NCBI RefSeq assembly: GCF_002210295.1
Contig: NZ_MWQH01000001.1
Coordinates: 496,001-560,000, forward strand
Length of the DNA stretch: 64,000 nucleotides
Reading direction: 5' to 3'
Source of the DNA: Fibrobacter sp. UWB5
GTDB taxonomy: Bacteria > Fibrobacterota > Fibrobacteria > Fibrobacterales > Fibrobacteraceae
In this document: one piece after another, positions 1 through 64,000 of the stretch
How positions within the stretch are numbered: position 1 is the first letter of the stretch
Layout: every line of letters starts with the position of its first letter
Program-made: the position numbers and the translations under genes
Notes under the pieces: generated by a model
What the model was told of the DNA's origin: nothing
The model's database searches: none
What the model saw: only the letters and a program-made list of their open reading frames with translations

Positions 1-363
1 ATAAGCGTCTTGCTCCTGTTTACGCTTTCGCTCATTATATGCAACTCCGTCAGGCTTTCGCTTTTGTCTCGCAGGCTTCTTGTCGAAAACATGAAGTACG
101 CTGGCGGCAGTCACTTCTTTATCGAGTTCCCGTTTGTGCTGCAGGGAGCCTTCCAGGGGCTGGTCGGCAGTGGCATTGCCGTGATTCTTTTGGCCATCGT
201 GTTGAACTCGGTGGCAGATGCTTTCCCGATTGTGGCTGCAAATTTGGCTGGACTTGGAACGGGGTTGTTCCTGGTGGTTGTCTTGGTCACAGCCCTTTCG
301 GGTTATTTTAGTTTCCGTACGGTGCGCGAATTCCTTTCGATTAAGCGCAATGAACAGGAATGA
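1..363 (+). CDS. ftsX: FtsX-like cell division permease, C-terminal part (5' end outside window)
   Basis: The reading frame is open from the first base (ATA AGC GTC TTG...) so the gene starts before the window; about 120 C-terminal residues are present. Two hydrophobic segments are visible (roughly the stretch GIAVILLAIVLNSV and the stretch GLFLVVVLVTALSGY), followed by a short basic tail, as at the end of FtsX/ABC-permease proteins. In the FtsEX complex the permease transmits ATP hydrolysis to periplasmic murein-hydrolase activators. The identification leans on the next gene, which overlaps by four bases (ATGA) and encodes an EnvC-like coiled-coil/LytM protein, the usual partner of FtsX. Alternative: another MacB-type permease. 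Confidence 0.75.
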   Translation: MSVLLLFTLSLIICNSVRLSLLSRRLLVENMKYAGGSHFFIEFPFVLQGAFQGLVGSGIAVILLAIVLNSVADAFPIVAANLAGLGTGLFLVVVLVTALSGYFSFRTVREFLSIKRNEQE

Positions 364-1733
364 TGATGCGTCTTGTCGTCTTGCTGTTTTGCTTGCTGCT
401 TGGGCTCGGTGCTGAAAACGCCTATGCAAAGCCTGCTGCAAAAAACGCCAAGAGCACGCCTGCGAAAACGACAAGTAAAAAGCCGACCAAGGCTTCTGTA
501 AAGGCTTCGTCGAAGAACGCCTCCAAGTCGGTGACCAAGAAGACGGACGCCCAGATTAGCGAACAGAAAAACGCCCTTAAGAAGTTGGAGTCGGACCTTG
601 CGAAAAAGCGCCAGGAACTGGCCCTCCTCGAAACCGAAGAAAAGGGCGTGCTCAATACGATTTCGATTCTCGACCAGAACTTGAACCAGACCCGCACCTA
701 CCTCTCGGAACTGACCAAGAGCGAGGTCATGCTGGAACGGGCGCTTGTGCAACTGACGGCGGATATCGATTCCTTGGACCGTAAAATCGAGACTAGGCGC
801 GAGGCCATGAAAAAGCGAATCCGCACGCTCTACGTGAGCGGACGCAACAGCGAAGCCCGTGTGCTTTACAGCCTGCTCACCCAACAAGGCAACCCCGACC
901 GCCAAGTGTATTGGGTGCATCACATTCTGAACCAGGACCAGCAAGAAGTCGAAGCCTTGCAACAGCTGGTGCAAGAACGCGACGAGAAAAAGCAGATGGA
1001 AAGCGATCACCTTTCCGACTTGAAGCAGATGCGTTCCAAGAAGGCGGCCGAAGAAAAGGGCCTTGTTTCGCAGATGAGCGGACAAGAAAAAATGTTGCAA
1101 TCCTTGAAGCATGACCAGAACATGCAACGCCGCGCCCTCAAGGAATTCGAACAGAACCAGAAGACCATGCTAGCGCTTATCAAGAAACTCGAGGAAAAGC
1201 GCAAGAAAGAAATCGAACAGGCCAAGAAAGACGAGGCTGCCCGCAAGGCAAAGGAAAAGGCCGACAAGGGCAAAAAGAAAGATACGAAGGCGCCTGCCAA
1301 GAAGGTGGAAAAACCGAAGGTCACGGTGGCCGAATCGGTAAAGGGCCCCAAGTGCACTCCGCTCAAGGGAAATATTATCAGCCAATACGGCTTGCAGGAA
1401 CACCCGGTGCTCCACATTATGACTCGTAACCTGGGTGTCGAAATTCGCGGAAAACGGGGCGATGCCGTCCGTGCCGCAGCGGCAGGTTCAGTCGTCATGG
1501 TGGGCGAAATCGACGGCCGCGGACCCTCGGTGATTATCGAACACGAGGGCGGAACTTACTCCGTTTATGGCCACCTCAAGTCAATTCGCGTGCAAGAAGG
1601 CAAAGAAGTGCGAAATTGCGAAGAAATTGGCGAAGTGGGCGATGTTGCATCGCTAAATGGAATTAAATTGTACTTCCAAGTGAGCGAGGGTACACAGACC
1701 GTGGACCCCTTGCAGTGGTTAAAGCAGAAATGA
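360..1733 (+). CDS. envC: EnvC-like murein hydrolase activator (coiled coil + degenerate LytM/M23 domain)
   Basis: 457 aa. An N-terminal signal peptide (MMMRLVVLLFCLLLGLG) is followed by a Lys/Ala/Thr/Ser-rich stretch, long coiled coils (about residues 60-310) with a Lys/Ala-rich end, and a C-terminal LytM domain (about 335-457). The LytM zinc ligands are not conserved: the usual HxGxD region reads RNLGVEI, and the usual HLHF region reads IKLYFQV, although YGHL is kept. EnvC and NlpD of other bacteria also have dead LytM domains and work by activating amidases, so a non-enzymatic activator controlled by FtsEX is likely. The start overlaps the ftsX stop; three consecutive ATG codons (360, 363, 366) make the exact start uncertain. 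Confidence 0.85.
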   Translation: MMMRLVVLLFCLLLGLGAENAYAKPAAKNAKSTPAKTTSKKPTKASVKASSKNASKSVTKKTDAQISEQKNALKKLESDLAKKRQELALLETEEKGVLNTISILDQNLNQTRTYLSELTKSEVMLERALVQLTADIDSLDRKIETRREAMKKRIRTLYVSGRNSEARVLYSLLTQQGNPDRQVYWVHHILNQDQQEVEALQQLVQERDEKKQMESDHLSDLKQMRSKKAAEEKGLVSQMSGQEKMLQSLKHDQNMQRRALKEFEQNQKTMLALIKKLEEKRKKEIEQAKKDEAARKAKEKADKGKKKDTKAPAKKVEKPKVTVAESVKGPKCTPLKGNIISQYGLQEHPVLHIMTRNLGVEIRGKRGDAVRAAAAGSVVMVGEIDGRGPSVIIEHEGGTYSVYGHLKSIRVQEGKEVRNCEEIGEVGDVASLNGIKLYFQVSEGTQTVDPLQWLKQK

Positions 1734-2854
1734 TCGAATATACGTTAAATGGTCCCGCCTCTCAAGAACGCGCCCGCATCCGCTTGATGTCGGCGCTCCG
1801 TGAGAACCGCTTTCCGCAGGCGATTTTGATTGATGGCCCTGCTGGAATCGGCAAGAAAAGGCTCGCGATGGAAATCGCGAAGGCGCTCCAGTGTACCGAT
1901 CCGAACATGCGCCCCTGCGGTCATTGTTTTGGTTGCCGTATGGCCGACGACAGCGGTGCCACCGATGGCTGGGTCGTGCCCATGGAATCGGCCGAGGCCC
2001 ACGCCCGCAGTTCCGACGACGTGTCTGCCGGCAGCAAGGCGAAAACGGTGGAAGACTTCAAGAAGGCCTACATCGAAGAAATCCAGAAGAACCCGTACCG
2101 CGTAGACGTATTTTCGACAGGCGCCTTTATTTCGGTGGACTTGATGCGCATGATGACATCGAGCTTCGCCATGAAGGGCGACCGCGTGCGCACGGTGATT
2201 ATTGCCGAGGCGGATCGCATGAACGAATCGGCGGCAAACGCCTTCCTCAAGACGCTTGAAGAAGTCCCGCCGGACACGTATTTTATTCTGACGACCAATT
2301 CCCGCGAAAAGATGCTCCAGACGATTCGTTCCCGCTGTCTGGCGCTCCACTTGTTGCCGCTCTCCGACGAAGAAGTGAAGTCGGAAGTCTTGCGGGTCGC
2401 GGGCGAAGATTTTGATGAATCCTCTTTGACCGACGATGTCATCGGGCTTGCGGTGGGGTCTCCGGGCAAGGCGCTTTACTACGCCGAACATGCCAAGGTC
2501 TGGTGCAAACTGGCCGCTGATTTTGTGGTGCATTCCCTGCGCGGGAATTACACCGACTTGTTTATGGAATTGAGCGAAACCTCGCTGAGCGATGCCTACG
2601 AAGCGAACCGATTCCTGGAAGTGCTTTCGTTCTTGCTGGCCGACTTGTTGCGTGAACAGGCGGGCGCGCGCTTGCGTATGCCCGAAACGACCACGTCGGT
2701 TGGACTTGCGAATTTCCCGCGGGTCGATGCGACTGCGCTGGAACTGGCGCTTGTTGCCGTGCAAGAAACGATGTCTAGAATTGAGTCACGCCGTGTGACG
2801 GCGACCATGAGCTTGCAAAGCTTGTCGCTTAAACTGTTCGAGGGCTACAAGTAA
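1730..2854 (+). CDS. holB: DNA polymerase III delta' subunit-like clamp-loader ATPase
   Basis: 374 aa from ATG at 1730, which overlaps the envC-like stop (ATGA); a GTG at 1715 is an alternative but overlaps further. The Walker A motif GPAGIGKK lies near residue 40, followed by a four-Cys zinc-finger cluster (C..CGHCFGC) and an acidic Walker B-like segment before NESAANAFLKTLEE, the SRC region RSRC, and a helical C-terminal collar domain. This is the arrangement of the delta' subunit, which helps load the beta clamp during replication. DnaX (gamma/tau) is the alternative, but the length and lack of a C-terminal extension favour delta'. It is translationally coupled to the genes around it. Confidence 0.85.
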   Translation: MIEYTLNGPASQERARIRLMSALRENRFPQAILIDGPAGIGKKRLAMEIAKALQCTDPNMRPCGHCFGCRMADDSGATDGWVVPMESAEAHARSSDDVSAGSKAKTVEDFKKAYIEEIQKNPYRVDVFSTGAFISVDLMRMMTSSFAMKGDRVRTVIIAEADRMNESAANAFLKTLEEVPPDTYFILTTNSREKMLQTIRSRCLALHLLPLSDEEVKSEVLRVAGEDFDESSLTDDVIGLAVGSPGKALYYAEHAKVWCKLAADFVVHSLRGNYTDLFMELSETSLSDAYEANRFLEVLSFLLADLLREQAGARLRMPETTTSVGLANFPRVDATALELALVAVQETMSRIESRRVTATMSLQSLSLKLFEGYK

Positions 2855-4651
2855 ATGGCTCTAGAAACGACAGACGTTGAACTGAACGAACGCCTGGCTT
2901 CGGCAATGTCGAAGAGCCTGCGCATACCCCATGTGGTGGCGCGCTTCTTGGTGTCTCGTGGCGTCTGTTCTGTGTCCGAGGCGCACCGCATGCTGTGCGG
3001 TAACGCGGGCGACGTGCTTGACCCGTTCTTGATGAAGGGAATGGAAGAGGCTGTTGCCTGGCTGCTGGACATTCGCGAAAAGCACGAAAAGGTTTTTGTT
3101 TTTGGCGACTACGATTTGGACGGCATGTCGGCCGTGACGCTCATGACGCGTGCCCTGGCCGAGCTTGGCCTGGAATCGGATTGGCGCCTGCCGAACCGCT
3201 TTGGCGATGGCTACGGGCTTTCGTCTTCGGCGGTAGAAGAAATGCGCGAGGCGGGCGCCCGCTATGTGATTACGGTCGATACCGGCATTACCGCGAACGC
3301 CGAGATTGCACTTGCCAAGAGCTACGGGATGTCGGTGTTGGTCATTGACCACCACCAGCCTTCGGGCGATGGACTCCCGGAATGCGATGTGCTTTTGGAC
3401 CCGCACCAGGAAGGCGATACTTACCCGAATCCGGAACTTTGCGGCGTGGGCGTTTCGTACAAATTCGTATGCGCCCTGTACTCCAAGCTTTCGATGCCCG
3501 AACCGACCAAGTTCCTGGACTTGGTGGCGCTCGGAACGCTTGCCGACTTGGTGTCTATGACGCCCGAGAACCGCGCCTTTACCAAGACTGGTCTCAGGTC
3601 TATTGAGCGCAGCCATTGGCCGGGCCTGCAAGAAATGTACAGCAACTTGATGAAGGGCCACGGTAGCGTGGGCGGCATCGATGTCATGTACAAGTTTGCT
3701 CCGCTCCTGAATGCACCCGGTCGCATGGAACGCCCGGATCCGGCGCTCAAGCTTTTGCTCAGCCCGAATATGGCGACTGCCAACGCCCTGATGGCGGAAC
3801 TGCGCGAATGGAACAGCAAGCGCAAGCAGAAAGAAGCTGAAATTACGGAAATGGCTCAGGCCCAGATGACGGCCATGTACGGCGACAATTTGCCGACGGT
3901 GATTGTCGTTGCCGGTAACGACTGGCATGTGGGCGTCATCGGAATTGTGGCCGCCAAGCTCGCGCAAGAATACCACCGCCCGACTGCAGTGCTTTCGATT
4001 CAGGGCGGCATGGCGCATGCGAGTGCGCGCGCGGTGCCGTGCTTCAACTGGCATAAGGCCTTGTTTGAATCGCGCGAATTGTTTGACCGCTGGGGCGGTC
4101 ACGCCAACGCGGCGGGCTTCTCGCTTCCGGCCGAAAAAATTGACGAACTCCGCAAGCGCCTGGAAGTTTCTGCGGCAAACCAGAATTACACCGGCACCGA
4201 AGAATGCGAAGGCGAGACGGCACCTTGCTCGTATGACATTTGCATCTCGCTCAACGAGTTGATTGTCGAGGCTTCGCAGTACATGGCGCCGAGTGATTAC
4301 GGTTCTGGCAATAGCGCAAACAAGGGCCAATTGATTTCGATTCTCGACTTTATTGACCTGCTCGAACCTTTCAGCGGAAATTTCCCGTATCCGACCTTCC
4401 GTGCCGACAACGTGAAAATCCACCGACTTCGCGAACTCAAGGGCGGACACTTGCAGATGGATATTTCGCAGGCGGGTAGCCGCGTGTATCCGGCCATCGG
4501 CTTTGGGCTGCGTAAGTTCAAAAGCCTGCTCAGCAAGCCCGTGTCGGTGATTTTTGAACCCACCTGGAATTATTTTAACGACCGCAAGTCCTTGCAACTT
4601 TGCGTCAAGGCCATTGAGCCTTATATTGAACCCAACACCGTAAACGACTAG
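2855..4651 (+). CDS. recJ: Single-stranded-DNA-specific exonuclease RecJ
   Basis: 598 aa, the usual RecJ size. DHH-family motifs are visible: VFVFGDYDLDGMSA (metal-binding Asp residues), VITVDTGI, and the signature VIDHHQ, followed by the DHHA1 domain with the glycine-rich GGHANAAGFS and a C-terminal OB-like domain. RecJ degrades ssDNA 5' to 3' in recombinational repair and replication-fork processing. ATG follows the holB-like stop codon directly (TAA ATG), so translation is coupled. No feature suggests inactivation. Confidence 0.95.
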   Translation: MALETTDVELNERLASAMSKSLRIPHVVARFLVSRGVCSVSEAHRMLCGNAGDVLDPFLMKGMEEAVAWLLDIREKHEKVFVFGDYDLDGMSAVTLMTRALAELGLESDWRLPNRFGDGYGLSSSAVEEMREAGARYVITVDTGITANAEIALAKSYGMSVLVIDHHQPSGDGLPECDVLLDPHQEGDTYPNPELCGVGVSYKFVCALYSKLSMPEPTKFLDLVALGTLADLVSMTPENRAFTKTGLRSIERSHWPGLQEMYSNLMKGHGSVGGIDVMYKFAPLLNAPGRMERPDPALKLLLSPNMATANALMAELREWNSKRKQKEAEITEMAQAQMTAMYGDNLPTVIVVAGNDWHVGVIGIVAAKLAQEYHRPTAVLSIQGGMAHASARAVPCFNWHKALFESRELFDRWGGHANAAGFSLPAEKIDELRKRLEVSAANQNYTGTEECEGETAPCSYDICISLNELIVEASQYMAPSDYGSGNSANKGQLISILDFIDLLEPFSGNFPYPTFRADNVKIHRLRELKGGHLQMDISQAGSRVYPAIGFGLRKFKSLLSKPVSVIFEPTWNYFNDRKSLQLCVKAIEPYIEPNTVND

Positions 4652-4662
4652 GATAACTAAAA

Positions 4663-5163
4663 ATGCGCAACTTGCCGATATATTTCATGATTCTGGTTTT
4701 TGCGGGAATGCTGTTTGCGCTCTCGAAGGTGCATATCTATACGCCGGTGGTTCTTCCGGCAGAACCGGAGCCCGCCCCTGTGGAACAGGAGGGCTTTACG
4801 GGGCGCGTGATCATGCCTTCGCTAGACGATATCTACGTGTTGGAGAATACGGCCGGTCGAGACATCATGCAGTTTGCAAGGTTCTTGAAGGGCCGTGCCG
4901 CGGGTCTCCATTTTGCATCGGCCGCCTACTTCAAGGCGAACCAGAAGAACTTGAAAAAGGATTCTCCCCAGGCGATTATGGGAATCAAAATGGCCCTTGA
5001 TTCCTTGGGTACTTTCTCGCCCGAAATCCTTTTCACCAACGTACACGACGACAATTTTAAAGGCCTGGTGCTTTCGCAAATCCAGACCTATTGGCGCTAT
5101 CCGCGCAGTGAAAGCGGACGCTTTGTCGTTTGGTTCCCAATCGCTTGGAAAACCGAATACTGA
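4663..5163 (+). CDS. Small membrane-anchored protein with TonB-like C-terminus
   Basis: 166 aa. One N-terminal hydrophobic segment (about residues 4-20, IYFMILVFAGMLFALS) is followed by a Pro/Glu-rich stretch (PAEPEPAPVEQE) and a globular part. The C-terminal segment GLVLSQIQTYWRYPRSESG resembles the end of TonB/AgmX-type domains, where a short helix precedes a strand after 'YP'. It starts 11 nt after recJ and is probably the last gene of the chain. It ends exactly where the opposite-strand gene ends (no spacer). Function unknown; an energy-transducer role is only a guess. Confidence 0.7.
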   Translation: MRNLPIYFMILVFAGMLFALSKVHIYTPVVLPAEPEPAPVEQEGFTGRVIMPSLDDIYVLENTAGRDIMQFARFLKGRAAGLHFASAAYFKANQKNLKKDSPQAIMGIKMALDSLGTFSPEILFTNVHDDNFKGLVLSQIQTYWRYPRSESGRFVVWFPIAWKTEY

Positions 5164-5592
5164 TTACTTGCTCTTCAAAATCGCGAGCAGTTCGGCGGTG
5201 CGCTTCTCAATCAAGATGAAGGCTTCGAACATGCGGGCTTCGCGCCACTTCACCAAGTACTTGGCCTTCCATTCTTCGGCCACTTCTTCGGGATCTTCAT
5301 GGTGCGATTCGTTGCGGTACCATTCTTCTTTCTTGATTTCGCGAATCATGTCGCCCATTTCGGCGGCAGGCTGGAGCGAACCCTTGCAGAGCAGGAGTGC
5401 GCGCAGGTTATCAAGCAGAATTTCGTCGGACGGATTGTCGGAATCGTCGCGGGCGCAATCCCAAATTTCGCCGCGGTGGCGTTCCGTCCAGCCCATCAGG
5501 TGCTTTTCGGTTCTCTGGAGTTCACCCTTGGCGAGCTTTTCTTCGACGGCTTCGCGCGGGTAATAGATGCTGTTCGGGTAGAATTCGATCAT
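5164..5592 (-). CDS. Conserved-looking acidic hypothetical protein
   Basis: 142 aa, no signal peptide or membrane segment, rich in Glu, Arg and Trp (HRGEIWDCARDDSDNP; KAKYLVKWREARMFEAF). I do not recognise the family. The start ATG (5590-5592) has GGGAG upstream at a suitable distance. The gene begins 27 nt after the 3' end of tRNA-Leu on the same strand, and no promoter is visible in between, so it may be co-transcribed with the tRNA. It is convergent with the preceding + strand gene without any spacer. Confidence 0.7.
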   Translation of the reverse strand: MIEFYPNSIYYPREAVEEKLAKGELQRTEKHLMGWTERHRGEIWDCARDDSDNPSDEILLDNLRALLLCKGSLQPAAEMGDMIREIKKEEWYRNESHHEDPEEVAEEWKAKYLVKWREARMFEAFILIEKRTAELLAILKSK

Positions 5593-5619
5593 AAGGAGCT
5601 CCCTGATTTAGCCTTTAAT

Positions 5620-5701
<82 letters not shown>

Positions 5702-5713
5702 TCGGGCGTGCCA

Positions 5714-5721
5714 CAAATATA
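5714..5721 (-). promoter_or_regulatory. TAnnTTTG promoter element for tRNA-Leu
   Basis: TATATTTG on the - strand, 12 nt upstream of the mature tRNA 5' end, where a -7/-10 element should be. One of eight exact TAnnTTTG matches just upstream of gene starts in this window. Its placement next to an RNA gene argues that it is a promoter and not a translation signal. Confidence 0.6.
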
Positions 5722-5776
5722 GTAAACGGAGCTGCAATTCCGGCCTTTTTGCAAAAATCTCGAGCAACAATTCTGT

Positions 5777-5784
5777 TATTTTTG
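5777..5784 (+). promoter_or_regulatory. TAnnTTTG promoter element
   Basis: TATTTTTG ends 4 nt before the ATG of the gene at 5789. If it acts as a -7 element the mRNA would be leaderless or nearly so; no Shine-Dalgarno sequence is present. Confidence 0.5.
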
Positions 5785-5788
5785 GAAT

Positions 5789-6313
5789 ATGAAACAGTTT
5801 GCACTTATTCTGGTTGCTTTTGTAGTTGCACCGCTTTTCGCCTACGATGGCGATATGGATACTTACCACGAATTTAAGGAAGATCTTTCGCTTGCCCGCG
5901 ACGGCTATGTCGCATGCCTCAACATGGCCATGGAATCGGCTAACGAAAGTACTGAAGGCTCGTTAGAGGGGTGGTTCAACCTCCGCGACAAGGGCGGCGC
6001 CCGCTCCTGGATGCAGCTAGATTTCGAAGCCCCTGCATTCAAGTTCCTGAAGATGGAAGAAGTGCCTTACGGCTTTAAACTGAAAGGATCTCACGGCCCG
6101 TACAAGATTGATGCTGAAATCCGTGTCGTTACCCGCGACACAGACATTTTCTACGACGTCAAGTACAACAAGGCGAGCAATGTCGCCGGCAAGGAAATCT
6201 TCGGCGAAGTGTTCCGCAATGACCGCGTCGTGTTCTACGACGAAAGCACCCCCTGCAAGCGTAAGGCCGTCTCCTGCATTAACGAGTACGCCCGCGGAAC
6301 GATGGGCAAATAA
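5789..6313 (+). CDS. Secreted protein of unknown function
   Basis: 174 aa with a clear signal peptide (MKQFALILVAFVVAPLFA, cut near residue 18). The mature part is mixed alpha/beta in appearance, with Cys pairs (VACLNMA; STPCKRKAVSCINEY) that could form disulfides. The region SLEGWFNLRDKGGARSW and following strands look like a START/SRPBCC-type lipid-binding fold of the kind seen in secreted hypothetical proteins, but this is weak. It is monocistronic: a TAnnTTTG element precedes it and a hairpin follows. Confidence 0.75.
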   Translation: MKQFALILVAFVVAPLFAYDGDMDTYHEFKEDLSLARDGYVACLNMAMESANESTEGSLEGWFNLRDKGGARSWMQLDFEAPAFKFLKMEEVPYGFKLKGSHGPYKIDAEIRVVTRDTDIFYDVKYNKASNVAGKEIFGEVFRNDRVVFYDESTPCKRKAVSCINEYARGTMGK

Positions 6314-6316
6314 AAA

Positions 6317-6340
6317 AAAGGAACCCGTAAGGGTTCCTTT
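6317..6340. terminator. Bidirectional rho-independent terminator
   Basis: AAAGGAACCC-GTAA-GGGTTCCTTT, a perfect 10-bp stem lying between the convergent genes 5789-6313 and 6347-7225. The longer A-run on the left gives a strong U-tract for - strand transcripts; the + side has only three T. Confidence 0.85.
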
Positions 6341-6346
6341 GGAAAT

Positions 6347-7225
6347 CTAGTCCGGTTTAGCGGAATTCTGTTTGGAAACTAAGTCCATCAACTCATCGGT
6401 TGTATACTCGTTCCCGTCATCACATTTTTGCTTGTGCTCGTTGATCCAATGGTCGTACTTCGCTCCGTTGGCATTCACGGTGTCGAGCTTGGTCTCGTAA
6501 GCATCCTTACAGTTGAGGGTTGTATTATCTGCCAACGTGTACTTGTTTGGATAATTTGTGCTGGCTTCGGCGTCTTTGGCCTGATTGGTGAAGTATTCCT
6601 TTGCAGAAGGACATGCTTCGCCGTTGGTTGCCGCTGTTGGGGCACATTGTTCGATGGTGTCTCCGACTAAAGCGAAATAGTTTGTTGTGACGTACGCCAT
6701 CTTTTTGAAATAAATCATCCCGTTGTCGCATTTGAACACGGAATCATTTCGGGCGGGGACGGTGCACGTTTGAGGCGGAACGCCGTAAAGAGCCTCGTTC
6801 TCGGAGAGCTCGGCCATGACGGTCTTTAAGTTTGGTCGGTACGAAGCGCAAGGCGATGGAGTGTAGAATGTCGAGTCCTTGCAATGAACCGATGGGTGCA
6901 ACCCTAACGTGTACGGGTAATCGGGGTTGAAATAAGAAGAACTGCTGGGCTCTTCGCTGCTAGACGAAGCCGGTTCCTGAATGTCTGGGTTAGCCGGTTG
7001 TTCCTCGGAACTGCTAGAAAGCTCGCTAGGTTCGCCTGTCTGAATCTCGGAACTGCTAGAAGGAGTCTCGGTCTGCGATTCTGAACTACTTGAAACATCG
7101 TTAGACGCGTTCGTTTCCGGGTCGGGAACGGGGGCTACGGAGCTGCTAGAGTCGTTGTCGCATGCCGCCCAAAAAAGGGATGCTATGCACAGGGCTAGTT
7201 TGCGTTTGCATTTTCGAATAGACAT
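6347..7225 (-). CDS. Secreted lipoprotein with Ser-rich linker, unknown function
   Basis: 292 aa from ATG at 7225, chosen because AAGGAGAAC lies just upstream and because it places a lipobox (FWAAC, lipidated Cys) at the end of a short basic/hydrophobic signal. An upstream in-frame ATG at 7282 would add 19 residues before the signal and is unlikely. The mature protein starts with a linker of repeated 'SSSS' blocks (about residues 25-100) as is common in Fibrobacter surface lipoproteins, then a Cys-containing domain (repeated 'C-x-D-x-Y/T...' segments, e.g. VHCKDSTFYTPSPC). I do not recognise the domain. Confidence 0.85.
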   Translation of the reverse strand: MSIRKCKRKLALCIASLFWAACDNDSSSSVAPVPDPETNASNDVSSSSESQTETPSSSSEIQTGEPSELSSSSEEQPANPDIQEPASSSSEEPSSSSYFNPDYPYTLGLHPSVHCKDSTFYTPSPCASYRPNLKTVMAELSENEALYGVPPQTCTVPARNDSVFKCDNGMIYFKKMAYVTTNYFALVGDTIEQCAPTAATNGEACPSAKEYFTNQAKDAEASTNYPNKYTLADNTTLNCKDAYETKLDTVNANGAKYDHWINEHKQKCDDGNEYTTDELMDLVSKQNSAKPD

Positions 7226-7235
7226 GATTGTTCTC

Positions 7236-7282
7236 CTTTTTTGTTCACTATAAATATATACAAAAAAAAGAGAACAGTACAA
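7236..7282 (-). promoter_or_regulatory. Candidate promoter of the Ser-rich lipoprotein
   Basis: On the - strand TTGTAC, a 16-nt spacer and TATATA (within TATATATTTATAG) lie upstream of the ATG at 7225, a sigma70-like arrangement. Assigned by eye from spacing. Confidence 0.35.
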
Positions 7283-7313
7283 TTTATCTGTAACATTGCC
7301 GTGGACAAATTGT

Positions 7314-7344
7314 AAAAAAAGGAACCCTCGCGGGTTCCTTTTTT
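7314..7344 (-). terminator. Rho-independent terminator after gpmI
   Basis: GGAACCC / GGGTTCC stem flanked by seven A and six T. It lies downstream of the gpmI stop on the - strand. The core stem is the same as that of the terminator at 6317-6340. Confidence 0.8.
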
Positions 7345-7350
7345 AATGGA

Positions 7351-7382
7351 TTGCTTCGGGGCTGTTCGCCCCTCGCTATGAC
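7351..7382. repeat. Dispersed intergenic palindrome (GGATTGCTTCGGGGC...GCCCCTCG..ATGACG type)
   Basis: The sequence from GATTGCTTCG to CTCGCTATGACG holds GGGGC-TGTTC-GCCCC. Its ends look like a type of intergenic repeat common in many bacterial genomes. Only this one copy is seen here, so the repeat status is an inference. Confidence 0.35.
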
Positions 7383-7386
7383 GTTC

Positions 7387-9021
7387 TTACTTGATGATGA
7401 GCATCGAGTCGTCCCAGGCTTCATGTTTCTCCAAGCCGAGGAGGTTCGCGGTCGTTGCAGCGATGTTGGAAAGACCCCAGTCGCCTTCCTTGAGGCCGAG
7501 CTTGCCGCCCGTTACGTTATCGTAAAGGATGCAAGGAACCTTGTTGAGCGTGTGGCTCGTCTTGGCCTTGAACGTACCGTCCTTGTTGACCTTCGGCATG
7601 CCGGTCTTCTTGTCGATTTCGTACATTTCGTCGGCGTTACCGTGGTCAGCCGTGATGATAGCAACACCACCGAGAGCGTCAATCACCGGGAGCAAACGGG
7701 CGAGGCCGATGTCCACAGCTTCGATAGCCATCGTAGCAGCGCGGAAGGAGCCGGTGTGGCCCACCATGTCGCCGTTCGGGAAGTTGCAGCGGAGAGTCTG
7801 GTACTTGCCGCTCTTCAAGGCTTCGATCATGGCGTCGGTGATTTCGGCAGCCTTCATCCACGGGCGCTGTTCGAACGGAACAACGTCAGATTCAATTTCG
7901 AGGTAGGTTTCGCCGTCGAACTTGCTGGAACGGTTACCATTCCAGAAATAGGTCACGTGGCCGTACTTCTGCGTTTCGGAGCAAGCGAACTGCTTGACGC
8001 CCGTTTCAGCGAGCCATTCGCCGCTAGTTTCCTTGATGGCCGGAGGCGGAACGAGGAAGCGGTTCGGGAGCTTGAGGTCGCCGTCGTACTGGAGCATGCC
8101 AGCGTAGCAGACGTGCGGGAAGCGCTTGCGGTCAAATTCATTGAAGGATTCTTCTTCGAAGGCGCGGGTGATTTCGATGGCGCGGTCGCCACGGAAGTTG
8201 AAGAATACCACGGAGTCGCCGTCGTTGATGGTACCCACCGGCTGGCCGTCCTTAGCAATCACGAACGGCGGGAGATCCTGGTCAATAGCCTTGGTTTCGC
8301 CACGGAGAGTTTCGATAGCCTGCGTAGCGTTGTCGAACATACGGCCTTCGCCGAGCACGTGGGTCTTCCAGCCGAGTTCCACCATCTTCCAGTTAGCGTT
8401 GTAACGGTCCATGGTGATCTGCATACGGCCACCGCCGCTAGCAATGCAAACGTCGAATTCCGGAGAGCGGAGTTCGTCGAGGAACTTTTCGAACGGGCCA
8501 ACGTAATCGAGAGCGGAAGTTTCCGGCACGTCACGACCGTCGAGGAGGATGTGCACGCGGACCTTCTTGAGGCCTTCCTTCTTGGCCTGGGCAACCATGG
8601 CCTTCAGGTGAGAAATGTTGGAGTGAACGTTACCGTCGCTGAAGAGACCGATGAAGTGGAGGACGGTGTTCTTTTCGCGGGCGTTGCCGGCGATTTCCTT
8701 CCAAGCGTCGCGGCCGAAGATGTCGCCGGAGACGATGGCGTCCTGCACGAGGGCGGCACCTTGGTTGTACACCTGGCCAGCACCGATGGCGTTGTGGCCC
8801 ACTTCGGAGTTACCCATGTCTTCATTGGTCGGCATACCCACGGCGCGGCCGTGAGCCTTCAGGAGCACGTTCGGGTACATCTTGAAGAGGTTGTCGAGAG
8901 TCGGGGTGCGGGCGGCCTTGATGGCGTTGCCTTCGACTTTATCGGTGATACCAAAACCATCCATCACGATGGTTACGACCGGTCCCTTGATGCCGGGGAA
9001 GTTGGAAAGTTTCTTGAGCAT
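7387..9021 (-). CDS. gpmI: 2,3-bisphosphoglycerate-independent phosphoglycerate mutase
   Basis: 544 aa, the usual iPGM length. It interconverts 3- and 2-phosphoglycerate in glycolysis in the cytoplasm. Visible motifs: TIVMDGFGITD (metal Asp), GNSEVGHNAIGAG with the phosphorylated Ser, GGRMQITMDRYNANW, DHGNADEMYE near the C-terminus (metal His/Asp). The start ATG at 9021 has CGGAG 9 nt upstream. It is monocistronic between hairpins at 7314 and 9077. Confidence 0.96.
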   Translation of the reverse strand: MLKKLSNFPGIKGPVVTIVMDGFGITDKVEGNAIKAARTPTLDNLFKMYPNVLLKAHGRAVGMPTNEDMGNSEVGHNAIGAGQVYNQGAALVQDAIVSGDIFGRDAWKEIAGNAREKNTVLHFIGLFSDGNVHSNISHLKAMVAQAKKEGLKKVRVHILLDGRDVPETSALDYVGPFEKFLDELRSPEFDVCIASGGGRMQITMDRYNANWKMVELGWKTHVLGEGRMFDNATQAIETLRGETKAIDQDLPPFVIAKDGQPVGTINDGDSVVFFNFRGDRAIEITRAFEEESFNEFDRKRFPHVCYAGMLQYDGDLKLPNRFLVPPPAIKETSGEWLAETGVKQFACSETQKYGHVTYFWNGNRSSKFDGETYLEIESDVVPFEQRPWMKAAEITDAMIEALKSGKYQTLRCNFPNGDMVGHTGSFRAATMAIEAVDIGLARLLPVIDALGGVAIITADHGNADEMYEIDKKTGMPKVNKDGTFKAKTSHTLNKVPCILYDNVTGGKLGLKEGDWGLSNIAATTANLLGLEKHEAWDDSMLIIK

Positions 9022-9076
9022 ATTTACTCCGTGTTTGAATTTACGGGCGTAAATTTAGAAAATCTACCGAGTAAAT

Positions 9077-9104
9077 AAAAAAGCCCTCCCACGGGGGAGG
9101 GCTT
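9077..9104 (-). terminator. Rho-independent terminator
   Basis: AAGCCCTCCC-ACGG-GGGAGGGCTT, a perfect 10-bp GC-rich stem with a T-tract on the - strand. It lies between gpmI and the lipoprotein gene at 9125; given the order, it more likely ends the 9125-10189 transcript. Confidence 0.85.
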
Positions 9105-9124
9105 AAACTTGGTTTTAGACCAGA

Positions 9125-10189
9125 TTACTGGACTCTGTAGACCTTTACCTTGAAGGTGTAGTCGCCGTTGTTGCCTTCGGTCGGTTCGGTAATAGCGAAC
9201 GCGAAGAAGCCGGCGCCCGTTTCAGCATTGTAGGCTGCGGTCTTTGCGACGTAGATCTGGTTGGCGTTCTGGATCATGCCGGTCAGCTGAGTGCCTTCGA
9301 TAGCCTTGAACTTGAAGTCGCTCACGTAGGCGGTTGCCGGAGAGCGGTCTGCGTTCATGTCTTCGGGCCACATATCCACTTCGTAGTCGTCGGCGTACGG
9401 CGGAAGGTCACCGTTGGTAATCGGGGTGACAAAGACGCCTGCGCCCGTGGTCGCAGCAAGTTCAGGTTCGTTTCTGGTGCCAGCCTTAGAGAAGGTAATA
9501 TCAGCAGGAGAGCCGGCCGGAACTGCAGTGCAGGTGGAGAGGCTCAGACCCGGATTCACGTTCGTAGAAAGTTCCACCTGGCAAGAGGTCATGGGAATTT
9601 CGACCTTCACGGGCTGCTGAGAAGTCGTGTCTTCGGTGCGGCAGTATTCACCTGCATCGCGTTCGAACGGAATGATTTCGGTTCTCTGGTAATCCTTTTC
9701 ACCGTCGTTAGCCGTTACGGTAACGACCAGGCTGTACGTACCGCATTCGGTGAATGCCGGATCAGTCAGGTTGACGGACACGTAGGCGGAATTCATGGAA
9801 TTCAGGTCGATGGAGTTCTGTGTCGGGAAAAGAATTTGGTTGGAGCTAATCGTCACGCCAACATTGACCATGTTGCTTGCGTCAGTGCCCTTGCCGACCT
9901 TATAGTCGATGCCGGTGAAGACGGTGTTGAAAACGCTGTCCTGGGCGTCAGGGTCGCCGACAAAATCCAGACCGAACTGGCCTTTGAATCTGATTTCGTC
10001 ACCGGCGATTCGAGAAGAAAATTCCGTAACGGTGATGTTGGGGTCTTTCTTGTCCGGAACGACAATTTTATCGCCCTGCTGGTCCGGTCCGGCTTCGGTA
10101 GAAGACTTGCTATCGCTTCCGCAAGCAATGAGACCGAATGCGCCAATGGCGAAAACGGAACTCAGGATAAGTTTCTTTGCAAAAATCAT
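9125..10189 (-). CDS. Lipoprotein of unknown function
   Basis: 354 aa. A signal peptide ends in a lipobox (FGLIAC, Cys about residue 23) followed by GSDSKSSTEAG. The rest reads as beta-rich, with two or more Ig-like segments (e.g. ECGTYSLVVTVTANDG; NGDYTFKVKVYRV) and Cys pairs. No enzymatic motif is seen. GAGGAAAG lies 4 nt before the ATG. It is transcribed away from uvrB and closed by the hairpin at 9077-9104. Typical of abundant Fibrobacter surface lipoproteins; a more precise role cannot be given. Confidence 0.8.
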   Translation of the reverse strand: MIFAKKLILSSVFAIGAFGLIACGSDSKSSTEAGPDQQGDKIVVPDKKDPNITVTEFSSRIAGDEIRFKGQFGLDFVGDPDAQDSVFNTVFTGIDYKVGKGTDASNMVNVGVTISSNQILFPTQNSIDLNSMNSAYVSVNLTDPAFTECGTYSLVVTVTANDGEKDYQRTEIIPFERDAGEYCRTEDTTSQQPVKVEIPMTSCQVELSTNVNPGLSLSTCTAVPAGSPADITFSKAGTRNEPELAATTGAGVFVTPITNGDLPPYADDYEVDMWPEDMNADRSPATAYVSDFKFKAIEGTQLTGMIQNANQIYVAKTAAYNAETGAGFFAFAITEPTEGNNGDYTFKVKVYRVQ

Positions 10190-10285
10190 GATCTTTCCTC
10201 ATTAATTGTTTTTCTGCCCTTGAAAATAAACAAAAATGGGCTAAAATGCAATCAAAAAAGTGTAAATTTAAGCTAAAATGAAGCG

Positions 10286-10314
10286 AAAAACACGCTTTTT
10301 TGCGCAAAAAAGCG
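10286..10314 (-). terminator. Probable terminator after uvrB
   Basis: A perfect 22-nt palindrome, CGCTTTTTTGC/GCAAAAAAGCG (10293-10314), lies 19 nt after the uvrB stop and is followed on the - strand by TGTTTTTCG. The AT-rich stem is unusual but the position fits. Confidence 0.6.
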
Positions 10315-10332
10315 GATTTTCGTGATAAAAAT

Positions 10333-12516
10333 CTATTCCATACCGCGGATAATGTCGCGAAGCCGCGCCGCTTCCTCGAAATCGAGGCGTGCGGCAGCCT
10401 CTTTCATTTGACGTTCCAGGTCTTCGAGCTTGGACGAATCGGATGTCTGTTCCAGCAGTTTGGCGTTTTCAGCGCGTTTTGAACCACGTGCGCCCTTCTT
10501 CTTCGTCTTGCTCGAAGGCTGTAGCGGTTCCATGGGGCGGATGCCGTTGCCATCGTCTTCCCAGTCCTCGTCGACGGAATCGTCGCCGATATCGCCGAGC
10601 GGGTCGTTGATTCTCAGGTCGTCTTCCAGCTTGCGGGTCACGGACTTCGGGGTGATTCCATGTTCCTTGTTGAATTCTTCCTGAACGCTGCGACGGCGGG
10701 CGGTTTCGGTGATGGCCTTGTCGAGGCTGTCGGTCATGTTGTCCGCGAACAAAAGCACCGTGCCGTTCACGTTGCGGCTTGCGCGGCCCATCGTCTGGAT
10801 TAAGCTGCGGTAGTTGCGCAGAAATCCTTCCTTGTCGGCGTCGAGGATCGCGACCATGCTCACTTCGGGCAGGTCCAGGCCTTCGCGCAGCAGGTTGATA
10901 CCCACCAGCACGTCGAATTCACCGGTGCGGAGTCCGCGAATCAGTTCGTGGCGTTCCAGCGTCTTGATATCGCTGTGCAGGTAGCGCGCGCGGATTCCCG
11001 CTTCCACGAAAAAGTCGGTGAGGTCCTGCGCCATTTTCTTGGTGAGTGTCGTGACCAGTACGCGGTCGCCGTTCTTGACGACTTCCTCGATGCGGTACAG
11101 GAGCACGTCCATCTGGCCCTTGATGGGGAACATCTCGATTTTCGGGTCCAAAAGTCCGGTGGGCCTGTTAATTTGTTCGGTAACGACGCCGCCCGTCTTG
11201 GTAAGTTCGTAATCGCCGGGGGTGGCGCTCACAAAGAGCACCTGCTTCGGGTACATGTACTCGAATTCGGCGAAGTTCATGGGGCGGTTGTCCAACGCGC
11301 AAGGCAGGCGGAAACCGTACTGCACCAGCGTGGTCTTGCGGCTCTTATCGCCCTCGGCCATGCCGCCCACCTGCGGAATGCTCACGTGGGATTCGTCAAT
11401 CATCAAAAGCCAGTCATCGCCAAAGTAGTCGATAAGCGTGAAGGGGCGCGTACCCGGGGCGCGGTTTTCGATAATGCGGGAGTAGTTTTCGATGCCGCTG
11501 CACATGCCGGTTTCGCGGATCATTTCCATGTCGTAGCGGGTGCGGCTGCTGAGACGGGCCGATTCCAGCACCTTGCCTTCCTTGTCGAGTTCCGCGAGGC
11601 GGTCGGTGAGTTCCATCTGCATGCGCTGCAGAATGCCTGCGCGACCTTCTTCCTTGGTCACGAAGTGCTTTGCCGGAGCGATGGTCATTTCGTCCATTTC
11701 CTGAGTGACTTCGCCGGTAATGATGTTGAAGCGAACGAGCCTGTCGACTTCATCGCCGAAAAGCTCGATGCGTAAGCCCTCTTCGTCGTAGCTCGGGTGA
11801 ATCTCGATCACGTCGCCGTGCACGCGGAAAGAACCGCGCTCCAGACTGAAATCGTTTCTCGTGTATTGAATGCGCACCAGGTCGTGGAGAATCTTGTCGC
11901 GGTCGTAAACGTCACCCTTCTTGATGCGAACCATCAGATCGAAATATTCGCTCGGGCTTCCCAAACCGTAAATGCAGCTGACGGAAGCGACGATAATTAC
12001 GTCGCGGCGGGTCAAAAGGTTCGCGGTGGCGCGCAGGCGGAGCTTGTCGATTTCGTCGTTGATGCTGGCGTCTTTTTCAATAAAGGTATCCGTGTGCGGA
12101 ATATAGGCTTCGGGCTGGAAGTAGTCGTAATAGCTCACGAAATATTCTACCGCGTTGTGCGGGAAGAAAGCCTTGAATTCCTGGTAGAGCTGGGCTGCAA
12201 GCGTCTTGTTGTGGGTCAAAATCAGCGTTGGCTTGCCCACGTTCTTGATGACGTTCGCCATCGTGAAAGTCTTGCCGGAACCCGTGACGCCAAGCAATGT
12301 CTGGAACTGTTCGCCGTGCTTGAATCCTTCCGTTAATTCTTTGATGGCCTTCGGCTGGTCGCCCGCTGCCCCGTAAGGGCTCACCAGTTCAAAGTTTGCG
12401 CGCGTCGGCGACTGGAACTGCTTGAGGTGACCCGGCAAACTCTTTTCGGGCGGTAGCGGTTTCGCTATCGGTTTCGCATACGGGTCGGGTGTAATTGTCT
12501 TGCGTGCGCGAGCCAT
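10333..12516 (-). CDS. uvrB: Excinuclease ABC subunit B
   Basis: 727 aa. UvrB is the damage-verifying helicase-like subunit of nucleotide excision repair. Visible features: Walker A LLGVTGSGKT, the beta-hairpin segment SYYDYFQPEAYIP, the domain-2 region, helicase motifs including LREGLDLPEVSMV and QTMGRASRNVNG, and a C-terminal UVR motif (KLEDLERQMKEAAARLDFE) for UvrC binding. An extra basic N-terminus of about 35 residues (PDPYAKPIAKPLPPEK) and a Lys/Arg-rich insertion before the UVR motif are slightly unusual. Monocistronic. Confidence 0.97.
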   Translation of the reverse strand: MARARKTITPDPYAKPIAKPLPPEKSLPGHLKQFQSPTRANFELVSPYGAAGDQPKAIKELTEGFKHGEQFQTLLGVTGSGKTFTMANVIKNVGKPTLILTHNKTLAAQLYQEFKAFFPHNAVEYFVSYYDYFQPEAYIPHTDTFIEKDASINDEIDKLRLRATANLLTRRDVIIVASVSCIYGLGSPSEYFDLMVRIKKGDVYDRDKILHDLVRIQYTRNDFSLERGSFRVHGDVIEIHPSYDEEGLRIELFGDEVDRLVRFNIITGEVTQEMDEMTIAPAKHFVTKEEGRAGILQRMQMELTDRLAELDKEGKVLESARLSSRTRYDMEMIRETGMCSGIENYSRIIENRAPGTRPFTLIDYFGDDWLLMIDESHVSIPQVGGMAEGDKSRKTTLVQYGFRLPCALDNRPMNFAEFEYMYPKQVLFVSATPGDYELTKTGGVVTEQINRPTGLLDPKIEMFPIKGQMDVLLYRIEEVVKNGDRVLVTTLTKKMAQDLTDFFVEAGIRARYLHSDIKTLERHELIRGLRTGEFDVLVGINLLREGLDLPEVSMVAILDADKEGFLRNYRSLIQTMGRASRNVNGTVLLFADNMTDSLDKAITETARRRSVQEEFNKEHGITPKSVTRKLEDDLRINDPLGDIGDDSVDEDWEDDGNGIRPMEPLQPSSKTKKKGARGSKRAENAKLLEQTSDSSKLEDLERQMKEAAARLDFEEAARLRDIIRGME

Positions 12517-12588
12517 GTGATATAAGAATAATTGATGAATAATGAACAGTGAAAAATTAACAATAAATAAAAGGTTTCATTTTAATTT

Positions 12589-12596
12589 TATATTTG
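12589..12596 (+). promoter_or_regulatory. TAnnTTTG promoter element
   Basis: TATATTTG, 7 nt before the ATG at 12604. No Shine-Dalgarno sequence is visible, consistent with a very short leader. Confidence 0.5.
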
Positions 12597-12603
12597 GTTT
12601 GTA

Positions 12604-13677
12604 ATGGAATTGTTGAAAAAAATAGGATTGCTCTTGTTTGTTTTCGTGACGCTTGTGGCCGCGGCAACGGAAGATGCGTCCGAAGACGATTTTCAACGCT
12701 ATTCCGTGGTCCCGATTTTGGGCTATACCGAAGAGACGGAATTCCAGATTGGCGTGATGGCGCTGCTGTTTTTGCGCCCCGACGAACCGAAGGGCAATGT
12801 CCCCGAAATCGGCCTTACAGCGTATGGTTCGACGCGCGGTCAGTTGCAGTTGCAACTGGAACCGTACTACTACCTGTTCCACGATCAAATCAGTATTTGG
12901 GGGTTGCTCAAGTATCAAGATTGGGTGGCTGGTTACTATGGTCGCGGCAACGATCCGGATATCGATATTTTCACTAATTTTAACCGCAAAAAATTCCAGT
13001 ATGGCACGCGAATCGAATCGAGAATCGGACTTCCGAAGGCGTTCAAGTACGGTGTCGAAGTCCATGCGGAATACACCGAAATCGATTTCGAAGAAGGAAA
13101 AATAACGGATTTGCCGGATGACCATTCCGGTTGGCGTAATGGTGCGGGCTATTTGTTTGGGGTTGATACTCGCGACAATATCAACTGGACGCGTCATGGC
13201 TTTTTAGCCCAGTGGCAGCAAATGTTCTACAGCGATCTCCTTGGGGACTACACTTTTGATGTAGAATCTTTGGACCTGCGCGGTTACTCGACTTTAACTC
13301 AAACGACAACGATGGCGCTAGGTTTCTTGTGGCAGCGTGCCGGTGGCGACGTGCCTTTCGACATGCTTGCAGGGCCCGATGGAATCTGTCGGTTCCGCGG
13401 TGTAGAAAGCCTGTATTTTGGCGACAACCAGGCGGTAATCATGCAGGCCGAAGTCCGTCAGTTTATCTGGTGGCGCCTGGGTAGCCATGTATTTTTCGAA
13501 GGCGGAAAATCGGGTCGCTATTTTAGTGAACTTGTTCGTAACGACTGGCACCGGTCTGTTGGCGCAGGCGCTCTTTTGGGCCTGAATTTAAAGCAGAACC
13601 TGTTTGCCCGTGCCGATTTCTCTTGGGTCGATTTTGACCATTTAGGCCTGTCTTTCTACGTCCGTCAAGCATTTTAG
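12604..13677 (+). CDS. Omp85/D15-type outer-membrane beta-barrel protein without POTRA domains
   Basis: 357 aa with a signal peptide (residues 1-20). The protein is a series of amphipathic strands ending in VRQAF with a terminal Phe, the usual outer-membrane barrel signature. The segment CRFRGVESLYFGDNQAV matches the conserved (V/I)RG(F/Y) region of the bacterial surface antigen (D15/Omp85) barrel, and GGKSG follows where the family has a Gly-rich turn. There is no room for POTRA repeats, so it is a barrel-only member and not BamA itself. Cargo unknown. It lies just upstream of the ACP/ketosynthase genes but has its own promoter-like element. Confidence 0.8.
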   Translation: MELLKKIGLLLFVFVTLVAAATEDASEDDFQRYSVVPILGYTEETEFQIGVMALLFLRPDEPKGNVPEIGLTAYGSTRGQLQLQLEPYYYLFHDQISIWGLLKYQDWVAGYYGRGNDPDIDIFTNFNRKKFQYGTRIESRIGLPKAFKYGVEVHAEYTEIDFEEGKITDLPDDHSGWRNGAGYLFGVDTRDNINWTRHGFLAQWQQMFYSDLLGDYTFDVESLDLRGYSTLTQTTTMALGFLWQRAGGDVPFDMLAGPDGICRFRGVESLYFGDNQAVIMQAEVRQFIWWRLGSHVFFEGGKSGRYFSELVRNDWHRSVGAGALLGLNLKQNLFARADFSWVDFDHLGLSFYVRQAF

Positions 13678-13718
13678 CGCAAAAAATGCGCAAAAACGGC
13701 AGATTGTGTGCATTTCGT

Positions 13719-13731
13719 CCCTAAATTAGGG
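13719..13731. promoter_or_regulatory. Perfect 13-nt palindrome upstream of the ACP gene
   Basis: CCCTAA-A-TTAGGG lies about 50 nt upstream of the TATCTTTG element of the ACP gene. It could be an operator for a dimeric regulator; it is too short to be a convincing terminator. No second copy was noticed. Confidence 0.3.
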
Positions 13732-13781
13732 CTATATGTCGCTTTTGTAACAATTTAGACAACTCATTTGTTATTTTTTTC

Positions 13782-13789
13782 TATCTTTG
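13782..13789 (+). promoter_or_regulatory. TAnnTTTG promoter element of the ACP gene
   Basis: TATCTTTG, 25 nt before the ACP ATG; the same octamer (CTATCTTTG as 9-mer) recurs upstream of the next gene at 14130. Confidence 0.5.
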
Positions 13790-13814
13790 CCCCAAAAAAG
13801 TTACGAGGTATAAT

Positions 13815-14054
13815 ATGAACGAAATGAAAGAAAAACTCAAGGCCTTCTTTATGTCTGATCTCGGTGTTGATGGCGACGTGCTTCAGTTTGACACTCCGCT
13901 TTTCGGTGAAGAAATTGGCCTGGATTCTGTGGATTCCCTTGAAATCATCTCCTTCGTTGACAGCAACTTCGGCGTGTCCATGACTGGCGTTGCCAAGGAA
14001 AACTTCCAGAGCATCGATACGATCGCTGCTTACATCGAAGCTCATAAGGCCTAA
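13815..14054 (+). CDS. Acyl carrier protein of the ketosynthase cluster
   Basis: 79 aa acidic helical protein. The phosphopantetheine attachment site is Ser38 in GLDSVDSLEI. ACGAGG lies before the start. It is followed by its own terminator (14062-14091) and then by a ketosynthase fusion, FabG and FabZ, so it is likely the dedicated carrier of that assembly line; its separate terminator would allow it to be made in excess. It could also be the housekeeping AcpP, but the usual fabD/fabH/fabF neighbours are not here, and the sequence around the Ser (DSVDSLE) differs from the typical DSLDTVE of AcpP. Confidence 0.9.
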   Translation: MNEMKEKLKAFFMSDLGVDGDVLQFDTPLFGEEIGLDSVDSLEIISFVDSNFGVSMTGVAKENFQSIDTIAAYIEAHKA

Positions 14055-14061
14055 AGAATTT

Positions 14062-14091
14062 AGCCGGGGACACGTTCTCGGCTCTTTTTTT
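14062..14091 (+). terminator. Terminator after the ACP gene
   Basis: AGCCGGGGA-CACGT-TCTCGGCT followed by CTTTTTTTG, a good stem with T-tract between the ACP gene and the ketosynthase gene. Confidence 0.8.
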
Positions 14092-14129
14092 GTTTTTTCG
14101 CATCCTGGAGCTTGGCGATAGGATGCATC

Positions 14130-14137
14130 TATCTTTG
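14130..14137 (+). promoter_or_regulatory. TAnnTTTG promoter element of the ketosynthase operon
   Basis: TATCTTTG lies 8 nt before the ATG at 14146. It follows the ACP terminator, so it is the likely promoter of the ketosynthase-FabG-FabZ genes. Confidence 0.5.
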
Positions 14138-14145
14138 GAAAGAAT

Positions 14146-16542
14146 ATGACCCCTAATGACAAGCGTTGTGTAGTTACAGGTTTAGGCGTCATTTGTGCCG
14201 TCGGTAACAATGTCGAAGAAACTTGGAAGAGTGCCCTGGAATCGGTTTCCGGCATTCATAAGACCACTTCTGTTGATACGGTGAACTGCTATGCGGACTT
14301 GGCTGCCGAAGTCAAGTGCGACACCCTTGATGAAATTGACGCTCCCGAAGAAAAGGACCGCGTCTCGAAACTTTGCATCAAGGCTGCAAACGAAGCTTTG
14401 GCCGATGCAGGACTCAAGAACTTTGGCGATGACCAGCGCGTGAGCGTGGTGATCGGAAGTTGCGTGGGTGGCGTTCTTTCAATTGAACAGTATCATCAGC
14501 ATGGTCGCGACGCTTCTGAAATTGCCAAGATGCCGATCGCTTCGATCGCCTCCCAGGTGGCCGAAACTTGTGGTGCTGGCGGTATTGTCACGAATGTGGC
14601 GAACGCTTGTGCTGCCGGTACGATTTCGATTGCGGTGGCTTGCGACTTGATTCGCGCCGGCAAGGCTGACGTTGTCATTGCGGGTGGTGCCGATTCTTTT
14701 GCCTCGGTGCCTTATTCCGGATTCCTTTCTCTGCATGCGCTTGATGAAAACGGCTGCTCTCCGTTCAACCGCTGCAACGGCATTACGCTCGGCGAAGGCG
14801 CCGGCATCGTGATTGTCGAATCTTACGAACATGCTCAAAAGCGCTCGGCCAAGCAGTATTGCGAAGTGCTCGGTTCTGGTGTCACCAGCGATGCAAACCA
14901 CATTACCGCTCCGCGCGAAGATGGCCTTTGCCTTAAGGAAGCGATTAACCGCTCCGTCAAGAATTCCGGCATTGCAAAGACTGACATCGGTTACATCAAT
15001 GCCCACGGTACGGGTACGGGCAAGAACGATAACGCCGAAATGACGGCCTTCAAGGCCTACTTTGGCGAAGAAAACCCGACGGTGAGCGTGAGCTCCACCA
15101 AGGTGCTTACGGGCCACTGCCTGGGTGCCGCTGGTGCCATCGAAGCCGTCTTTAGCATCAAGGCTCTTACCACCGATACGGTGCTTCCGACCTTCCCGTA
15201 TAGCGAAGAACAGTCCGCCGCCCTCAAGGAAAAGGTCGGCGACATGGACTTTGTGCAGAACAAGGCCCGCCATAAGGAACTCAAGTGCGTGCTGAGCAAC
15301 AATGTGGCATTCGGTGGTACGAATGCCGCAATCGTCTTCTCGAAGGAAGCGGGTAACGTGTCTGCCCAGAGTGCAGCAGGCAAGAAGATTGCCGTGACGG
15401 GTCTTGGAATTGTATCGCCGCTCGGCAACAGCAAGACCGCTTACGTCGAAGCCGTGAAGGCCGGCAAGAAGCCCGAGTCCGCCTCGGTGCGTTCGACAAT
15501 CGCTCTTGACGACTACAAGGAACTTGGCATCAAGATGGCCTTCTACCGCAAGCTCGACAATTTGGGCCAGCTCCAGACGGTTTCGGGCATGCGTGCGCTG
15601 CAAGATGCAAACTTCAAGGTTTCCGATCAAAACGCTATGGATATCGGTATCATCGTGGGAACCAGCGAAGGCGGTCTTGGCGCCACTTACGATTTTGAAG
15701 AACTGATTGCTGAACTCGGCAATGCCGGCGGTTCCGCTTTCAAGTTCCCGCACACCGTTTACAACGCGGCTGGCGGTTACCTCTCTATTTGTTCGGGCAT
15801 CAAGGGCTACGGTGTGACCATTACCACCGGTCCGCTTTCTGGCCTCGATAGCATCGGCTACTCCATGAACGTGATTCACGACGGTCAGGAACAGGCCATG
15901 ATGGCTACCGGTACCGACGAAAACCTGCCGATTATTACGGAATTTGCCCAGAAACTTGGCGTGGCCGCAAACGACGTGGTCGCTCCTTACGCAAATGCCG
16001 AAGGCTTTGTGGTGGGCGACGGCTCCGTGTCGATTCTGCTCGAAGAAGAAGAATATGCCAAGGCCCGCGGCGCCAAGGTTTACTGCTACGCTCTCGGATT
16101 CGGCCATGGCCGCAAGAATGTGAAGTTCGGTAAGCTCTCGGGTTCTGACGAAGCTTTGGACAAGGCCATTGCCGATGCCCTGGCCGATGCCGGCATTACG
16201 GCAGCCGACGTGGATGCTGTTTGCGGTTTTGCCAACGGCTGCAAGAAGATTGACGACATTGAAAAGGGTGCCCTTAAGCGCGTGTTTGGCGAAAAGCTTG
16301 CCGCGATGCCGCTCTTCGAAGTCAAGGAACGCACCGGTGAAGGCCGTGCGGGGTCTGCTGCCCTTGCCGCTGCCGAAGCCGCTCTCCTTTTGAGCGGTGA
16401 ACTTGCAAACGACAACGCCTACTTTGTGGCGGCAGACGGTTCTGTCTCGGCAAAGACGGCTGAATCGGCAAATCTCAAGAAAATTTTGGTTATCTCTTAT
16501 GCGACGGGCGGTTCTTACAGCGCAGTCGTGTTCGGAAAATAG
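14146..16542 (+). CDS. Ketosynthase fused to a catalytically dead ketosynthase (KS-CLF-like)
   Basis: 798 aa, twice the size of FabF, made of two thiolase-fold ketosynthase domains. Domain 1 (about 5-400) keeps the triad: Cys155 (NACAAGT), His287 (NAHGTGTG) and His324 (LTGHCLGAAG). Domain 2 (about 413-798) starts again with KKIAVTGLGIVSPLG but has lost all three: Pro563 (TTGPLSGLDS), Phe695 (CGFANGCKK) and Glu732 (RTGEGRAGS) occupy the aligned positions. An active KS paired with an inactive KS is the arrangement of type II polyketide KS/chain-length-factor dimers; here both are on one chain. The neighbouring ACP, FabG and FabZ support an iterative assembly line. Product unknown; an aryl-polyene- or polyunsaturated-type chain is inferred from the absence of an enoyl reductase. 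Confidence 0.92.
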   Translation: MTPNDKRCVVTGLGVICAVGNNVEETWKSALESVSGIHKTTSVDTVNCYADLAAEVKCDTLDEIDAPEEKDRVSKLCIKAANEALADAGLKNFGDDQRVSVVIGSCVGGVLSIEQYHQHGRDASEIAKMPIASIASQVAETCGAGGIVTNVANACAAGTISIAVACDLIRAGKADVVIAGGADSFASVPYSGFLSLHALDENGCSPFNRCNGITLGEGAGIVIVESYEHAQKRSAKQYCEVLGSGVTSDANHITAPREDGLCLKEAINRSVKNSGIAKTDIGYINAHGTGTGKNDNAEMTAFKAYFGEENPTVSVSSTKVLTGHCLGAAGAIEAVFSIKALTTDTVLPTFPYSEEQSAALKEKVGDMDFVQNKARHKELKCVLSNNVAFGGTNAAIVFSKEAGNVSAQSAAGKKIAVTGLGIVSPLGNSKTAYVEAVKAGKKPESASVRSTIALDDYKELGIKMAFYRKLDNLGQLQTVSGMRALQDANFKVSDQNAMDIGIIVGTSEGGLGATYDFEELIAELGNAGGSAFKFPHTVYNAAGGYLSICSGIKGYGVTITTGPLSGLDSIGYSMNVIHDGQEQAMMATGTDENLPIITEFAQKLGVAANDVVAPYANAEGFVVGDGSVSILLEEEEYAKARGAKVYCYALGFGHGRKNVKFGKLSGSDEALDKAIADALADAGITAADVDAVCGFANGCKKIDDIEKGALKRVFGEKLAAMPLFEVKERTGEGRAGSAALAAAEAALLLSGELANDNAYFVAADGSVSAKTAESANLKKILVISYATGGSYSAVVFGK

Positions 16543-16566
16543 TGCTTAGGTAGAAGGAGCTTGAAT

Positions 16567-17298
16567 ATGAAAGTAGCTTTGGTAACAGGTGCATCTAAGG
16601 GAATCGGCAAGGCTTGTGCCTTGCGCCTTGCTCGCGATGGCTATACTGTCGTGGTGAACTACTCCAGTTCCGATGAGGCTGCCCAGCAGACTTTGGACCA
16701 GATTAAGGCCGAAGGTGGCGACGGCATGATTTACAAGGCGAATGTCGCCGACCTTTCTCAGGTGAAAGTCATGATCCGCGAAGTCTTCAAGGCATACGGT
16801 CGCATTGACGTGCTCGTGAACAACGCCGGTATCGTTCGCGACGAATACCTGATGATGATGAATCCCGAAACCTTGGACAAGTGCTTCGACCTGAACGTGA
16901 AGGGTTATTTCTACTGCGCACAGCAGGTGGCCGTGAAGATGTACAAGCAGAAGTCCGGCGTGATCATTAACATGAGCTCCGTTTCTTCGAAGTTCGCTCT
17001 CGCAGGCCAGGCTGTTTACAGCGCCACGAAGGGCGCCGTGAATTCCCTGACGCAGACGCTTGCCAAGGAACTCGGCGGTTTCGGTATCCGCGTGAATGCC
17101 GTGGCTCCGGGCTTTATCGCTACCGAAATGATCGAAGCGATTCCTGAAGAAACCCGCAAGGGCTACCTCGAAAAGATTCCTCTAAAGCGTTTTGGTTCTG
17201 CCGACGAAGTCGCCAACATTGTTTCTGCCTTGGCTTCTGACCAGTTCGCCTATGTGACTGGCCAGGTGTTCGTGCTCGATGGAGGTCTTTCTCTATGA
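16567..17298 (+). CDS. fabG: 3-oxoacyl-ACP reductase (SDR, FabG type)
   Basis: 243 aa from ATG at 16567, chosen over TTG at 16561 because AAGGAGC sits 7 nt upstream. Motifs: TGASKGIGKA (NADPH binding), NNAGIVRDE, the catalytic Ser in NMSSVSS, YSATK (Tyr and Lys), and APGFIATEM. It reduces 3-ketoacyl-ACP to 3-hydroxyacyl-ACP. It follows the KS fusion by 24 nt and overlaps the next gene by four bases, so it probably belongs to the same assembly line; a housekeeping role is possible as well. Confidence 0.93.
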   Translation: MKVALVTGASKGIGKACALRLARDGYTVVVNYSSSDEAAQQTLDQIKAEGGDGMIYKANVADLSQVKVMIREVFKAYGRIDVLVNNAGIVRDEYLMMMNPETLDKCFDLNVKGYFYCAQQVAVKMYKQKSGVIINMSSVSSKFALAGQAVYSATKGAVNSLTQTLAKELGGFGIRVNAVAPGFIATEMIEAIPEETRKGYLEKIPLKRFGSADEVANIVSALASDQFAYVTGQVFVLDGGLSL

Positions 17299-17741
17299 TG
17301 AATATTTACGAAATCAGCGAAAAGATTGCTCAGCGTCCGCCGTTCCAGATGATCGAAAAGGTCACGGAACTGGTGCCGAATGAATCTGCCGTGGGCATCA
17401 AGAATGTGAGTGTGAACGAGCCGTACTTTACCGGTCACTTTCCGGGCACCCCGATTATGCCGGGCGTGCTCATTGTGGAAAGCTGCGCTCAGCTCTGCTC
17501 GCTCGTGATTGAAAAGCCTGCCGAAGATTTGGAAAAGAATCTCTATGTGCTTTTGAAGATTGACGGATTCAAGTTCGTGAAGCCGGTGATTCCGGGCGAC
17601 CAGCTTGAAATCTCTGTCAAGAAGACGAAGGAAGGCGGCGTGTTGGTCGGTTTTGACTGCATCGTGAAAGTGAACGGCAACGTTCATGCCAAGGGCGCCT
17701 TGACGTTCACAAGCATCCCGAAGGAAAGTTTAGGAAAGTAA
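17295..17741 (+). CDS. fabZ: 3-hydroxyacyl-ACP dehydratase (FabZ-like hotdog protein)
   Basis: 148 aa, FabZ length. QRPPFQMIEKV and the catalytic segment GHFPGTPIMPGVLIVE (His48, Glu62) are typical of FabZ. It removes water from 3-hydroxyacyl-ACP to give trans-2-enoyl-ACP. The start codon overlaps the fabG stop (ATGA). With KS, KR and DH present and no enoyl reductase visible in the cluster, double bonds could be retained in the product. Confidence 0.93.
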   Translation: MMNIYEISEKIAQRPPFQMIEKVTELVPNESAVGIKNVSVNEPYFTGHFPGTPIMPGVLIVESCAQLCSLVIEKPAEDLEKNLYVLLKIDGFKFVKPVIPGDQLEISVKKTKEGGVLVGFDCIVKVNGNVHAKGALTFTSIPKESLGK

Positions 17742-17746
17742 TGGCT

Positions 17747-17806
17747 AGTGTGTAATGTGTGATGACTAATGATAATTTCACATCTCACATTCCACATTTC
17801 ACATCT
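17747..17806. repeat. Intergenic CACAT-type repeat, copy 1
   Basis: The spacer holds GTGTAATGTGTGATG followed by TTTCACATCTCACATTCCACATTTCACATC, i.e. iterated CACATN units facing partly complementary GTGT/ATGTG units. A related stretch lies at 27134-27189. It lies between the fabZ-like gene and the acyltransferase gene. Confidence 0.55.
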
Positions 17807-17831
17807 CCTCTGCCTCTGAATTTTATATATC

Positions 17832-18536
17832 GTGAACGATAAAAAGAAAAATATTTTTGTCGAAAGTTTTATGCGGCTCTTTATGGTGGTAGTCATCTAC
17901 ACCGTGCGCGTCTATTTGCTTGTTTGGTACCGCCCGAAGGTGACCTTTGTCGGTAACACGGTAAAGTCTCCGCGCTTGAAGACGCCCTCGGTGATTATTG
18001 CAAACCATACGAGTATGTGGGATCCCCTCATGATGCTCGCTATCTTTTTCCATCACAAAAGCATCGTGGTGGCTAAAGACCAGATTGAAGACCCGCATTT
18101 TAGTTGGGCGCTGACCCGCGTGAAGTGCGTGATTCCTTGCGACCGCTTTAACATGGACACCGAATGGGCCTTGCTTGCCAAACGTGAACTGGAAAAGGGA
18201 AACAACGTCATTATTTTCCCTGAAGGCAAGTGCCGCTATGACGGCTTGTTGAACGAATTCAAGACGGGTTTTGCGTTCCTTGCCCGCAGTACCGGCGCGC
18301 CAGTGCTTTCGGTGGGAATCGACGGCATTTATAAGCGAGGCCATCGCACGCAGATTGTAGTGAGCGAACCCGAAAAGATTGAACGCGTGAAGGGTATTCC
18401 TTCTTCAAAGCACTTGGCCGAACGCAGCGAATACTTCCGACAGAAAGTCTGGGGTCTCAAGCAACAGGCGCTTGGCGTCACTAATGCGCCGGAGCTCCCG
18501 GTCGCGGCTGAAACGCCCGAAGAGGTGCAGGCATGA
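17832..18536 (+). CDS. 1-acyl-glycerol-3-phosphate acyltransferase family protein (PlsC-like)
   Basis: 234 aa. One N-terminal membrane segment (about 12-32), the acyltransferase motif NHTSMWD (His59, Asp64), FPEG (129-132) and VLSVGI follow as in LPLAT/PlsC enzymes, which move acyl groups from acyl-ACP or acyl-CoA onto a phosphate-bearing lipid or related acceptor at the inner membrane. The GTG start at 17832 has no good SD but is preceded by TATATATC. It overlaps the patatin gene by four bases. Being directly after KS/KR/DH genes, it may transfer the product of that line; general phospholipid synthesis is the alternative. Confidence 0.85.
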   Translation: MNDKKKNIFVESFMRLFMVVVIYTVRVYLLVWYRPKVTFVGNTVKSPRLKTPSVIIANHTSMWDPLMMLAIFFHHKSIVVAKDQIEDPHFSWALTRVKCVIPCDRFNMDTEWALLAKRELEKGNNVIIFPEGKCRYDGLLNEFKTGFAFLARSTGAPVLSVGIDGIYKRGHRTQIVVSEPEKIERVKGIPSSKHLAERSEYFRQKVWGLKQQALGVTNAPELPVAAETPEEVQA

Positions 18537-19378
18537 AGACGGGGTTGGTGTTAGAGGGCGGTTCTCGTCAGACCATGTTCAGTGCAGGCGTGATTGACAC
18601 CTGGCTCGACGAAGGGATTGATTTTAATTACGTGGCAGGTGTTTCTGCCGGAGCCCATGCGGCGGTGAACTTCATTACGCGCCAGCAGGGCCGCTTGCGT
18701 TTTATTGTGCTCCCGACTCGTTTGCAGAAAGGCAAAAAGTGGGCGAGCAAGTTCATCGGAATCCAAAAGGAATTCCATGCTTTGAACTATCTGGCTGCCG
18801 ATGGCGAAATGCCGCTTGATTTTGAAGCGTACCGTAATTCCAAAATCGAATGCGAAATCGGACTAACCTGTTGCGAAACGGGACGCGCCGAATTCAAGAG
18901 TGAAAAGAACGACAAGAAGCGCTTGCTGGACTTGATCAGCGCCAGTTGCGCCTTGCCCATGATTTTCCCGATGGCGGAACTCGACGGCAAGCATTATGCC
19001 GACGGTTGCATTACCGCCGCAATACCGTTCGAGCGTGCGTTTGAAAAGGGCTGCGACAAGGTGGTAGCCATTTCGACCCATTATCCGGGCGAAGCGGTGA
19101 CGGATTTCCGCAAGTACCGTGCGATTCTGAACCCGATGTACAAGCGCAAGTACCCGGATTTGTTCCGTGCGCTCATGATTCGCCTGAAACGCTACGAAAA
19201 AATGTTCGTACGCATGGAAAAACTGGAAAAAGAGGGCAAACTCTTCTTAATTCGCCCCATTATCGACTTGTGCGACCAGTTCGATACCAACATGGACAAG
19301 ATGAATGAGTCCTATGAACATGGCGTTGAGATGGCAAAACGTAGCCTGGATGACCTCAAGGCGTTTTTAGAAATATAA
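18533..19378 (+). CDS. Patatin-like phospholipase
   Basis: 281 aa. Oxyanion region LEGGSRQ near the N-terminus, nucleophile Ser38 in GVSAG, and the catalytic Asp157 in YADGCI form the patatin Ser-Asp dyad; the size fits the short bacterial RssA/YjjU-like proteins. It would hydrolyse acyl esters of phospholipids or related lipids, at the membrane face. ATG overlaps the stop of the acyltransferase gene, so both are translated together. With the acyltransferase it could remodel or release the acyl product of the upstream genes (inference). Confidence 0.9.
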   Translation: MKTGLVLEGGSRQTMFSAGVIDTWLDEGIDFNYVAGVSAGAHAAVNFITRQQGRLRFIVLPTRLQKGKKWASKFIGIQKEFHALNYLAADGEMPLDFEAYRNSKIECEIGLTCCETGRAEFKSEKNDKKRLLDLISASCALPMIFPMAELDGKHYADGCITAAIPFERAFEKGCDKVVAISTHYPGEAVTDFRKYRAILNPMYKRKYPDLFRALMIRLKRYEKMFVRMEKLEKEGKLFLIRPIIDLCDQFDTNMDKMNESYEHGVEMAKRSLDDLKAFLEI

Positions 19379-19427
19379 ATTTACATAGTAGAATTTACGG
19401 GGTAAGTAATCTTCATAGGAGGAGACT

Positions 19428-22400
19428 GTGAACTCTGCTGCCAAGTTTATTTTTTGTTGTGCACTGTCCAGCCTTTGTTTGACAGCGTGCGGTGGAGATT
19501 CCGGTTCTGGGACTGATAATTCCGGCACTGAAAGATCCAACTCTGAAAACGGTTCCTCTTCGAAGGAAGGATCGGACGTGTCTCGTGAGGTAGACGTCAA
19601 GTCTTCGGACGACCCGGTGATTAGGAGCGAAATCTGGGATTCCCGTACCGGCGAGACCATTGAAACCATCCAGATCGGCATGTATATCTGGCTGACCAAG
19701 AATGTGAATGGTAGTGGTTGGGGATCCTCCAGCGTTTGCTATGACGACGATGTCGAAAATTGCGATACCTACGGCAAACTTTTTGAATCGTGGTCAGCCG
19801 GTACAGCATGCCCGACGGGTTTTGATGTGCCTTTGAAAAGAGACTGGAAGTGGCTTGGCAATTACAGCGCCAAATACCCGACCACGGTTGATGCCCTGCA
19901 GTTGAATTACGGCGGTTACTGTTCCGACAAATCGGGTTTGTTAGATTGCAAAGGTCTCGGGGATTACGGTAAGTACCTGGCTCAAGACGGCATTGCCGTG
20001 TTTTCGCCGAAGTCTGCATCGCCGGCATTTGAAGAAGAACAAACGTTTACCTATTACCAGCTGCGCTGCAGGACCTATACTTATATTGTTGAATCTAAAA
20101 AGGACTTGCCCGTTTGCGATTCCATTAGTAAAGAAATCCTCGGACCGTTTTATGTCGTGAACGAGCAGACCAACTACCGTTGCCTCGGAACCCGTTGGGA
20201 AGACGATTTCAGTGAAAGTTGCAACCACGTTATTAAAAATACGGCGGTGACGATCAACGATACCATGTACATCTGTAAGTACAATTCTTGGCAGGTGGCC
20301 GATATCTCCGATGCGCGTGAAAACTGCACCGCCGCCAATGATTCGACGACCATGCTGTTTAACGGCGAGCGTTATGCCTGCGAAGATAGCACCTGGCGTA
20401 AGTTCACTGAAGTCGAAAAACAGTTGGGCTATTGCCGCGGCAAGTTGAAGGGAACTTTCGATACCCTCAAGACGAAAGTCGATTTGACGACGAAGATTCA
20501 AGAATATTTCTGTAGCGACGAAGGCTGGCGCCTGGCTGTGATGACGGACCATGTGGGCGAATGCGACAGTTCTAGAGTCTATTCGACGGTCAACTACCAC
20601 GATGTGGACTATGTCTGCCGCAGCGACCGCTGGAATCAGTTGTCGAGCCTGGAAAAGGAACTGGGAATATGCATTCCCCAAAGACAGGGAATCATCGATT
20701 CGACTGAAAGCGGCTACTTCTATATTTGCGATGCGGCCGATTGGCGCCGTACGGTGCTGACCGACTTTATCGGCATGTGCGATTCCACGAGAATTGATTC
20801 GGTGGCAAGGCATGGCGGAAAGGGATATCTTTGCAAGACGGATGGCTGGTCCCAGTTGAGCGCCTTGGAAAATGAAATCGGAGTCTGCATTAAAGATAAA
20901 GTTTCTGGACTGGCCAAGACGGGCGACGGTGTCGATTACATCTGCACGACTTCGGGTTGGACTCGCGCGGTCCCTGCCGATATCGGAGGGGTTTGCGACA
21001 GCACGAAGCAATATAAGACCGTGAAGGTGAGCGGAACTAGCTACTACTGCAATGGTACAAGCTGGAGCACGATGTCTTCTATAGATGCTCAGCTCGGCTT
21101 CTGTACTGAAAAGATTCAGGGAAAAATCGATTCTACAGGCGAAGGTTCGTCGGTAGTTCGTTACTCCTGCGAATCGACCGGATGGAAGAAGATGACCGCC
21201 TTGGAATTCCGCTTCGGATTCTGCAATTCTAAAAACGACAGCACCAAAAAGGTGGTGCATGATTCCGTTTACGTGTGTAGCAAGAACGCCTGGAAACTCG
21301 GGACGATTACGGATATGTTCGGCGTCTGCGATTCTCTTGCCGCGGGCAAGACGGGCTCGTTCATGGGCGAGAAGTATGGTTGCCGCAAAAAATCTTGGCT
21401 GAAGATGAGCGACTTCGAAATTGAAAATGGATTCTGCAGCGAAAAGAATGCCGGCGAAAACATTAAGGTGGGTTCCGAATATTATGAATGTACCGTCTCT
21501 TCTACGAGTGCTTACTGGAAGAAAACGACTGACTTCAAGTATGTAATGGGCCCATGCCCCAAGGATACGACCTTCCGTAAGACCTATAAGGATACACTGT
21601 TTGTGTGTAGGTATACCAGGTGGGAACGTGTCACTATTAATGAGGAGTATGGTTACTGCGAACAGGGGGCTCCGAAAAAGACCGTCGTATTCAACAAGCA
21701 AGAGTATATATGCGATTACGGTGTAGTAGACGTTGATTGGCACCACATGACGACCATGGATTCCCTGTATGGAGTCTGCAACAGGACAAGGTATGGCGAT
21801 ACGGCAACCTATAAAAACAATCGCTACTTTTGCAATATAAACCGCGATGGCTTTGCTTGGGATTATGCCAGTTACAGGCAGTATATGGGACAATGTACAT
21901 CTGCCAGGGAAGGGCATGAAATGTTTAACGGGTTCAATACAAGCAAGTGTACCTCTGGCAAGTGGATCGCCATTGTCAACGACTATATGACTGATAGCCG
22001 CGATGGGAAAAAGTACAAGATGGTTACGATCAAGGGACAGAATTGGATGGTTCAGGATTTGAACTATGTGACAACGGCTAGCGATACCAGCTGGGCAATG
22101 AATTCTAGAAGTGATGCGCGCTTGTATTCCCTGACTGTGGCAAAGAAAGTGTGCCCGTCAGGGTGGCGCTTGCCGACTAAAACCGAATGGGAAACTTTCC
22201 GTAGGACCTTTACATCTTTGTATGATTACGGTGAGTCCGGCATGCTTGCGGGCAGTTGGAGTAACCTTAATGGTTACTCGGCTGATGACTTCTATGGTGT
22301 AGCGATTTATCCGACAGGATATATGGAAGCTTATGTGTCGGGAGGCAATCTAGTGTCATCGCAACAGAATGGCAATAATGGAGCATATTTCTGGGCTTCC

Positions 22401-22493
22401 GATGGCTCGCTTATGACTTTTGGCCAATTTACCTCTTATCCGCGAATGGGGGGTGAGGTTGTTGGCGCTGCCGTAAGGTGCGTTAAGAATTAG
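19428..22493 (+). CDS. Giant FISUMP-domain lipoprotein with 17 Cys/Trp modules
   Basis: 1021 aa from GTG (AGGAGGAG upstream; the next paralogue starts with the same GTG-AAC-TCT-GC). A signal peptide ends in lipobox LTAC (Cys21), then a Ser/Gly linker. A FISUMP-like domain (about 70-220) and a C-terminal FISUMP domain (about 860-1021: QNWMVQDLNY, VCPSGWRLPTKTEWE, WASDGS, VRCVKN) flank a middle region of 17 modules of 35-50 residues, each C-(D/T/N)...Y-x-C-x4-W-(x)10-15-(L/F)G-x-C. These modules, each with two Cys and one Trp, suggest disulfide-bonded surface repeats. The FISUMP family is known as the major paralogous family of F. succinogenes with no defined function; binding of plant polysaccharide is a guess. 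Confidence 0.93.
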   Translation: MNSAAKFIFCCALSSLCLTACGGDSGSGTDNSGTERSNSENGSSSKEGSDVSREVDVKSSDDPVIRSEIWDSRTGETIETIQIGMYIWLTKNVNGSGWGSSSVCYDDDVENCDTYGKLFESWSAGTACPTGFDVPLKRDWKWLGNYSAKYPTTVDALQLNYGGYCSDKSGLLDCKGLGDYGKYLAQDGIAVFSPKSASPAFEEEQTFTYYQLRCRTYTYIVESKKDLPVCDSISKEILGPFYVVNEQTNYRCLGTRWEDDFSESCNHVIKNTAVTINDTMYICKYNSWQVADISDARENCTAANDSTTMLFNGERYACEDSTWRKFTEVEKQLGYCRGKLKGTFDTLKTKVDLTTKIQEYFCSDEGWRLAVMTDHVGECDSSRVYSTVNYHDVDYVCRSDRWNQLSSLEKELGICIPQRQGIIDSTESGYFYICDAADWRRTVLTDFIGMCDSTRIDSVARHGGKGYLCKTDGWSQLSALENEIGVCIKDKVSGLAKTGDGVDYICTTSGWTRAVPADIGGVCDSTKQYKTVKVSGTSYYCNGTSWSTMSSIDAQLGFCTEKIQGKIDSTGEGSSVVRYSCESTGWKKMTALEFRFGFCNSKNDSTKKVVHDSVYVCSKNAWKLGTITDMFGVCDSLAAGKTGSFMGEKYGCRKKSWLKMSDFEIENGFCSEKNAGENIKVGSEYYECTVSSTSAYWKKTTDFKYVMGPCPKDTTFRKTYKDTLFVCRYTRWERVTINEEYGYCEQGAPKKTVVFNKQEYICDYGVVDVDWHHMTTMDSLYGVCNRTRYGDTATYKNNRYFCNINRDGFAWDYASYRQYMGQCTSAREGHEMFNGFNTSKCTSGKWIAIVNDYMTDSRDGKKYKMVTIKGQNWMVQDLNYVTTASDTSWAMNSRSDARLYSLTVAKKVCPSGWRLPTKTEWETFRRTFTSLYDYGESGMLAGSWSNLNGYSADDFYGVAIYPTGYMEAYVSGGNLVSSQQNGNNGAYFWASDGSLMTFGQFTSYPRMGGEVVGAAVRCVKN

Positions 22494-22525
22494 GGTAAGG
22501 AATGATTTTGCATAGGGAGGATATC

Positions 22526-25192
22526 GTGAACTCTGCAATCAAGGGACTTTTCATTTTAGCGTTGTCGAGCCTTTGCTTGACGGCATGCGGTGGCGATTCT
22601 AGCAGCTCTACGAAGCCTGCTGCCGAGGACGAAACGGAATCTAGCGAATCTGGCTCTCTGGCTAGGGATCGCTCTTCCAGTTCGTGGGCGATGTCGAGTG
22701 CGACGACGGTCGTCGATGCCGACGCCAAGGATGTCCGCAATACGGAACATAGCCACGATTCTGAAGTTGATTCTGCGACGGGAACCTCCTTTACGACACA
22801 TTCCGTTGGCATTTACACCTGGACCGAGCAGAACATCAATGTGAAATCCTCTGTGGCAAGAAACACCTGCTACGCTTACGATGATTCCAATTGCAACCCG
22901 TACGGAAGACTGTATCTCTCGAGCAATGCCGAAAAGGTTTGCCCCACGGGTTACACCTTGCCGACTGTTTCAGACTGGAAAAACTTGCTGCAGGCGGAAC
23001 TGACGAAGACGGACTACGCGGGCATTTGTACCAAACGCGATACCTTGGAATGTACAGGTATCGGTGATTCCGTACGTTACCTTGCCAGCGATGGCTATGC
23101 CGTGTTGATGGACCGCTCCGGCTTGTTTGAACGTCAGATGGTCCGAGACAATGAATTCTATTCGCTGCGCTGCATTCGTTATAGGAGCATTGTGGAACGC
23201 ATGGCGGATTTGCCCGACTGTGAAGATGACGGGAACAACAACTATGCCAGCATTTATGTGGTAGATCGTGATTCGAATTATTATTGTAGCGGCGGCAAGT
23301 GGTATTCTTCTAGCACCAAGGGCTCCTGCAGGGAACAGGAAACGGGCGACAAGTACTTGATCAAGGGCTATGTGTACATCTGCAAGAATGGCAGTTGGAG
23401 ATTCACGACCATTGACGATGTGGATATCAAGTGTAACGATGACAACCGCTACGAGGAATACGTGGTAAACGATGTACGCTACGCCTGTGGCGACAATGGC
23501 ATGGTTAAACTGACGTATCCGGCGACAGAACTTGGCTTTTGTAGCCCGAAGGTGGAAGGCAAGATGGCCGAAATAGATTCCGCGACCGCCTATGTCTGCG
23601 AAGACTTCTTGTGGAGAAAGGCGGAACTGGAAGACTATTACGGAAAGTGCGATTCGGCTAAGACAAACCAAATTATATCTTACAAGAACTTAGGTTACAT
23701 CTGTTACAATAAATCGTGGAGAAGAACGACCGCGATTGAAGACGAATTCGGCGCTTGTACACCGGAGTTGCAGGATTCGCTACGTGAGACCAAGGACCAT
23801 TATTATTATGAATGCTATTATGAAAATTGGCATAAGGCGGATAACAGCTTGGTCCTTGGAAATTGTACTAGTGAAAAGGAAGGCTTGAAAATCCTCATTG
23901 GAACGAACGAGTATGAGTGTGTCAACAATACGTGGAAACAACATGACAAAATGAGTAGGGAAATCGGTTTCTGCACCACGCAAAATGTGGGCGCAAAAGG
24001 GGTGTACCTCGATACGATTTACTATTGCGAAGCTGACCGCGGCTATGGTTGGCAAAAGGCAACGGAATTGGAAAAAACACTGGGATACTGCCGCAGGGAT
24101 ACCACATTTGTCGTAGAAAATTCCGGAAAATTCTATAAATGTTCTGGCTCTTGGAAAGAGGCGGCACAGAGTGATGTCCTTGGGTCTTGTAATTCCGCTA
24201 AAGGCGAAAAAAAGATTTTTAATGGCAGGGAGTTCGTTTGCGATACGACGGCCCTGAAGAGTAATGGAGCCTGGTATGCCATGACGGCTCTTGATTCTGC
24301 CTTGGGTGGATACTGCAGAACGGCCATTTTGGGAAAAGCGGTGAAACACAATGATACCATTTACGTGTGCCGTGTCGATAGCGAATCAAAGACCAAGAAA
24401 ACTTGGACTATTGGAACATTTGAGGATTATAGAGGAAAGTGCGATAAGGACAACCTTGGACGTCGCGTGTTTAATGGCGTAGATACGGCAGTATGCATTT
24501 ATAATTCATGTAGCACAGTTCGTGAAAGAACTTACGCCTATAATGGAAAAGATACGGAAATATGTGGCAAATACAATATAACGGGATATTTTTGGGAATC
24601 GATCGTGCGCGAAAGCATCACGGATAAGCGTGACGGAGCCGTGTATGGCGTGTTGACTTTTGGTACGCAAAAATGGTTGAACCGAGATTTGCAATATTGG
24701 ACCACGAGCGCTTATGGAGGCGATGGATATAAAATGAGAGAGAACCCATATGTATTTGAGCCAGACATGTATCACTCGTTTTACTATGTGTGGAGTGATG
24801 CTCTGGGTGGTGCAAATATTTGCCCCGATGGGACTCGGATCCCGTCCAAAGCGGACTGGAAGACGCTTTTTGAATTTGCGGAGAGTTTGAATCCTGGCGA
24901 GGGTGTGGTTTCTTTACTTGATGATGATTGGCGAGTGAGTAGAACGGGGAAAGATTATTTTAACCTTGGTCTAAGAAGAAACGGCTTTATGGATATGGAT
25001 TATTATCCGCTTGGTAACGACCCTTTGGTTGGTTCGGCTGATTATATGTCTCTTTATTATTGGACGACAGATGCGGGAAAGACAACGAGTACGGGAAGCG
25101 CTGTTTACGTCGATACGTTGCTCAATGTCAATTACCAAGTTGAAGCGCTGAAAGAAGACGCTTACACCATCCGTTGCATTGTAGATAAGTAA
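22526..25192 (+). CDS. Second FISUMP-domain lipoprotein with about 12 Cys/Trp modules
   Basis: 888 aa from GTG at 22526, chosen because AGGGAGG lies 5 nt upstream and the first codons match those of the upstream paralogue; the ATG at 22502 would add eight residues before the signal. Lipobox LTAC, Ser-rich linker, FISUMP-like domain (VCPTGYTLPTVSDW), about twelve C...YxC...W modules, then a C-terminal FISUMP domain (QKWLNRDLQYW, ICPDGTRIPSKADWK, IRCIVDK). In the third module the Trp is replaced by Met-Val. The two genes are 32 nt apart and clearly arose by tandem duplication followed by loss or gain of modules. Confidence 0.93.
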   Translation: MNSAIKGLFILALSSLCLTACGGDSSSSTKPAAEDETESSESGSLARDRSSSSWAMSSATTVVDADAKDVRNTEHSHDSEVDSATGTSFTTHSVGIYTWTEQNINVKSSVARNTCYAYDDSNCNPYGRLYLSSNAEKVCPTGYTLPTVSDWKNLLQAELTKTDYAGICTKRDTLECTGIGDSVRYLASDGYAVLMDRSGLFERQMVRDNEFYSLRCIRYRSIVERMADLPDCEDDGNNNYASIYVVDRDSNYYCSGGKWYSSSTKGSCREQETGDKYLIKGYVYICKNGSWRFTTIDDVDIKCNDDNRYEEYVVNDVRYACGDNGMVKLTYPATELGFCSPKVEGKMAEIDSATAYVCEDFLWRKAELEDYYGKCDSAKTNQIISYKNLGYICYNKSWRRTTAIEDEFGACTPELQDSLRETKDHYYYECYYENWHKADNSLVLGNCTSEKEGLKILIGTNEYECVNNTWKQHDKMSREIGFCTTQNVGAKGVYLDTIYYCEADRGYGWQKATELEKTLGYCRRDTTFVVENSGKFYKCSGSWKEAAQSDVLGSCNSAKGEKKIFNGREFVCDTTALKSNGAWYAMTALDSALGGYCRTAILGKAVKHNDTIYVCRVDSESKTKKTWTIGTFEDYRGKCDKDNLGRRVFNGVDTAVCIYNSCSTVRERTYAYNGKDTEICGKYNITGYFWESIVRESITDKRDGAVYGVLTFGTQKWLNRDLQYWTTSAYGGDGYKMRENPYVFEPDMYHSFYYVWSDALGGANICPDGTRIPSKADWKTLFEFAESLNPGEGVVSLLDDDWRVSRTGKDYFNLGLRRNGFMDMDYYPLGNDPLVGSADYMSLYYWTTDAGKTTSTGSAVYVDTLLNVNYQVEALKEDAYTIRCIVDK

Positions 25193-25208
25193 ACGCGGGT
25201 CGTCTCTT

Positions 25209-26405
25209 TTAATCTCGGATGTTTAAACTCTCGCGGACGCTGGCGGGCTGCTTGCCGAGCAACTTGTAGAGTTTGCAACGGAAAAGCGGAATGGCGGCGA
25301 TGACTCCTGCCGTTACGATGGCGATGGATAAGTAGGCGATGCCGGGTTGGTTGAATGTGCTGCGGAAGAGCAGACGCATGACCAGCAGAATGTACCAGTG
25401 AACCGCAAGAATCACGAGTGCGTTGCGCGAGATGTTTCGCAGGATTCCTTTGATAATTCGGATAGGCCCGATGTTTGGAATCTTGTCGGCTGCGACAAAG
25501 GCGGTTACAAGGCCTGCGATGCCGAAGAAGGAACTCGCGATGAATATCGGGAGTGATTTTCCGAGGATGTTGTTCATGATGCTGAAATTCGGGTCGGGAA
25601 CTTCGAAAGCGGCGTAGAGAATGAACGCCGTGATGGATGTGGCGACCGCAAGACTCCAGGGAATGCTTTTTTTCCCTTTCACGCAGAGCCTGTTGCGAAT
25701 GGGGTCCTTGCTCAGCCATCCGCAGGCGAAAAAGAATAGTACCGTCAAATCTCGCTCGATTCCGAGCGGCAAGCGAATGTGATTCTTGTAAAGAATCCAG
25801 CCGCCCGCAAGGCTTGCGATTGCGAAGACTGCGATAAACAATTTGCTTACGCTCTCTGTCTTCTCGGCCTTCTTATTGTCATGCCGCACTTGATGCGGCA
25901 TCTCCTTTCTCGTTTGCGAAAAAAAGTGAATTGCAACCCATTGCACTCCGTAAAACATGAGGCTCACCGAATACAGCGTGAACACGAACCACAGCGGGCC
26001 TGACCCGATGGAAGATTTTCCGGCCACAAATGTTTTCGCGAGGTTCCAGTAGATGTAATCCCACACGGTCGCGATTTCGGGCTTGATATTCATGACCGTC
26101 ATGCGCGGCGCTTTCGGGAACAAGTCGAAATTGTACAGCACCGGATCCAGCGCCAAGAACAACAGCGAAAGCAGAATGTAGGGAATGAGCAAGACGCGGG
26201 TTTTGTGAACAAGGTAACTTTTAAAATCGGGGAAGCGTCGCGTGCTGAAAAGCATTCCCGAAATGAAGAAGAACGCCGACATGCGGAGCGCACTCAGGTG
26301 CAACATCCCCATTTGCGCGTATGAGAAAGATTGCTCCACATGGTATAGGCATACGAGCAACAACACGAATCCCTTGAATTCGTCAATCCAGCCGATTCGA
26401 CCCAT
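25209..26405 (-). CDS. Membrane acyltransferase, acyltransferase-3 family
   Basis: 398 aa with about ten hydrophobic segments. The N-terminus RIGWIDEFKGFVLLLVCLYH (family residues Asp, Lys, Gly and a His in the second helix turn) and FFFISGMLFS are typical of acyltransferase-3 proteins that add acetyl or other acyl groups to extracytoplasmic glycans or lipids. A loop at about residues 165-180 (MPHQVRHDN) is encoded by a GTCATGCCGCAC...GCGGCATC palindrome, apparently an in-frame repeat insertion that the protein tolerates. The ATG overlaps the stop of the MBL gene by one base, so the two are co-translated. Confidence 0.88.
   Translation of the reverse strand: MGRIGWIDEFKGFVLLLVCLYHVEQSFSYAQMGMLHLSALRMSAFFFISGMLFSTRRFPDFKSYLVHKTRVLLIPYILLSLLFLALDPVLYNFDLFPKAPRMTVMNIKPEIATVWDYIYWNLAKTFVAGKSSIGSGPLWFVFTLYSVSLMFYGVQWVAIHFFSQTRKEMPHQVRHDNKKAEKTESVSKLFIAVFAIASLAGGWILYKNHIRLPLGIERDLTVLFFFACGWLSKDPIRNRLCVKGKKSIPWSLAVATSITAFILYAAFEVPDPNFSIMNNILGKSLPIFIASSFFGIAGLVTAFVAADKIPNIGPIRIIKGILRNISRNALVILAVHWYILLVMRLLFRSTFNQPGIAYLSIAIVTAGVIAAIPLFRCKLYKLLGKQPASVRESLNIRD
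25877..25905. repeat. Dispersed palindromic repeat inside the acyltransferase gene
   Basis: TGTCATGCCGCACTTGATGCGGCATCTCC: stem ATGCCGCA/TGCGGCAT. It has the same plan (TGTC-N-palindrome-TCTCC) as the intergenic copies at 35134, 57037 and 57668. It remains in frame. Confidence 0.7.
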
Positions 26406-27061
26406 TAATACCAGCGCCTCTCATCCCCGATAGTCGTCATAGGCCCGTGTCCGGGGAACACGACGGTTTCTTTGGGGAGCGTGAGGAGTTTACTCTTGAT
26501 GCCTGTGACGAGCGCGTGGTCATCGCCGCCGAATAAATCGCTGCGCCCGCGACTGCCCGCGAACAGAATGTCGCCGGGGAACAGGAGCGGGGGAACATTC
26601 TTCTGTCCATTCACTTCGCCCGGGTTTTCGCAGTAAAACGCGATGCCGCCAGGGGAGTGGCCGGCCACGTGAATCACCTGCAAGCGAATGCCGGGCACCT
26701 CGACGGCATCGCCCTCGGCAAGGTAGTTGCCGAGTCCGGGCGAAGGCTCACGCATCGGGAGTCCGTACATTTGGCTCTGTTCTTCTTGCAAATCCAAAAG
26801 GAACGCGTCTTCTTCGTGTGCCTCGGGCTGCACGCCGTATTTGTTGGCGATGAATGCATTGCCTAGCACATGGTCCAAGTGCAGGTGCGTGTTCAACAGG
26901 TGCTTTACCGTAAGCTTGTTTTGCTCAATGTAGCGGGCGAGGGCTTGTTCCTCTTGCTCGCTTCCAGCGCTCGGGTCAATCAGAATGGCGTCGCCGGCGT
27001 CGTTACTTAAAACGAAACCGTTCACGCCAAAGGAATTGAAGACGAAGGGTTTGAGATTCAT
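26405..27061 (-). CDS. Metallo-beta-lactamase-fold hydrolase (glyoxalase II-like)
   Basis: 218 aa. Zinc motif THLHLDH, then AGHSPGG, FPGDILFAGS (bridging Asp) and FPGHGPMT near the C-terminus, as in small glyoxalase-II-like hydrolases acting on thioesters. Cytoplasmic; substrate unknown. The start lies 11 nt after the T-tract of the cysS terminator and TATATTAA sits in that T-tract, so terminator and promoter nearly overlap. Its stop overlaps the ATG of the acyltransferase. Confidence 0.9.
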   Translation of the reverse strand: MNLKPFVFNSFGVNGFVLSNDAGDAILIDPSAGSEQEEQALARYIEQNKLTVKHLLNTHLHLDHVLGNAFIANKYGVQPEAHEEDAFLLDLQEEQSQMYGLPMREPSPGLGNYLAEGDAVEVPGIRLQVIHVAGHSPGGIAFYCENPGEVNGQKNVPPLLFPGDILFAGSRGRSDLFGGDDHALVTGIKSKLLTLPKETVVFPGHGPMTTIGDERRWY

Positions 27062-27072
27062 ATCGTTAATAT

Positions 27073-27105
27073 AAAAAAGAAGGCCCGAAACTTTTCGCTC
27101 GGGAC
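27073..27105 (-). terminator. Terminator after cysS
   Basis: On the - strand GGTCCCGA-GCGAAAAGTT-TCGGGCC followed by TTCTTTTTT. It lies between cysS and the MBL gene. Confidence 0.75.
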
Positions 27106-27133
27106 CCCTTGTATAGCTTTGGACAATGCTCTT

Positions 27134-27189
27134 ACAATGTGAAATGAGAAAAGGATAATCTCACATTTCACACTACACATTACACATCT
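27134..27189. repeat. Intergenic CACAT-type repeat, copy 2, with hairpin
   Basis: TGTGAAATGAGA and TCTCACATTTCACA form an imperfect inverted repeat around AAAGGATAA, followed by CACTACACATTACACATC. Similar in sequence units to 17747-17806. It ends at the cysS stop codon. Confidence 0.55.
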
Positions 27190-28644
27190 CTACGCCTTGA
27201 TTTCCCAAGTCGTGCCTTCCTTGGAATCCTTGATGACCACGTTCATCGCGGCGAGTTCGTCGCGGATGCGGTCACTTTCGGCCCAGTTCTTGTTAGCGCG
27301 GGCTTCCTTACGGGCGGCAATCAGAGCTTCAATCTTTGCGACATCCACGCCGTCGTTGGCTCCCTTCTTGGCATATTCTTCACGAGGCTGGTCGAGCTTC
27401 AAGCCGAAAATCTTGTCGAAATCGGCTACGAGGGCGGCCTTTTCACCGTCATCGATATCGCTCTTGAGCATCGTGTTCATGATACCGAGGGCGCGCGGCA
27501 TGTTCAAGTCGTCGCCGATAGCGTCCTTGAATTCCTGCTGGAAAGCCTTGGCGGCATCGCTTGTAATTGCGGTAGCCTTGCCAATCAGCGGGTCTGTCTT
27601 CTTGTGCAAACTCTTCAGGCCTTCCTTAGCGCCTTCCAGAGCTTCCCACGTGAAGTTCAGGTAGTTGCGGTAGTGACTGCCGATGGCGAAGAAGCGGTAG
27701 TCAAGCGGATTGAAACCGCGGTCCATGAGGAGCGAAACCGTCAGGAATTCGCCGCTGGACTTACTCATCTTGCCGAACTTCTGTTCGGTGGTTCCGTCTT
27801 CCAGCTTTTCTTCGCTAGCTGTACGGAGGAATTCGCCGTGCATCCAGAAGCGGGCAAACTGCACGCCGTTGGCGCATTCGCTCTGGGCGATTTCGTTGGT
27901 GTGGTGCACGCGGATGTGGTCGGTTCCGCCGCAGTGAATGTCGAGGGTCGGGCCGTTGTACTTCATGGCCATGGCGGAGCATTCAATGTGCCAGCCGGGG
28001 AAACCAACGCCCCACGGGCTGTCCCATTCCATAGCGCGCTTCTTGTCCTTCGGGCTGAACTTCCACAGAGCGAAGTCGGTGGCGTTCTTCTTTTCGCCCA
28101 TGTCGATGCGGCTACCTTTGCGCAGGTTTTCCACGTCGAGGCGGGCAAAGTCGGCATAGCGCGGGAACTTGAGGCTATCGAAGTAGATGCCGTCGCTGGT
28201 ACGGTAGGTGTAACCCTTTTCTTCCAAGGTCTTCACCAGGTCAATCTGTTCCTGGATGTGCTGCGTGGCAGGCGTCCAGCGGGTCGGTTCCTGGATGTTT
28301 AAGCGGTGCCAGTCGGCCATGAACGCGTCGGTGTAGAACTTCGCGATGTCCCAAACGGACTTGCCTTCGCGGGCGGCACCCTTTTCCATTTTGTCGTCGC
28401 CGGAGTCGGCGTCGCTGGTGAGGTGACCCACGTCGGTGATGTTCACGATGTGATTCACCTTGTAGCCGTAGTACTTGAGCGTACGGACCAGGAAGTCTTC
28501 GAAAATGTAGGTGCGGAGGTTACCGATGTGGGCGAAATGGTACACCGTCGGGCCGCAACAGTACATGCGCACGGCGGGAACGCCTTCAGGAAGTGTGAAA
28601 ATCTCTTTCTTACGCGATGCAGTGTTGTAGAATTGAAGTGCCAT
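27190..28644 (-). CDS. cysS: Cysteinyl-tRNA synthetase
   Basis: 484 aa. Class I synthetase motifs: CCGPTVYHFAHIGN (zinc Cys and HIGH-type motif), the KMSKS loop KFGKMSKSSGEF, FPGWHIECSAM and GGTDHIRVHHTNE (zinc ligands). It charges tRNA-Cys. GGAGG lies upstream of the ATG, and TATATTTG (28692-28699) is 47 nt upstream. The C-terminal half (GDDLNMPRALG; WAESDRIRDELAAM) is typical. Monocistronic. Confidence 0.97.
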   Translation of the reverse strand: MALQFYNTASRKKEIFTLPEGVPAVRMYCCGPTVYHFAHIGNLRTYIFEDFLVRTLKYYGYKVNHIVNITDVGHLTSDADSGDDKMEKGAAREGKSVWDIAKFYTDAFMADWHRLNIQEPTRWTPATQHIQEQIDLVKTLEEKGYTYRTSDGIYFDSLKFPRYADFARLDVENLRKGSRIDMGEKKNATDFALWKFSPKDKKRAMEWDSPWGVGFPGWHIECSAMAMKYNGPTLDIHCGGTDHIRVHHTNEIAQSECANGVQFARFWMHGEFLRTASEEKLEDGTTEQKFGKMSKSSGEFLTVSLLMDRGFNPLDYRFFAIGSHYRNYLNFTWEALEGAKEGLKSLHKKTDPLIGKATAITSDAAKAFQQEFKDAIGDDLNMPRALGIMNTMLKSDIDDGEKAALVADFDKIFGLKLDQPREEYAKKGANDGVDVAKIEALIAARKEARANKNWAESDRIRDELAAMNVVIKDSKEGTTWEIKA

Positions 28645-28691
28645 TTTAAGCCTCCGGTTAGTTAATGCGGCGCAACTTGCGTCAACGCGGC

Positions 28692-28699
28692 CAAATATA
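28692..28699 (-). promoter_or_regulatory. TAnnTTTG promoter element of cysS
   Basis: TATATTTG on the - strand between the crp-like stop and cysS; here the leader would be about 40 nt and includes an SD. Confidence 0.5.
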
Positions 28700-28707
28700 G
28701 AATTATT

Positions 28708-29379
28708 TTACAGGATTTTCTTCAGACCGTCGATGTCGCGGAGCAGGATTCTGCCCCTCTTGATTTCGACAAGGCCCTTGGCGGCGAATTCCTGGAGCAT
28801 GCGGGCCACCACTTCTCGGGCAGAATTCACGTCGCGGGCGATTTCTTCCTGCGTTTTCTTGATTTCGTCCTTGCCGCCGGTTTCGTAAGCCGAAATCAGG
28901 TAAGAGGCCAGACGCTGGTCGAACCTTTTGAAAAGCATGAGTTGAATGGCCCAAATGGTCTGCGAATAACGCTCGGTCTCTTTTTCGAAGACAAAAGCTT
29001 TCACGTGGACGTTCGAATCCATCAACTTGGCGCACAGCGATGCCGGAATCACCAATACGGTCGTGTCTTCTTCGGCGGTGACTTGGGTCTCGAAGGTTAG
29101 CTGGTGAATCACGCAAGAAGCGGTCGATACGCAAAACTCGTTGGCGTGGGCGCGGTAAAGGGTGATTTCGCGACCTTCGTCAGAGATGAGTCCCACGCGA
29201 ATCCCGCCACTCAGAATAAAGATGATCCCGAGGCAAGAGGTCTTGCTGTTGTGAATCATCTGGTTCTTGCCGAAGCGTTTTGTGACGCAACGGTCCGAAA
29301 CCATCGCCTTTTCTTCGGGCGAAAGATTCTGCCAAAAGGGCAGATTCGGAAGGAAGTGACTGAATGGACCTAAGCTCAT
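28708..29379 (-). CDS. Crp/Fnr-family transcription regulator with conserved-looking Cys residues
   Basis: 223 aa. An N-terminal cyclic-nucleotide-type beta-barrel (about 15-120), a dimerisation helix and a C-terminal winged helix-turn-helix (TQEEIARDVNSAREVVARML). Cys31, Cys49, Cys83 and Cys89 are present; the FCVSTASC pair sits in the sensor barrel, and there is no FNR-type N-terminal Cys cluster. The ligand residues of Crp for cAMP are not apparent. It lies 90 nt downstream of trxA on the same strand. A perfect 10-bp inverted repeat overlaps its promoter/SD region, suggesting autoregulation. A redox-sensing role is inference from Cys residues and the trxA neighbour. Confidence 0.9.
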   Translation of the reverse strand: MSLGPFSHFLPNLPFWQNLSPEEKAMVSDRCVTKRFGKNQMIHNSKTSCLGIIFILSGGIRVGLISDEGREITLYRAHANEFCVSTASCVIHQLTFETQVTAEEDTTVLVIPASLCAKLMDSNVHVKAFVFEKETERYSQTIWAIQLMLFKRFDQRLASYLISAYETGGKDEIKKTQEEIARDVNSAREVVARMLQEFAAKGLVEIKRGRILLRDIDGLKKIL

Positions 29380-29383
29380 AAAA

Positions 29384-29420
29384 GATGCACCTTCCTTGCA
29401 ATATACAAAAAAGGTGCATC
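29384..29420 (-). promoter_or_regulatory. Inverted repeat over promoter and ribosome-binding region of the Crp/Fnr gene
   Basis: GATGCACCTT and AAGGTGCATC (perfect 10-bp arms, 17-nt centre) lie 5-41 nt upstream of the start. The centre holds TGTATATTGC, a -10/-7-like element, and the start-proximal arm contains part of the SD (AAGGAAGG). Confidence 0.55.
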
Positions 29421-29469
29421 GCCTTAAGGAGGACAGTTTAATCGATTAAGCGTTTAGCCAATAATGCGT

Positions 29470-29781
29470 TTAGCTGAACATGCTTACGATCTGGTCTTTC
29501 GGACGAACCCCGACTACGGAGTTGACGATTTTACCTTCCTTGATGACCACGAGCGTAGGAATGCTCATGACGCCGAAGGTGGATGCCAGTTCGCCTTGTT
29601 CGTCGACGTTTACCTTGCAGACCTTTACCTTGTCTCCGTACTCTTCGGCGATTTCGGAGATGGTGGGCGAAAGCATGCGGCAGGGCCCGCACCAGGGTGC
29701 CCAAAAGTCGATCAGAACGGGCCTGTCGGAGTTCATGACTTCTGCTTCAAAGTTTTCCTTGGTGATGTTCATTTCGGTCAT
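29470..29781 (-). CDS. trxA: Thioredoxin
   Basis: 103 aa, full thioredoxin length, with the active site DFWAPWCGPC and the cis-Pro in SIPTLVV. It reduces protein disulfides in the cytoplasm. GAGAGG precedes the ATG. AAAATATAGG about 35 nt upstream may be the promoter. The next gene on the strand encodes the Crp/Fnr regulator. Confidence 0.96.
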   Translation of the reverse strand: MTEMNITKENFEAEVMNSDRPVLIDFWAPWCGPCRMLSPTISEIAEEYGDKVKVCKVNVDEQGELASTFGVMSIPTLVVIKEGKIVNSVVGVRPKDQIVSMFS

Positions 29782-29891
29782 TTTTACCTCTCTTATTTTT
29801 ATTCTTGTTTACACCTATATTTTACCTAATGTGCGCCCGCTTATCTGTGACTAGGTCACATTATCCGAAAATTTTTTCTAAATTCGGCGCC

Positions 29892-31007
29892 ATGCTTTTT
29901 TCCGAGATCATCAAAGAATCTTACGAGCCGAGGGAATATCCGGCGCTGGCCCAACTTTCAGATGAGTGGGTGCAGACACGCCCGTTTTGGGGATGTAAGG
30001 TCTTGGTGGCAACACCGATTTTCAGGAACACGCTGGTAGAATACCGCGCATTGTTAGCCGGCGGGGCTGACCTTTATGTGGGTTATTCCGTCGGATCGTC
30101 GGGGGCGGCAATGCCTTGCGACCAGAAAATCATTGATTTGCTGAAAGAAAAAGACGTTCCCGTCGTGACCGATGAAGATATCAAGAGCGGTAAAGTTGCC
30201 GATGATTTCGACCTGATTCTGGATTGTGCCGGTCAGTTTGCCTTTTGCCACCCGAAAAAGGGCTTTGTGGAACTCACCCGCAGTGGCGTGCAGTTCTATG
30301 CCGACTCGGAATTTCCGGTATATGTCGCCGATAGCGGAATCGTCAAGCGCATTGAAACCGTGCTTGGTACGGGTGACGGTTATTTTCGCGCACTTGAATC
30401 TCTGGGACATTCCGAATTCGAAGGAAAGTCGCTTGTGGTCTTTGGCAGCGGTAAGGTGGGCTGCGGCATTGCCTTGCACGGGGTGCGCCGCGGCATGAAT
30501 GTCTGCACCATCACCAATACCCGTAACGAAGATTCCAACTCGAATTTCAGCAGAGTCCTGTTGAACAACGAGGTGCGAATTGAAGACTACATGGACGACG
30601 AAATGGTGGCGGACGTGATTGCCCACGCCGATTTTGTGGTGACGGCGACGGGACGCAAAAATGCGTTGACCTTGTCTGCCGTGTCGGCGGTTCTTTCAAA
30701 CGTCAAGGCGGTGGTCGCGAATATGGGTGTCGAAGACGAATTCGGTGAACTTGTTCCCGATACAAGAGTTCTGAACGGAAAGTCTCCCTTGAATTTTGTG
30801 CTGGATGAACCCACTCATCTCAAGTATATCGATACGAGTCTCGCATTGCATGCGGCCTTGGGTGAACGCCTGCTGCAGGAATGTGCCGAAGAGGCAAGTC
30901 CTTTCAAGGGAGTACAGGATCCTCCTAGCGAAATCGAACAACGTTTGTTGGTAACGACTATCCAGAACGGGGCGATTGGCCCTGAAATCTGCGACATGAT
31001 GCGCTGA
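29892..31007 (+). CDS. S-adenosylhomocysteine hydrolase-like NAD-binding protein
   Basis: 371 aa from ATG at 29892; upstream in-frame starts would add a segment unlike the family and overlap the promoter region (TAAATTCG lies 6 nt before this ATG). The N-terminal half contains EYPALAQLSDEW and VADSGIVKRIETVLGTGDG, which resemble SAHH segments around its catalytic Lys (NDSVTK..) and TGxS; the Rossmann motif FGSGKVGCG lies near residue 195, followed by VTATGRKNAL as in SAHH 'VTTTGC'. It is about 60 residues shorter than true SAHH and lacks the usual C-terminal KxDHYRY tail, so a different substrate is likely. No operon partner on this strand. Confidence 0.7.
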   Translation: MLFSEIIKESYEPREYPALAQLSDEWVQTRPFWGCKVLVATPIFRNTLVEYRALLAGGADLYVGYSVGSSGAAMPCDQKIIDLLKEKDVPVVTDEDIKSGKVADDFDLILDCAGQFAFCHPKKGFVELTRSGVQFYADSEFPVYVADSGIVKRIETVLGTGDGYFRALESLGHSEFEGKSLVVFGSGKVGCGIALHGVRRGMNVCTITNTRNEDSNSNFSRVLLNNEVRIEDYMDDEMVADVIAHADFVVTATGRKNALTLSAVSAVLSNVKAVVANMGVEDEFGELVPDTRVLNGKSPLNFVLDEPTHLKYIDTSLALHAALGERLLQECAEEASPFKGVQDPPSEIEQRLLVTTIQNGAIGPEICDMMR

Positions 31008-31074
31008 GCGCCGTGCTGAAGCGGGCTTTAAGCCTGCATTCTATGTAAAAAGTACAGCCTTTGTAAATAAATTC

Positions 31075-31103
31075 TTGCTTTTTTGACTTTTTTAAAGTAT
31101 AAT
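31075..31103 (+). promoter_or_regulatory. Strong sigma70-like promoter of the Ala/Pro-rich outer-membrane protein
   Basis: TTGCTT - 17 nt - TATAAT, ending 30 nt before the ATG at 31133. An upstream stretch CAGCCTTTGTAAATAAA resembles TAGCCTTTGTAGTAAATA before the Wzi-like gene at 35511. Confidence 0.6.
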
Positions 31104-31132
31104 TGCAAAAGAAAGTAAACAAACGAGGTTGT

Positions 31133-32629
31133 ATGAATCTGAAGAAAATTTTTGCAATGGCTCTCGTGTCGGCTGCTTTCGCCATGGCACAAGAAGCTGC
31201 CCCTGCTAAAAAGGCCGCTCCTGCTGAAGCTGCACAACCTGCCCCTGCCGCAGAAGCTCCGGCTACAGAAGCCCAGCCTGCAGCAGCACCTGCCGCTGAA
31301 ACTCCGGCTCCTGCCGAAGTTGCACAGCCTGCCCAAGAGGCCGCTCCTGCAGCTGCCCCTGCAGGAACTGCAGAAGCTCCTGCCGCAGAAACCTCGGCCG
31401 CCGAAGCCCAGGCTCCGGCTGAAGTGGCCCAGCCCGTTCAAGAACCCGCTCCTGCTGCAGCCCCTGCAGAAACAGCAAAGCCTGCAGAGCCCGAACAGGT
31501 TGCCGCGCCGTCTGATGCACCCCAGGGTCCGCAAGGCGCTCCCGAAGGCGTGCGCATGGGCCCGCCCAAAACACCGTTTACCGTCATTCACGGCAGCGCT
31601 TACAATACCGTCAAGAACGAAGCCGCTGGCGACAATGTCGACCTTCTTTTGGATCGCCGTTTGACCAAGTTCTACGGCCAGAAATTCTTCTACATCGAAC
31701 CCGCTGGCGAACGCGGTGTCGTTTCGCTCGGTAATTTCTTTGGCGCCATGGATATTTCGGGCGATGTAGGCCGTGCCACCCTCGGCTACACCAACGGTAG
31801 CTTCGGTGCCGAAATCCGTGCTGGCGTCGGCAAGCGCTATTTCGACAACGACAACGTTGAACAGAAGGTTTCTTACAACGGAAATGACTTCGGTCTTACT
31901 TTGTCCCAAATGCTCGGCGGCTATGTGCTCACCTTGGGCGGTGACTGGATTACCGTTGCCGAAGAAACCGATACGGATCCTAAGGCAAAGCGCGCGCCGA
32001 CCACTGAAGAACGCTACCGCGACCTTACCGCGACCCTCGTGCTTACCGATGGCCCGTCTGCCCGTAAGCATTTCTGGTCTGCCGGCGTGAACTTTACCCG
32101 TCACGTCAACGAAATGGAAGTGGCCGGTTCCCTCAAGAACGAAAATCCCGACTCCTATATCAGTGTCGTTCCGTTCTTCAACTACGGTACTCCCGCACTC
32201 CAGTCGGAACATGCAAGACTCATGCTCGGCTTGAACACGGCGGTTCCTACCGTTATTCAGGATGAATACATTGTCCGCGACACCACCAGCGGGGCATCCG
32301 CCAAGAAGAACATGACCCACGTAGGCCTTTCGCTGACGCCGAACGTAGTGGGCGAGGTCCTTCTGGGTGAATCGGTCATGCTCTTTGGTGAAGCCGCTTA
32401 CCAGTGGGAAGCCGTGTCTTACACCAAGGGCGAAAACGTCGAAGCCGGTGACTACAAGGTGCTCGAAAGCGTGGCCGACAAGGTCCAGGCGACTGTTGGC
32501 TTCCGTTACCAGTACAAGGATTGGGCCGCTTGCGAATTTGCCTTTGGCGATTCCTTCTTCACCGACACCAAGTCCATCTTCAATGGCGAAGGCGTGTTCG
32601 TAAGCTTCGGTGGCTTTATCTACTTCTAG
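31133..32629 (+). CDS. Outer-membrane protein with long Ala/Pro-rich linker
   Basis: 498 aa from ATG at 31133 (ACGAGG upstream). A signal peptide (about 1-19, ending AFAMA) is followed by about 115 residues composed almost entirely of Ala, Pro, Glu and Gln in irregular 'AAPAAEAP' units, then a region of alternating strands (about 150-498) that ends in FVSFGGFIYF with a terminal Phe, typical of outer-membrane beta barrels. The Ala/Pro linker may span or bind the peptidoglycan, as proline-rich periplasmic segments do elsewhere. The strong promoter suggests an abundant protein. Function unknown; no porin family was recognised. Confidence 0.8.
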   Translation: MNLKKIFAMALVSAAFAMAQEAAPAKKAAPAEAAQPAPAAEAPATEAQPAAAPAAETPAPAEVAQPAQEAAPAAAPAGTAEAPAAETSAAEAQAPAEVAQPVQEPAPAAAPAETAKPAEPEQVAAPSDAPQGPQGAPEGVRMGPPKTPFTVIHGSAYNTVKNEAAGDNVDLLLDRRLTKFYGQKFFYIEPAGERGVVSLGNFFGAMDISGDVGRATLGYTNGSFGAEIRAGVGKRYFDNDNVEQKVSYNGNDFGLTLSQMLGGYVLTLGGDWITVAEETDTDPKAKRAPTTEERYRDLTATLVLTDGPSARKHFWSAGVNFTRHVNEMEVAGSLKNENPDSYISVVPFFNYGTPALQSEHARLMLGLNTAVPTVIQDEYIVRDTTSGASAKKNMTHVGLSLTPNVVGEVLLGESVMLFGEAAYQWEAVSYTKGENVEAGDYKVLESVADKVQATVGFRYQYKDWAACEFAFGDSFFTDTKSIFNGEGVFVSFGGFIYF

Positions 32630-32684
32630 TGACAAATAGTCCTTTTTCGGGCCTTATCGGTCCAAATGGAGTATGTTTTTATGA

Positions 32685-32716
32685 AAAAGGTAACCTCGTT
32701 CAGGGTGCCTTTTTTC
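32685..32716 (+). terminator. Terminator between the outer-membrane protein gene and nfnA
   Basis: AAAAGGTAACCT-CGTTC-AGGGTGCCTTTT followed by TT, a 12-bp stem with one mismatch. Confidence 0.75.
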
Positions 32717-32724
32717 TATTTTTC
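32717..32724 (+). promoter_or_regulatory. Near-match TAnnTTTG element of nfnAB
   Basis: TATTTTTC starts directly after the T-tract of the preceding terminator and ends 8 nt before the nfnA ATG; one base differs from TAnnTTTG. This leaves nfnAB with its own promoter. Confidence 0.4.
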
Positions 32725-32732
32725 AGCCCACT

Positions 32733-33620
32733 ATGGCAAAAATTCTCTTTAAAAAACAAATGTCTTCCGCGGTCTACATGTTCCGCGTCGAGGCCCCGCT
32801 GATCGCTCAAGAGCGTAAGGCCGGCCAGTTTATCATCCTCCAGACGAACAAGGACAACGGCGAACGCGTGCCTCTCACCATCGCCGATGCCGACACGACT
32901 GAAGGCTCTATCACCCTGATTTTCCAGACGGTTGGCAAGACCACCACCGAACTTTCCAAGTTCGAAGTCGGTGACGATATTCCCGTGCTCGTGGGCCCGC
33001 TCGGCTCTCCGACCCACATCGAGAATTTTGGCCACGTGGTTTGCGTGTGCGGTGGCGTGGGTATCGCCCCGATGCACCCGATCGTTCAGGCCCTCAAGGC
33101 TGCAGGCAACAAGGTCACCATCATCATGGGTGCCCGTAACGAAAGCCTGTTCCTCATGAAGGACGAAATGACCGCTCTCGCCGACAACATCATCTTCATG
33201 ACCGACGACGGTTCCTATGGCCGCAAGGGGCTCGTGACCGAACCGCTTAAGGAACTCTGCGAAGACACCAAGGGCAAGCCCGACATGGTGATCGCTATCG
33301 GTCCTCCGATCATGATGAAGTTCTGCGCCCTCACCACCAAGCCCTACGGCGTGAAGACCGTGGTGAGCCTCAATAGCATCATGGTGGACGGAACCGGCAT
33401 GTGCGGTGGCTGCCGCGTGACTATCGGTGGCAAGACCAAGTTCGTCTGCGTCGACGGTCCGGAATTCGACGGTCACGAAGTCGACTGGAACAACATGCTC
33501 CAGCGTATGGGCGCCTTCAAGCCCCAGGAACAGGAATCTCTGCACCGCTTCGGTGCAAACGATGGCCACAAGTGCAACATTGACAAGATGGCTGACGCAA
33601 AGGCCAAGGAGAGCAAGTAA
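32733..33620 (+). CDS. nfnA: NADH-dependent ferredoxin:NADP+ oxidoreductase subunit A (NfnA / sulfide dehydrogenase beta type)
   Basis: 295 aa. A ferredoxin-reductase-like FAD domain (VPLTIADADT), a nucleotide-binding domain (CGGVGIAPMHPIVQAL) and a C-terminal [2Fe-2S] site, GMCGGCRVTIGG with a further Cys in FVCVDGPEFDGHEVDW, as in NfnA/SudB. With NfnB it forms the cytoplasmic flavin-bifurcating transhydrogenase that couples NADPH, NAD+ and ferredoxin. The last codon overlaps the nfnB start by one base. No good SD is seen; the leader is very short. In a fermenter making succinate this enzyme would balance NADPH and reduced ferredoxin pools. Confidence 0.93.
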   Translation: MAKILFKKQMSSAVYMFRVEAPLIAQERKAGQFIILQTNKDNGERVPLTIADADTTEGSITLIFQTVGKTTTELSKFEVGDDIPVLVGPLGSPTHIENFGHVVCVCGGVGIAPMHPIVQALKAAGNKVTIIMGARNESLFLMKDEMTALADNIIFMTDDGSYGRKGLVTEPLKELCEDTKGKPDMVIAIGPPIMMKFCALTTKPYGVKTVVSLNSIMVDGTGMCGGCRVTIGGKTKFVCVDGPEFDGHEVDWNNMLQRMGAFKPQEQESLHRFGANDGHKCNIDKMADAKAKESK

Positions 33621-35119
33621 TGTCTGAACATTTGACTCGTGAACAGTTGGACGCCGCCGCCAAGGTGGAACTTGAAAAGATTAATGCCCTTCCGAAGCCG
33701 CTCAAGCCCAAGGACAAGACTGCCATTCCGGCACAGCCGATGCCGCAGCTCGAACCCAGCTACCGCGCCCGCGTGATGGAAGAAGTCGCCCAGGGTTACA
33801 CCGAAGCCCAGGCTATCGTCGAAGCTAACCGCTGCCTCGCTTGTAAGAACCAGCCTTGCGTCGAAAGCTGCCCGGTGCACATCGACATTCCGGCCTTCAT
33901 CGCCAAGATTGCCGAAGGTGACTTCAAGGCCGCTATCGCCAAGATTAAGGAAACCAGCTTGCTCCCGGCAATCTGCGGCCGCGTTTGCCCGCAGGAACGC
34001 CAGTGCCAGATGAACTGCACCATGGGCAAGATGCACAAGGACGTGAACCAGGCTGTGGCTATCGGCCGCCTGGAACGCTTTGCTGCCGACTATGAACGCA
34101 ACAACGGTGGTGCCTCTGTGCCGGCCGTGAAGCCCGCTACCGGCAAGAAGGTGGCTGTGATCGGTTCCGGTCCTGCCGGCCTGGTTGTCGCTGCTGACGT
34201 GCGCCGCGAAGGCCACGACGTGACCATCTTCGAAGCTTTCCACAAGCTTGGTGGTGTGGTCCGCTACGGTATTCCTGAATTCCGTCTCCCGAAGAAGATC
34301 GTGGACAACGAAATTGAATCCCTCGCTGCCATGGGCGTGAAGTTCGAGACAAATTTTGTCATCGGCCGTACCCGCAAGCTCAAGGACTTGATTGAAAAGG
34401 ATGGCTTCGATGCCGTGTTCGTCGGTACTGGTGCAGGCCTCCCGCTCTTCATGAACATCGAAGGTGAAAACTTGGTTGGTGTGTTCGCCGCTAACGAATA
34501 CCTGACCCGCGCCAACCTCATGCGCGCCTACGACAAGGAACATGCAGATACTCCGATGTGGCCCGGTAAGAACGTGGTCGTTCTCGGTGGTGGTAACGTC
34601 GCTATGGACGCTGCCCGTATGGCTCTCCGTCTCGGTGCCGAAAAGGTCCGCATCATTTACCGCCGCAGCATGAACGAACTCCCGGCCCGTAAGGAAGAAG
34701 TTCTCCATGCTCAGGAAGAGGGTGTCGAATTCTGCGTTCTGCAGAACCCGGCCAAGATCCTTGGCGACGAAGCCGGCCACGTGCGCGGCATGCTCGTCGA
34801 CAAGTACGAACTCGGCGAACCCGACGAAAAGGGCCGTCCGCGTCCGGTCAAGGTCGAAGGTGCAAGCTTCGAAATCGAATGCGACACCGTGCTCGTTGCT
34901 ATCGGTAACGGTTCTAACCCGCTCATCAGCAACACCACGCCGGAACTCTCCGTCGACAAGAAGGGTCACATCCTTCTCGAAGATGCTGCTGCCAACAAGA
35001 CCTTTATGGAAAAGGTTTATGCCGGTGGTGACATCGTGCTCGGCGCTGCAACCGTGATCCTCGCCATGGGTGAGGGTCGTCGTGCTGCTGCAGGCATCAA
35101 CGAATATTTGAAGAAATAA
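33620..35119 (+). CDS. nfnB: NADH-dependent ferredoxin:NADP+ oxidoreductase subunit B (NfnB, GltD-like)
   Basis: 499 aa. Two Cys clusters for [4Fe-4S] in the N-terminal part (CLACKNQPCVESCP and CGRVCPQERQCQMNC), then two Rossmann domains: VIGSGPAGLVVA (FAD) and VLGGGNVAMDAARMA (NADP). This is the GltD/NfnB family. It is directly coupled to nfnA (stop/start overlap), which distinguishes it from the glutamate synthase small subunit; in databases such genes are often called gltA. Two strong hairpins follow downstream. Confidence 0.93.
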   Translation: MSEHLTREQLDAAAKVELEKINALPKPLKPKDKTAIPAQPMPQLEPSYRARVMEEVAQGYTEAQAIVEANRCLACKNQPCVESCPVHIDIPAFIAKIAEGDFKAAIAKIKETSLLPAICGRVCPQERQCQMNCTMGKMHKDVNQAVAIGRLERFAADYERNNGGASVPAVKPATGKKVAVIGSGPAGLVVAADVRREGHDVTIFEAFHKLGGVVRYGIPEFRLPKKIVDNEIESLAAMGVKFETNFVIGRTRKLKDLIEKDGFDAVFVGTGAGLPLFMNIEGENLVGVFAANEYLTRANLMRAYDKEHADTPMWPGKNVVVLGGGNVAMDAARMALRLGAEKVRIIYRRSMNELPARKEEVLHAQEEGVEFCVLQNPAKILGDEAGHVRGMLVDKYELGEPDEKGRPRPVKVEGASFEIECDTVLVAIGNGSNPLISNTTPELSVDKKGHILLEDAAANKTFMEKVYAGGDIVLGAATVILAMGEGRRAAAGINEYLKK

Positions 35120-35133
35120 ACTTCGCGATAGTT

Positions 35134-35185
35134 CGTCACCCGGACTCTCGACGTACGAGTTGTACGCCTTCGGTCCGGGTTCCTG
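35134..35185. repeat. Dispersed palindromic repeat, long-loop copy
   Basis: GTCACCCGGACT ... GGTCCGGGTTCCTGC: same end sequences and stem type as the copies at 57037 and 57668 but with a longer centre that itself contains CGACGTACGAGTTGTACG. Confidence 0.5.
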
Positions 35186-35220
35186 CTCTCGCTCGTTTCT
35201 TCTTCAAATCTTAGATTTGA

Positions 35221-35250
35221 AAAAAAGATGGTCTTTTGACCATCTTTTTT
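35221..35250 (+). terminator. First terminator after nfnAB
   Basis: AAAAAAGATGGTC-TTTT-GACCATCTTTTTT, a perfect 13-bp stem, about 100 nt after the nfnB stop. Confidence 0.85.
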
Positions 35251-35343
35251 GATTTTCAGTTATGGGGGCTCGGCTCCTGCTCTCGCTAGGTTCCTTTTCC
35301 AAGCCCTGAAGAAAAATGTTTCTTCTTCAAATCTTGGATTTGG

Positions 35344-35373
35344 AAAAAAAGATGGTTTCGGCCATCTTTTTTT
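35344..35373 (+). terminator. Second terminator after nfnAB
   Basis: AAAAAAAGATGG-TTTCGG-CCATCTTTTTTT, a 12-bp stem nearly identical to the first. It marks the last higher-GC DNA before the AT-rich glycan island. Confidence 0.8.
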
Positions 35374-35510
35374 ATGCGTTAATTTGCCTTAATTGCGGCT
35401 TTTGGAGTGCAGAACGGAATGTGAACAAAACTTTGGTCTGAAACAGGGTATTTTTACTGTGTAGCCTTTGTAGTAAATACGTATTTTGTTAAATTGAGAA
35501 AGAAATAGAG

Positions 35511-36983
35511 ATGACGATGATTTATAGATATTTATTAATCCTTTTTTTGTGCATATCGGCGTCTTCTTTTGCATCTCCTGTTATTTCGCCAGAACGGTAC
35601 AATCTTAAACTTCTTCAGACGGCTCCAATGCTGTTCGACTTTCATCGTTTAACGACTTCTTCGTTAAGACAGGAATTTCATTATCCGCAGCGCGATTCTT
35701 CTTGGCGCAAGAATGCAAAATCGTTTGAAAAAGATGCCCTGTTCTTGCATCATTCCGATCATTCTTTTCTTGCTGCAAGTCTTGTCGGTGGAATCGATTA
35801 TCGTGCTGGGGAAGCCCTTGGCGATACAATTTGGCCGGGAATTGATGGTGGTCTTTTTTTGAGAGGGTATATTGATTCCTTGGAGTTTGTTTTAGATGCA
35901 CGAATTTATTCTGAAAGTCATTCTTCTCAAAATCCCAAGTCGTATGATGGGGAATACATTGATTTGCAGGAAGAAAACAGTAATGATGGACTGGAGTATG
36001 TGAGCTACGCACGTTATCGTGGGCATTTGGCTTTGAATATGGGCTTTGCTCGGTTTGATGTCGGACGTGACGTAATGCATTGGGGCCCAGGCTATTATAA
36101 TAATTTGGCGTTGAACCAATTCTCGCTTCCTTTCAATTCAATGTCTGTCGATTTGCAAGTGGGGCCTCTCACAGTGGTTTCTGTTTATGGCGATTTGCGT
36201 ATTTATAAGGGGAACGTTAATGAGGGGAATAAAGAAGCTCGCAATCTTTATGGGCATCGTTACGAACTGAACTTCGGTGATTTGATTATAGGAATGAGTG
36301 AACTTCAGGTCGTTTATGATGATAACGATGTGTGGTTGTTAGTTCCGATTGTTCCGCTTTTCATGGAAAAAGGAAACTATACTGAAAGTTCCAATAATGG
36401 AGCGCTGTCTTTTGATTTGAATTATAGATTGTTCAATATGGCTCGAATTTATACAGAGTTTTTCATGGATGATTTTCAGAGCCCGGCAGAGCTTATAAAA
36501 AATGAGGATGTGCAATCCAAATGGGCTTGGATGGTGGGCGCCCAAATAGGCCATGATTTTGAGTGGAAGTCTCATAAGCTTGAATTGGGAACCCTAGTCG
36601 AATATGCTCGAGTTGAACCTTATGTATATACGCATTTTAATAGCAATACGGCTCAGTTGGCGCACCTGGAGGTTCCTTTGGGAAATCAGGGAGGACCGAA
36701 TAGCCAGACTATTGAATGGCTTGCTTATTCACGTGTTGATGGCCGATGGGTTGCGGGACTTCATCAGAAATGGTTCTGGAAAGGTAATGATGCGGGTAGT
36801 TCCCTGAATGATCCGAATCCTTCGAATCATGCGAATGTGAAAAAACGTTTTCTCCATGGGGCCAAAATGCAATATTCATTAACCCCAATTTTGGGTTATG
36901 AAGGCCGATTTGTCAATTTTGCGTTAGAATGGACATTTGTTGATGGCAAGAAAGTATACTCTAGAGCTGGATTTAAGTGGTGA
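35511..36983 (+). CDS. Capsule-assembly Wzi-family outer-membrane protein
   Basis: 490 aa, signal peptide (about 1-22). The segment RDVMHWGPGYYNNLALNQFS is characteristic of Wzi-like proteins ('WGPGY.. L.LS'), which are outer-membrane barrels holding capsule at the cell surface. It ends in a Trp (RAGFKW) like an outer-membrane barrel. It stands first in the AT-rich polysaccharide region, before glycosyltransferases, EpsG-type polymerase and flippase genes, which supports a role in surface-glycan attachment. Start ATG at 35511 or 35517. Confidence 0.85.
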   Translation: MTMIYRYLLILFLCISASSFASPVISPERYNLKLLQTAPMLFDFHRLTTSSLRQEFHYPQRDSSWRKNAKSFEKDALFLHHSDHSFLAASLVGGIDYRAGEALGDTIWPGIDGGLFLRGYIDSLEFVLDARIYSESHSSQNPKSYDGEYIDLQEENSNDGLEYVSYARYRGHLALNMGFARFDVGRDVMHWGPGYYNNLALNQFSLPFNSMSVDLQVGPLTVVSVYGDLRIYKGNVNEGNKEARNLYGHRYELNFGDLIIGMSELQVVYDDNDVWLLVPIVPLFMEKGNYTESSNNGALSFDLNYRLFNMARIYTEFFMDDFQSPAELIKNEDVQSKWAWMVGAQIGHDFEWKSHKLELGTLVEYARVEPYVYTHFNSNTAQLAHLEVPLGNQGGPNSQTIEWLAYSRVDGRWVAGLHQKWFWKGNDAGSSLNDPNPSNHANVKKRFLHGAKMQYSLTPILGYEGRFVNFALEWTFVDGKKVYSRAGFKW

Positions 36984-37181
36984 AAAAGAGGGCGTCTATA
37001 CTCTTTAGTGAAAATAGCTCAATACAGGAAATTTTTTTTGTCACTTTGTTTATGTATTTATTAAATTATGTGAAGGAATGTTTTTTTAATTATTATAAAC
37101 TTGCGATGATCTTGTGTGACAGTGTTATTTTGTTGAACGGACCTCGGTGCGGAGTTCCCTGCAAGAGGAGAATTGTATAAT

Positions 37182-38147
37182 ATGCAGTTCGATACTTTTA
37201 TCATATTTGGTGGTTGCGGTTTTATTGGTTCGCATACGGCGAATTTGCTTCGTTCAAGATACCCAGATGCAAAAATTGTTATTGCAGACCTTTTGGCAGA
37301 GGGATCCGCTCTTTCTCAAAGAGTCGATGTGCGTAACCCGATCAGTTTACAGGGTGAATTTGGTAAAAGTACCTTAATATTTAATTTCGCGGCAATTCAT
37401 CGTACGCCAGGTCATCCTGACCATGCATATTTTGAAACGAACATTCGTGGTGCCGAAAATGTTTGCGAATTCGCACGCGAACACAACATTGAAAACATTG
37501 TTTTTACTAGTAGTATTGCCCCGTATGGAGCGGCCGAAGAATTAAAGACGGAAGAAACTCTGCCAACTCCCAACACACCTTATGGCATATCTAAATTGGT
37601 GGCCGAAAAGATTCATCGTGAATGGGCTGCCGAAGATTCTAATCGTAGACTCTCGATTGTGCGCCCGGGCATTGTGTTCGGTACCGGTGAAAATGGTAAC
37701 ATGACCCGCCTCTATAGGGCGCTCAAGAAACGTAAGTTTGCTTATGCGGGCCGTAAGGATACAATCAAGGCTTGCATTTATGTGAAGGACTTGGTGCGTG
37801 TGATGCTGGCCATGGCTGAAAATCAAAATGCTGACCGCATTCAGTTGCATAACTGTTGCTATTATCCCTCATTTACCATTGAACAAATTGCTAATACCAT
37901 GCTCAAAGCAACAGGCATGAATCGTCATATTCCGTATATTCCCAAGAAACCCATGATGGCTGCTGCTACCATTTGTGGTGTGCTTGGAGGCTTGGGACTA
38001 GGTATTTGCCCTGCTCGTGTGAAAAAGCTGATGATTAGCACGAATATTGATGGTCATAAACTGGCGAAAAACTATCCGCTTTCTTATTCGCTAGAAAGTG
38101 CGTTTAGGGATTGGTTTAAGGATTGCGAAGAAAAGGAACTGGTGTAA
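37182..38147 (+). CDS. NAD-dependent nucleotide-sugar epimerase/dehydratase
   Basis: 321 aa from ATG at 37182; TTG at 37173 is too close to the SD (AGAGGAG ending 37170). Extended SDR motifs: GGCGFIGSH for NAD binding, TSSIAPYG (catalytic Ser/Thr region) and TPYGISK (Tyr and Lys). It changes the sugar of a nucleotide sugar for the polysaccharide; exact substrate not deducible. The C-terminal part has a hydrophobic stretch (ATICGVLGGLGLGIC) found in some membrane-associated members. The 198-nt spacer upstream shows no other gene. The stop overlaps the next start (TAATG). Confidence 0.9.
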   Translation: MQFDTFIIFGGCGFIGSHTANLLRSRYPDAKIVIADLLAEGSALSQRVDVRNPISLQGEFGKSTLIFNFAAIHRTPGHPDHAYFETNIRGAENVCEFAREHNIENIVFTSSIAPYGAAEELKTEETLPTPNTPYGISKLVAEKIHREWAAEDSNRRLSIVRPGIVFGTGENGNMTRLYRALKKRKFAYAGRKDTIKACIYVKDLVRVMLAMAENQNADRIQLHNCCYYPSFTIEQIANTMLKATGMNRHIPYIPKKPMMAAATICGVLGGLGLGICPARVKKLMISTNIDGHKLAKNYPLSYSLESAFRDWFKDCEEKELV

Positions 38148-39070
38148 TGAGCATGTCTTCTAGGAAGGTTAGCGTTATTATAATGACGCTTAACGCTGAA
38201 ATGTATATCAAGAACATGCTTGATATTTTGTGTAGACAATCATTAAGGCCGGTTGAAATAATTGTTGCTGATTCTGAGTCAACTGATAAAACTGTTGAAA
38301 TTGCCAAAACATATGAATTGGTGAAAATATTTGATGTAAAGCGGTCTGAATTTGACCATGGTGGCTCTCGAGATGCAGCTTTGAGAGCGTCTGTAGGCGA
38401 TTTTGTTTTGTTCTTTACGCAGGATGCTGTAATTGAACAGGAAAATTACATTGAACAGATTACATCTAATTTTGAGGATGAATCTGTTGCTATGGTTTGT
38501 GCTCGTCAAAAGGCAAAAACTGATGCCGCTCATTATGAACGTCTAATTCGGGAATTTAATTACCCAATGGTAAAGAAAGTTCGTACCAAGGCTGATATTG
38601 ATGTAATGGGCGTGAAGGCTTTTTATATGAGCGATGCATGTTCAGCATATAGAAGAACTGCATATTTTGATTTGGGCGGATTTGAACATCCAATTCTTAC
38701 CAACGAGGATATGCTGATTGCTGCATGCGCTCTGAAAAAAGGTTACAAAACTGTTTACGATCCCAGTGTTTATGTGCTGCATTCTCACAATTTTACGTGC
38801 AAACAAGAATTTAAACGTAATTTTGATGTTGCAGCCTTTATGGTCATGCACAAAGATGTATTTGCTGGTATGAAGATTGAAGGCGAAGGAATGAAATTAG
38901 TGAAATATGTGTCTAAAGGTTTGCTTAGTCGGTTGCACTTTATCTCTTTCTTTAAATTCGGTATGATTTGTGTTGCTAAGTTTGCTGGATATCGTAAAGG
39001 CTGTTGTGTTGAAAGTATGGGTCTTGACGAAATAAAAGAGAATAGTGGTTTGCCTGGGTGGTGGAAGTAG
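38147..39070 (+). CDS. Glycosyltransferase family 2 protein
   Basis: 307 aa from ATG at 38147, overlapping the stop of the epimerase. GT-A fold signs: VSVIIMTLNAEMYI at the N-terminus, IIVADSESTDKT, GGSRDAALRA, and DMLIAACALKKGYK in the acceptor domain. It resembles rhamnosyltransferase-like GT2 enzymes of O-antigen and capsule loci. Acts on the inner face of the membrane on a lipid-linked glycan. Confidence 0.9.
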   Translation: MSMSSRKVSVIIMTLNAEMYIKNMLDILCRQSLRPVEIIVADSESTDKTVEIAKTYELVKIFDVKRSEFDHGGSRDAALRASVGDFVLFFTQDAVIEQENYIEQITSNFEDESVAMVCARQKAKTDAAHYERLIREFNYPMVKKVRTKADIDVMGVKAFYMSDACSAYRRTAYFDLGGFEHPILTNEDMLIAACALKKGYKTVYDPSVYVLHSHNFTCKQEFKRNFDVAAFMVMHKDVFAGMKIEGEGMKLVKYVSKGLLSRLHFISFFKFGMICVAKFAGYRKGCCVESMGLDEIKENSGLPGWWK

Positions 39071-39199
39071 CTTTGGGGGAGTAAGGTCTGTTTGGCATAG
39101 GAATGGTTGACAGACGAGCTTGGTTGCGTGAATTCTTTTTTTGAACTACCTTAATCTTTGTGACGAAATTGCTTTATTTATGGATGAAAAAGGGCGCGT

Positions 39200-40288
39200 A
39201 TGAAAATAGGAATTTTAAATTTAGCCCTTGACAATAATTATGGAGGAAATCTTCAGCGCTTTGCACTAATTACTTTTTTGCAAAAATTAGGGCATCAGGC
39301 TAAGCATATTCAAATTAAAGGTTATGATTTTTTGCCTTGGTATAAGGTTCCCTATGCTTATCCAAAACGGTTTGTCTTGAAATTTGTATTGCATAAGATA
39401 AACCATATTCGTCAGGAAAAATTTTCCAATCAAGAACAGAAAGATCTTTGGAAAACTATAGAACCATTCTATGAACACTATGTTCCTCATACAGGTGCTA
39501 TTAAAAATAAGGAACAATTGAAAATTGTATCTGATTTGGAAAACTTTGATGCTGTGATTGTTGGTTCTGATCAAGTCTGGCGAGCCTCCATGACAAGATG
39601 TTTCGGTATGTCTTCGTATATGCTGGATTTTGTTTCAAGGGATAAAACAAAGAAAATTGCTTATGCGGTTTCTTTAGGTGTTGATAATCCTGAATTGAAT
39701 CCAAGTCAGGCAATGCGCTTGAATAATCTTTATCGCCAGTTCAGTGCAGTTTCTGTAAGAGAATCTTCGGCTTTAAAGTTGTTCGATCAATATGGGTGGA
39801 CTTATCCGCGTGCGGAGGTTTGCGTTGACCCGACTTTGCTATTGGATGTTGAAGATTATAATCGTGTGATAGATAATGCAAATGTTAATGATTGCACAAC
39901 AGGGAAAATTTTTGCATATCTACTAGACGCTACATTTGAAAAAGAGAATCGAATAAGAAAGGAGTCGGCAGCGAAGAAATTTGCGGTGCATTGTATGGGA
40001 TTGCATGATGCGTCAACCTCTATAGAACAATGGCTTAACAACATTCGAAGGGCCGAAATGGTTGTGACCGATTCTTTCCATGGAGTGGTGTTTAGCGTCA
40101 TTTTTGATAAACCGTTTTTATTTCTTGGAAACCAAAGACGAGGGAATGCTAGATTACTGTCTTTACTTGTTATGCTGGATGTTGACCCCCGGAATTTGGA
40201 TTGTTTTATTCATGTTCAGAAAAAAACGAAATTGATTGCTGCGAGAAAAAAATCTGCAGAATTTTTAAAAATGGCGTTGGAAACGTAA
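39200..40288 (+). CDS. Polysaccharide pyruvyl transferase family protein
   Basis: 362 aa. Motifs of the family: NYGGNLQRFAL near the N-terminus, VGSDQVWR, and the C-terminal TDSFHGVVFSVIF. Members add pyruvate ketals to sugars or transfer other groups in glycan assembly. This family often occurs together with FrhB-type iron-sulfur proteins in polysaccharide clusters; here the FrhB partner is the fusion protein at 51161-52981 in the opposite block. A 129-nt spacer separates it from the preceding gene; TAATCTTTG in the spacer may belong to a promoter. Confidence 0.88.
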   Translation: MKIGILNLALDNNYGGNLQRFALITFLQKLGHQAKHIQIKGYDFLPWYKVPYAYPKRFVLKFVLHKINHIRQEKFSNQEQKDLWKTIEPFYEHYVPHTGAIKNKEQLKIVSDLENFDAVIVGSDQVWRASMTRCFGMSSYMLDFVSRDKTKKIAYAVSLGVDNPELNPSQAMRLNNLYRQFSAVSVRESSALKLFDQYGWTYPRAEVCVDPTLLLDVEDYNRVIDNANVNDCTTGKIFAYLLDATFEKENRIRKESAAKKFAVHCMGLHDASTSIEQWLNNIRRAEMVVTDSFHGVVFSVIFDKPFLFLGNQRRGNARLLSLLVMLDVDPRNLDCFIHVQKKTKLIAARKKSAEFLKMALET

Positions 40289-40291
40289 TTT

Positions 40292-41446
40292 ATGAAGATT
40301 TTAATTGTTTCTGATGAAATTACACATCCCTCAACAGCTGGGAATCGTCAGTGGATTTTAGCTCAAAGTAATTTGCTTATGGAACTTGGACATGAAGTGC
40401 ATTTTCTGTATATCAAAAAGAAATCGTTAAGGTCTAAACATAGCATTGATGAAACTGAAGCTAAAAAATTTTGGGCAGAAAAATTTCATGTCCTAGATAC
40501 AGGCCGTTTAGGTGGGTTACGATATGCCTTTTTTCTGCAGTTGCGTCAGAGATTTTGCAAGGGATATTTTAAATGCGATGATATGTATGTAGCCAAATTA
40601 ACAAAGACAGTTGAAATGTTGAATGAAGAACATGGTTTTGATGCTGTTTTTGTTAATTATTATTGGCTGTCAAAGCTTTTTCTGAAAACAAAAATTCCAT
40701 TAAGGGTTCTCTGTACGCACGATTGCTTTTCTTTTAAAGATCTTAAGGGTGGAAAAAATGCTTGGATGTGTACAAGTGCTAATGAAGAGGCTAAGGCTTT
40801 ACAACGTTGTGATGTTGTTTTGGGACTACAACAGGATGAGTCTACATATTTTTCGTATTTAGCTCCGTTAAGTAAAGTTTATACAGTTTATTGTCCTTAT
40901 AAGTATTATGCGCAGCCTATAGCTGGGAATCACAATATTATGTTCTTATCTGGGCCGAATGGGTATAACTTGGAGGGGCTAAATTGGTTTGTTGATGAAA
41001 TTTTGCCCTTGATAAAAGACCGCTATGCTGATGCAAAACTTATTATTGGGGGAGGAGTCTGCAAAGTCTTGACTAGATTGAAAGGCAGAACAGATGTCGA
41101 ACTGCTTGGGTTTGTGAATGATCCTTATGAATTTTGGGCCAGGGGCGATGTGGCTATAAATCCGACCTTTAGGGGCACAGGCCTGAAAATAAAAACTTTT
41201 GAAGCGATATCTTTCGATAAAGTTGTCATGGTTCATCCCCATAGTGCAGTAGGGATTTTTAAATGCGATTCGGCACCTTTGTTTGCTTCGGAAAATCCGC
41301 AAAAATGGGTGGATTTTATCAGTAAAGTATGGAGCTCTTGTGGCGAAATTGAATCTATAAAATCAAAAAACTGCCAGTATATAGAAAATCTTAATGGATA
41401 TATAAGAGAACAGTTCAAAGAAATGTTAAATTGTTGTGATAAATAA
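40292..41446 (+). CDS. Glycosyltransferase, GT4-like
   Basis: 384 aa. GT-B fold in outline: N-terminal VSDEITHPSTAGNRQWIL with the Gly-rich turn and a C-terminal donor domain with LSGPNGYNLEGLNWF, LIIGGG, VELLGFVNDPYEFWARGDVAINP and GTGLKIKTFEAIS. The latter holds the Glu of the E-x7-E type motif (TFEA). Four nt after the pyruvyltransferase gene, so same operon. Confidence 0.85.
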   Translation: MKILIVSDEITHPSTAGNRQWILAQSNLLMELGHEVHFLYIKKKSLRSKHSIDETEAKKFWAEKFHVLDTGRLGGLRYAFFLQLRQRFCKGYFKCDDMYVAKLTKTVEMLNEEHGFDAVFVNYYWLSKLFLKTKIPLRVLCTHDCFSFKDLKGGKNAWMCTSANEEAKALQRCDVVLGLQQDESTYFSYLAPLSKVYTVYCPYKYYAQPIAGNHNIMFLSGPNGYNLEGLNWFVDEILPLIKDRYADAKLIIGGGVCKVLTRLKGRTDVELLGFVNDPYEFWARGDVAINPTFRGTGLKIKTFEAISFDKVVMVHPHSAVGIFKCDSAPLFASENPQKWVDFISKVWSSCGEIESIKSKNCQYIENLNGYIREQFKEMLNCCDK

Positions 41447-41454
41447 TTTTTATT

Positions 41455-42555
41455 ATGGAATTATATTGGATTATACATTCGCTTGTTTTTTTGAGTACGG
41501 GTTTTGAACTTTCGTCTCCTAAATGGAAGAAAGTTGTTTTGATTGCTTGGTGTGTGTTCTTTACGCTTTTTGGAGGATTGCGTTGGAGAATTGGCAATGA
41601 TTGGACTCAATACTTAGAGTATTTCAGGTTTGTTCGTTGGGACAATATATTCTCGTATTATCGAGATGGTGGTTCCTTGATGGAACCTGGATATATGTTT
41701 TTAAATATGTTGGTTAAATCCGTTTTTGGTGGATTTTATTGGCAGAATTTATTGATATGTGGTTTCTTGCAGTTTACGTTCTATCGTTTTTGCACGGGGC
41801 TTTTCCCTAAAAGACCTTTGTTGATGTATAGTTTGTTTTTGACTGCGGTCTGTTATTTCCCGATTCGTGCGGGATTAGCTGTAGCGATTTGTATGTGGGG
41901 ATATAAATTCATTAAAGAAAAGAATCTTCTTTGTTTTCTTGTCACAATATTTATCGCATCGAGTGTCCATAACATGTGTTTGATTTTCTTGCCAATGTAT
42001 TGGATTGGAAAAATTAGGCCGAATTTTTGGGTTTATTCTGCTGCGTATTTTTTTGTTTTTGCGACATCCATTGTTTTTGCAAATTATTTTGAAGGAATTG
42101 CACTTGCAATGATGGATGATTCGTCGCAGGTTGCTATTTATTTGGCCAATGGGGCTGAAGGTGATAAAACTTCGATATTTAATGTTCTTTTGCATTATGT
42201 CTTTTTATGTGGCTATTTGCATGTGAAAAATAAAGAAAAGCTGCAGGATGATGAGTGGACATCTGCAGTTATAAACATGTATTTCATTTCTTTTGCAATA
42301 ACAATGATTTTTTCTGAAAGAAATCCTGTTTTTAGTCGCTTAAATGATGTTTTCAATGCTGCTACGGTATTCACTTTTGTGTGGGCGCTAGATTATTTTC
42401 TCTCAAAGAAAAAAGGTGTTCGATTAATTGCCGCATTGTTCTTTGTCTTTTATTACTGCTACAAGTTTAGGAATGGCATTGGGGATATATACTTTGAACG
42501 TACGTGTGTACCTTATAAGAGTATTTTTGATTATAATTCCTGGAATTTGATGTAG
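41455..42555 (+). CDS. EpsG-type polysaccharide polymerase (Wzy role)
   Basis: 366 aa, about ten hydrophobic segments. FGGLRWRIGNDWTQY and MEPGYMFLNMLVK are typical of EpsG-family membrane proteins that take the Wzy polymerase place in glycan clusters. It would polymerise repeat units at the periplasmic face after flipping by the Wzx protein (45692-47224). Weakly conserved by nature; assignment rests on those motifs, topology and context. Confidence 0.82.
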   Translation: MELYWIIHSLVFLSTGFELSSPKWKKVVLIAWCVFFTLFGGLRWRIGNDWTQYLEYFRFVRWDNIFSYYRDGGSLMEPGYMFLNMLVKSVFGGFYWQNLLICGFLQFTFYRFCTGLFPKRPLLMYSLFLTAVCYFPIRAGLAVAICMWGYKFIKEKNLLCFLVTIFIASSVHNMCLIFLPMYWIGKIRPNFWVYSAAYFFVFATSIVFANYFEGIALAMMDDSSQVAIYLANGAEGDKTSIFNVLLHYVFLCGYLHVKNKEKLQDDEWTSAVINMYFISFAITMIFSERNPVFSRLNDVFNAATVFTFVWALDYFLSKKKGVRLIAALFFVFYYCYKFRNGIGDIYFERTCVPYKSIFDYNSWNLM

Positions 42556-42641
42556 CTTTAGCGATGGTTTGTATTTTGGGTTGAAAATAAGAAGAATATT
42601 TCTAATTAATGTGTAAAAAACAAAATGCTGTGTAGGCTTGT

Positions 42642-43682
42642 ATGGTATATTTAGTTTGTCAAGAATGGTATAACACGAAAGATAATCATGCGGGAATCAA
42701 GCATCTTTGTAATGAATTACAAAGGCGCTATCCTGATAATTATAAGTCTATTGTTATTCCTGAATATGACAACGGCAAGTGCCACAATAAAATCTTGAAA
42801 AAATTTTGGAGACTTAACGCGTATATTCGGCATAGGCTTTATATACATAAAATTGTGTTGGCTTTTAAGAAAATGTTAAAACCAGGAGATAAGGTTTTAT
42901 TGACAGAGTATCTTTGGAAAGCGAATACTCAGTTACCCATAGCCGATGCAATAAAACGGTCTGGAATGCCTGTAAAGGTTTATGCCATGGCACATTTGGT
43001 ACCTAGCATATATGATAAAAAATTTTCTGATTCAAAGTTGAAAAAATGGATTGATGCCGTTGATGGTGTTATGACATTGGGACATTCGTTGTCCGATTAT
43101 CTTGTTAACAGGGGTGTTGAAAAAGAAAAGGTCTTTACGACATTTCATTATGTTGATTTGGATTATTATCATGTTTTAGCTCCTAAGGACGATGTGGTTA
43201 CGGTTATTGCAATGGGAAATATGATGCGAAATGTAACCTTATTGCAGAGTATTGTAAAACAGAATAGTGCCGTTCATTTTATCATTTGCCAAGGAGCGAA
43301 TGATTTGAGCCAATTTTTTGAAGGCCTGAAAAATGTGGAGTTGCTGCCCTATATCACAGAAGCGGAATTGCGTGATTATATGAATAAAGCGAGCATATCT
43401 TTAAATGTAATGGTGGATACTATCGGTAGTAATGTCATTGTTACTTCAATGGCTATGGGATTAGCTATGATTTGTAGTGATGTTGGTTCTATTCGAGATT
43501 ATTGTGATGAAAAAAATACGGTGTTTTGTGACAACCATGATGAGAATTCCTGGACAGACGCGATTAAGACCTTGTCTGGAGACATATCAAGACTGAAGGA
43601 TATGCAAAAAGAATCGCTTCTGAAATCACGGCATTTTTCTTTTGAAAACTTTCATTGTAAATTGCAGCAAATTATGAATTAA
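42642..43682 (+). CDS. Glycosyltransferase, GT-B fold
   Basis: 346 aa. The C-terminal half has VTVIAMGNMMRN, VELLPYITEAELRDYMNKASISLNV and SNVIVTSMAMGLAMICSDVGSIRDY, as in GT4-type enzymes. The N-terminus (CQEWYNTKDNHAGIKHLC) has a 'DNHAG' stretch in the place of the Gly-rich acceptor loop. An 86-nt spacer precedes it; no SD is seen before the ATG. Part of the + strand glycan block. Confidence 0.8.
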   Translation: MVYLVCQEWYNTKDNHAGIKHLCNELQRRYPDNYKSIVIPEYDNGKCHNKILKKFWRLNAYIRHRLYIHKIVLAFKKMLKPGDKVLLTEYLWKANTQLPIADAIKRSGMPVKVYAMAHLVPSIYDKKFSDSKLKKWIDAVDGVMTLGHSLSDYLVNRGVEKEKVFTTFHYVDLDYYHVLAPKDDVVTVIAMGNMMRNVTLLQSIVKQNSAVHFIICQGANDLSQFFEGLKNVELLPYITEAELRDYMNKASISLNVMVDTIGSNVIVTSMAMGLAMICSDVGSIRDYCDEKNTVFCDNHDENSWTDAIKTLSGDISRLKDMQKESLLKSRHFSFENFHCKLQQIMN

Positions 43683-43703
43683 TAATTTTATGGAGAAATT
43701 GAT

Positions 43704-44681
43704 ATGAGCTGTAAGCCTCTTGTTTCAGTTATAGTCCCTGTATATAATGTTGAAAAGTACTTGTTGGAAAGTGTCGAAAGCCTTCGAAAGCAAACTTATC
43801 CGAATCTGGAAATAGTTCTAGTTGATGACGGATCTCCAGATAATTGCCCAAGGCTCTGTGACGAATTAGCTGCGCAAGATAATAGAATAATGGTTGTGCA
43901 CAAGAAAAATGGAGGGCTGAGTGATGCTCGAAATGCTGGTATGCAGGTGGCTACTGGCGATTATGTGTTTTTCATGGATTCAGATGATGAAATTACTCCG
44001 AATTGTATAGAACTGCACTGTGAAGCTATTGCAAAAAATAATGCCGATTTTTCCATTGCGAATATCCGCATTATAGGCAGTAAATCTGCGGTTGTGAAAG
44101 ATTTGAATCCCAATTTAGATGAAAACCAACCTTTAAAAACATATTTGAATAGAGAGTGGAGTGCGAGTGCTTGTAATAAATTGTATAGGAAATCTTTTTT
44201 AACGAAATGCGGAATTCTTTTTAAAAAGGGTTTGCTACATGAGGACGTGTTATGGTCCTTGAAGAATTCTGAATACGCCCGTAAAATAGCCGTTGTAAAA
44301 GAGGCTACGTATCTTTATAAGATAAGGAATGATTCGATAACAACAGAATGTGTTAAGAAAAATAGAATAGACAGTTTGCTTTTTATTCTTCAAGAATGCT
44401 GGGCTGACTGGCAGGGAGGTTTAATTCCGGAACCTTTAAAAAATATCTTTGCCAAATTTGTGGATTATTGGCGCTTTTATACAGCTCTTGCATTGTTGCG
44501 TTTTGATGGAACCTATGGAGACCGTCAAAAGTATTATCGCGAATTGAAAAAATTAAAGGTTGAAGGGCAATCTTTCAATAAGTACGGATTCTTTATGAAT
44601 CTTCCCTATATCTTTTTTTTGTTGGTTATGCTTCCAACATTAAAAGCGTATAAATGCGTTCAAAAAATTGCAAAACAATAA
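43704..44681 (+). CDS. Glycosyltransferase family 2 protein
   Basis: 325 aa. Very typical GT2: VSVIVPVYNVEKYLLES, EIVLVDDGSPDNC, NGGLSDARNAGM, and the DxD motif FMDSDDE; LHEDVLWSLK marks the acceptor side. A hydrophobic C-terminal helix (FFLLVMLPTL) may tether it to the membrane. Last gene of the + strand block; it converges on the GT14 pseudogene with a 60-nt spacer and no clear terminator. Confidence 0.93.
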   Translation: MSCKPLVSVIVPVYNVEKYLLESVESLRKQTYPNLEIVLVDDGSPDNCPRLCDELAAQDNRIMVVHKKNGGLSDARNAGMQVATGDYVFFMDSDDEITPNCIELHCEAIAKNNADFSIANIRIIGSKSAVVKDLNPNLDENQPLKTYLNREWSASACNKLYRKSFLTKCGILFKKGLLHEDVLWSLKNSEYARKIAVVKEATYLYKIRNDSITTECVKKNRIDSLLFILQECWADWQGGLIPEPLKNIFAKFVDYWRFYTALALLRFDGTYGDRQKYYRELKKLKVEGQSFNKYGFFMNLPYIFFLLVMLPTLKAYKCVQKIAKQ

Positions 44682-44741
44682 AACCAGAATTCTGAAACAA
44701 ACTGATTGGAAAAACCAAATGAATTGTGATGCGTTCGTTCC

Positions 44742-45611
44742 TTAGGATCGTGCGTAGTCATCTAGTTTGTTTAATAATTCAATAGATTTTGAAAGTGTTA
44801 CTTTGCGGCAGAAAAGCATGCCGCTTTGAATAACTTCTTCATAATCACGAGCGTCTAAAATTAGTGGAAGTGATTTGGTGGGGCGTTTTGGATGTCAATC
44901 AATGTATCTCAAAGAAGTTGTTGTTTCGATATTTAGTTGCTTCACAAAGGGATGAAGAATTGTTTGGAAAAAAAGCTCGTCGGAACAGGCTGTGAAACGG
45001 AATCGTTTTGCCATTGCAGAGTAGTCTTGGTGATGAGAAGATAGCCGGGTAATTACAGTTTTGTTAAAAGATCACCATTGCCAACCCGCAAATAAATTTT
45101 CAATATAAGGTATTTTTTTTATGCTTAGCATTTTGGATAGGATGCGCTTAAGCAGCAACGGCTTTATGTTTATATCATTTAGATGGTATCGACATACTCT
45201 CGTCCAGGGTATTTTTTCTTTCTCCAAAGAAGAGCTTCGTCTTCTTTGTCGTAATACAAAAAAGATTTTCCATTGTTCTTTTCAAAAAAAATCATCTAGT
45301 AAATTATTGCTCACTATAGGATAATCATGTCCTGAGATTAAATGGAAGTAATCCATGTTGATTCCGCAAGTTAATGCTGATTTCATTAGTTGAAATTCTG
45401 CTTCAACTTGTGAAAAGCCTCCCCATGATACTCGTACACGAGAGTCATTAGGTAATATTGTCAAACCTTTTAATGAAAAATTAAAGTGTTCCTTAGAAAT
45501 TTTACGATCAATATGCATGAAAATAAAGTGATTTGGGGCAATCAATCTATTTACAATACGTAATGCTAATTCAGGCTCGTCGTGTACCATCATCAAAAAA
45601 GCATGATTCAT
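44742..45611 (-). pseudogene. Decayed Core-2/I-branching (GT14) glycosyltransferase gene
   Basis: Start to stop spans 290 codons, the full length of the family, but four lesions break it. Residues 1-109 read intact (FHLISGHDYPI, SWGGFSQVEAE). A T8 run near 45285 shifts the frame; the shifted frame reads on as FFEKNNGKSFLYYDKEDEALLW, and the original frame resumes near an A6 run with TRVCRYHLND, so the two one-base changes cancel. Further down, TGA stops at 45072-45074 (after FAGWQW) and 44895-44897 (after SLRYID) both stand where this family has Trp. After the last stop the frame continues to SGMLFCRKVT and a normal TAA. This is recent inactivation, probably meaning loss of a branch sugar. 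Confidence 0.85.
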
Positions 45612-45691
45612 ATGAACTCCGTGATGCTTGTGCTTTTATGGAAAACCCATGAATGATTGTGGTGTGATTGTTTTTTATGTAAAAATAGTTG

Positions 45692-47224
45692 CTATGGGTG
45701 AGACCGTTTTAACAAAAGTGCCTTTACTTTGTTTTTAAGAGCGTTCCGCATCTCTGTTTCTAGGCCAACAAACCAAGATGATGTGATGACGGAAAGAACG
45801 GAAAGAATTACTACCGCGAAGAACGATAGATAAGATTCGTCGCTTAGTTTGTAATACAAAAAGAGCGGTGCTGGCAAAGCACAACACAAAACCTTAAAAC
45901 AAGGAACGAATACTGAGGAGATATCCTTCCATTTATAATTGACAATTTTTATTATCAAAAGAGGTTTTATCACAAGTCCGAGGAATGCGTATGTAAATAG
46001 ACTTGTCCACGACAAGGCTTCAGGAGAAAAACCTAATCGAAAAAGAATATATACGATTGGAAATTGTATGAAGCCTAATAGGGGGGAAATTAGTGCGTTT
46101 TCTTTTAGGCGACCTTTTGCATAAAGGGCTCTATAGAAGGATGTGTCGAATACGCAGAATAAACTTTGAATTATCGCCAGTTGTAAAAAGATTATGGTAT
46201 ATTCTGGGACTGTTTTTAACCATAATGTTAAAAGTTGCTTTGTTCCAAGGCAAATCGGAAGACTTAAAAGTAGCATTAAATAAAAACTGAATTTTGTGGT
46301 TGCTAACAAAAGTTGCTTTGAACCTTCATAATCTTTGGCAGCATATTTTTTTACAATTTGCGGATTTGCTGCTGTTTGAAAGTTTGTTACAAATTGATTT
46401 GCTGCGGCGTTGACTTGTAGCGATATGGCGCGAGCTGCAACGACAGCTGGAGAAAAAAACATGTTTAACAGAACTAGAACCCCTTGATTATTCAATGCGA
46501 TTGCGGTGTTGGCGAATAAGCTCCATCCTGAAAAACTAGCGATTTCTTTAAAGAGTTTTTTATCGAAATAAAATCGAAATTTCGTCTCGTCAAAATTTCG
46601 GATACAGTAAAGTCTGTAAAAAATGATAATTCCTATTTGTAATAAACACAATAGTAAAGCATATAACTTTAGCTTGTCGATGGAGCCTATTTCCAAAAGA
46701 TATATAATTAGCAGCTTTAATGATGCCTCAATTATACTAACGTAAGCGTAAATGCCCATTTTTTCGTGAGCGATAATGCTAGCTCCATACGGAACTTGCG
46801 TGAGAGAAAAAAAAGCAGTTATTACGGAAAGATGAAGAACAAATTTGGCTGCGTCAAGACGTTCAGGTGCAATCACTAGTTTGTTGTGCAAGAACCATAA
46901 GCCCGCTGATTCCGCTAAAATGGCAATAAAGATTGCTAAGCAAAGGTGTGCTGTCAACGTCGTGGAAAAAATGTTTTTTAATTTCTGCGGATCGTTTTCG
47001 CCCAATCCGAATGTTATAAAGCGGGATGACCCTGTACTCAGAGCGTTATTAACAAAACTCAAGAAACCGACAATCCCGCCTACAGCTTGATAAATGCCAT
47101 AGTCGTCAACGCCCAAAATCTGTAAAACCACGCGTGATGTATACAATGAAATGATCATTGTGAGCATCATGCGGAAATACAGGAAAATAGTATTTCTTGC
47201 GATTGTTTTGTTGGACGAGTTCAT
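45692..47224 (-). CDS. Polysaccharide flippase, Wzx/MATE-like
   Basis: 510 aa from ATG at 47224, 2 nt after the stop of the aldo/keto reductase gene. About 12-14 hydrophobic helices; N-terminus RNTIFLYFRMMLTMIISLYTSRVVLQILGVDDYGIY (read in two parts) is typical of Wzx-type oligosaccharide flippases. It moves lipid-linked repeat units across the inner membrane for the EpsG-type polymerase encoded on the other strand. Final intact gene of the - strand block. Confidence 0.92.
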   Translation of the reverse strand: MNSSNKTIARNTIFLYFRMMLTMIISLYTSRVVLQILGVDDYGIYQAVGGIVGFLSFVNNALSTGSSRFITFGLGENDPQKLKNIFSTTLTAHLCLAIFIAILAESAGLWFLHNKLVIAPERLDAAKFVLHLSVITAFFSLTQVPYGASIIAHEKMGIYAYVSIIEASLKLLIIYLLEIGSIDKLKLYALLLCLLQIGIIIFYRLYCIRNFDETKFRFYFDKKLFKEIASFSGWSLFANTAIALNNQGVLVLLNMFFSPAVVAARAISLQVNAAANQFVTNFQTAANPQIVKKYAAKDYEGSKQLLLATTKFSFYLMLLLSLPICLGTKQLLTLWLKTVPEYTIIFLQLAIIQSLFCVFDTSFYRALYAKGRLKENALISPLLGFIQFPIVYILFRLGFSPEALSWTSLFTYAFLGLVIKPLLIIKIVNYKWKDISSVFVPCFKVLCCALPAPLFLYYKLSDESYLSFFAVVILSVLSVITSSWFVGLETEMRNALKNKVKALLLKRSHP

Positions 47225-47226
47225 TT

Positions 47227-48141
47227 TTACAGTATCGAAAAATCGCAATTGTCTGGATCATAGCGTAGGCGACTATTGATATTAATTCCGTCGATATGAG
47301 CCATGTCTTCTGCATCTAATTCAAAATCGAAAATATTCAGATTGCTTTTTTGATGTTGTTTACTCAAGCAACGAACTAGTGGAATAACTCCGTTTTGTAC
47401 GTGCCAACGTAAAATGATCTGAATGAAATTTTTATGGTACTTTTGCTCTAGACGTTTTAGTAGGGGTAGTCTTACAAGACGGTCGTCGTAGCGAGCAAGG
47501 GAGGTGTATGCCTCGACGAGAATGTCCTGAGATTTATAGAATTCAATAAGAGGCTTCTGAGTGAACAGCGGGTGGATTTCAAATTGACCGATTTCGGGAC
47601 GGTGTTTGCAAATAGAAAAAATCGCTTCTAAATGATGCTGATGGCAATTGGCGACTCCCAGATGCTTTACATATCCTTCTTCGTACAATTTTTCCATTTC
47701 GCGCCACGTGTCGAGATATAAATCTGTTACAGGCCAATGGAATTGTAGAATGTCGACATAATCTGTTCCGAAGCCTTCAAGACATTTGAAGAACTCTTCT
47801 CGAACAGAATGATTTCGTTGGGCCGCGTTGCTGACACGAGTTGTTAACAGAAGCTCAGATCGTGCAATTCCAGATTTTTTTATGGCTTTGCCGATTAGAG
47901 AGCCGTCTCCGTAAGCAGAAGAATAGTCTATAAGGCGAAAGCCTTGCTGCAATGCACTTGATACAGAATCAATGTACTTGTTTTGCGCTAAAGGTCGTCT
48001 ATAAAGCTTGTTTTGGACTTTGTCGAGAAACAGGAAAATACCTTTTTTCTGTTTCTTCATTTTTGGGGAATATCCCATACCCCCTGGACCGAATCCAATT
48101 TGAGGAATTGTATTGTTTTTTAAAAGGCCTTCCAGTTTCAT
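47227..48141 (-). CDS. Aldo/keto reductase with Lys-to-Arg change in the catalytic tetrad
   Basis: 304 aa. The AKR tetrad aligns as Asp72 (LIDYSSAYGDG), Tyr77, Arg102 (LLLTTRVSNAA) and His135 (ILQFHWPV); position 102 is Lys in active family members. There is also an unusual basic insertion (about 25-52, KMKKQKKG...) near the substrate side. NADPH-binding region is at the C-terminus (VIPLVRCLSKQHQKSNL). Its place between ketoacyl-ACP synthase and flippase genes suggests action on the same acyl or sugar intermediate. Activity may be altered or lost. Confidence 0.88.
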   Translation of the reverse strand: MKLEGLLKNNTIPQIGFGPGGMGYSPKMKKQKKGIFLFLDKVQNKLYRRPLAQNKYIDSVSSALQQGFRLIDYSSAYGDGSLIGKAIKKSGIARSELLLTTRVSNAAQRNHSVREEFFKCLEGFGTDYVDILQFHWPVTDLYLDTWREMEKLYEEGYVKHLGVANCHQHHLEAIFSICKHRPEIGQFEIHPLFTQKPLIEFYKSQDILVEAYTSLARYDDRLVRLPLLKRLEQKYHKNFIQIILRWHVQNGVIPLVRCLSKQHQKSNLNIFDFELDAEDMAHIDGININSRLRYDPDNCDFSIL

Positions 48142-48142
48142 C

Positions 48143-49141
48143 TTAAAACCTCAATATCGTTCCGCCCCAGCTTAAACCCACTCCAAAACCTGCAATCATG
48201 ACCTTCATTCCGGTTTTAATTGTTCCATCATTTAGGCTGTTCTTGAGACCAATCAATATTGTTGAAGAAACAGTGTTGCCTGTGTTTTCAAGGTTGATGT
48301 AGAATTTGTCTTTAGGAAGGCCGCACACCTTGCGTATAGTGCTCAACATAAACTTGTTTGCCTGGTGAAAAACAAAATAATCAACTACGTCTTGGTCCAA
48401 TTTGTTTCGATACAGTACATTCTGCATCATTGGTGGAACTATATCTAAAGTAAAATTGAATACATCTGAGCCGTTCATGTAGAGATAATCATCTCTACGA
48501 ACATGACCTTCCTCGTCAACGGATTCTTTGCCGTTGGGTTTTGGTTCGCGAGCTGCACCTGTTTTCAAAATCAGACTTTCTGCGCCACCGCCATCTGTGC
48601 CCAAGTCAAATTCACCAATTTCTGCAAAACCTTCTGTTGAAATCAAGCATGCTGCGGCGCCGTCGCCGAAAATGGAACGGTTGCTTTTGTCTTGTGGATG
48701 CAGATATTTTGTGTATGTTTCCGCAGTCAGTAACAATATATTCTTCGCAATATTTGCAGCAACTAGTCCCTTGGCAATTGCTATGCCATAAATGCAGCCC
48801 GAACAACCAAGATTGTAATCGAATGCTCCAGCCGTTTTAGGAATTCCCAGTTTATGCTGGAGTATGCATGCTGTTGAAGGTAGTGCGTAATCTGAACTTT
48901 GCGTACACAACAACACAAAATCGATAGACTTCGGATCTATGGAATATTCTTCGAATAGCTTGCGGGCAGCCTTTTCGGCTAGATCACCAGCAGTTTCGCT
49001 ATTACTTGACAAATGTCGTGAGTTCACACCGACCTTCGCGGCGACCTTTTCGACGCTCCATTCGGGAAATTCCTTGACAAGTTCCTCGTTCGTAAGAACG
49101 TGTTCTGGGAGATAATACGATATCGCTTTAATAAACGCCAT
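48143..49141 (-). CDS. Ketoacyl-ACP synthase III, copy 2
   Basis: 332 aa. FabH-like thiolase fold with an intact triad: Cys113 (NLGCSGCIYG), His259 (VFHQANKFM), Asn289 (NTGNTVSS). Such enzymes condense an acyl-CoA with malonyl-ACP, or transfer acyl groups from ACP to other acceptors. About half identical by eye to the neighbour at 49141-50148, with which it shares one base at the junction. Both are in a polysaccharide locus beside an ACP and an SDR, so they likely make an acyl decoration. Two paralogues may form a heterodimer or do two successive steps. Confidence 0.92.
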   Translation of the reverse strand: MAFIKAISYYLPEHVLTNEELVKEFPEWSVEKVAAKVGVNSRHLSSNSETAGDLAEKAARKLFEEYSIDPKSIDFVLLCTQSSDYALPSTACILQHKLGIPKTAGAFDYNLGCSGCIYGIAIAKGLVAANIAKNILLLTAETYTKYLHPQDKSNRSIFGDGAAACLISTEGFAEIGEFDLGTDGGGAESLILKTGAAREPKPNGKESVDEEGHVRRDDYLYMNGSDVFNFTLDIVPPMMQNVLYRNKLDQDVVDYFVFHQANKFMLSTIRKVCGLPKDKFYINLENTGNTVSSTILIGLKNSLNDGTIKTGMKVMIAGFGVGLSWGGTILRF

Positions 49142-50148
49142 TATTCATCCACGCCAAAATAAAGTATTGTTCCTGCCCAGGAAAGACCAACTCCAAATCC
49201 AGCAAGCATGACTTTTGCGTTATTCTTAATAAGTCCTTGCTTTAAACATTCTTTTAAAGCTATTGGCACTGTCGATGATGTCGTGTTCCCGGTGCTTTCA
49301 ATGTTGACGTAGAACCGGTCTTTTTCCAAACCGCAAACTTTTCTTATCGTGTTCAGCATATATTTGTTTGCTTGATGGAATACAAAATAGTCAACATCGC
49401 TTTGCTGCAAGGAATTCCTTTCTAGAGTTTCCTTGATGAGCGTCGGCAGCCTTTCTACAGTAAAGCCGAAAACGGAGGCCCCATCCATATAGAAGAAATC
49501 GTCTCTCCGCGTATTTCCTTCGGAATCGACCATTTCTTGGCCTGTTAATTCAAGTTGGCGGGCGGCACGATTTTTTACGATTAGCATGTCGCCACCGGAA
49601 CCATCCGTTCCTTTGACCAAGGAGCCGATCTTAGCAAGCCCCGATTTGGAGATTACACTAGCTGTTGCCGCTTCCCCGAATAAGATCCTGTTGTTATCCT
49701 GAGGATGCATAAATCTTGTTATTGTATCTCCCGTCAACAGCAAGATGTTCTTTGCGAGTCCGCTTTCCACAAAGCTATTGGCTATTCCGAGACCATATAC
49801 ATAACCAGAACAGCCTAAGTCAAAGTCGAAGGCTCCAGCCGTGTTGGGTATGCCTAGTCTTGATTGAATGGAACATGCGGTAGGTGGTAAAAAATGGTCC
49901 GGAGTCTGTGTTGCAAAGATTACGAAATCTATTTCTTCGGGAGAAATTCCGTATTCAACGAACAGTGCCTTTGCTGCCTCAACTGCCATGTCCCCTGCAG
50001 TTACGGATGGAGCCGCGATATGTCGAATGTTGACACCGACACTTTTCGCAATTTTGGAAACTTCACAGTTGATTAGCTCTTTTTGCAAATCATCATTTGA
50101 AAGTTCTTTGGGTGGCAGGTAATAAGACAAAGCCCTTAAAAAAGCCAT
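49141..50148 (-). CDS. Ketoacyl-ACP synthase III, copy 1
   Basis: 335 aa with triad Cys113 (DLGCSGYVYG), His258 (VFHQANKYM) and Asn288 (STGNTTSS), so it should be active. GAGATGA precedes the start, 11 nt after the SDR stop. Same start (MAFLRALSYYLPP versus MAFIKAISYYLPE) and size as the downstream paralogue; a tandem duplication. Unlike housekeeping FabH it has no fabD/fabG-type housekeeping neighbours. Substrate not deducible from sequence. Confidence 0.92.
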   Translation of the reverse strand: MAFLRALSYYLPPKELSNDDLQKELINCEVSKIAKSVGVNIRHIAAPSVTAGDMAVEAAKALFVEYGISPEEIDFVIFATQTPDHFLPPTACSIQSRLGIPNTAGAFDFDLGCSGYVYGLGIANSFVESGLAKNILLLTGDTITRFMHPQDNNRILFGEAATASVISKSGLAKIGSLVKGTDGSGGDMLIVKNRAARQLELTGQEMVDSEGNTRRDDFFYMDGASVFGFTVERLPTLIKETLERNSLQQSDVDYFVFHQANKYMLNTIRKVCGLEKDRFYVNIESTGNTTSSTVPIALKECLKQGLIKNNAKVMLAGFGVGLSWAGTILYFGVDE

Positions 50149-50159
50149 TGTTCATCTCC

Positions 50160-50912
50160 TTATACAAGAACGCCTTCTCCACCGCCGGAGATATTGATGC
50201 TTTCTCCCGTCATCCAGGAGGATGCTGCGCTTAACAGGTAAATAACCAAATTTGCGATGTCTTCAACTCTGCCAAAACGTTTCAATGGATATTTTTGTTC
50301 TGCTTCACGCAGAGTATCTTCGTCAAGAACTTTCGTGATAAGTTCTGTCCACACCATGCCGGGGCAAATGCAGTTTACCCGAATAAGTCTAGGCGCTAAT
50401 TCAAGAGCGAGGCATTTCGCATACGAAATAAGGGCACCCTTAGATGCGCTATAGATGGCATTGCCCATAGAGGGGGATTCTGCGGCTCTAGAGGCTATGA
50501 ATACGATGGACGCTCCCTTATTTATTTTTTTTGAAGATAGCAGGGAGGCTTGCAATAACATTGGAGCGTTCATATTTGTACGCATTACAAAATCTATATC
50601 AGATTGCGTGATGTTTTTACAAGGGACCCTGTTTGCAACACCAGCACAATGAACAACGCCGTCTAAAGAAGGCATTGCATTTACCAATCCATTTAAAGAG
50701 GATGAATCCAGAATATCTGCAGGTGCGACAATGTGATTGCCGCTAGGCATTTCCTGAAATGTTTCTTGCAGCCGTTCTACATTCCTGCCATTCAAGACGA
50801 TGGATGCGCCCATTCTAGCGCAGGCGATAGCAACTGCTTTGCCTATACCGGATGAAGCTCCTGTAACAAGAATGTTTTTATTCTCTAATGAAAATGGATT
50901 GAAACTGTTCAT
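50160..50912 (-). CDS. Short-chain dehydrogenase/reductase (FabG-like)
   Basis: 250 aa. TGASSGIGKAVA (NADP binding), CAGVANRVP in the place of NNAG, catalytic Ser in FIASRAAES (replaced region reads 'ASRAA', the Ser being shifted) and YSASKGA (Tyr, Lys). It lies between the ACP and the ketoacyl-ACP synthases, with 3 nt to the ACP gene, so it probably reduces the 3-ketoacyl-ACP that they make, giving a 3-hydroxyacyl group. Confidence 0.9.
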   Translation of the reverse strand: MNSFNPFSLENKNILVTGASSGIGKAVAIACARMGASIVLNGRNVERLQETFQEMPSGNHIVAPADILDSSSLNGLVNAMPSLDGVVHCAGVANRVPCKNITQSDIDFVMRTNMNAPMLLQASLLSSKKINKGASIVFIASRAAESPSMGNAIYSASKGALISYAKCLALELAPRLIRVNCICPGMVWTELITKVLDEDTLREAEQKYPLKRFGRVEDIANLVIYLLSAASSWMTGESINISGGGEGVLV

Positions 50913-50915
50913 TGC

Positions 50916-51143
50916 TTATTTGGACTCCACTAAAGCCTTGAGCTCTGCAACAGTTTCGCATGAGCGAATTTCTTTGCCCGTAATCGTTTTCCCATATTTC
51001 GTTTTTGCCATAGCGATAACGGACATGTTTATCAATGATCCCCATTCGTCCAAATCCTGGAAAATGGTGTCGGCGGTAATTTCCGATGCGTCCGTATCGT
51101 CAAACACATCTGCAAAATTTTTGATAAATTCATCAAGATTCAT
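50916..51143 (-). CDS. Acyl carrier protein of the glycan locus
   Basis: 75 aa from ATG at 51143 (ACAGGAG upstream; a longer start at 51173 overlaps the previous gene and adds basic residues). Acidic helical protein with the attachment Ser36 in DEWGSLINM, a variant of the usual DSL motif, typical of specialised ACPs in secondary pathways. Followed by SDR and two KAS III genes at very short spacings, so a dedicated carrier. Confidence 0.88.
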   Translation of the reverse strand: MNLDEFIKNFADVFDDTDASEITADTIFQDLDEWGSLINMSVIAMAKTKYGKTITGKEIRSCETVAELKALVESK

Positions 51144-51160
51144 TTTTTTTCTCCTGTTGT

Positions 51161-52981
51161 TTAGTATTTCCAATAAACATCTTCGTCTACGACCTGCGCT
51201 GGGTTCCCGGCTACCATCGTGAATGCCGGAACTGCAGATGCGACAAGGGCTTTTGCTCCAATGATGGCTCCATCGCCAATCTTTGCTCCTGCAATTATGG
51301 TGCAGCCCTCACACAGCCAAGCGTGTTGCCCGATATGCACTGGCCTGGTATTTTTATAACCGCGGCGGGCGATGTAGTGATTGCCGTTGTTGTCGCGGAT
51401 TGTAACTGCACGACCAATCATAACACCTCGTCCGAAATGAATGTGCTCGCCGCAAATAATCGTGCTGTTGATATTGGTCCCGCCAATTCCTTCCACATGG
51501 AATAACGCATTCTTGAAAATTTCTAAATCGCTACCGTAAAAAAGTACCCAGTCGTCGTCAACCTGCCAAGTTGCACCATCTTCTATCAAGACTCTTGTTT
51601 CCAACTTGGAATTTGCAAATTTTTTCTCGCCGATTTTCAGTATGCCGTTGACCTTTAGGCATGACTTGGGGTGAAGCTCTAGGACAACATGCTTGGATAT
51701 TAGCACATAATGCTTTAAGGATATTGTTGTATGCACTCTTGAACAGAGCAGATTATAGTAGATGTTTTTCCACCAAGTAGAAAGACTAAAGCCGGAGACT
51801 CTTATAACCGCTTTAACAAAGCCAAGGATGTTTTTCAGCTTCCTTTTTGACGAAATGGGGCTGTCAATAGGTCTTGATATATACTTCTTTGCAACAGCTC
51901 CGAACGAGGAACTGTCTAAATCCTTGTAGAATTGTTCCCTGTCAACGAGTGGAGGGTTTAATGGTTTCACTAGGGCTGGGTTTTTGGCGAGAACGGATTT
52001 GAATGGAATAATCTGTTCGTTTATGCTTGCCTTGATGGATTCGAAGTATTTCATCCCCTTTTGGGAATTGACCATTACCAGGGATGTTCCCATATCCCCA
52101 TCTAAGTCTTTACCAACGATTTTTTCCGCACCCCAGAGATCGGCCAGTGTTATATCAGAAATTCTGGGAAAATCCTTGAACTTGCAGTCATAACATGACG
52201 GCCTTGAATAGACTCCCGTATTCAGGTATCCGACTGTGAAATAGTTAATATCCCTTGTGTCATAAAGGGTTTGTCCATTCGCAAATCGAATCTTTGATGT
52301 CAATTGCCGCCAACCAAGCTCCTTGTTTTTGGCTTTATAATAAACAACCTTTGAACCAAATCTATCTTCTAGATAATCAAGATATTTTCTAAATACCTTC
52401 GGAGAATTTGTGCCTCGGCAAATAAAATCAACAATAATCAGGTTTTCGTAGTCTTTCTTTAGGAAAGCTCGCAGAGCAGCCATTTGACAGGGCGAACCAC
52501 AAACAAGGACCCTTTCTCCTGCTTTGACTAAATCACGAACAGCTATGTAAAGCCCTTCCGTATCGCTCTGAAGATATTTTGAACTCCTTAGGGTGGACAA
52601 ATCCTTTTTGTTGTTGGAGATGAAGAACTTTACGCCATAGTCTTCTGTAAAAATGGCTCCACCAACATAGCCTCCTGCTTTGTAGGTTGCTTCTGCCAAA
52701 GCGGAAAAAAGACCGCCGGAGGTGGAATCAAATCGGATTTCGATATTCTTGTGGATGGCTGCATGGCATTCTGATTGCGGCAAATCGTTTTTTTTGAGAG
52801 AATCAATGTTGATAATTGGACAAACTTTCTCACATAATTTACAGTCAATGCACAAATTTTGGTCCACTTCGGGGTACCAAAATCCCTCTATATCAGTCTT
52901 GAACGATATCGCTTTCTTGGGACAAACATCCCCGCAGGCTTTACAGCCGCAACATTGTTCTTTGGAAGAAAGATTAATCAT
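51161..52981 (-). CDS. FrhB-type iron-sulfur protein fused to a hexapeptide-repeat acetyltransferase
   Basis: 606 aa, two proteins in one. Residues 1-56 hold two [4Fe-4S] ferredoxin motifs (C10/C11, C13, C16, C20 and C44, C47, C50, C54). Residues about 70-370 match the coenzyme F420 hydrogenase/dehydrogenase beta-subunit family seen in polysaccharide loci (STSGGLFSALAEA, CGSPCQMAALRAFL, DFICRGTNSP, ITLADLWGAE). Residues about 420-606 form a left-handed beta-helix acyltransferase (IHFGRGVMIGRAVTIRD, CEGCTIIAGAKIGDGAIIGA, VPAFTMVAGNPAQV) of the WcaF/O-acetyltransferase type. The parts usually occur as separate genes. First gene of the - strand block. The FrhB part has no known reaction here. 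Confidence 0.9.
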   Translation of the reverse strand: MINLSSKEQCCGCKACGDVCPKKAISFKTDIEGFWYPEVDQNLCIDCKLCEKVCPIINIDSLKKNDLPQSECHAAIHKNIEIRFDSTSGGLFSALAEATYKAGGYVGGAIFTEDYGVKFFISNNKKDLSTLRSSKYLQSDTEGLYIAVRDLVKAGERVLVCGSPCQMAALRAFLKKDYENLIIVDFICRGTNSPKVFRKYLDYLEDRFGSKVVYYKAKNKELGWRQLTSKIRFANGQTLYDTRDINYFTVGYLNTGVYSRPSCYDCKFKDFPRISDITLADLWGAEKIVGKDLDGDMGTSLVMVNSQKGMKYFESIKASINEQIIPFKSVLAKNPALVKPLNPPLVDREQFYKDLDSSSFGAVAKKYISRPIDSPISSKRKLKNILGFVKAVIRVSGFSLSTWWKNIYYNLLCSRVHTTISLKHYVLISKHVVLELHPKSCLKVNGILKIGEKKFANSKLETRVLIEDGATWQVDDDWVLFYGSDLEIFKNALFHVEGIGGTNINSTIICGEHIHFGRGVMIGRAVTIRDNNGNHYIARRGYKNTRPVHIGQHAWLCEGCTIIAGAKIGDGAIIGAKALVASAVPAFTMVAGNPAQVVDEDVYWKY

Positions 52982-53258
52982 ATTAATTCTCTAGAGCGAT
53001 TTCCAACCAATTAAATGAAAATATACATTTTTCTTTAAGTTTTTCTAATCTGCGTAGGTTCAAGAGAATCTTAAAATGGGACTTTTTACGGCATTGGTTG
53101 TAGAGATTCCTGTTTTTTCAAGGGAATACTGAAGAAGGCTTTTCTATGAAAAGAACCTGTTACAACATGTGATATGTTGCTGCGGGTACTTAACCACGCG
53201 GGTTGGTGTGATGCCTGATGTTCCTATCTTGAAATTATCCTTTGACCGAAATTTGTAT

Positions 53259-54530
53259 TTATAGCTGATTGATTAAACTGTCTAATTCCGTTATACGATT
53301 TAGAATAGTGCTTTTTAACATGTTGATGGATGTGTAGAAATCTTCTTTTTCATCTCCACAAGCATCTGCTGATATGTCAATAGGCCATTTTTTAAGGTTG
53401 GCTTCATTTGACTTGTATATGAGTGCTGCAATTGAGTCTATAAAATTAGTTGTTCCTATGAAAAAGTTTTTGCGAGTGTTCCATTCGTTTTTTACGATGT
53501 CCAAAAAATAATCTTGTTTTTTTAGAGCGTCTATCCACATTCGATGTGTATTTCGTAGTCCCTTTTTTGTAGGGGTAAATGTTTGCCAATCAAAATCCCA
53601 TATTGGTCCGAAATTTAAAACAGTATCTTTGTGGACAAAAATGCTTTTAGGATGATGCATTTCGTCATTTTGTGCAATTTCATATATAATCCAATAAGAG
53701 GCGAGACTCTGAAGATTTAAGTATTGTTGAATGTCTAAAGAATTGCACTTCCCGTATAAAATACATTCTATAGTGTCTATATAATCTTGAATGTAATTGA
53801 ATTGTTCCTCGGATAATTCCTTGGGATATTTAATATTTGCAGGCAGATTTTTGAAGGAAGTTCTGAACTTGTTGTCTTCGTCATAGTGAGTATCGAATTC
53901 AATTAGAAAACCGTTTTCATCTAATTCTAACCGATTCTTTTTGACTTCTACTTTCTCACAAATGTAATAGTTGCCTATGTATTTTCTGTTAAAAAAAACA
54001 TCAACGAATCTTCCGCTAGGAGTCCATTTAAGAGATGTCCTACGTGCGATTTCAAACGCCACGGCATTCCTTATTAAAGTCCTGTCTCTATAGTTAGCTA
54101 GCATAACCCATTTCTTCGCTTTGGGCATTCCAAGAAATGCTTGCTTCTCATTGAATTTTATTGCATAGGGTTTTTTGGGATAACTCCATGTTGTATTCCC
54201 CCTCCCTCTTATAGTCAGCTCCATCACTTCGCTTTCGGGGGCGTCCGCGCCCCATACTTGCAGCTTGGCGGGGATCTCTGTTTCGCGGTCCTTGATTTCT
54301 CGATGGTTCTCTGTTTCGATGACGATTCTGGGAATGCCTGCGTAGGGGTATTCCGAGTCGTCAATGGGGAGGTAGTTTAGTTCTGTGAAGAGAGGGGTGG
54401 CGTCTTCTTCTACATCCCAAAAGGCGACGATTTCGTTATCTATTCTTTCGCTATTACTACATCCAAACCCCAGGCAACAGATGACGATGCCTAGGAGCAG
54501 GGGGAGTGGTTTGGCGAAATGATAACGCAT
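53259..54530 (-). CDS. CotH-family lipoprotein (mosaic composition)
   Basis: 423 aa. Signal with lipobox-like LGFGC (Cys24). CotH kinase-like segments: TIRGRGNTTWSYPKKPYAIKF, YIGNYYICEKVEV, GFLIEFD, FGPIWDFDW. Spore CotH is an atypical protein kinase; homologues in anaerobic fibre degraders are found in surface or cellulosome-associated proteins. The first ~350 bp (54180-54530) have the higher GC of the flanking chromosome and the rest is AT-rich like the glycan island, so the gene looks recombined. TATATTTG lies 5 nt before the ATG. The 277-nt spacer to the next gene (52982-53258) holds nothing I recognise. Confidence 0.87.
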   Translation of the reverse strand: MRYHFAKPLPLLLGIVICCLGFGCSNSERIDNEIVAFWDVEEDATPLFTELNYLPIDDSEYPYAGIPRIVIETENHREIKDRETEIPAKLQVWGADAPESEVMELTIRGRGNTTWSYPKKPYAIKFNEKQAFLGMPKAKKWVMLANYRDRTLIRNAVAFEIARRTSLKWTPSGRFVDVFFNRKYIGNYYICEKVEVKKNRLELDENGFLIEFDTHYDEDNKFRTSFKNLPANIKYPKELSEEQFNYIQDYIDTIECILYGKCNSLDIQQYLNLQSLASYWIIYEIAQNDEMHHPKSIFVHKDTVLNFGPIWDFDWQTFTPTKKGLRNTHRMWIDALKKQDYFLDIVKNEWNTRKNFFIGTTNFIDSIAALIYKSNEANLKKWPIDISADACGDEKEDFYTSINMLKSTILNRITELDSLINQL

Positions 54531-54535
54531 CTTTA

Positions 54536-54543
54536 CAAATATA
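54536..54543 (-). promoter_or_regulatory. TAnnTTTG promoter element of cotH-like gene 1
   Basis: TATATTTG on the - strand, 5 nt before the ATG at 54530. Confidence 0.45.
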
Positions 54544-54545
54544 GA

Positions 54546-56306
54546 TTATTTGTAAATTGCTGTTAGCGTCAGGGCGTTCTTGGAAAATATTGTACGCGTG
54601 CTGTTGGTGTCTCCGTCGCTCCAGCCGCCCCATTTGTGGCCTTTTTGCGGCTTTGCGGTGAGTGTGACGGGGTAATTCTTGAAAAAGTCGATGGTGATTT
54701 CGCTTTCGTTCAGGGGGAGCCCGTGCACCAAAATGGTGCCGGGGCCGCTGGTGGCGAGCGTGACGGGTACCGTTTCTTCGAGGTCAAAGAAATCGCGGAG
54801 GTTGTCGGTGACGATGCCTGCACGCGTCCTTGCAAATTCCTTGATGATTTCCAGCTGTTCGTCCATGTGGGCTTTGTCGTGCGACCAGCGTTGTTGATCG
54901 CGCGGAATTTCTTGCTCGATTTCGGACATCATTTTGTCTATGCGTGCAAGGATTTTACTTTGTTCAAAATTTGTTTGCAGGAGTACTGCCAAGCGGTTGA
55001 TGAATGCGGCTTCGAACTCTTTGTTCTTGAGCAGGCATCGGATGAGGAAGGTGGCGATAGGCGCATTTTTATTGTAACCGACTTTCGCCTGCGAGGTCAT
55101 GTATTCAAAAATGTTGATGTCGTCGTAGGGGAGCGTGCCAAAGCCCGCGTCCATATCGTACAGAATCCATTTCCATTTGCTTTGCGGGTTTACAATGTTC
55201 CATCTTTTCAAGTTGTTGCCAGGCCAATCGAGATTGTTCGCAAAGATTTCTGTATGCAGGTAGTTCAAAAGGTTGTCGATATCGATGAGCGAATCGATAT
55301 GGGCGTAATTGCTGTCAATGTCTAGGCTGTGGCTCTTAAGCCATTGAATGAGTGCACTGTAACTGGTGGCAGAACCAGCCGTGGACTTGCCACTGCTTTT
55401 GAGCAAGTTGATGTTGTTCTTGCTGATTCCGTAATGCGTTTCGATGTAGGATTCGTTAGAACGTTCGCGCAAATCGTGGATGCCGAAATATTCCCCGTTG
55501 TAGTACACGGTTGCAAAACGCCCGCGTTGGTAATCGACGCCGAGCCCCTCGCTGAGTGAACTGGCGAGGCGGTCGCGAATGTAGTCGTTCGAAAAATTGT
55601 TGCCGTTGTTGCGCAAGATAAAGCTCTTGAATACAGTGAGCTCAGGAAATTCCGGAAACAGCGGGTAATGGAGCCTTTTGTCGTCGTATTTTTCGCGGAA
55701 GTTGATGGCGACAGATTTTTTGGGATTTATGCGGCTGTACTTGCCGAAAATTTTGAGACCGGCGTGCTTTGCGAAGGCGGGGTAGTTCTGGTCGCTTTCG
55801 ACGAGCTCCACGTATACGGGGATTTCTTTGTCGAGCCAGTAGTTGGCACCATCGTGCGGGACTTCTTCCTGGGCGTTGAGGCCGGTCATGTAGATTCCGC
55901 TGTCGGGGTCAAAGAGCGAGTTCGGATCCGCAGTGAGGAATACCGCCGCGATGGTCGGCTTTTCTTCGAAAATGTAGGTGCGGATGATTTCGGTTTTTGC
56001 CGTGTCAGAAAGATGGAGGCAGCGGATGGTTGTGGTGGAGTCGAATCGAAAAGTCGATGCGCGCTGGCTTTGGGCGTTTGGGATTTTGCCGCCGGCTTCG
56101 CAGTTCAAAGAATCGTTTTCGGGGAGCTCGACGGTGAATGCCTCCGTGAAAAAACCGGATTCCGGGAACTCGCTAAAGACTTGTTTGGCGACCGGTCGCC
56201 CTCCGTAATTTTGCCTTGTATTGTTGGCATAATCGCTGTTGCTGCAGGCGCAAAAAACGAGTCCAGCGAGCGTGCAGAATAGGGATGGGGTGGCGATGCG
56301 GGGCAT
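54546..56306 (-). CDS. CotH-family lipoprotein, larger paralogue with C-terminal repeat-like domain
   Basis: 586 aa. Lipobox region LVFCACSN. CotH segments: LKIFGKYSRINPKKSVAINFR, YFGIHDLRERSNE, KWILYDMDAGFGT. A chitobiase/C-terminal-type domain sits before the CotH part (FTVELP...STTIRCLHLSD), and the C-terminal ~60 residues (TVTLTAKPQKGHKWGGWSDGDTN-type) resemble the InlB B-repeat/'Listeria-Bacteroides' domain of surface proteins. It is separated from the other cotH-like gene by 15 nt. Entirely in higher-GC DNA. TATTTTTG lies 6 nt before the ATG. Confidence 0.87.
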   Translation of the reverse strand: MPRIATPSLFCTLAGLVFCACSNSDYANNTRQNYGGRPVAKQVFSEFPESGFFTEAFTVELPENDSLNCEAGGKIPNAQSQRASTFRFDSTTTIRCLHLSDTAKTEIIRTYIFEEKPTIAAVFLTADPNSLFDPDSGIYMTGLNAQEEVPHDGANYWLDKEIPVYVELVESDQNYPAFAKHAGLKIFGKYSRINPKKSVAINFREKYDDKRLHYPLFPEFPELTVFKSFILRNNGNNFSNDYIRDRLASSLSEGLGVDYQRGRFATVYYNGEYFGIHDLRERSNESYIETHYGISKNNINLLKSSGKSTAGSATSYSALIQWLKSHSLDIDSNYAHIDSLIDIDNLLNYLHTEIFANNLDWPGNNLKRWNIVNPQSKWKWILYDMDAGFGTLPYDDINIFEYMTSQAKVGYNKNAPIATFLIRCLLKNKEFEAAFINRLAVLLQTNFEQSKILARIDKMMSEIEQEIPRDQQRWSHDKAHMDEQLEIIKEFARTRAGIVTDNLRDFFDLEETVPVTLATSGPGTILVHGLPLNESEITIDFFKNYPVTLTAKPQKGHKWGGWSDGDTNSTRTIFSKNALTLTAIYK

Positions 56307-56312
56307 TTAGGG

Positions 56313-56320
56313 CAAAAATA
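56313..56320 (-). promoter_or_regulatory. TAnnTTTG promoter element of cotH-like gene 2
   Basis: TATTTTTG on the - strand, 6 nt before the ATG at 56306; the leader would be only a few bases. Confidence 0.45.
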
Positions 56321-56420
56321 GCAAAGTATTAAAATAATATGCTTTTTTTTGGCGTTTTTCCGCCTTTTTTGTTAAGATTCATTTATATTACGCTATGGAG
56401 TATTAGTGTAAGAGGATCCC

Positions 56421-57029
56421 ATGAAGTTTAACGTTTGGGTATGTGGGTCGGTTGGATTTTTATGGGTTGTGGCGATGATTCTGTTGCTTTCGGCGACAGG
56501 GGTCTTTGCTGAAGACATGATCGCCACGGCTTCGAACGGTTCAACGGTGATTCTGCACGATAACGGCCGTTGGGAATACCACCAGAACAATTCAAAAATT
56601 CGCGATGTACGCCCGAGCGCCATTCCCGAAGACGCTAAATTCCAGATTACCGTCCAGTACGAAAATGCGAACAAGATCAAAAAAGACATTCGCATGATGA
56701 TGGATGGCGAATTTGCCACCGAAGAAGAAATCCGTGACAGTCTGCGCAAGGTGCCCAAGGGCGGCATGGTGTACTTTCAGGTGCCCACCAAGCAGATTAA
56801 GCCGGGGTTCACCCGCGAGCTGACATACTACATTTACGACAAGGGCAAAAAGCCGATTTTTTCGAAGACGGCCCGCGATAGCGAAGCTACCCCAACTCCC
56901 GAAACCAGCAGTATTTCGAACTTGATGGTGGTCCCGCTTTATGCTAAGCCCAAATCCAAAGTGCTCAAGGCGAAAGTCGTGAGCGAATCCGCCCGCCAAT
57001 CGCTGGAGTTCGATATCCCGATTAAATAA
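56421..57029 (+). CDS. Secreted protein of unknown function
   Basis: 202 aa. A long signal peptide/anchor (about 1-31, VGFLWVVAMILLLSATGVFA). The first mature segment, ATASNGSTVILHDNGRWEY, resembles the short 'DG..V.L...G.W.Y' motif of DUF3157-like secreted proteins. The remainder has a Lys-rich region and a strand-rich C-terminus. AAGAGGATCCC lies just before the ATG. Monocistronic or with the exonuclease gene downstream, which begins 48 nt later after a palindromic repeat. Confidence 0.75.
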   Translation: MKFNVWVCGSVGFLWVVAMILLLSATGVFAEDMIATASNGSTVILHDNGRWEYHQNNSKIRDVRPSAIPEDAKFQITVQYENANKIKKDIRMMMDGEFATEEEIRDSLRKVPKGGMVYFQVPTKQIKPGFTRELTYYIYDKGKKPIFSKTARDSEATPTPETSSISNLMVVPLYAKPKSKVLKAKVVSESARQSLEFDIPIK

Positions 57030-57036
57030 GTCTTCC

Positions 57037-57067
57037 GTGTCTTCCCGGGCTTTGACCCGGGATCTCC
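57037..57067. repeat. Dispersed palindromic repeat, doubling as terminator
   Basis: GTGTCTTCCCGGGCTTTGACCCGGGATCTCC, stem CCCGGG with flanks TC/GA, then TTTTTTTT. Same layout as the copies at 25877 and 57668. The T-run lets it serve as a terminator for the upstream gene. Confidence 0.65.
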
Positions 57068-57077
57068 TTTTTTTTGT

Positions 57078-57644
57078 ATGAAATTTGCTGTTGTAGATTT
57101 AGAGACGACTGGTGGAACGGCTGAAGAGGGCCGTATTACCGAAGTCGGCATTGTGTTGATGGATGATTGCGAAGTAGTCAAGACTTATTCGGCGATGGTA
57201 GACCCTGGCATGCCGATTCAGCCTTTTGTGCAGAACCTGACGGGCATTACGGATGAAATGGTTCGCGGCAAGCCGCAGTTCGCGTCTATTGCCGAAGAGG
57301 TGGCCGAACTTTTGAAAGACCGCATCTTCGTGGCGCACAATGTCCAGTTCGACAGCAAGTTCATGCGCACGGAGCTCAAGCGTTGCTGCATCAAGATGGA
57401 TCCGCCGAGGCTTTGTACCGTCAAGATTGCGCGTCGCTTTTTTCCCGGGCTTCCGAGTTACAGCCTGCATAAGTTGACGCAGGCGTTGGAGTTACCGGAA
57501 TTCAATCATCACCGCGCTTTGGATGACGCTTTGGCTGCGGCTGAGATTTTGAAGCTGGCCTACAATAAGGTCGGGCCGGAAAAGATCCTGAAAGAAGTGA
57601 AGAACCTTTCGACCCCCAAGAAAGCGAAAGTCGAGGCTATTTAG
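57078..57644 (+). CDS. DnaQ-like 3'-5' exonuclease (DEDDh family)
   Basis: 188 aa. ExoI VVDLETTG, ExoII HNVQFDSKFM, ExoIII HHRALDDALAA, i.e. all DEDDh residues are present. Size and compactness fit a stand-alone PolIII epsilon-like/RNase T-like exonuclease; it may be the proofreading subunit or a repair nuclease. The ATG follows TTTTTTTTGT with no SD. The end is convergent with the GH3 gene, separated by a palindromic repeat. Confidence 0.9.
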   Translation: MKFAVVDLETTGGTAEEGRITEVGIVLMDDCEVVKTYSAMVDPGMPIQPFVQNLTGITDEMVRGKPQFASIAEEVAELLKDRIFVAHNVQFDSKFMRTELKRCCIKMDPPRLCTVKIARRFFPGLPSYSLHKLTQALELPEFNHHRALDDALAAAEILKLAYNKVGPEKILKEVKNLSTPKKAKVEAI

Positions 57645-57667
57645 GTTATTTGATTATTCCCGCCCCC

Positions 57668-57696
57668 TGTCAACCCGGACTCGATCCGGGTTCAGC
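57668..57696. repeat. Dispersed palindromic repeat between convergent genes
   Basis: TGTCAACCCGGACTCGATCCGGGTTCAGC, stem AACCCGGA/TCCGGGTT. It lies within the 54-nt spacer between the exonuclease and GH3 stops. Confidence 0.65.
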
Positions 57697-57698
57697 AT

Positions 57699-58886
57699 TT
57701 ACTGCTTAATTATCCCTGCGCGATACTTCATCTTGAGTATGCGGGCGGAGGATTCTTCGATTCGTTCGCGGTAATACTTACTTTGTTTGGAAAGCGCTTC
57801 TAAGTAATTCACCATTTCTACCGCTTTCTGCGGGTAGGTAATCATGAACATGTCGTTGCCGGCCATTAAGGCGGTGCGCACGAGTTTCCTGAAGTCCTTG
57901 GCGGGGTAGTTCTTGCTACGCACGCGTTCGTTGCCGCTCACCCAGGCGCGCAGGCTGACGCCCCACAGGTCGTCGGTCAGGATCACGGTTTCGGGCGACA
58001 TGTCGCGGGCCATCTTCACAATCTTCGGCTCGAATACGGCGGGGCGGCTAGAGATGCGCACGAAGCTCACGCTGCTCATCATGGTCACGGGAATATCGTT
58101 GGCGAGCGTCTTGAAAAATTCCACATTCTTCGCCACTTTAGCCTTGGGTGTCGAGCTCACGGCAATTTGGTGGTCGCTGTTGGTCCAGGAATCGTAACCC
58201 GGGAAATGCTTCGAAACGCAGGCTACGTTGCTTTCGCGCATGCCTTGCACAAAAGCGCGGACTTTAGGTGCGTTCAAGGTGTCTTCGCCCCAGGAACGCT
58301 TGGATTCTTCCATGAATGAATTCTTGCCGCGGCTGTCCTTGGCGGGGTCGAGCACGGGAGCCAAATTCAAGTTGATTCCAACACTGTCGAGGACGGCGCC
58401 GATTCTTTGGGCCAGCGCGCGAATGGAATCTTCACTCATGGCGCGCATTTGCTTGGCGCTCGGGGTGCGCTCCCATTGCGGTGCCACGACCGAGATACGG
58501 TTCACGTAACCGCCTTCCTGGTCGGCGGCCACCAGCGGCTTGATTCGCATGTTCTCGTTGACGGTGCGGATATTTTCCGTGAACTTGTCCAGATTTTTCA
58601 GGTGATTTTTCATCACCAGGTATCCGCCGAATTCGTGCTCGAGCATGAACGATGCGGGCGTCATGTAGACCATGACCATCTGCGCCGCCTTCTGCTTGAT
58701 CGTCAGCGAATCCCACAGCGGCATAAGCTCGCGGGGGAGACCGTAAGGCGTCTCGACTTGCTTTTCAACCTCAATCGATTCCGTCAGCGAATTCAGCGGA
58801 ACAAACTTGTAATCGGGCAGAGAATCCTCCGCCTGCACAATGGCGAATGCCGCAAGTAAAAATGTGACTGCTCTTTTTAGGTGCAT
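57699..58886 (-). CDS. Glycoside hydrolase family 3 protein, NagZ-like
   Basis: 395 aa with a signal peptide (about 1-19). GH3 segments: ADQEGGYVNRI, NLNLAPVLDP, SKHFPGYDSWTNSDHQ (the His/Asp acid-base region of NagZ-type enzymes) and ILTDDLWGVSL with the nucleophile Asp. It lacks the C-terminal second domain of GH3 beta-glucosidases, as NagZ does. The likely reaction is removal of terminal GlcNAc; because it is exported it may act in the periplasm on peptidoglycan or on plant/animal glycans. 8 nt after the topoisomerase stop, so likely the end of that operon. Confidence 0.88.
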   Translation of the reverse strand: MHLKRAVTFLLAAFAIVQAEDSLPDYKFVPLNSLTESIEVEKQVETPYGLPRELMPLWDSLTIKQKAAQMVMVYMTPASFMLEHEFGGYLVMKNHLKNLDKFTENIRTVNENMRIKPLVAADQEGGYVNRISVVAPQWERTPSAKQMRAMSEDSIRALAQRIGAVLDSVGINLNLAPVLDPAKDSRGKNSFMEESKRSWGEDTLNAPKVRAFVQGMRESNVACVSKHFPGYDSWTNSDHQIAVSSTPKAKVAKNVEFFKTLANDIPVTMMSSVSFVRISSRPAVFEPKIVKMARDMSPETVILTDDLWGVSLRAWVSGNERVRSKNYPAKDFRKLVRTALMAGNDMFMITYPQKAVEMVNYLEALSKQSKYYRERIEESSARILKMKYRAGIIKQ

Positions 58887-58894
58887 TCCGCGGG

Positions 58895-61423
58895 CTACTC
58901 GGCTTTCTTCTTGCCAAAGCGTCTCGGTTTGAATTCACGGGGCGGGAAGTCGAACTTGAGCTTGCCGCCTTTATCCAAATAAAGGTATGCGTCAAAGGTG
59001 CGGTGGGTCTTGTTGCTGCGGAAACCCTTAAGGAGCGTCGTCTTTTCGCCGGCGAGCATCTTCTTGATTTCTTCCAGCGGAATTTCCTTGCCCAGGAGAA
59101 TCTTCGGGAGCGTAATGCCGCTGGGTTCCTTTTTGAGGTAAGAATCGCTCACGTAACCGGTCATGGTTTCGTACACGGCGGCGCCGTCTACAGGAGACTT
59201 GCCGACCTCGGCTCCGACTTCTACTTCTTCGGGCTTTTCGTCGAATACAAATTCAATCTTGTTTTCGTCGTTGATAATCACCACTGCCGAGAATTCGGCA
59301 CCGCGCTTGCTGCGGAATCCGGTAAGCGGGCCAATCTTCCTGTTGGTCAAGAGCTCGGTGATTTCTTCGGGAGTGAGTCTCTTGCCGCCGATCATCTTGC
59401 GGATCACGATGCCGTCTTCGGTGGTGTAGCGGCTCACGGTTTCGAAAACCTTCTTGCCGTTCACGGGGCTAAACGGAGCTTCGCCGGTGGTGCTTTCTTC
59501 CTTGAATCCCTTGATGTTCTTGACCATGGTGCGCGTCATGTCGACGATGCCTTCCATGAACTTTTCGCGGGTTTCCTTGCCCTTCTCGATTTGCTCCATT
59601 TTATATTCCCAGTTACCTGTGAGTTCCGGGCTGGTGAGCGCTTCGATGTCCATGGCCTTCAGCACCTTGATGAGGTCGAATGCCTTGGCGGTCGGAATCA
59701 TGTCCTTGCCGTCGCGAACCACGTACTTGTCGCTGACGAGCTTTTCGATAATGGCGGCGCGAGTTGCCGGCGTTCCAAGTCCGCGTTCCTTCATGGCGTC
59801 GCGGAGTTCTTCGTCTTCCACCAACTTACCGGCGCTTTCCATCATCGAAAGGAGCGTGCTTTCGGTGTAGTGTGCAGGCGGCTTGGTAAAGTCTTCCTTT
59901 TCTTCGAGGGCGACCGTCTTGGCGGACTTGCCCTTCAGGGCCGGGATGCTGGATTCGTCGTCGCTGTCCTTGCCGTACACGGCCTTGAAACCCGGATCCA
60001 CCAGCACCTTGCCTTCGGTGAGGAAGGTTTCGCCTTCAACGGTCGTAATTCGGGTGGTGTTTTCGTACTTGGCAGGCGGGAAGAACACTGCGATGAATCG
60101 CTGGCAAATCATCGTGAAAATCTTCTGTTCGGCTTCGGTCAGGCCCGAGGGCATCACACCGGTGGGGATGATGGCGAAGTGGTCCGAAATCTTGGAGTTG
60201 TCGAACACCTTGGGGGTCTTCACGACCCAGTTGTTCTTGAGGGCGGTCTCGGCGAATTTGGCGAGCGGACCTTCAATCTTTCCAAGCGTTGCCTTCACCG
60301 GGGCCACGTAATCTTCGGGCAGGCAACGGCTGTCGGTACGCGGGTAGGTGGTCGCCTTGTGGCGTTCGTACAGAGCCTGCGCAATTGAAAGGGTGGTCTT
60401 GGCGCTAAAGCCGAAGCGGTTGTTTGCTTCGCGCTGCAAGGTCGTCAAGTCGTACAGCGGGCCGCATTTCTGGAGCGATGGGGCGGAGGTTTCTTCCACG
60501 GTGCCGGCCTTGCCCTTGCACTTTTTCAGGATTTCCTTGACTTTCTTTTCGTCAAAAATCTGCTTGACCTTGTCCTTGCCGTCTTCCTTGCTGGTGGTGA
60601 ACCACTTGCCGGGGTAGTGGCTGCCGTCGTTGTCGAATTCGGCTTCCACGGTCCAGAACTTTTGCGGTACAAACTGCAGGCGTTCTTCTTCGCGGTTCAC
60701 AATGATGGCGAGCGTCGGCGTCTGCACGCGTCCGCACGGGGTCACCTGGAATCCGCCCATGCTGCTGTTGTAGGCGGTAAGTCCGCGGCTTCCGTTCATG
60801 CCAATGAGCCAGTCGGCTTCGCTACGGCAAAGGGCGGCGGCCTTCAGGTTTTCCATTTCGGAGCCGTCGCGCATGTTTTCGAATGCTTCCTTGATGGCGG
60901 CCGGGGTCATACTCTGCATCCACAGGCGCTTGATGGTCTTGCCTGTGAACTTGCCCTTGAGCACATACTGTAATATATAGAAGAAAATCAGTTCACCTTC
61001 GCGGCCCGCATCGCATGCGTTCACGATGGTCGTCACGTCCTTGCGCTTGATGAGCTTGCTAAGAGCGGAAAGCTGGCCCTTGGTGGCCGGTGTGGCAACC
61101 AGCGGGAATTCCTTGGGGAGCATGGGGAGCGTGCTCATTTCCCACTTCTTGTACTTCTCGTCGATTTCCTTGGGGTCGGCGATTTCGACCAGGTGGCCGA
61201 TGGCATGGCTCACGATGGTGGTGTCGCTTTCGTAGTGGGTCTTTTCGTTCTTGAAACTCTTTTGGCCGAGCACGCGGACCAAGTCCAGGGCCACACTCGG
61301 TTTTTCGGCGATAATTAAAGTCTTGCCTTCGACCGGGGCTTTTACCGCCTTCGTTGTTTTCTTTGCAGCGGTAGTCTTTGTCGCTGCGGTCTTTGTTGCT
61401 TTTTTAGTAGTAGTTGCCATCAT
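58895..61423 (-). CDS. topB: Type IA DNA topoisomerase, topoisomerase III type
   Basis: About 842 aa from ATG at 61423, which overlaps the upstream stop (TAATG); ATG at 61432 and 61420 are alternatives. A Lys/Thr/Ala-rich N-terminal tail (about 1-33) precedes the Toprim domain (IIAEKPSVA, NACDAGREGE). The active-site Tyr is in TTYPRTDSR. Domain II/III segments GRVQTPTLAIIV and KERGLGTPATRAAIIE follow. After residue ~630 there are two repeats of a topoisomerase C-terminal module (KKVFETVSRY...GPLTGFRSKRGAEFSA; AAVYETMTGY...LLKGFRSNKTHRTFDA), in place of Zn ribbons. It relaxes or decatenates DNA. It overlaps a membrane glycosyltransferase gene. Confidence 0.94.
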   Translation of the reverse strand: MMATTTKKATKTAATKTTAAKKTTKAVKAPVEGKTLIIAEKPSVALDLVRVLGQKSFKNEKTHYESDTTIVSHAIGHLVEIADPKEIDEKYKKWEMSTLPMLPKEFPLVATPATKGQLSALSKLIKRKDVTTIVNACDAGREGELIFFYILQYVLKGKFTGKTIKRLWMQSMTPAAIKEAFENMRDGSEMENLKAAALCRSEADWLIGMNGSRGLTAYNSSMGGFQVTPCGRVQTPTLAIIVNREEERLQFVPQKFWTVEAEFDNDGSHYPGKWFTTSKEDGKDKVKQIFDEKKVKEILKKCKGKAGTVEETSAPSLQKCGPLYDLTTLQREANNRFGFSAKTTLSIAQALYERHKATTYPRTDSRCLPEDYVAPVKATLGKIEGPLAKFAETALKNNWVVKTPKVFDNSKISDHFAIIPTGVMPSGLTEAEQKIFTMICQRFIAVFFPPAKYENTTRITTVEGETFLTEGKVLVDPGFKAVYGKDSDDESSIPALKGKSAKTVALEEKEDFTKPPAHYTESTLLSMMESAGKLVEDEELRDAMKERGLGTPATRAAIIEKLVSDKYVVRDGKDMIPTAKAFDLIKVLKAMDIEALTSPELTGNWEYKMEQIEKGKETREKFMEGIVDMTRTMVKNIKGFKEESTTGEAPFSPVNGKKVFETVSRYTTEDGIVIRKMIGGKRLTPEEITELLTNRKIGPLTGFRSKRGAEFSAVVIINDENKIEFVFDEKPEEVEVGAEVGKSPVDGAAVYETMTGYVSDSYLKKEPSGITLPKILLGKEIPLEEIKKMLAGEKTTLLKGFRSNKTHRTFDAYLYLDKGGKLKFDFPPREFKPRRFGKKKAE

Positions 61424-62556
61424 TATTTCCATTTGAATCGTCCGAACAGGCCAAAAAGCACGGCCAGCACGGTAAAGGGGGCGTGGATAAATTCAACAGG
61501 AATGCACCATTTTAAAAGGTGTTCCTGCCTAAAGATCCTAAGCCCGCGAAGAATTAAAACCAAATCACCAACACATTTGGCGACAAATGCGATAATTGTC
61601 GCGATAAAAATCTCGAAACTGAACGGCGAAAGTACCGCCGCTATACACTGCATGGTCAGGAACAGGAATACCATGCTGAGTACAAATACGATTTTCGGTG
61701 TATAATAGATAGTCTTCGACGCCCAGCGCTTGCGTTGCTCCCAGAGCTCCTTCAAGGTTTCTTTGCCGTTGGTGGTCACGAAGGTGCTTTCGGCGATGCA
61801 GTATCGCATGGCCCAGGGGCGGTCGGCAGCCAGTTTTTGCATTAGCAGGTCGTCGTCGCCGCTCTGGATCTTGATGACGTTGTCGAACCCGTGCACGCTT
61901 TTGAAGAAGCTCTTGCGGTAGGCGAGGTTGTTACCGGTGCTCGTGAGCGGGAGTCGCATGGCGAGGCCCGCGGTGCCTGCGACGCGGTAGATTAGCGTCT
62001 CGATAGCCTGCATGCAAATGAGCACGCTTGACTTACCGGGGATTGTGGGAATGTAGGAATGTCCGGCCACCAGTTCAATGCCCGGTTCGAATTCGGCCGT
62101 AATGCCCGTGACCCAGGTGGGCTTTACCAGGCAGTCGGCGTCGGTCAGGCACAGAATTTCGCCTTCGCATGCCTCGATCAGCAGCGAAAGCGCATGCTTT
62201 TTCGGGCTGACCCCTTCCGGAATCTCTTTGATCGTCAAAACGTGCAGTCTGGGGTTCTTGGCAGCATATTCGGCCAAAATAGCCGGAGTTTCGTCGTCAC
62301 TTCGGTCATCGGCCACCCAGACGTCCCATTCGCCACGGTAGTCCTGGGCCAAAACCGAGTCCAAGGTCTCGCGTATGCCGGCCGCCTCATTGCGCGCGGC
62401 AATCAAGATGCTCACCTTGGGGGCGGGCTCCACGTCGGAGTTCCCCACGCGCACCGAACCCAGCGCACGGAAGAACCGCGCCTCCAAGACTATATAGAAT
62501 AGTCCGAACACAGCCAAAAGGCCGATGACCAGGTATGTGAGCACCGTAAAAAACAT
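61423..62556 (-). CDS. Membrane glycosyltransferase family 2 protein
   Basis: 377 aa from ATG at 62556, preferred to the start at 62610 because it begins directly with a membrane helix (FFTVLTYLVIGLLAVFGLFY) and GCGCGGAAA precedes it. GT2 motifs: SILIAARNEAAGI, DVWVADDRSDDET, LTDADC (DxD), SGDDDLLMQ and QRKRWASK (QxxRW). Two or three C-terminal helices complete the fold, as in processive or polyprenyl-type GT2 enzymes. Substrate unknown. The stop overlaps the topB start. Confidence 0.88.
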   Translation of the reverse strand: MFFTVLTYLVIGLLAVFGLFYIVLEARFFRALGSVRVGNSDVEPAPKVSILIAARNEAAGIRETLDSVLAQDYRGEWDVWVADDRSDDETPAILAEYAAKNPRLHVLTIKEIPEGVSPKKHALSLLIEACEGEILCLTDADCLVKPTWVTGITAEFEPGIELVAGHSYIPTIPGKSSVLICMQAIETLIYRVAGTAGLAMRLPLTSTGNNLAYRKSFFKSVHGFDNVIKIQSGDDDLLMQKLAADRPWAMRYCIAESTFVTTNGKETLKELWEQRKRWASKTIYYTPKIVFVLSMVFLFLTMQCIAAVLSPFSFEIFIATIIAFVAKCVGDLVLILRGLRIFRQEHLLKWCIPVEFIHAPFTVLAVLFGLFGRFKWK

Positions 62557-62700
62557 TTTCCGCGCAAAATTTAGTTCATCGGGGCGGCTTTGGAAAATGA
62601 CGCCCGCCAAAATGGCCTTGTTTTTTTGCGCACCTTTCGTTTTTGTTCCAAAAACCGCAAAATTATATTTATATTACACACAGGAAAGTGGAGGCCTGCC

Positions 62701-64000
62701 ATGAAATTAAACGCATTGGTCAATAAATATAATAGTGCGAACTTGGTGCTCCGCATCGCAATTTCGATTGTGGTGGGTGCGCTCTTGGGCGTGTTTCTGC
62801 CGTCGCAAAAATGGATTTCCGAATTCGGCGTGCTCTTTGTAGGCGCGCTTAAGGCCGTGGCGCCGGTACTGGTGTTCATTTTGATTATCTGTTCCCTTGC
62901 CAATGGCAAGTCCCGCTTGGACCGTCGTTTTGTCCGCGTGGTTGCCCTATACCTGGTGGGTACGCTGCTAGCGTCCTTTGTCGCCGTGGGGTCGAGCATC
63001 ATGTTCCCGCAGAATCTAGAGTTGAATGTGTCGGCCGACGTTTCGACCGTGCCGACCGATATTTACGAAATCTTGCATAATTTGTTGGTGAATGCGGTGT
63101 CGAATCCGTTTGCGTCTATTTCCGATGCGAACTATATCGGTATTCTGGTTTGGGCTGCCTTTATGGGTTTTGCTATCAAGAAGATTGCAAGTCCGGTGAC
63201 GTTTACCGTGCTGCAGGATGTGTCGAATGCGGTTTCGATGGTGGTTCGCTGGATTATCAATTTGGCCCCGCTCGGTATCATGGGTATTATGTATACCTCG
63301 GTTTCTACGAACGGAATCGGAATTTTCAAGACTTATGGTTCGCTCATTCTGGTTCTGGTGGGAACCATGCTTTTCGTGATGCTTGTTGTGGTGCCGGCTC
63401 TTGTAGGACTTGTGTTGCGGCATGACCCGTATCCGCTGGTGCTCAAGTGCCTCAAGAGCAGTGCCGTTACGGCCTTCTTTACCCGCAGTTCCGCCGCGAA
63501 CATTCCCGTGAACATGGCGCTTTGTAAAAGGCTCGGGCTCGACCGCGAATTTTATTCTGTGTCTATTCCGCTGGGTGCTACCATCAATATGAGCGGCGCG
63601 GCGATTACCATTACGGTGATGGCGCTTGCTACGGTGCATACCCTCGGAGTGCCGGTCACATTAACCTCGACTTTGATCGTTTGCTTGCTTGCAACCATTG
63701 GCGCCTGCGGTACTAGCGGTGTGGCGGGCGGTTCGCTCCTCTTGATTCCTCTGGCATGCGCTCCCTTCGGCATTTCGACCGACATTGCCATGCAGGTGGT
63801 GGCGATCGGCTTTATCATCGGCGTGATTCAAGACAGTATGGAAACGGCCCTGAACTCAACGACGGATGCCATCTTCACGGCGACAGCCGAATACGCCGCC
63901 TGGCGTAAGCAGGGCAAGCCCTTGCCCAAGGAATTGTTCCACGAGCATAAGGCCGAAGAACATGAATCTGAGGATCACGAAACCGAAGAACATGATGCAT
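62701..64000 (+). CDS. sstT: Sodium:serine/threonine symporter, SstT-like (3' end outside window)
   Basis: 433 codons open to the window edge with no stop. GTGGAGG lies before the ATG, and TATATTACAC about 25 nt upstream. About eight to nine hydrophobic helices of the dicarboxylate/amino acid:cation symporter (DAACS) family: AFFTRSSAANIPVNM (the serine-rich re-entrant loop, HP1) and ATINMSGAAITITV (the NMDGT-like unwound helix region) and ACGTSGVAGGSLLLIPL (HP2). These residues match SstT rather than GltP. It would import Ser/Thr with Na+. The His/Glu-rich tail (HEHKAEEHESEDHETEEHD) is unusual and could bind metal. Confidence 0.92.
   Translation, partial: MKLNALVNKYNSANLVLRIAISIVVGALLGVFLPSQKWISEFGVLFVGALKAVAPVLVFILIICSLANGKSRLDRRFVRVVALYLVGTLLASFVAVGSSIMFPQNLELNVSADVSTVPTDIYEILHNLLVNAVSNPFASISDANYIGILVWAAFMGFAIKKIASPVTFTVLQDVSNAVSMVVRWIINLAPLGIMGIMYTSVSTNGIGIFKTYGSLILVLVGTMLFVMLVVVPALVGLVLRHDPYPLVLKCLKSSAVTAFFTRSSAANIPVNMALCKRLGLDREFYSVSIPLGATINMSGAAITITVMALATVHTLGVPVTLTSTLIVCLLATIGACGTSGVAGGSLLLIPLACAPFGISTDIAMQVVAIGFIIGVIQDSMETALNSTTDAIFTATAEYAAWRKQGKPLPKELFHEHKAEEHESEDHETEEHDA

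Follow-up and report, generated by a model that had tools for sequence, protein, structure and literature searches.

The gene cluster at positions 13815-19378 raises the question of which acyl chain it makes, and whether it is the ordinary fatty-acid synthase of its host or a dedicated pathway for an unsaturated lipid. The stretch of DNA analysed, hereafter the window, covers 64 kb (C1:496001-560000) of the 3.36 Mb genome of Fibrobacter sp. UWB5.

Gene content of the UWB5 locus

Six genes are found on the forward strand, where a preliminary description had placed them, all scoring above the Pfam curated cut-off. The first encodes an acyl carrier protein (ACP) of 79 aa (13815-14054; PP-binding, 31.2 bits), with a GLDSVDSLE motif and Ser38 as the predicted phosphopantetheine site; its top NCBIfam match, PRK09184, is under that model's cut-off. 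It is followed by a fused ketosynthase-pseudoketosynthase (KS-CLF) of 798 aa (14146-16542), recognized by profile, residue and AlphaFold/Foldseek evidence. The next two genes overlap by 4 bp and match the profiles of a FabG-type ketoreductase of the SDR type (KR; 16588-17298), with a YxxxK motif, and of a 148-aa FabZ-type dehydratase (DH; 17295-17741), with GHFPG and Glu motifs. For FabG, the ATG at 16588, with AAGGAG immediately upstream, is more likely to be the start than the TTG at 16561. The last two genes encode a PlsC-like acyltransferase of 234 aa (17832-18536; Pfam Acyltransferase, 76 bits; HX4D and FPEG motifs) and a patatin-like lipase with GxSxG and DG motifs and a C-terminal DUF6363 (18533-19378, by profile match). 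Their overlap, already noticed from the sequence, is of 4 bp (18533-18536). Other PlsC-family proteins are also encoded in the genome.

The domain calls agree with the earlier view of a condensing, reducing and dehydrating set with a dedicated ACP and without enoyl reductase (ER), and neither an ER nor a malonyltransferase or FabH is present in the operon. The KS-CLF had been listed as well, and both KS-fold halves are indeed there, but on one 798-aa ORF and not as two genes.

Between the ACP and KS-CLF genes, a terminator-like hairpin of 9 pairs with a T tract (14062-14083, forward strand) matches the consensus, and the ACP may have a transcript separate from the rest of the operon; this is a hint only, and terminator-like sites as a class show no enrichment over shuffled sequences. 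The word TATCTTTG lies shortly upstream of the ACP and KS-CLF starts (13782-13789 and 14130-14137) and has 6 copies in the window against a mean of 2.0 in shuffles; it may be a promoter element resembling the TAnnTTTG of Bacteroidetes. Upstream of the ACP there is also a gene for an Omp85-like beta-barrel protein of 357 aa (12604-13677, forward strand), whose Pfam Omp85 score of 19.5 bits is below the cut-off of 24. It occupies this place in fewer than half of the 23 Fibrobacter loci compared below, and in F. intestinalis as well, and its association with the operon is possible but unproven.

The fused ketosynthase

The KS-CLF is a single continuous ORF with two KS-fold halves. Half 1 retains the ketosynthase residues C155, H287, K319 and H324, while half 2 has P563 at the place of the Cys and F695 and E732 at the places of the two His. 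Among 20 aligned Fibrobacter proteins, neither the half-1 catalytic residues nor Pro563 vary, and the motif around Pro563, TTGPxSGLDSIGY, hardly does, which points to selection for a non-catalytic role of half 2. The Treponema proteins described below also have Pro, Phe and Glu at these places, and the Lachnospira eligens protein has Ala at the Cys place and retains the Phe and Glu. Classical chain-length factors carry a Gln in place of the Cys. The substitutions in half 2 fit the pattern of a chain-length factor, although without this Gln.

The AlphaFold model (mean pLDDT 74.9, pTM 0.81) is weak at residues 505-564, around the half-2 site. The top Foldseek match, and the best one spanning both halves, is the KS-CLF didomain of PfaC (PDB 6riw; E 4.5e-41; TM 0.70 by query length). 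By score, the KS half has FabF as a nearer relative than the ketosynthases of known type II polyketide synthases (PKSs), which leaves room for a specialised fatty-acid synthase. In the tree, the KS halves form a 100/100 clade of their own on a long branch, with a weak backbone, and the CLF half clusters with the CLF of a cyl-like cluster from Priestia megaterium (support 91/90), so that the two halves point to no single kinship among the KS-CLF fusions. The Fibrobacter fusion bears on the relation between fusions of the PfaC and cyl types.

Fatty-acid genes elsewhere in the genome

With an ACP, a KS, FabG and FabZ in one operon, the locus could be taken for the host's primary cluster for fatty-acid synthesis, an idea that the preliminary description had set aside because of its gene layout. 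We searched for other fabF, fabG and fabZ genes, whose absence would speak for that idea, and further copies were found: FabD-FabG-AcpP (C1:659.8-661.8k), with plsX and a probable rnc close by, two FabF-like genes on C10 and C6, and a separate FabZ within an lpx-type cluster (C6:174k). A housekeeping type II synthase should hold the only or primary fab genes and be present in all relatives; this operon is also missing from good-quality Fibrobacter genomes. On both grounds we reject the idea, whose probability we regard as negligible.

At C6:57k (L014, 8791-10727), outside any fab cluster, the third KS of the genome is paired with a type II thioesterase. The plsX-fabD-fabG-acpP region (C1:653-662k, L091) is without fabH, and the four PF08545 matches in the genome all fall within two polysaccharide-like clusters. 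One of these is in the window (47227-50912), with a tandem FabH-like pair, an SDR and an aldo/keto reductase-like gene; the similar set at C1:586-590k (L016) has FabH-like pairs, SDRs and LuxE/LuxC-like genes. Both probably provide acyl groups for sugars. The FabH-like genes at 48143-50148 were considered as starter enzymes of the operon and rejected, since they belong to a polysaccharide-like cluster 30 kb away.

Distribution in Fibrobacter and other phyla

From 61 Fibrobacter genomes, 38 contain the KS-CLF with 78 to 100% identity (in one case in two pieces). It was not found in the other 23, some of which are incomplete MAGs and several of which are 99% complete; none of the eight KS-CLF-negative genomes tested has the FabZ of the operon. 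The gene set is small and, within the genus, dispensable. A full-length KS-CLF ortholog is also present in F. intestinalis ATCC 43854 (82%). Presence and absence require at least 5 changes on the FabF gene tree, so that the distribution is not the effect of one clade. In other Fibrobacterota examined, only KS-CLF relatives of about 30% identity were found.

Comparison of gene order across Fibrobacter, as had been recommended, showed ACP-KSCLF-FabG intact in 23 of 23 loci, FabZ next in 22 and PlsC-patatin linked in 19, being unlinked in the other 4. An order kept across 23 loci indicates that the arrangement is not due to chance. FabD is found upstream on the other strand in 8 loci, and a carboxyltransferase likewise in 10. 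The malonyltransferase is absent from the operon, as had been said, but genes for malonyl supply adjoin the operon in some Fibrobacter, and in Lachnospira FabD, AccD and AccA do.

The system had been suggested to belong to Fibrobacter, which does not hold, since Treponema and Lachnospira have it in common. Full-length KS-CLF orthologs were found in rumen Treponema (67-75% identity), in Eubacterium-type genomes (61%) and on a 627-kb plasmid of L. eligens ATCC 27750 (60.9%), and the ACP is 65-74% identical to its Treponema and Eubacterium counterparts. In Treponema, ACP-KSCLF-FabG-FabZ is often followed by a flavodoxin-type FMN protein and PlsC, with patatin in three loci, and some genomes retain the six-gene set. 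In L. eligens the order is ACP-KSCLF-FabG-FabZ-FabD-AccD-(AccA)-flavodoxin-PlsX; no PlsC-patatin pair adjoins the synthase there and PlsX is present instead, another step from acyl-ACP to phospholipid. We found no recognisable ER gene in the clusters of the three phyla. Between Fibrobacter and one Treponema (L135), the KS-CLF is 74% identical against 58% for FabF, and in the tree the Fibrobacter KS halves fall within those of Treponema. Horizontal transfer between phyla, in either direction, is the simplest reading.

The flavodoxin-type FMN protein, of FMN_red/Flavodoxin_2 fold, is linked to the synthase in all three phyla, a partner that is not visible from the 64-kb window alone. It lies directly 3' of the operon in 4 Fibrobacter loci, and in UWB5 it is unlinked (C4:250897). 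Among 46 Fibrobacter genomes, it occurs in 29 of 29 with the KS-CLF and in 2 of 17 without it (Fisher p 2.7e-10, uncorrected for phylogeny). A patatin ortholog is likewise present in 29/29 positive genomes, even where unlinked, and in 1/17 negative ones. The exceptions to co-occurrence are G014, with a completeness of 74%, and G034, with 81%. Together with the presence of acyltransferase and lipase genes beside the synthase in several Treponema, this bears out the earlier proposal that the two enzymes are partners of the pathway.

In three Fibrobacter loci (L047, L055, L066), genes for MlaD, an ABC ATPase and an ABC_trans_aux lipoprotein are found 3' of the flavoprotein gene, downstream of patatin. 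An MCE/Mla-type lipid transporter as part of the system is suggestive, with too few loci to claim it.

Comparison with known synthases

Highly reducing type II PKSs combine an active KS with an inactive KS homologue, as the UWB5 protein does, and here also KR, DH and ACP are encoded with the KS-CLF in a cluster without an ER gene. Cores of this kind make the polyenes of aryl polyene systems (PMC8041823), and in cyl an ACP, FabG, FabZ and KS without ER make granadaene, a polyene of 12 alkenes (PMC6985545). The aryl polyene clusters (E. coli CFT073, L096; ApeO/ApeC, ApeQ, ApeI/ApeP) share with the Fibrobacter locus a KS and CLF, a FabG-like KR, a FabZ-like DH, an ACP, a lysophospholipid acyltransferase and the lack of ER. 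However, in Fibrobacter the KS and CLF are fused, there is one ACP instead of two and one ordinary FabZ, and acyl-ACP synthetase, MMPL exporter, LolA, glycosyltransferase and methyltransferase are absent from the locus. No acyl-ACP synthetase, ammonia lyase or second ACP was found in the operon or in the flanks of the relatives' loci, and the UWB5 locus has neither an aryl ligase nor a glycosyltransferase nor an exporter. We reject membership in the aryl polyene family given the absence of aryl ligase, second ACP, MMPL and LolA at the locus.

The cyl-like cluster on pBM500 of P. megaterium encodes its KS as an 809-aa KS-CLF fusion, like that of Fibrobacter, with identities of only about 36% (KS) and 28% (CLF). 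The conserved core of cyl includes CylE, CylF and CylA (PMC6985545). None of these three was seen in the operon or in the Treponema and Lachnospira clusters, and cyl membership was rejected too; in comparison with cyl, the Fibrobacter locus lacks CylE, the GcvT-like CylF, CylA/B, CylJ and the PPTase, and has PlsC-patatin instead.

The PfaC KS-CLF (6riw) resembles the Fibrobacter protein in carrying an active KS and an inactive CLF on a single chain, at 16% identity. Pfa, in contrast, belongs to the multidomain type I systems and brings an AT, tandem ACPs, DH-DH and a TIM-barrel ER of its own, whereas the Fibrobacter enzymes are separate single-function proteins, with no PfaA/PfaC megasynthase, tandem ACPs or PfaD. 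The products of PUFA synthases end up in membrane lipid. In NodF/NodE of Rhizobium, a dedicated ACP and KS make a special multi-unsaturated acyl chain that is transferred by a dedicated acyltransferase. The KS of such a NodF/NodE-like pair is about 32% identical to that of Fibrobacter; NodE, however, consists of one KS and has no CLF half, and the Nod acceptor is a chitooligosaccharide.

Proposed pathway

We suggest that the operon encodes a dedicated iterative type II synthase without ER, whose multiply unsaturated acyl chain is loaded on a glycerolipid, and give this reading a probability of about 0.6. What the genes encode, which catalytic residues are kept, and how the genes are ordered, spread and co-occur are directly established; the reaction sequence, the kept double bonds and the lipid acceptor are what we infer. 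The KS half would condense malonyl units onto a chain carried by the operon's own ACP, with the dead half 2 as a built-in chain-length factor. FabG would reduce every beta-keto group and FabZ would take off water. KS, CLF, KR, DH and ACP without ER make up the core of a highly reducing type II PKS, which yields polyenes in the aryl polyene and cyl systems. As the set has no ER, every cycle would leave its double bond in place, leading to a multiply unsaturated (polyene or PUFA-like) acyl-ACP. PlsC would then move the chain to a lysophospholipid, a glycerophospholipid being the acceptor to which PlsC, or PlsX in Lachnospira, points. Patatin could strip an ordinary acyl chain to yield that lysophospholipid, which would make it a deacylation-reacylation pair with PlsC, or else turn the product over. 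The flavodoxin-type FMN protein would perform some redox step.

Several points weigh against this explanation: a housekeeping ER could serve the chain in trans, the co-occurring flavoprotein might reduce part of the double bonds, the KS half scores nearer to FabF, the locus lacks the aryl ligase, glycosyltransferase and exporter named above, and PlsC and patatin are unlinked in 4 of the 23 loci. In a dissociated system resembling PUFA synthases, the flavoprotein or a housekeeping ER would act in some cycles, and the product would be a partly saturated or mono- or oligo-unsaturated membrane fatty acid and not a conjugated polyene. PfaC is the top structural match over the whole length of the KS-CLF, the ER of PUFA synthases depends on FMN (PMC13311796), the FMN protein co-occurs with the KS-CLF in 29/29 genomes and is linked in three phyla, and PlsX and PlsC suggest incorporation in phospholipid. 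On the other hand, the fold of this flavoprotein is not the TIM barrel of the FabK/PfaD type, and the operon lacks the DH pair or isomerase that PfaC has. To our knowledge, no enoyl-ACP reductase has the FMN_red/Flavodoxin_2 fold. We consider such a product unlikely. Even less probable is a conditional or specialised module of ordinary fatty-acid elongation, for instance one selective for a starter or an acceptor. It would rely on the housekeeping ER, and its saturated chains would serve to acylate the membrane or lipoproteins. FabF is the nearest relative of the KS half by score, and the Lachnospira version, with ACC, FabD and PlsX, resembles a near-complete fatty-acid synthase; against this, the dead fused second half marks KS-CLF enzymes, and in none of the three phyla does the cluster have a recognisable ER gene.

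We found no account of the operon itself in the literature searched, which comprised open-licence papers. Beyond the ER-less synthase proposed for UWB5, we put forward, tentatively and at slightly less than even odds, an undescribed compact type II lipid pathway with a fused KS-CLF and a flavodoxin-type FMN partner, shared horizontally by anaerobic gut bacteria of three phyla (Fibrobacterota, Spirochaetota and Bacillota), the human commensal L. eligens among them, in which a polyunsaturated or polyene chain is made without oxygen and put in membrane phospholipid. If so, abundant anaerobes of the rumen and the human gut would have in common an uncharacterised pathway for unsaturated or polyene lipids, passed from phylum to phylum, and an oxygen-independent route to multiply unsaturated acyl chains. 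The minimal synthase (ACP, fused KS-CLF, KR and DH) should be easy to reconstitute, and cultured F. intestinalis ATCC 43854 and L. eligens ATCC 27750 might contain a new membrane lipid or pigment.

Other clusters in Fibrobacterota

In two loci of other Fibrobacterota (L072, 6588-12709; L075, 7324-13421), a B12-binding radical SAM protein is fused to a KS-CLF (1263 and 1258 aa, respectively), adjoined by a second KS-CLF fusion (777 and 774 aa), with FabG and FabD nearby; L075 also has an ACP and a GcvT-like gene. We regard this as a separate, unusual cluster. A further locus (L067, 4369-12732) contains separate FabG, FabZ, KS and CLF genes with two phytoene-dehydrogenase-like genes, being another polyene- or ladderane-like cluster within the phylum.

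Follow-up and report, generated by a model that had tools for sequence, protein, structure and literature searches.

A single-chain ketosynthase/chain-length-factor fusion in a probable lipid-forming cassette of Fibrobacter and other gut and rumen anaerobes

Introduction

Highly reducing type II PKS systems make polyenes iteratively, using a ketosynthase and chain-length factor (KS-CLF) together with a ketoreductase (KR), a dehydratase (DH), and an acyl carrier protein (ACP) (PMC10698177). The fusion of a KS with a CLF is already known in PUFA synthases, as represented by PfaC (PDB 6riw; PMC12895367), while no KS-CLF didomain outside PUFA contexts is described in the open-access literature searched. 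Engineering of KS-CLF pairs is difficult, as the two subunits have to fit each other. The locus described here lies in a 64,000-nucleotide stretch of Fibrobacter sp. UWB5 (NZ_MWQH01000001.1, positions 496,001 to 560,000), referred to as the window, and positions are those of the window unless another locus is named. The initial annotation of its central gene proposed that two KS domains, usually encoded by separate genes, are fused here into one protein; the single chain is confirmed, and the fusion itself has its precedent in the PUFA synthases.

Architecture and catalytic residues of the fusion

The KS-CLF fusion gene, the core of the system, occupies 14146..16542 on the plus strand and encodes 798 amino acids in a single open frame without internal stops. 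Profile searches recover two KS-fold domains and nothing further in the protein, each half matching PF00109 and PF02801 in Pfam. A sequencing error is excluded, since the fusion is a single intact chain in 53/53 full-length matches from the Fibrobacter group. Domain 1 (residues 5-402, 14158..15351, plus strand) is the active KS and on its own scores 342.7 bits against TIGR03150, the FabF profile, which domain 2 (residues 413-798, 15382..16539, plus strand) also matches alone along its entire length (149.6 bits, E 1e-43). They are joined by a linker (residues 403-412, 15352..15381, plus strand) that is the most variable stretch, with 53.8-100% identity among homologues, versus 79-99% for domain 2.

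The invariant triad of domain 1 comprises Cys155, His287, and His324, with plus-strand codons at 14608-14610, 15004-15006, and 15115-15117. The residues of domain 2 that align with the Cys, His, and His of FabF proteins of known structure (HMMER) are Pro563, Phe695, and Glu732, encoded on the plus strand at 15832-15834, 16228-16230, and 16339-16341; all six positions are exactly those first read from the sequence. They are invariant in 31/31 full-length sequences from the genus and its sister genus. The residue count was extended to 79 homologues drawn from several phyla, where C155 and H287 are invariant in 79/79 and H324, K319, and F389 are likewise invariant, except in a single row where a residue is unread. 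At the Cys site of domain 2, these homologues carry P (55), A (18), V (3), N (2), or S (1), and never Cys; Phe replaces the first His in 78 of them and Asp in one, and Glu replaces the second His in 78 and Tyr in one. No His of domain 2 is invariant in an alignment of six sequences, so no alternative Cys-His-His triad is evident there. These residues mark domain 2 as a KS-fold partner that is catalytically dead, in agreement with the initial annotation that it cannot condense. The protein therefore unites an active KS bearing Cys-His-His with a KS-fold partner whose Cys is replaced, the pairing that marks KS-CLF systems, in one chain in place of two separate polypeptides.

The disappearance of every catalytic residue from domain 2 could also be expected of a decaying duplicate without function. 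Among the 31 sequences, however, 231/386 columns of domain 2 are invariant, against 288/396 in domain 1, and its Phe and Glu are fixed across phyla. Such strong conservation points to selection, not decay, and to a functional, non-catalytic domain, which makes the probability of decay close to negligible.

A possible role for domain 2 is suggested by one of its loops, which corresponds in the alignment to the Ile108-bearing loop of FabF. The aligned part of the domain 2 loop holds Glu508 (codon 15667-15669, plus strand), which is kept in 72/79 homologues. In type II CLFs this loop carries the residues that gate chain length, F109, T112, and F116 in the actinorhodin CLF, and sequence alignment places L511, T514, and E518 of the fusion at these positions. 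Together with Glu508, these residues would line the acyl pocket.

Predicted structure and phylogeny

The whole chain was modelled by AlphaFold2 from an alignment of 35 sequences, with pTM 0.87 and a mean pLDDT of 79.9; residues 510-541 of domain 2 fall under a pLDDT of 50. In this prediction, the two halves pack against each other as a KS-CLF pseudo-dimer, the arrangement that had been proposed for examination at the outset. In a Foldseek comparison with the PDB, the PfaC KS-CLF didomain 6riw ranked first and aligned along the entire chain, with TM 0.75 relative to the query length; the remaining matches listed span the length of one domain only. Domain 1 superimposes on 6kxd_A with Z 53.1 and rmsd 2.2 over 380 residues. 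The matches listed by VIA-align are all FabF/KS chains aligned to domain 1, as is to be expected if a single domain fills the list.

The full-length match to PfaC raises the question of whether the protein is a fragment or relative of a PUFA synthase. Such an origin would fit the best structural match, but the protein stands alone at 798 aa beside discrete ACP, KR, and DH proteins instead of forming part of a megasynthase, and the phylum's own large KS-CLF proteins (1255-1265 aa) branch separately from it in both halves. A PfaC-like origin is accordingly given very little credence.

In the full tree, the KS domains of the fusions, those of split pairs, those of the phylum's large KS-CLF proteins, and ApeO form one group (SH-aLRT 98), which stands apart from FabF, FabB, and ApeR; the same grouping of domain 1 with the KSs of KS-CLF systems has a support of 72 in a reduced tree. 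Upon removal of long-branch rows, active KSs and CLF-type domains are split by a branch with SH-aLRT 99.5. Domain 2 does not group with FabF in the best tree, and constraining it to do so costs 16-22 log units, with AU p values of 0.149 and 0.081, so that this grouping, named beforehand as the outcome that would speak against a CLF-type partner, is not formally rejected. Constraining both domains into one clade gives AU p 0.13 and is likewise not rejected. The residues of domain 2 show firmly that it is no active FabF. As to its ancestry, the best trees favour a CLF-type origin separate from FabF, with AU p values of 0.08 and 0.15 for the alternative. Taken together, the residues, the predicted packing, the 6riw match, and the best trees lend good support to the KS/CLF principle first suggested for this gene.

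Distribution and horizontal spread

A scan of 84,980 species genomes identified 77 fusion loci. Their hosts include Fibrobacter, Treponema and other Spirochaetes, Clostridia, among them Ruminococcus and the L. eligens group, Acholeplasmatales/Anaeroplasma, and one Erysipelotrichaceae MAG. The two domains are fused in every locus with a judgeable frame, and all full-length homologues are one chain. In both halves of the full tree, the Fibrobacter domains are nested within those of Treponema (support 96-98), which points to horizontal transfer of the whole gene. The Lachnospira eligens copy, with 61% identity, is carried on a 627-kb plasmid along with FabD and acetyl-CoA carboxylase genes, and in both L. 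eligens and P. megaterium the annotation of the fused gene goes no further than "ketoacyl synthase family protein". The fusion cassette has thus spread horizontally among several phyla of gut and rumen anaerobes.

Within the genus, about 52/80 genomes carry the fusion, one fragmented copy counted, and its absence from several near-complete Fibrobacter genomes marks it as accessory. A housekeeping FabF or FAS function was rejected, given those near-complete genomes and the separate FabF-type KSs that are also found in the source genome. In the Acholeplasmatales/Clostridiales MAGs G165, G169, and G167, the fusion is the only clear KS found. G169 additionally yielded no FabH, FabV, or credible FabK match. 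These absences suggest that decarboxylation of malonyl-ACP may prime the line in place of a KSIII, a suggestion weakened by the incompleteness of these MAGs.

The cassette and its neighbourhood

The cassette spans 13815-19378 in the order ACP, KS-CLF, FabG, FabZ, PlsC-like acyltransferase, and patatin, all on the plus strand. The 79-aa ACP (13815..14054; PF00550, 31.2 bits) bears its phosphopantetheine Ser in IGLDSVDSLEI and lies upstream of the fusion in nearly all loci compared. Between the two genes, a terminator-like hairpin with a T tract and a 9-pair stem (14062..14083, plus strand) matches a consensus only, folding at -12.1 kcal/mol (z -2.0). Stems with T tracts, unrelated to each other, occupy the same gap in 15/75 loci in all, and the hairpin is only suggestive of an attenuator favouring an excess of ACP. 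Downstream of the fusion, in relatives as well, is a FabG-type 3-oxoacyl-ACP reductase, the KR (16561..17298; TIGR01830, 271 bits), whose stop is overlapped by a FabZ-type 3-hydroxyacyl-ACP dehydratase, the DH (17295..17741; NF000582, 137 bits, above the cut-off). These are followed by a lysophospholipid-acyltransferase-like protein of the PlsC family (17832..18536; PF01553, 76 bits), kept in the Fibrobacter and Treponema cassettes, and by a patatin-like acyl hydrolase with DUF6363 (18533..19378; PF01734, 62.8 bits; PF19890, 42.2 bits), which overlaps the acyltransferase stop and is conserved together with that gene. Directly 3' of the cassette, 19428-25192 of the window (plus strand) encodes two large FISUMP-domain proteins with repeated Cys-containing units.

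The order of the block is largely kept across the genomes of the family, with varying flanks, and ACP, KS-CLF, KR, and DH occur together in Fibrobacter, Treponema, Clostridia, and Acholeplasmatales. The Clostridia and Acholeplasmatales cassettes yielded no homologues of the acyltransferase and patatin, and have PlsX, or acetyl-CoA carboxylase and FabD genes, in their place. Neither profile searches of the window cassette nor the annotation of the L. eligens cassette revealed an enoyl reductase. In combining a KS-CLF with ACP, KR, and DH while lacking a clustered enoyl reductase, the cassette has the gene content of a highly reducing type II PKS, and the linked ACP, KR, and DH support the iterative line that the initial annotation had envisaged. 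Elsewhere in the window, a separate low-GC set on the minus strand (45692-52981) contains two adjacent KASIII genes together with genes for an SDR reductase, a MatE transporter, an aldo/keto reductase, and an F420-hydrogenase-like/hexapeptide protein; a small ORF in it coincides with a weak ACP-like match. This set looks like another acyl or polyketide-type cluster.

The same gene content invites comparison with aryl polyene pigment clusters, to which the gene had at first been linked. KS/CLF, KR, DH, ACP, and a lysophospholipid acyltransferase also occur in the ape cluster of E. coli CFT073, and the cassette might be such a cluster with a fused KS-CLF. Against this, the source genome, listed as 100% complete, has no match to aromatic ammonia-lyase (PF00221), and the ape acyl-CoA synthetase, second KS, MMPL transporter, and LolA are absent from the cassette genes at 13815-19378. 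Moreover, ApeC of CFT073 is a short CLF of 240 aa, whereas domain 2 is of full size. The aryl polyene link is for these reasons abandoned as quite improbable, although an aryl starter might arrive by some other route. Celluxanthene, the yellow pigment of cellulolytic anaerobes, is excluded as a product, its PKS being type I (PMC12144888), and no report of a yellow pigment in Fibrobacter itself was found in the literature searched.

Without a linked enoyl reductase, a saturated product would depend on an enzyme encoded elsewhere. A second, dedicated FAS might borrow FabV in trans to make a saturated, hydroxylated, or short fixed-length chain for a special lipid, and the source genome does encode FabV, on a different contig from the cassette. 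The relatives that adjoin PlsX, or acetyl-CoA carboxylase with FabD and BirA genes, as in FAS operons, and the MAGs in which the fusion is the only KS found are in keeping with a dedicated FAS. On the other side stand the missing enoyl reductase in the window and L. eligens cassettes, the placement of domain 1 with the KSs of KS-CLF systems and not with FabF in the full tree, and the absence of FabH, FabV, and credible FabK matches from G169 (one of the incomplete MAGs), so a dedicated FAS is considered unlikely, though well within reason.

A flavoprotein partner

A flavoprotein of ~250 aa accompanies the fusion. Its gene is part of the cassette itself in Treponema, Clostridia, and Acholeplasmatales and follows the patatin gene in some Fibrobacter, while in the source genome it is unlinked, at G000:C4:250900-251652, outside the window; other copies are found at L079:12961-13713 and L054:14289-15011. 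Among 80 Fibrobacter genomes, 52/52 of those with the fusion also encode the flavoprotein, as against 2/28 of those without it (Fisher p 5e-19), and in those at least 90% complete (n=44) the match between fusion and flavoprotein is perfect, with 33 carrying both and 11 neither. Mapping on a FabF tree gives 8 changes for the fusion and 6 for the flavoprotein. The co-occurrence is partly due to shared ancestry; in independent pairs the two never differ in opposite directions, with only 3 contrasts well supported. A CX2CX2CX7C motif is invariant in 21 flavoprotein homologues. It resembles the compact CX2CX2CX4-7C motif of iron-sulfur flavoproteins, which have an FMN-binding flavodoxin fold. The fold here, predicted from an alignment that omits one plasmid-derived row and one row whose start is too long, is of NQO/azoreductase type (best Z 16.4, rmsd 3.0 over 185 residues). 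The flavoprotein is described as a constant partner of the fusion and a putative iron-sulfur type. If the cassette were a dedicated FAS, the flavoprotein may even be a reductase of the chain.

Proposed function

The preferred reading, held at a probability of roughly 0.6, is an iterative, highly reducing type II synthase, built around a single-chain KS-CLF, that loads a polyene-type acyl chain onto a lipid. Domain 1 would condense malonyl-ACP onto the growing chain, with domain 2 acting as a built-in dimer partner that shapes the acyl pocket and, by homology with CLFs, may set chain length. With its own ACP, FabG, and FabZ, the fusion would run repeated cycles of condensation, reduction, and dehydration. 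The lack of a linked enoyl reductase makes a conjugated polyene acyl chain the likely product, by analogy with the ishigamide and aryl polyene systems, with the caveat that FabV could act in trans and give a saturated chain. The PlsC-like acyltransferase would then transfer the chain to a (glycero)lipid, and its editing or release would fall to the patatin.

A broader proposal is advanced more tentatively, at less than even odds: the fusions would constitute an undescribed class of stand-alone single-chain KS-CLFs, passed between anaerobes of the rumen and gut that belong to several phyla. They would make a dedicated polyene lipid with an iron-sulfur flavoprotein acting on acyl-ACP anaerobically, and would serve as the only acyl synthase in some Mollicutes.

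As a natural one-chain KS-CLF with discrete ACP, KR, and DH, the fusion provides a fixed 1:1 pair and a simple system for testing the effect of pocket mutations on chain length. The cassette also occurs in the cultured gut species Fibrobacter intestinalis and Lachnospira eligens. It probably makes an unusual lipid, likely a polyene; being accessory and horizontally spread, with no reported product found, it points to an undescribed lipid of gut anaerobes, which could be found by lipidomics.

Comparison with known systems

Several described or newly recognized systems share features with the fusion. Like the ladderane-type pairs below, the aryl polyene enzymes ApeO-ApeC comprise a KS and a dead partner, with KR, DH, an acyltransferase, and a lipid-linked polyene in common with the proposal made here, but they differ in having separate genes, a short CLF, aryl starter genes, and a second KS, none of which is seen in the cassette. 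Other families of the phylum possess separate, adjacent KS and CLF genes (loci L036-L043). These ladderane-type pairs resemble the fusion in pairing a KS with a dead KS that has Glu at the second His site, accompanied by ACP and, in several cases, by FabG/FabZ, and differ from it in using two genes and, in two clusters, in having CrtI-like desaturase genes. One of the clusters has a weak match to a ladderane-type radical SAM protein; these clusters lie outside the anammox bacteria, and the best PDB match of one of the CLFs is 9s5h chain C. Additionally, other families of the phylum encode paired proteins of 1255-1265 aa and 775-789 aa (L137-L140), each with tandem KS and KS-like domains, which form further branches of fused KS-CLF-like proteins in the tree.

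A one-chain KS-CLF is also encoded by the Priestia megaterium plasmid pBM500 (WP_013060151.1; L055, 9998-12427), in a cluster with genes for FabD, FabG, ACP, FabZ, a PPTase, and a glycine-cleavage-T-like protein. It is only 33% identical over 90%, its domain 2 carries N, D, and Y at the replaced sites, and in the full tree it joins the domain 2 group only by a long branch.

The ishigamide KS-CLF (Iga11-Iga12, PDB 6kxd) likewise works with KR, DH, and ACP, but consists of two chains, and domain 1 is only 30% identical to it. PfaC (6riw) shares with the fusion a KS and a catalytically dead CLF in one chain, yet it belongs to a megasynthase with further domains, while the Fibrobacter protein stands by itself among discrete partners. 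So far as the open-access literature shows, what is new here is the fused KS-CLF as the stand-alone enzyme of a type II line.
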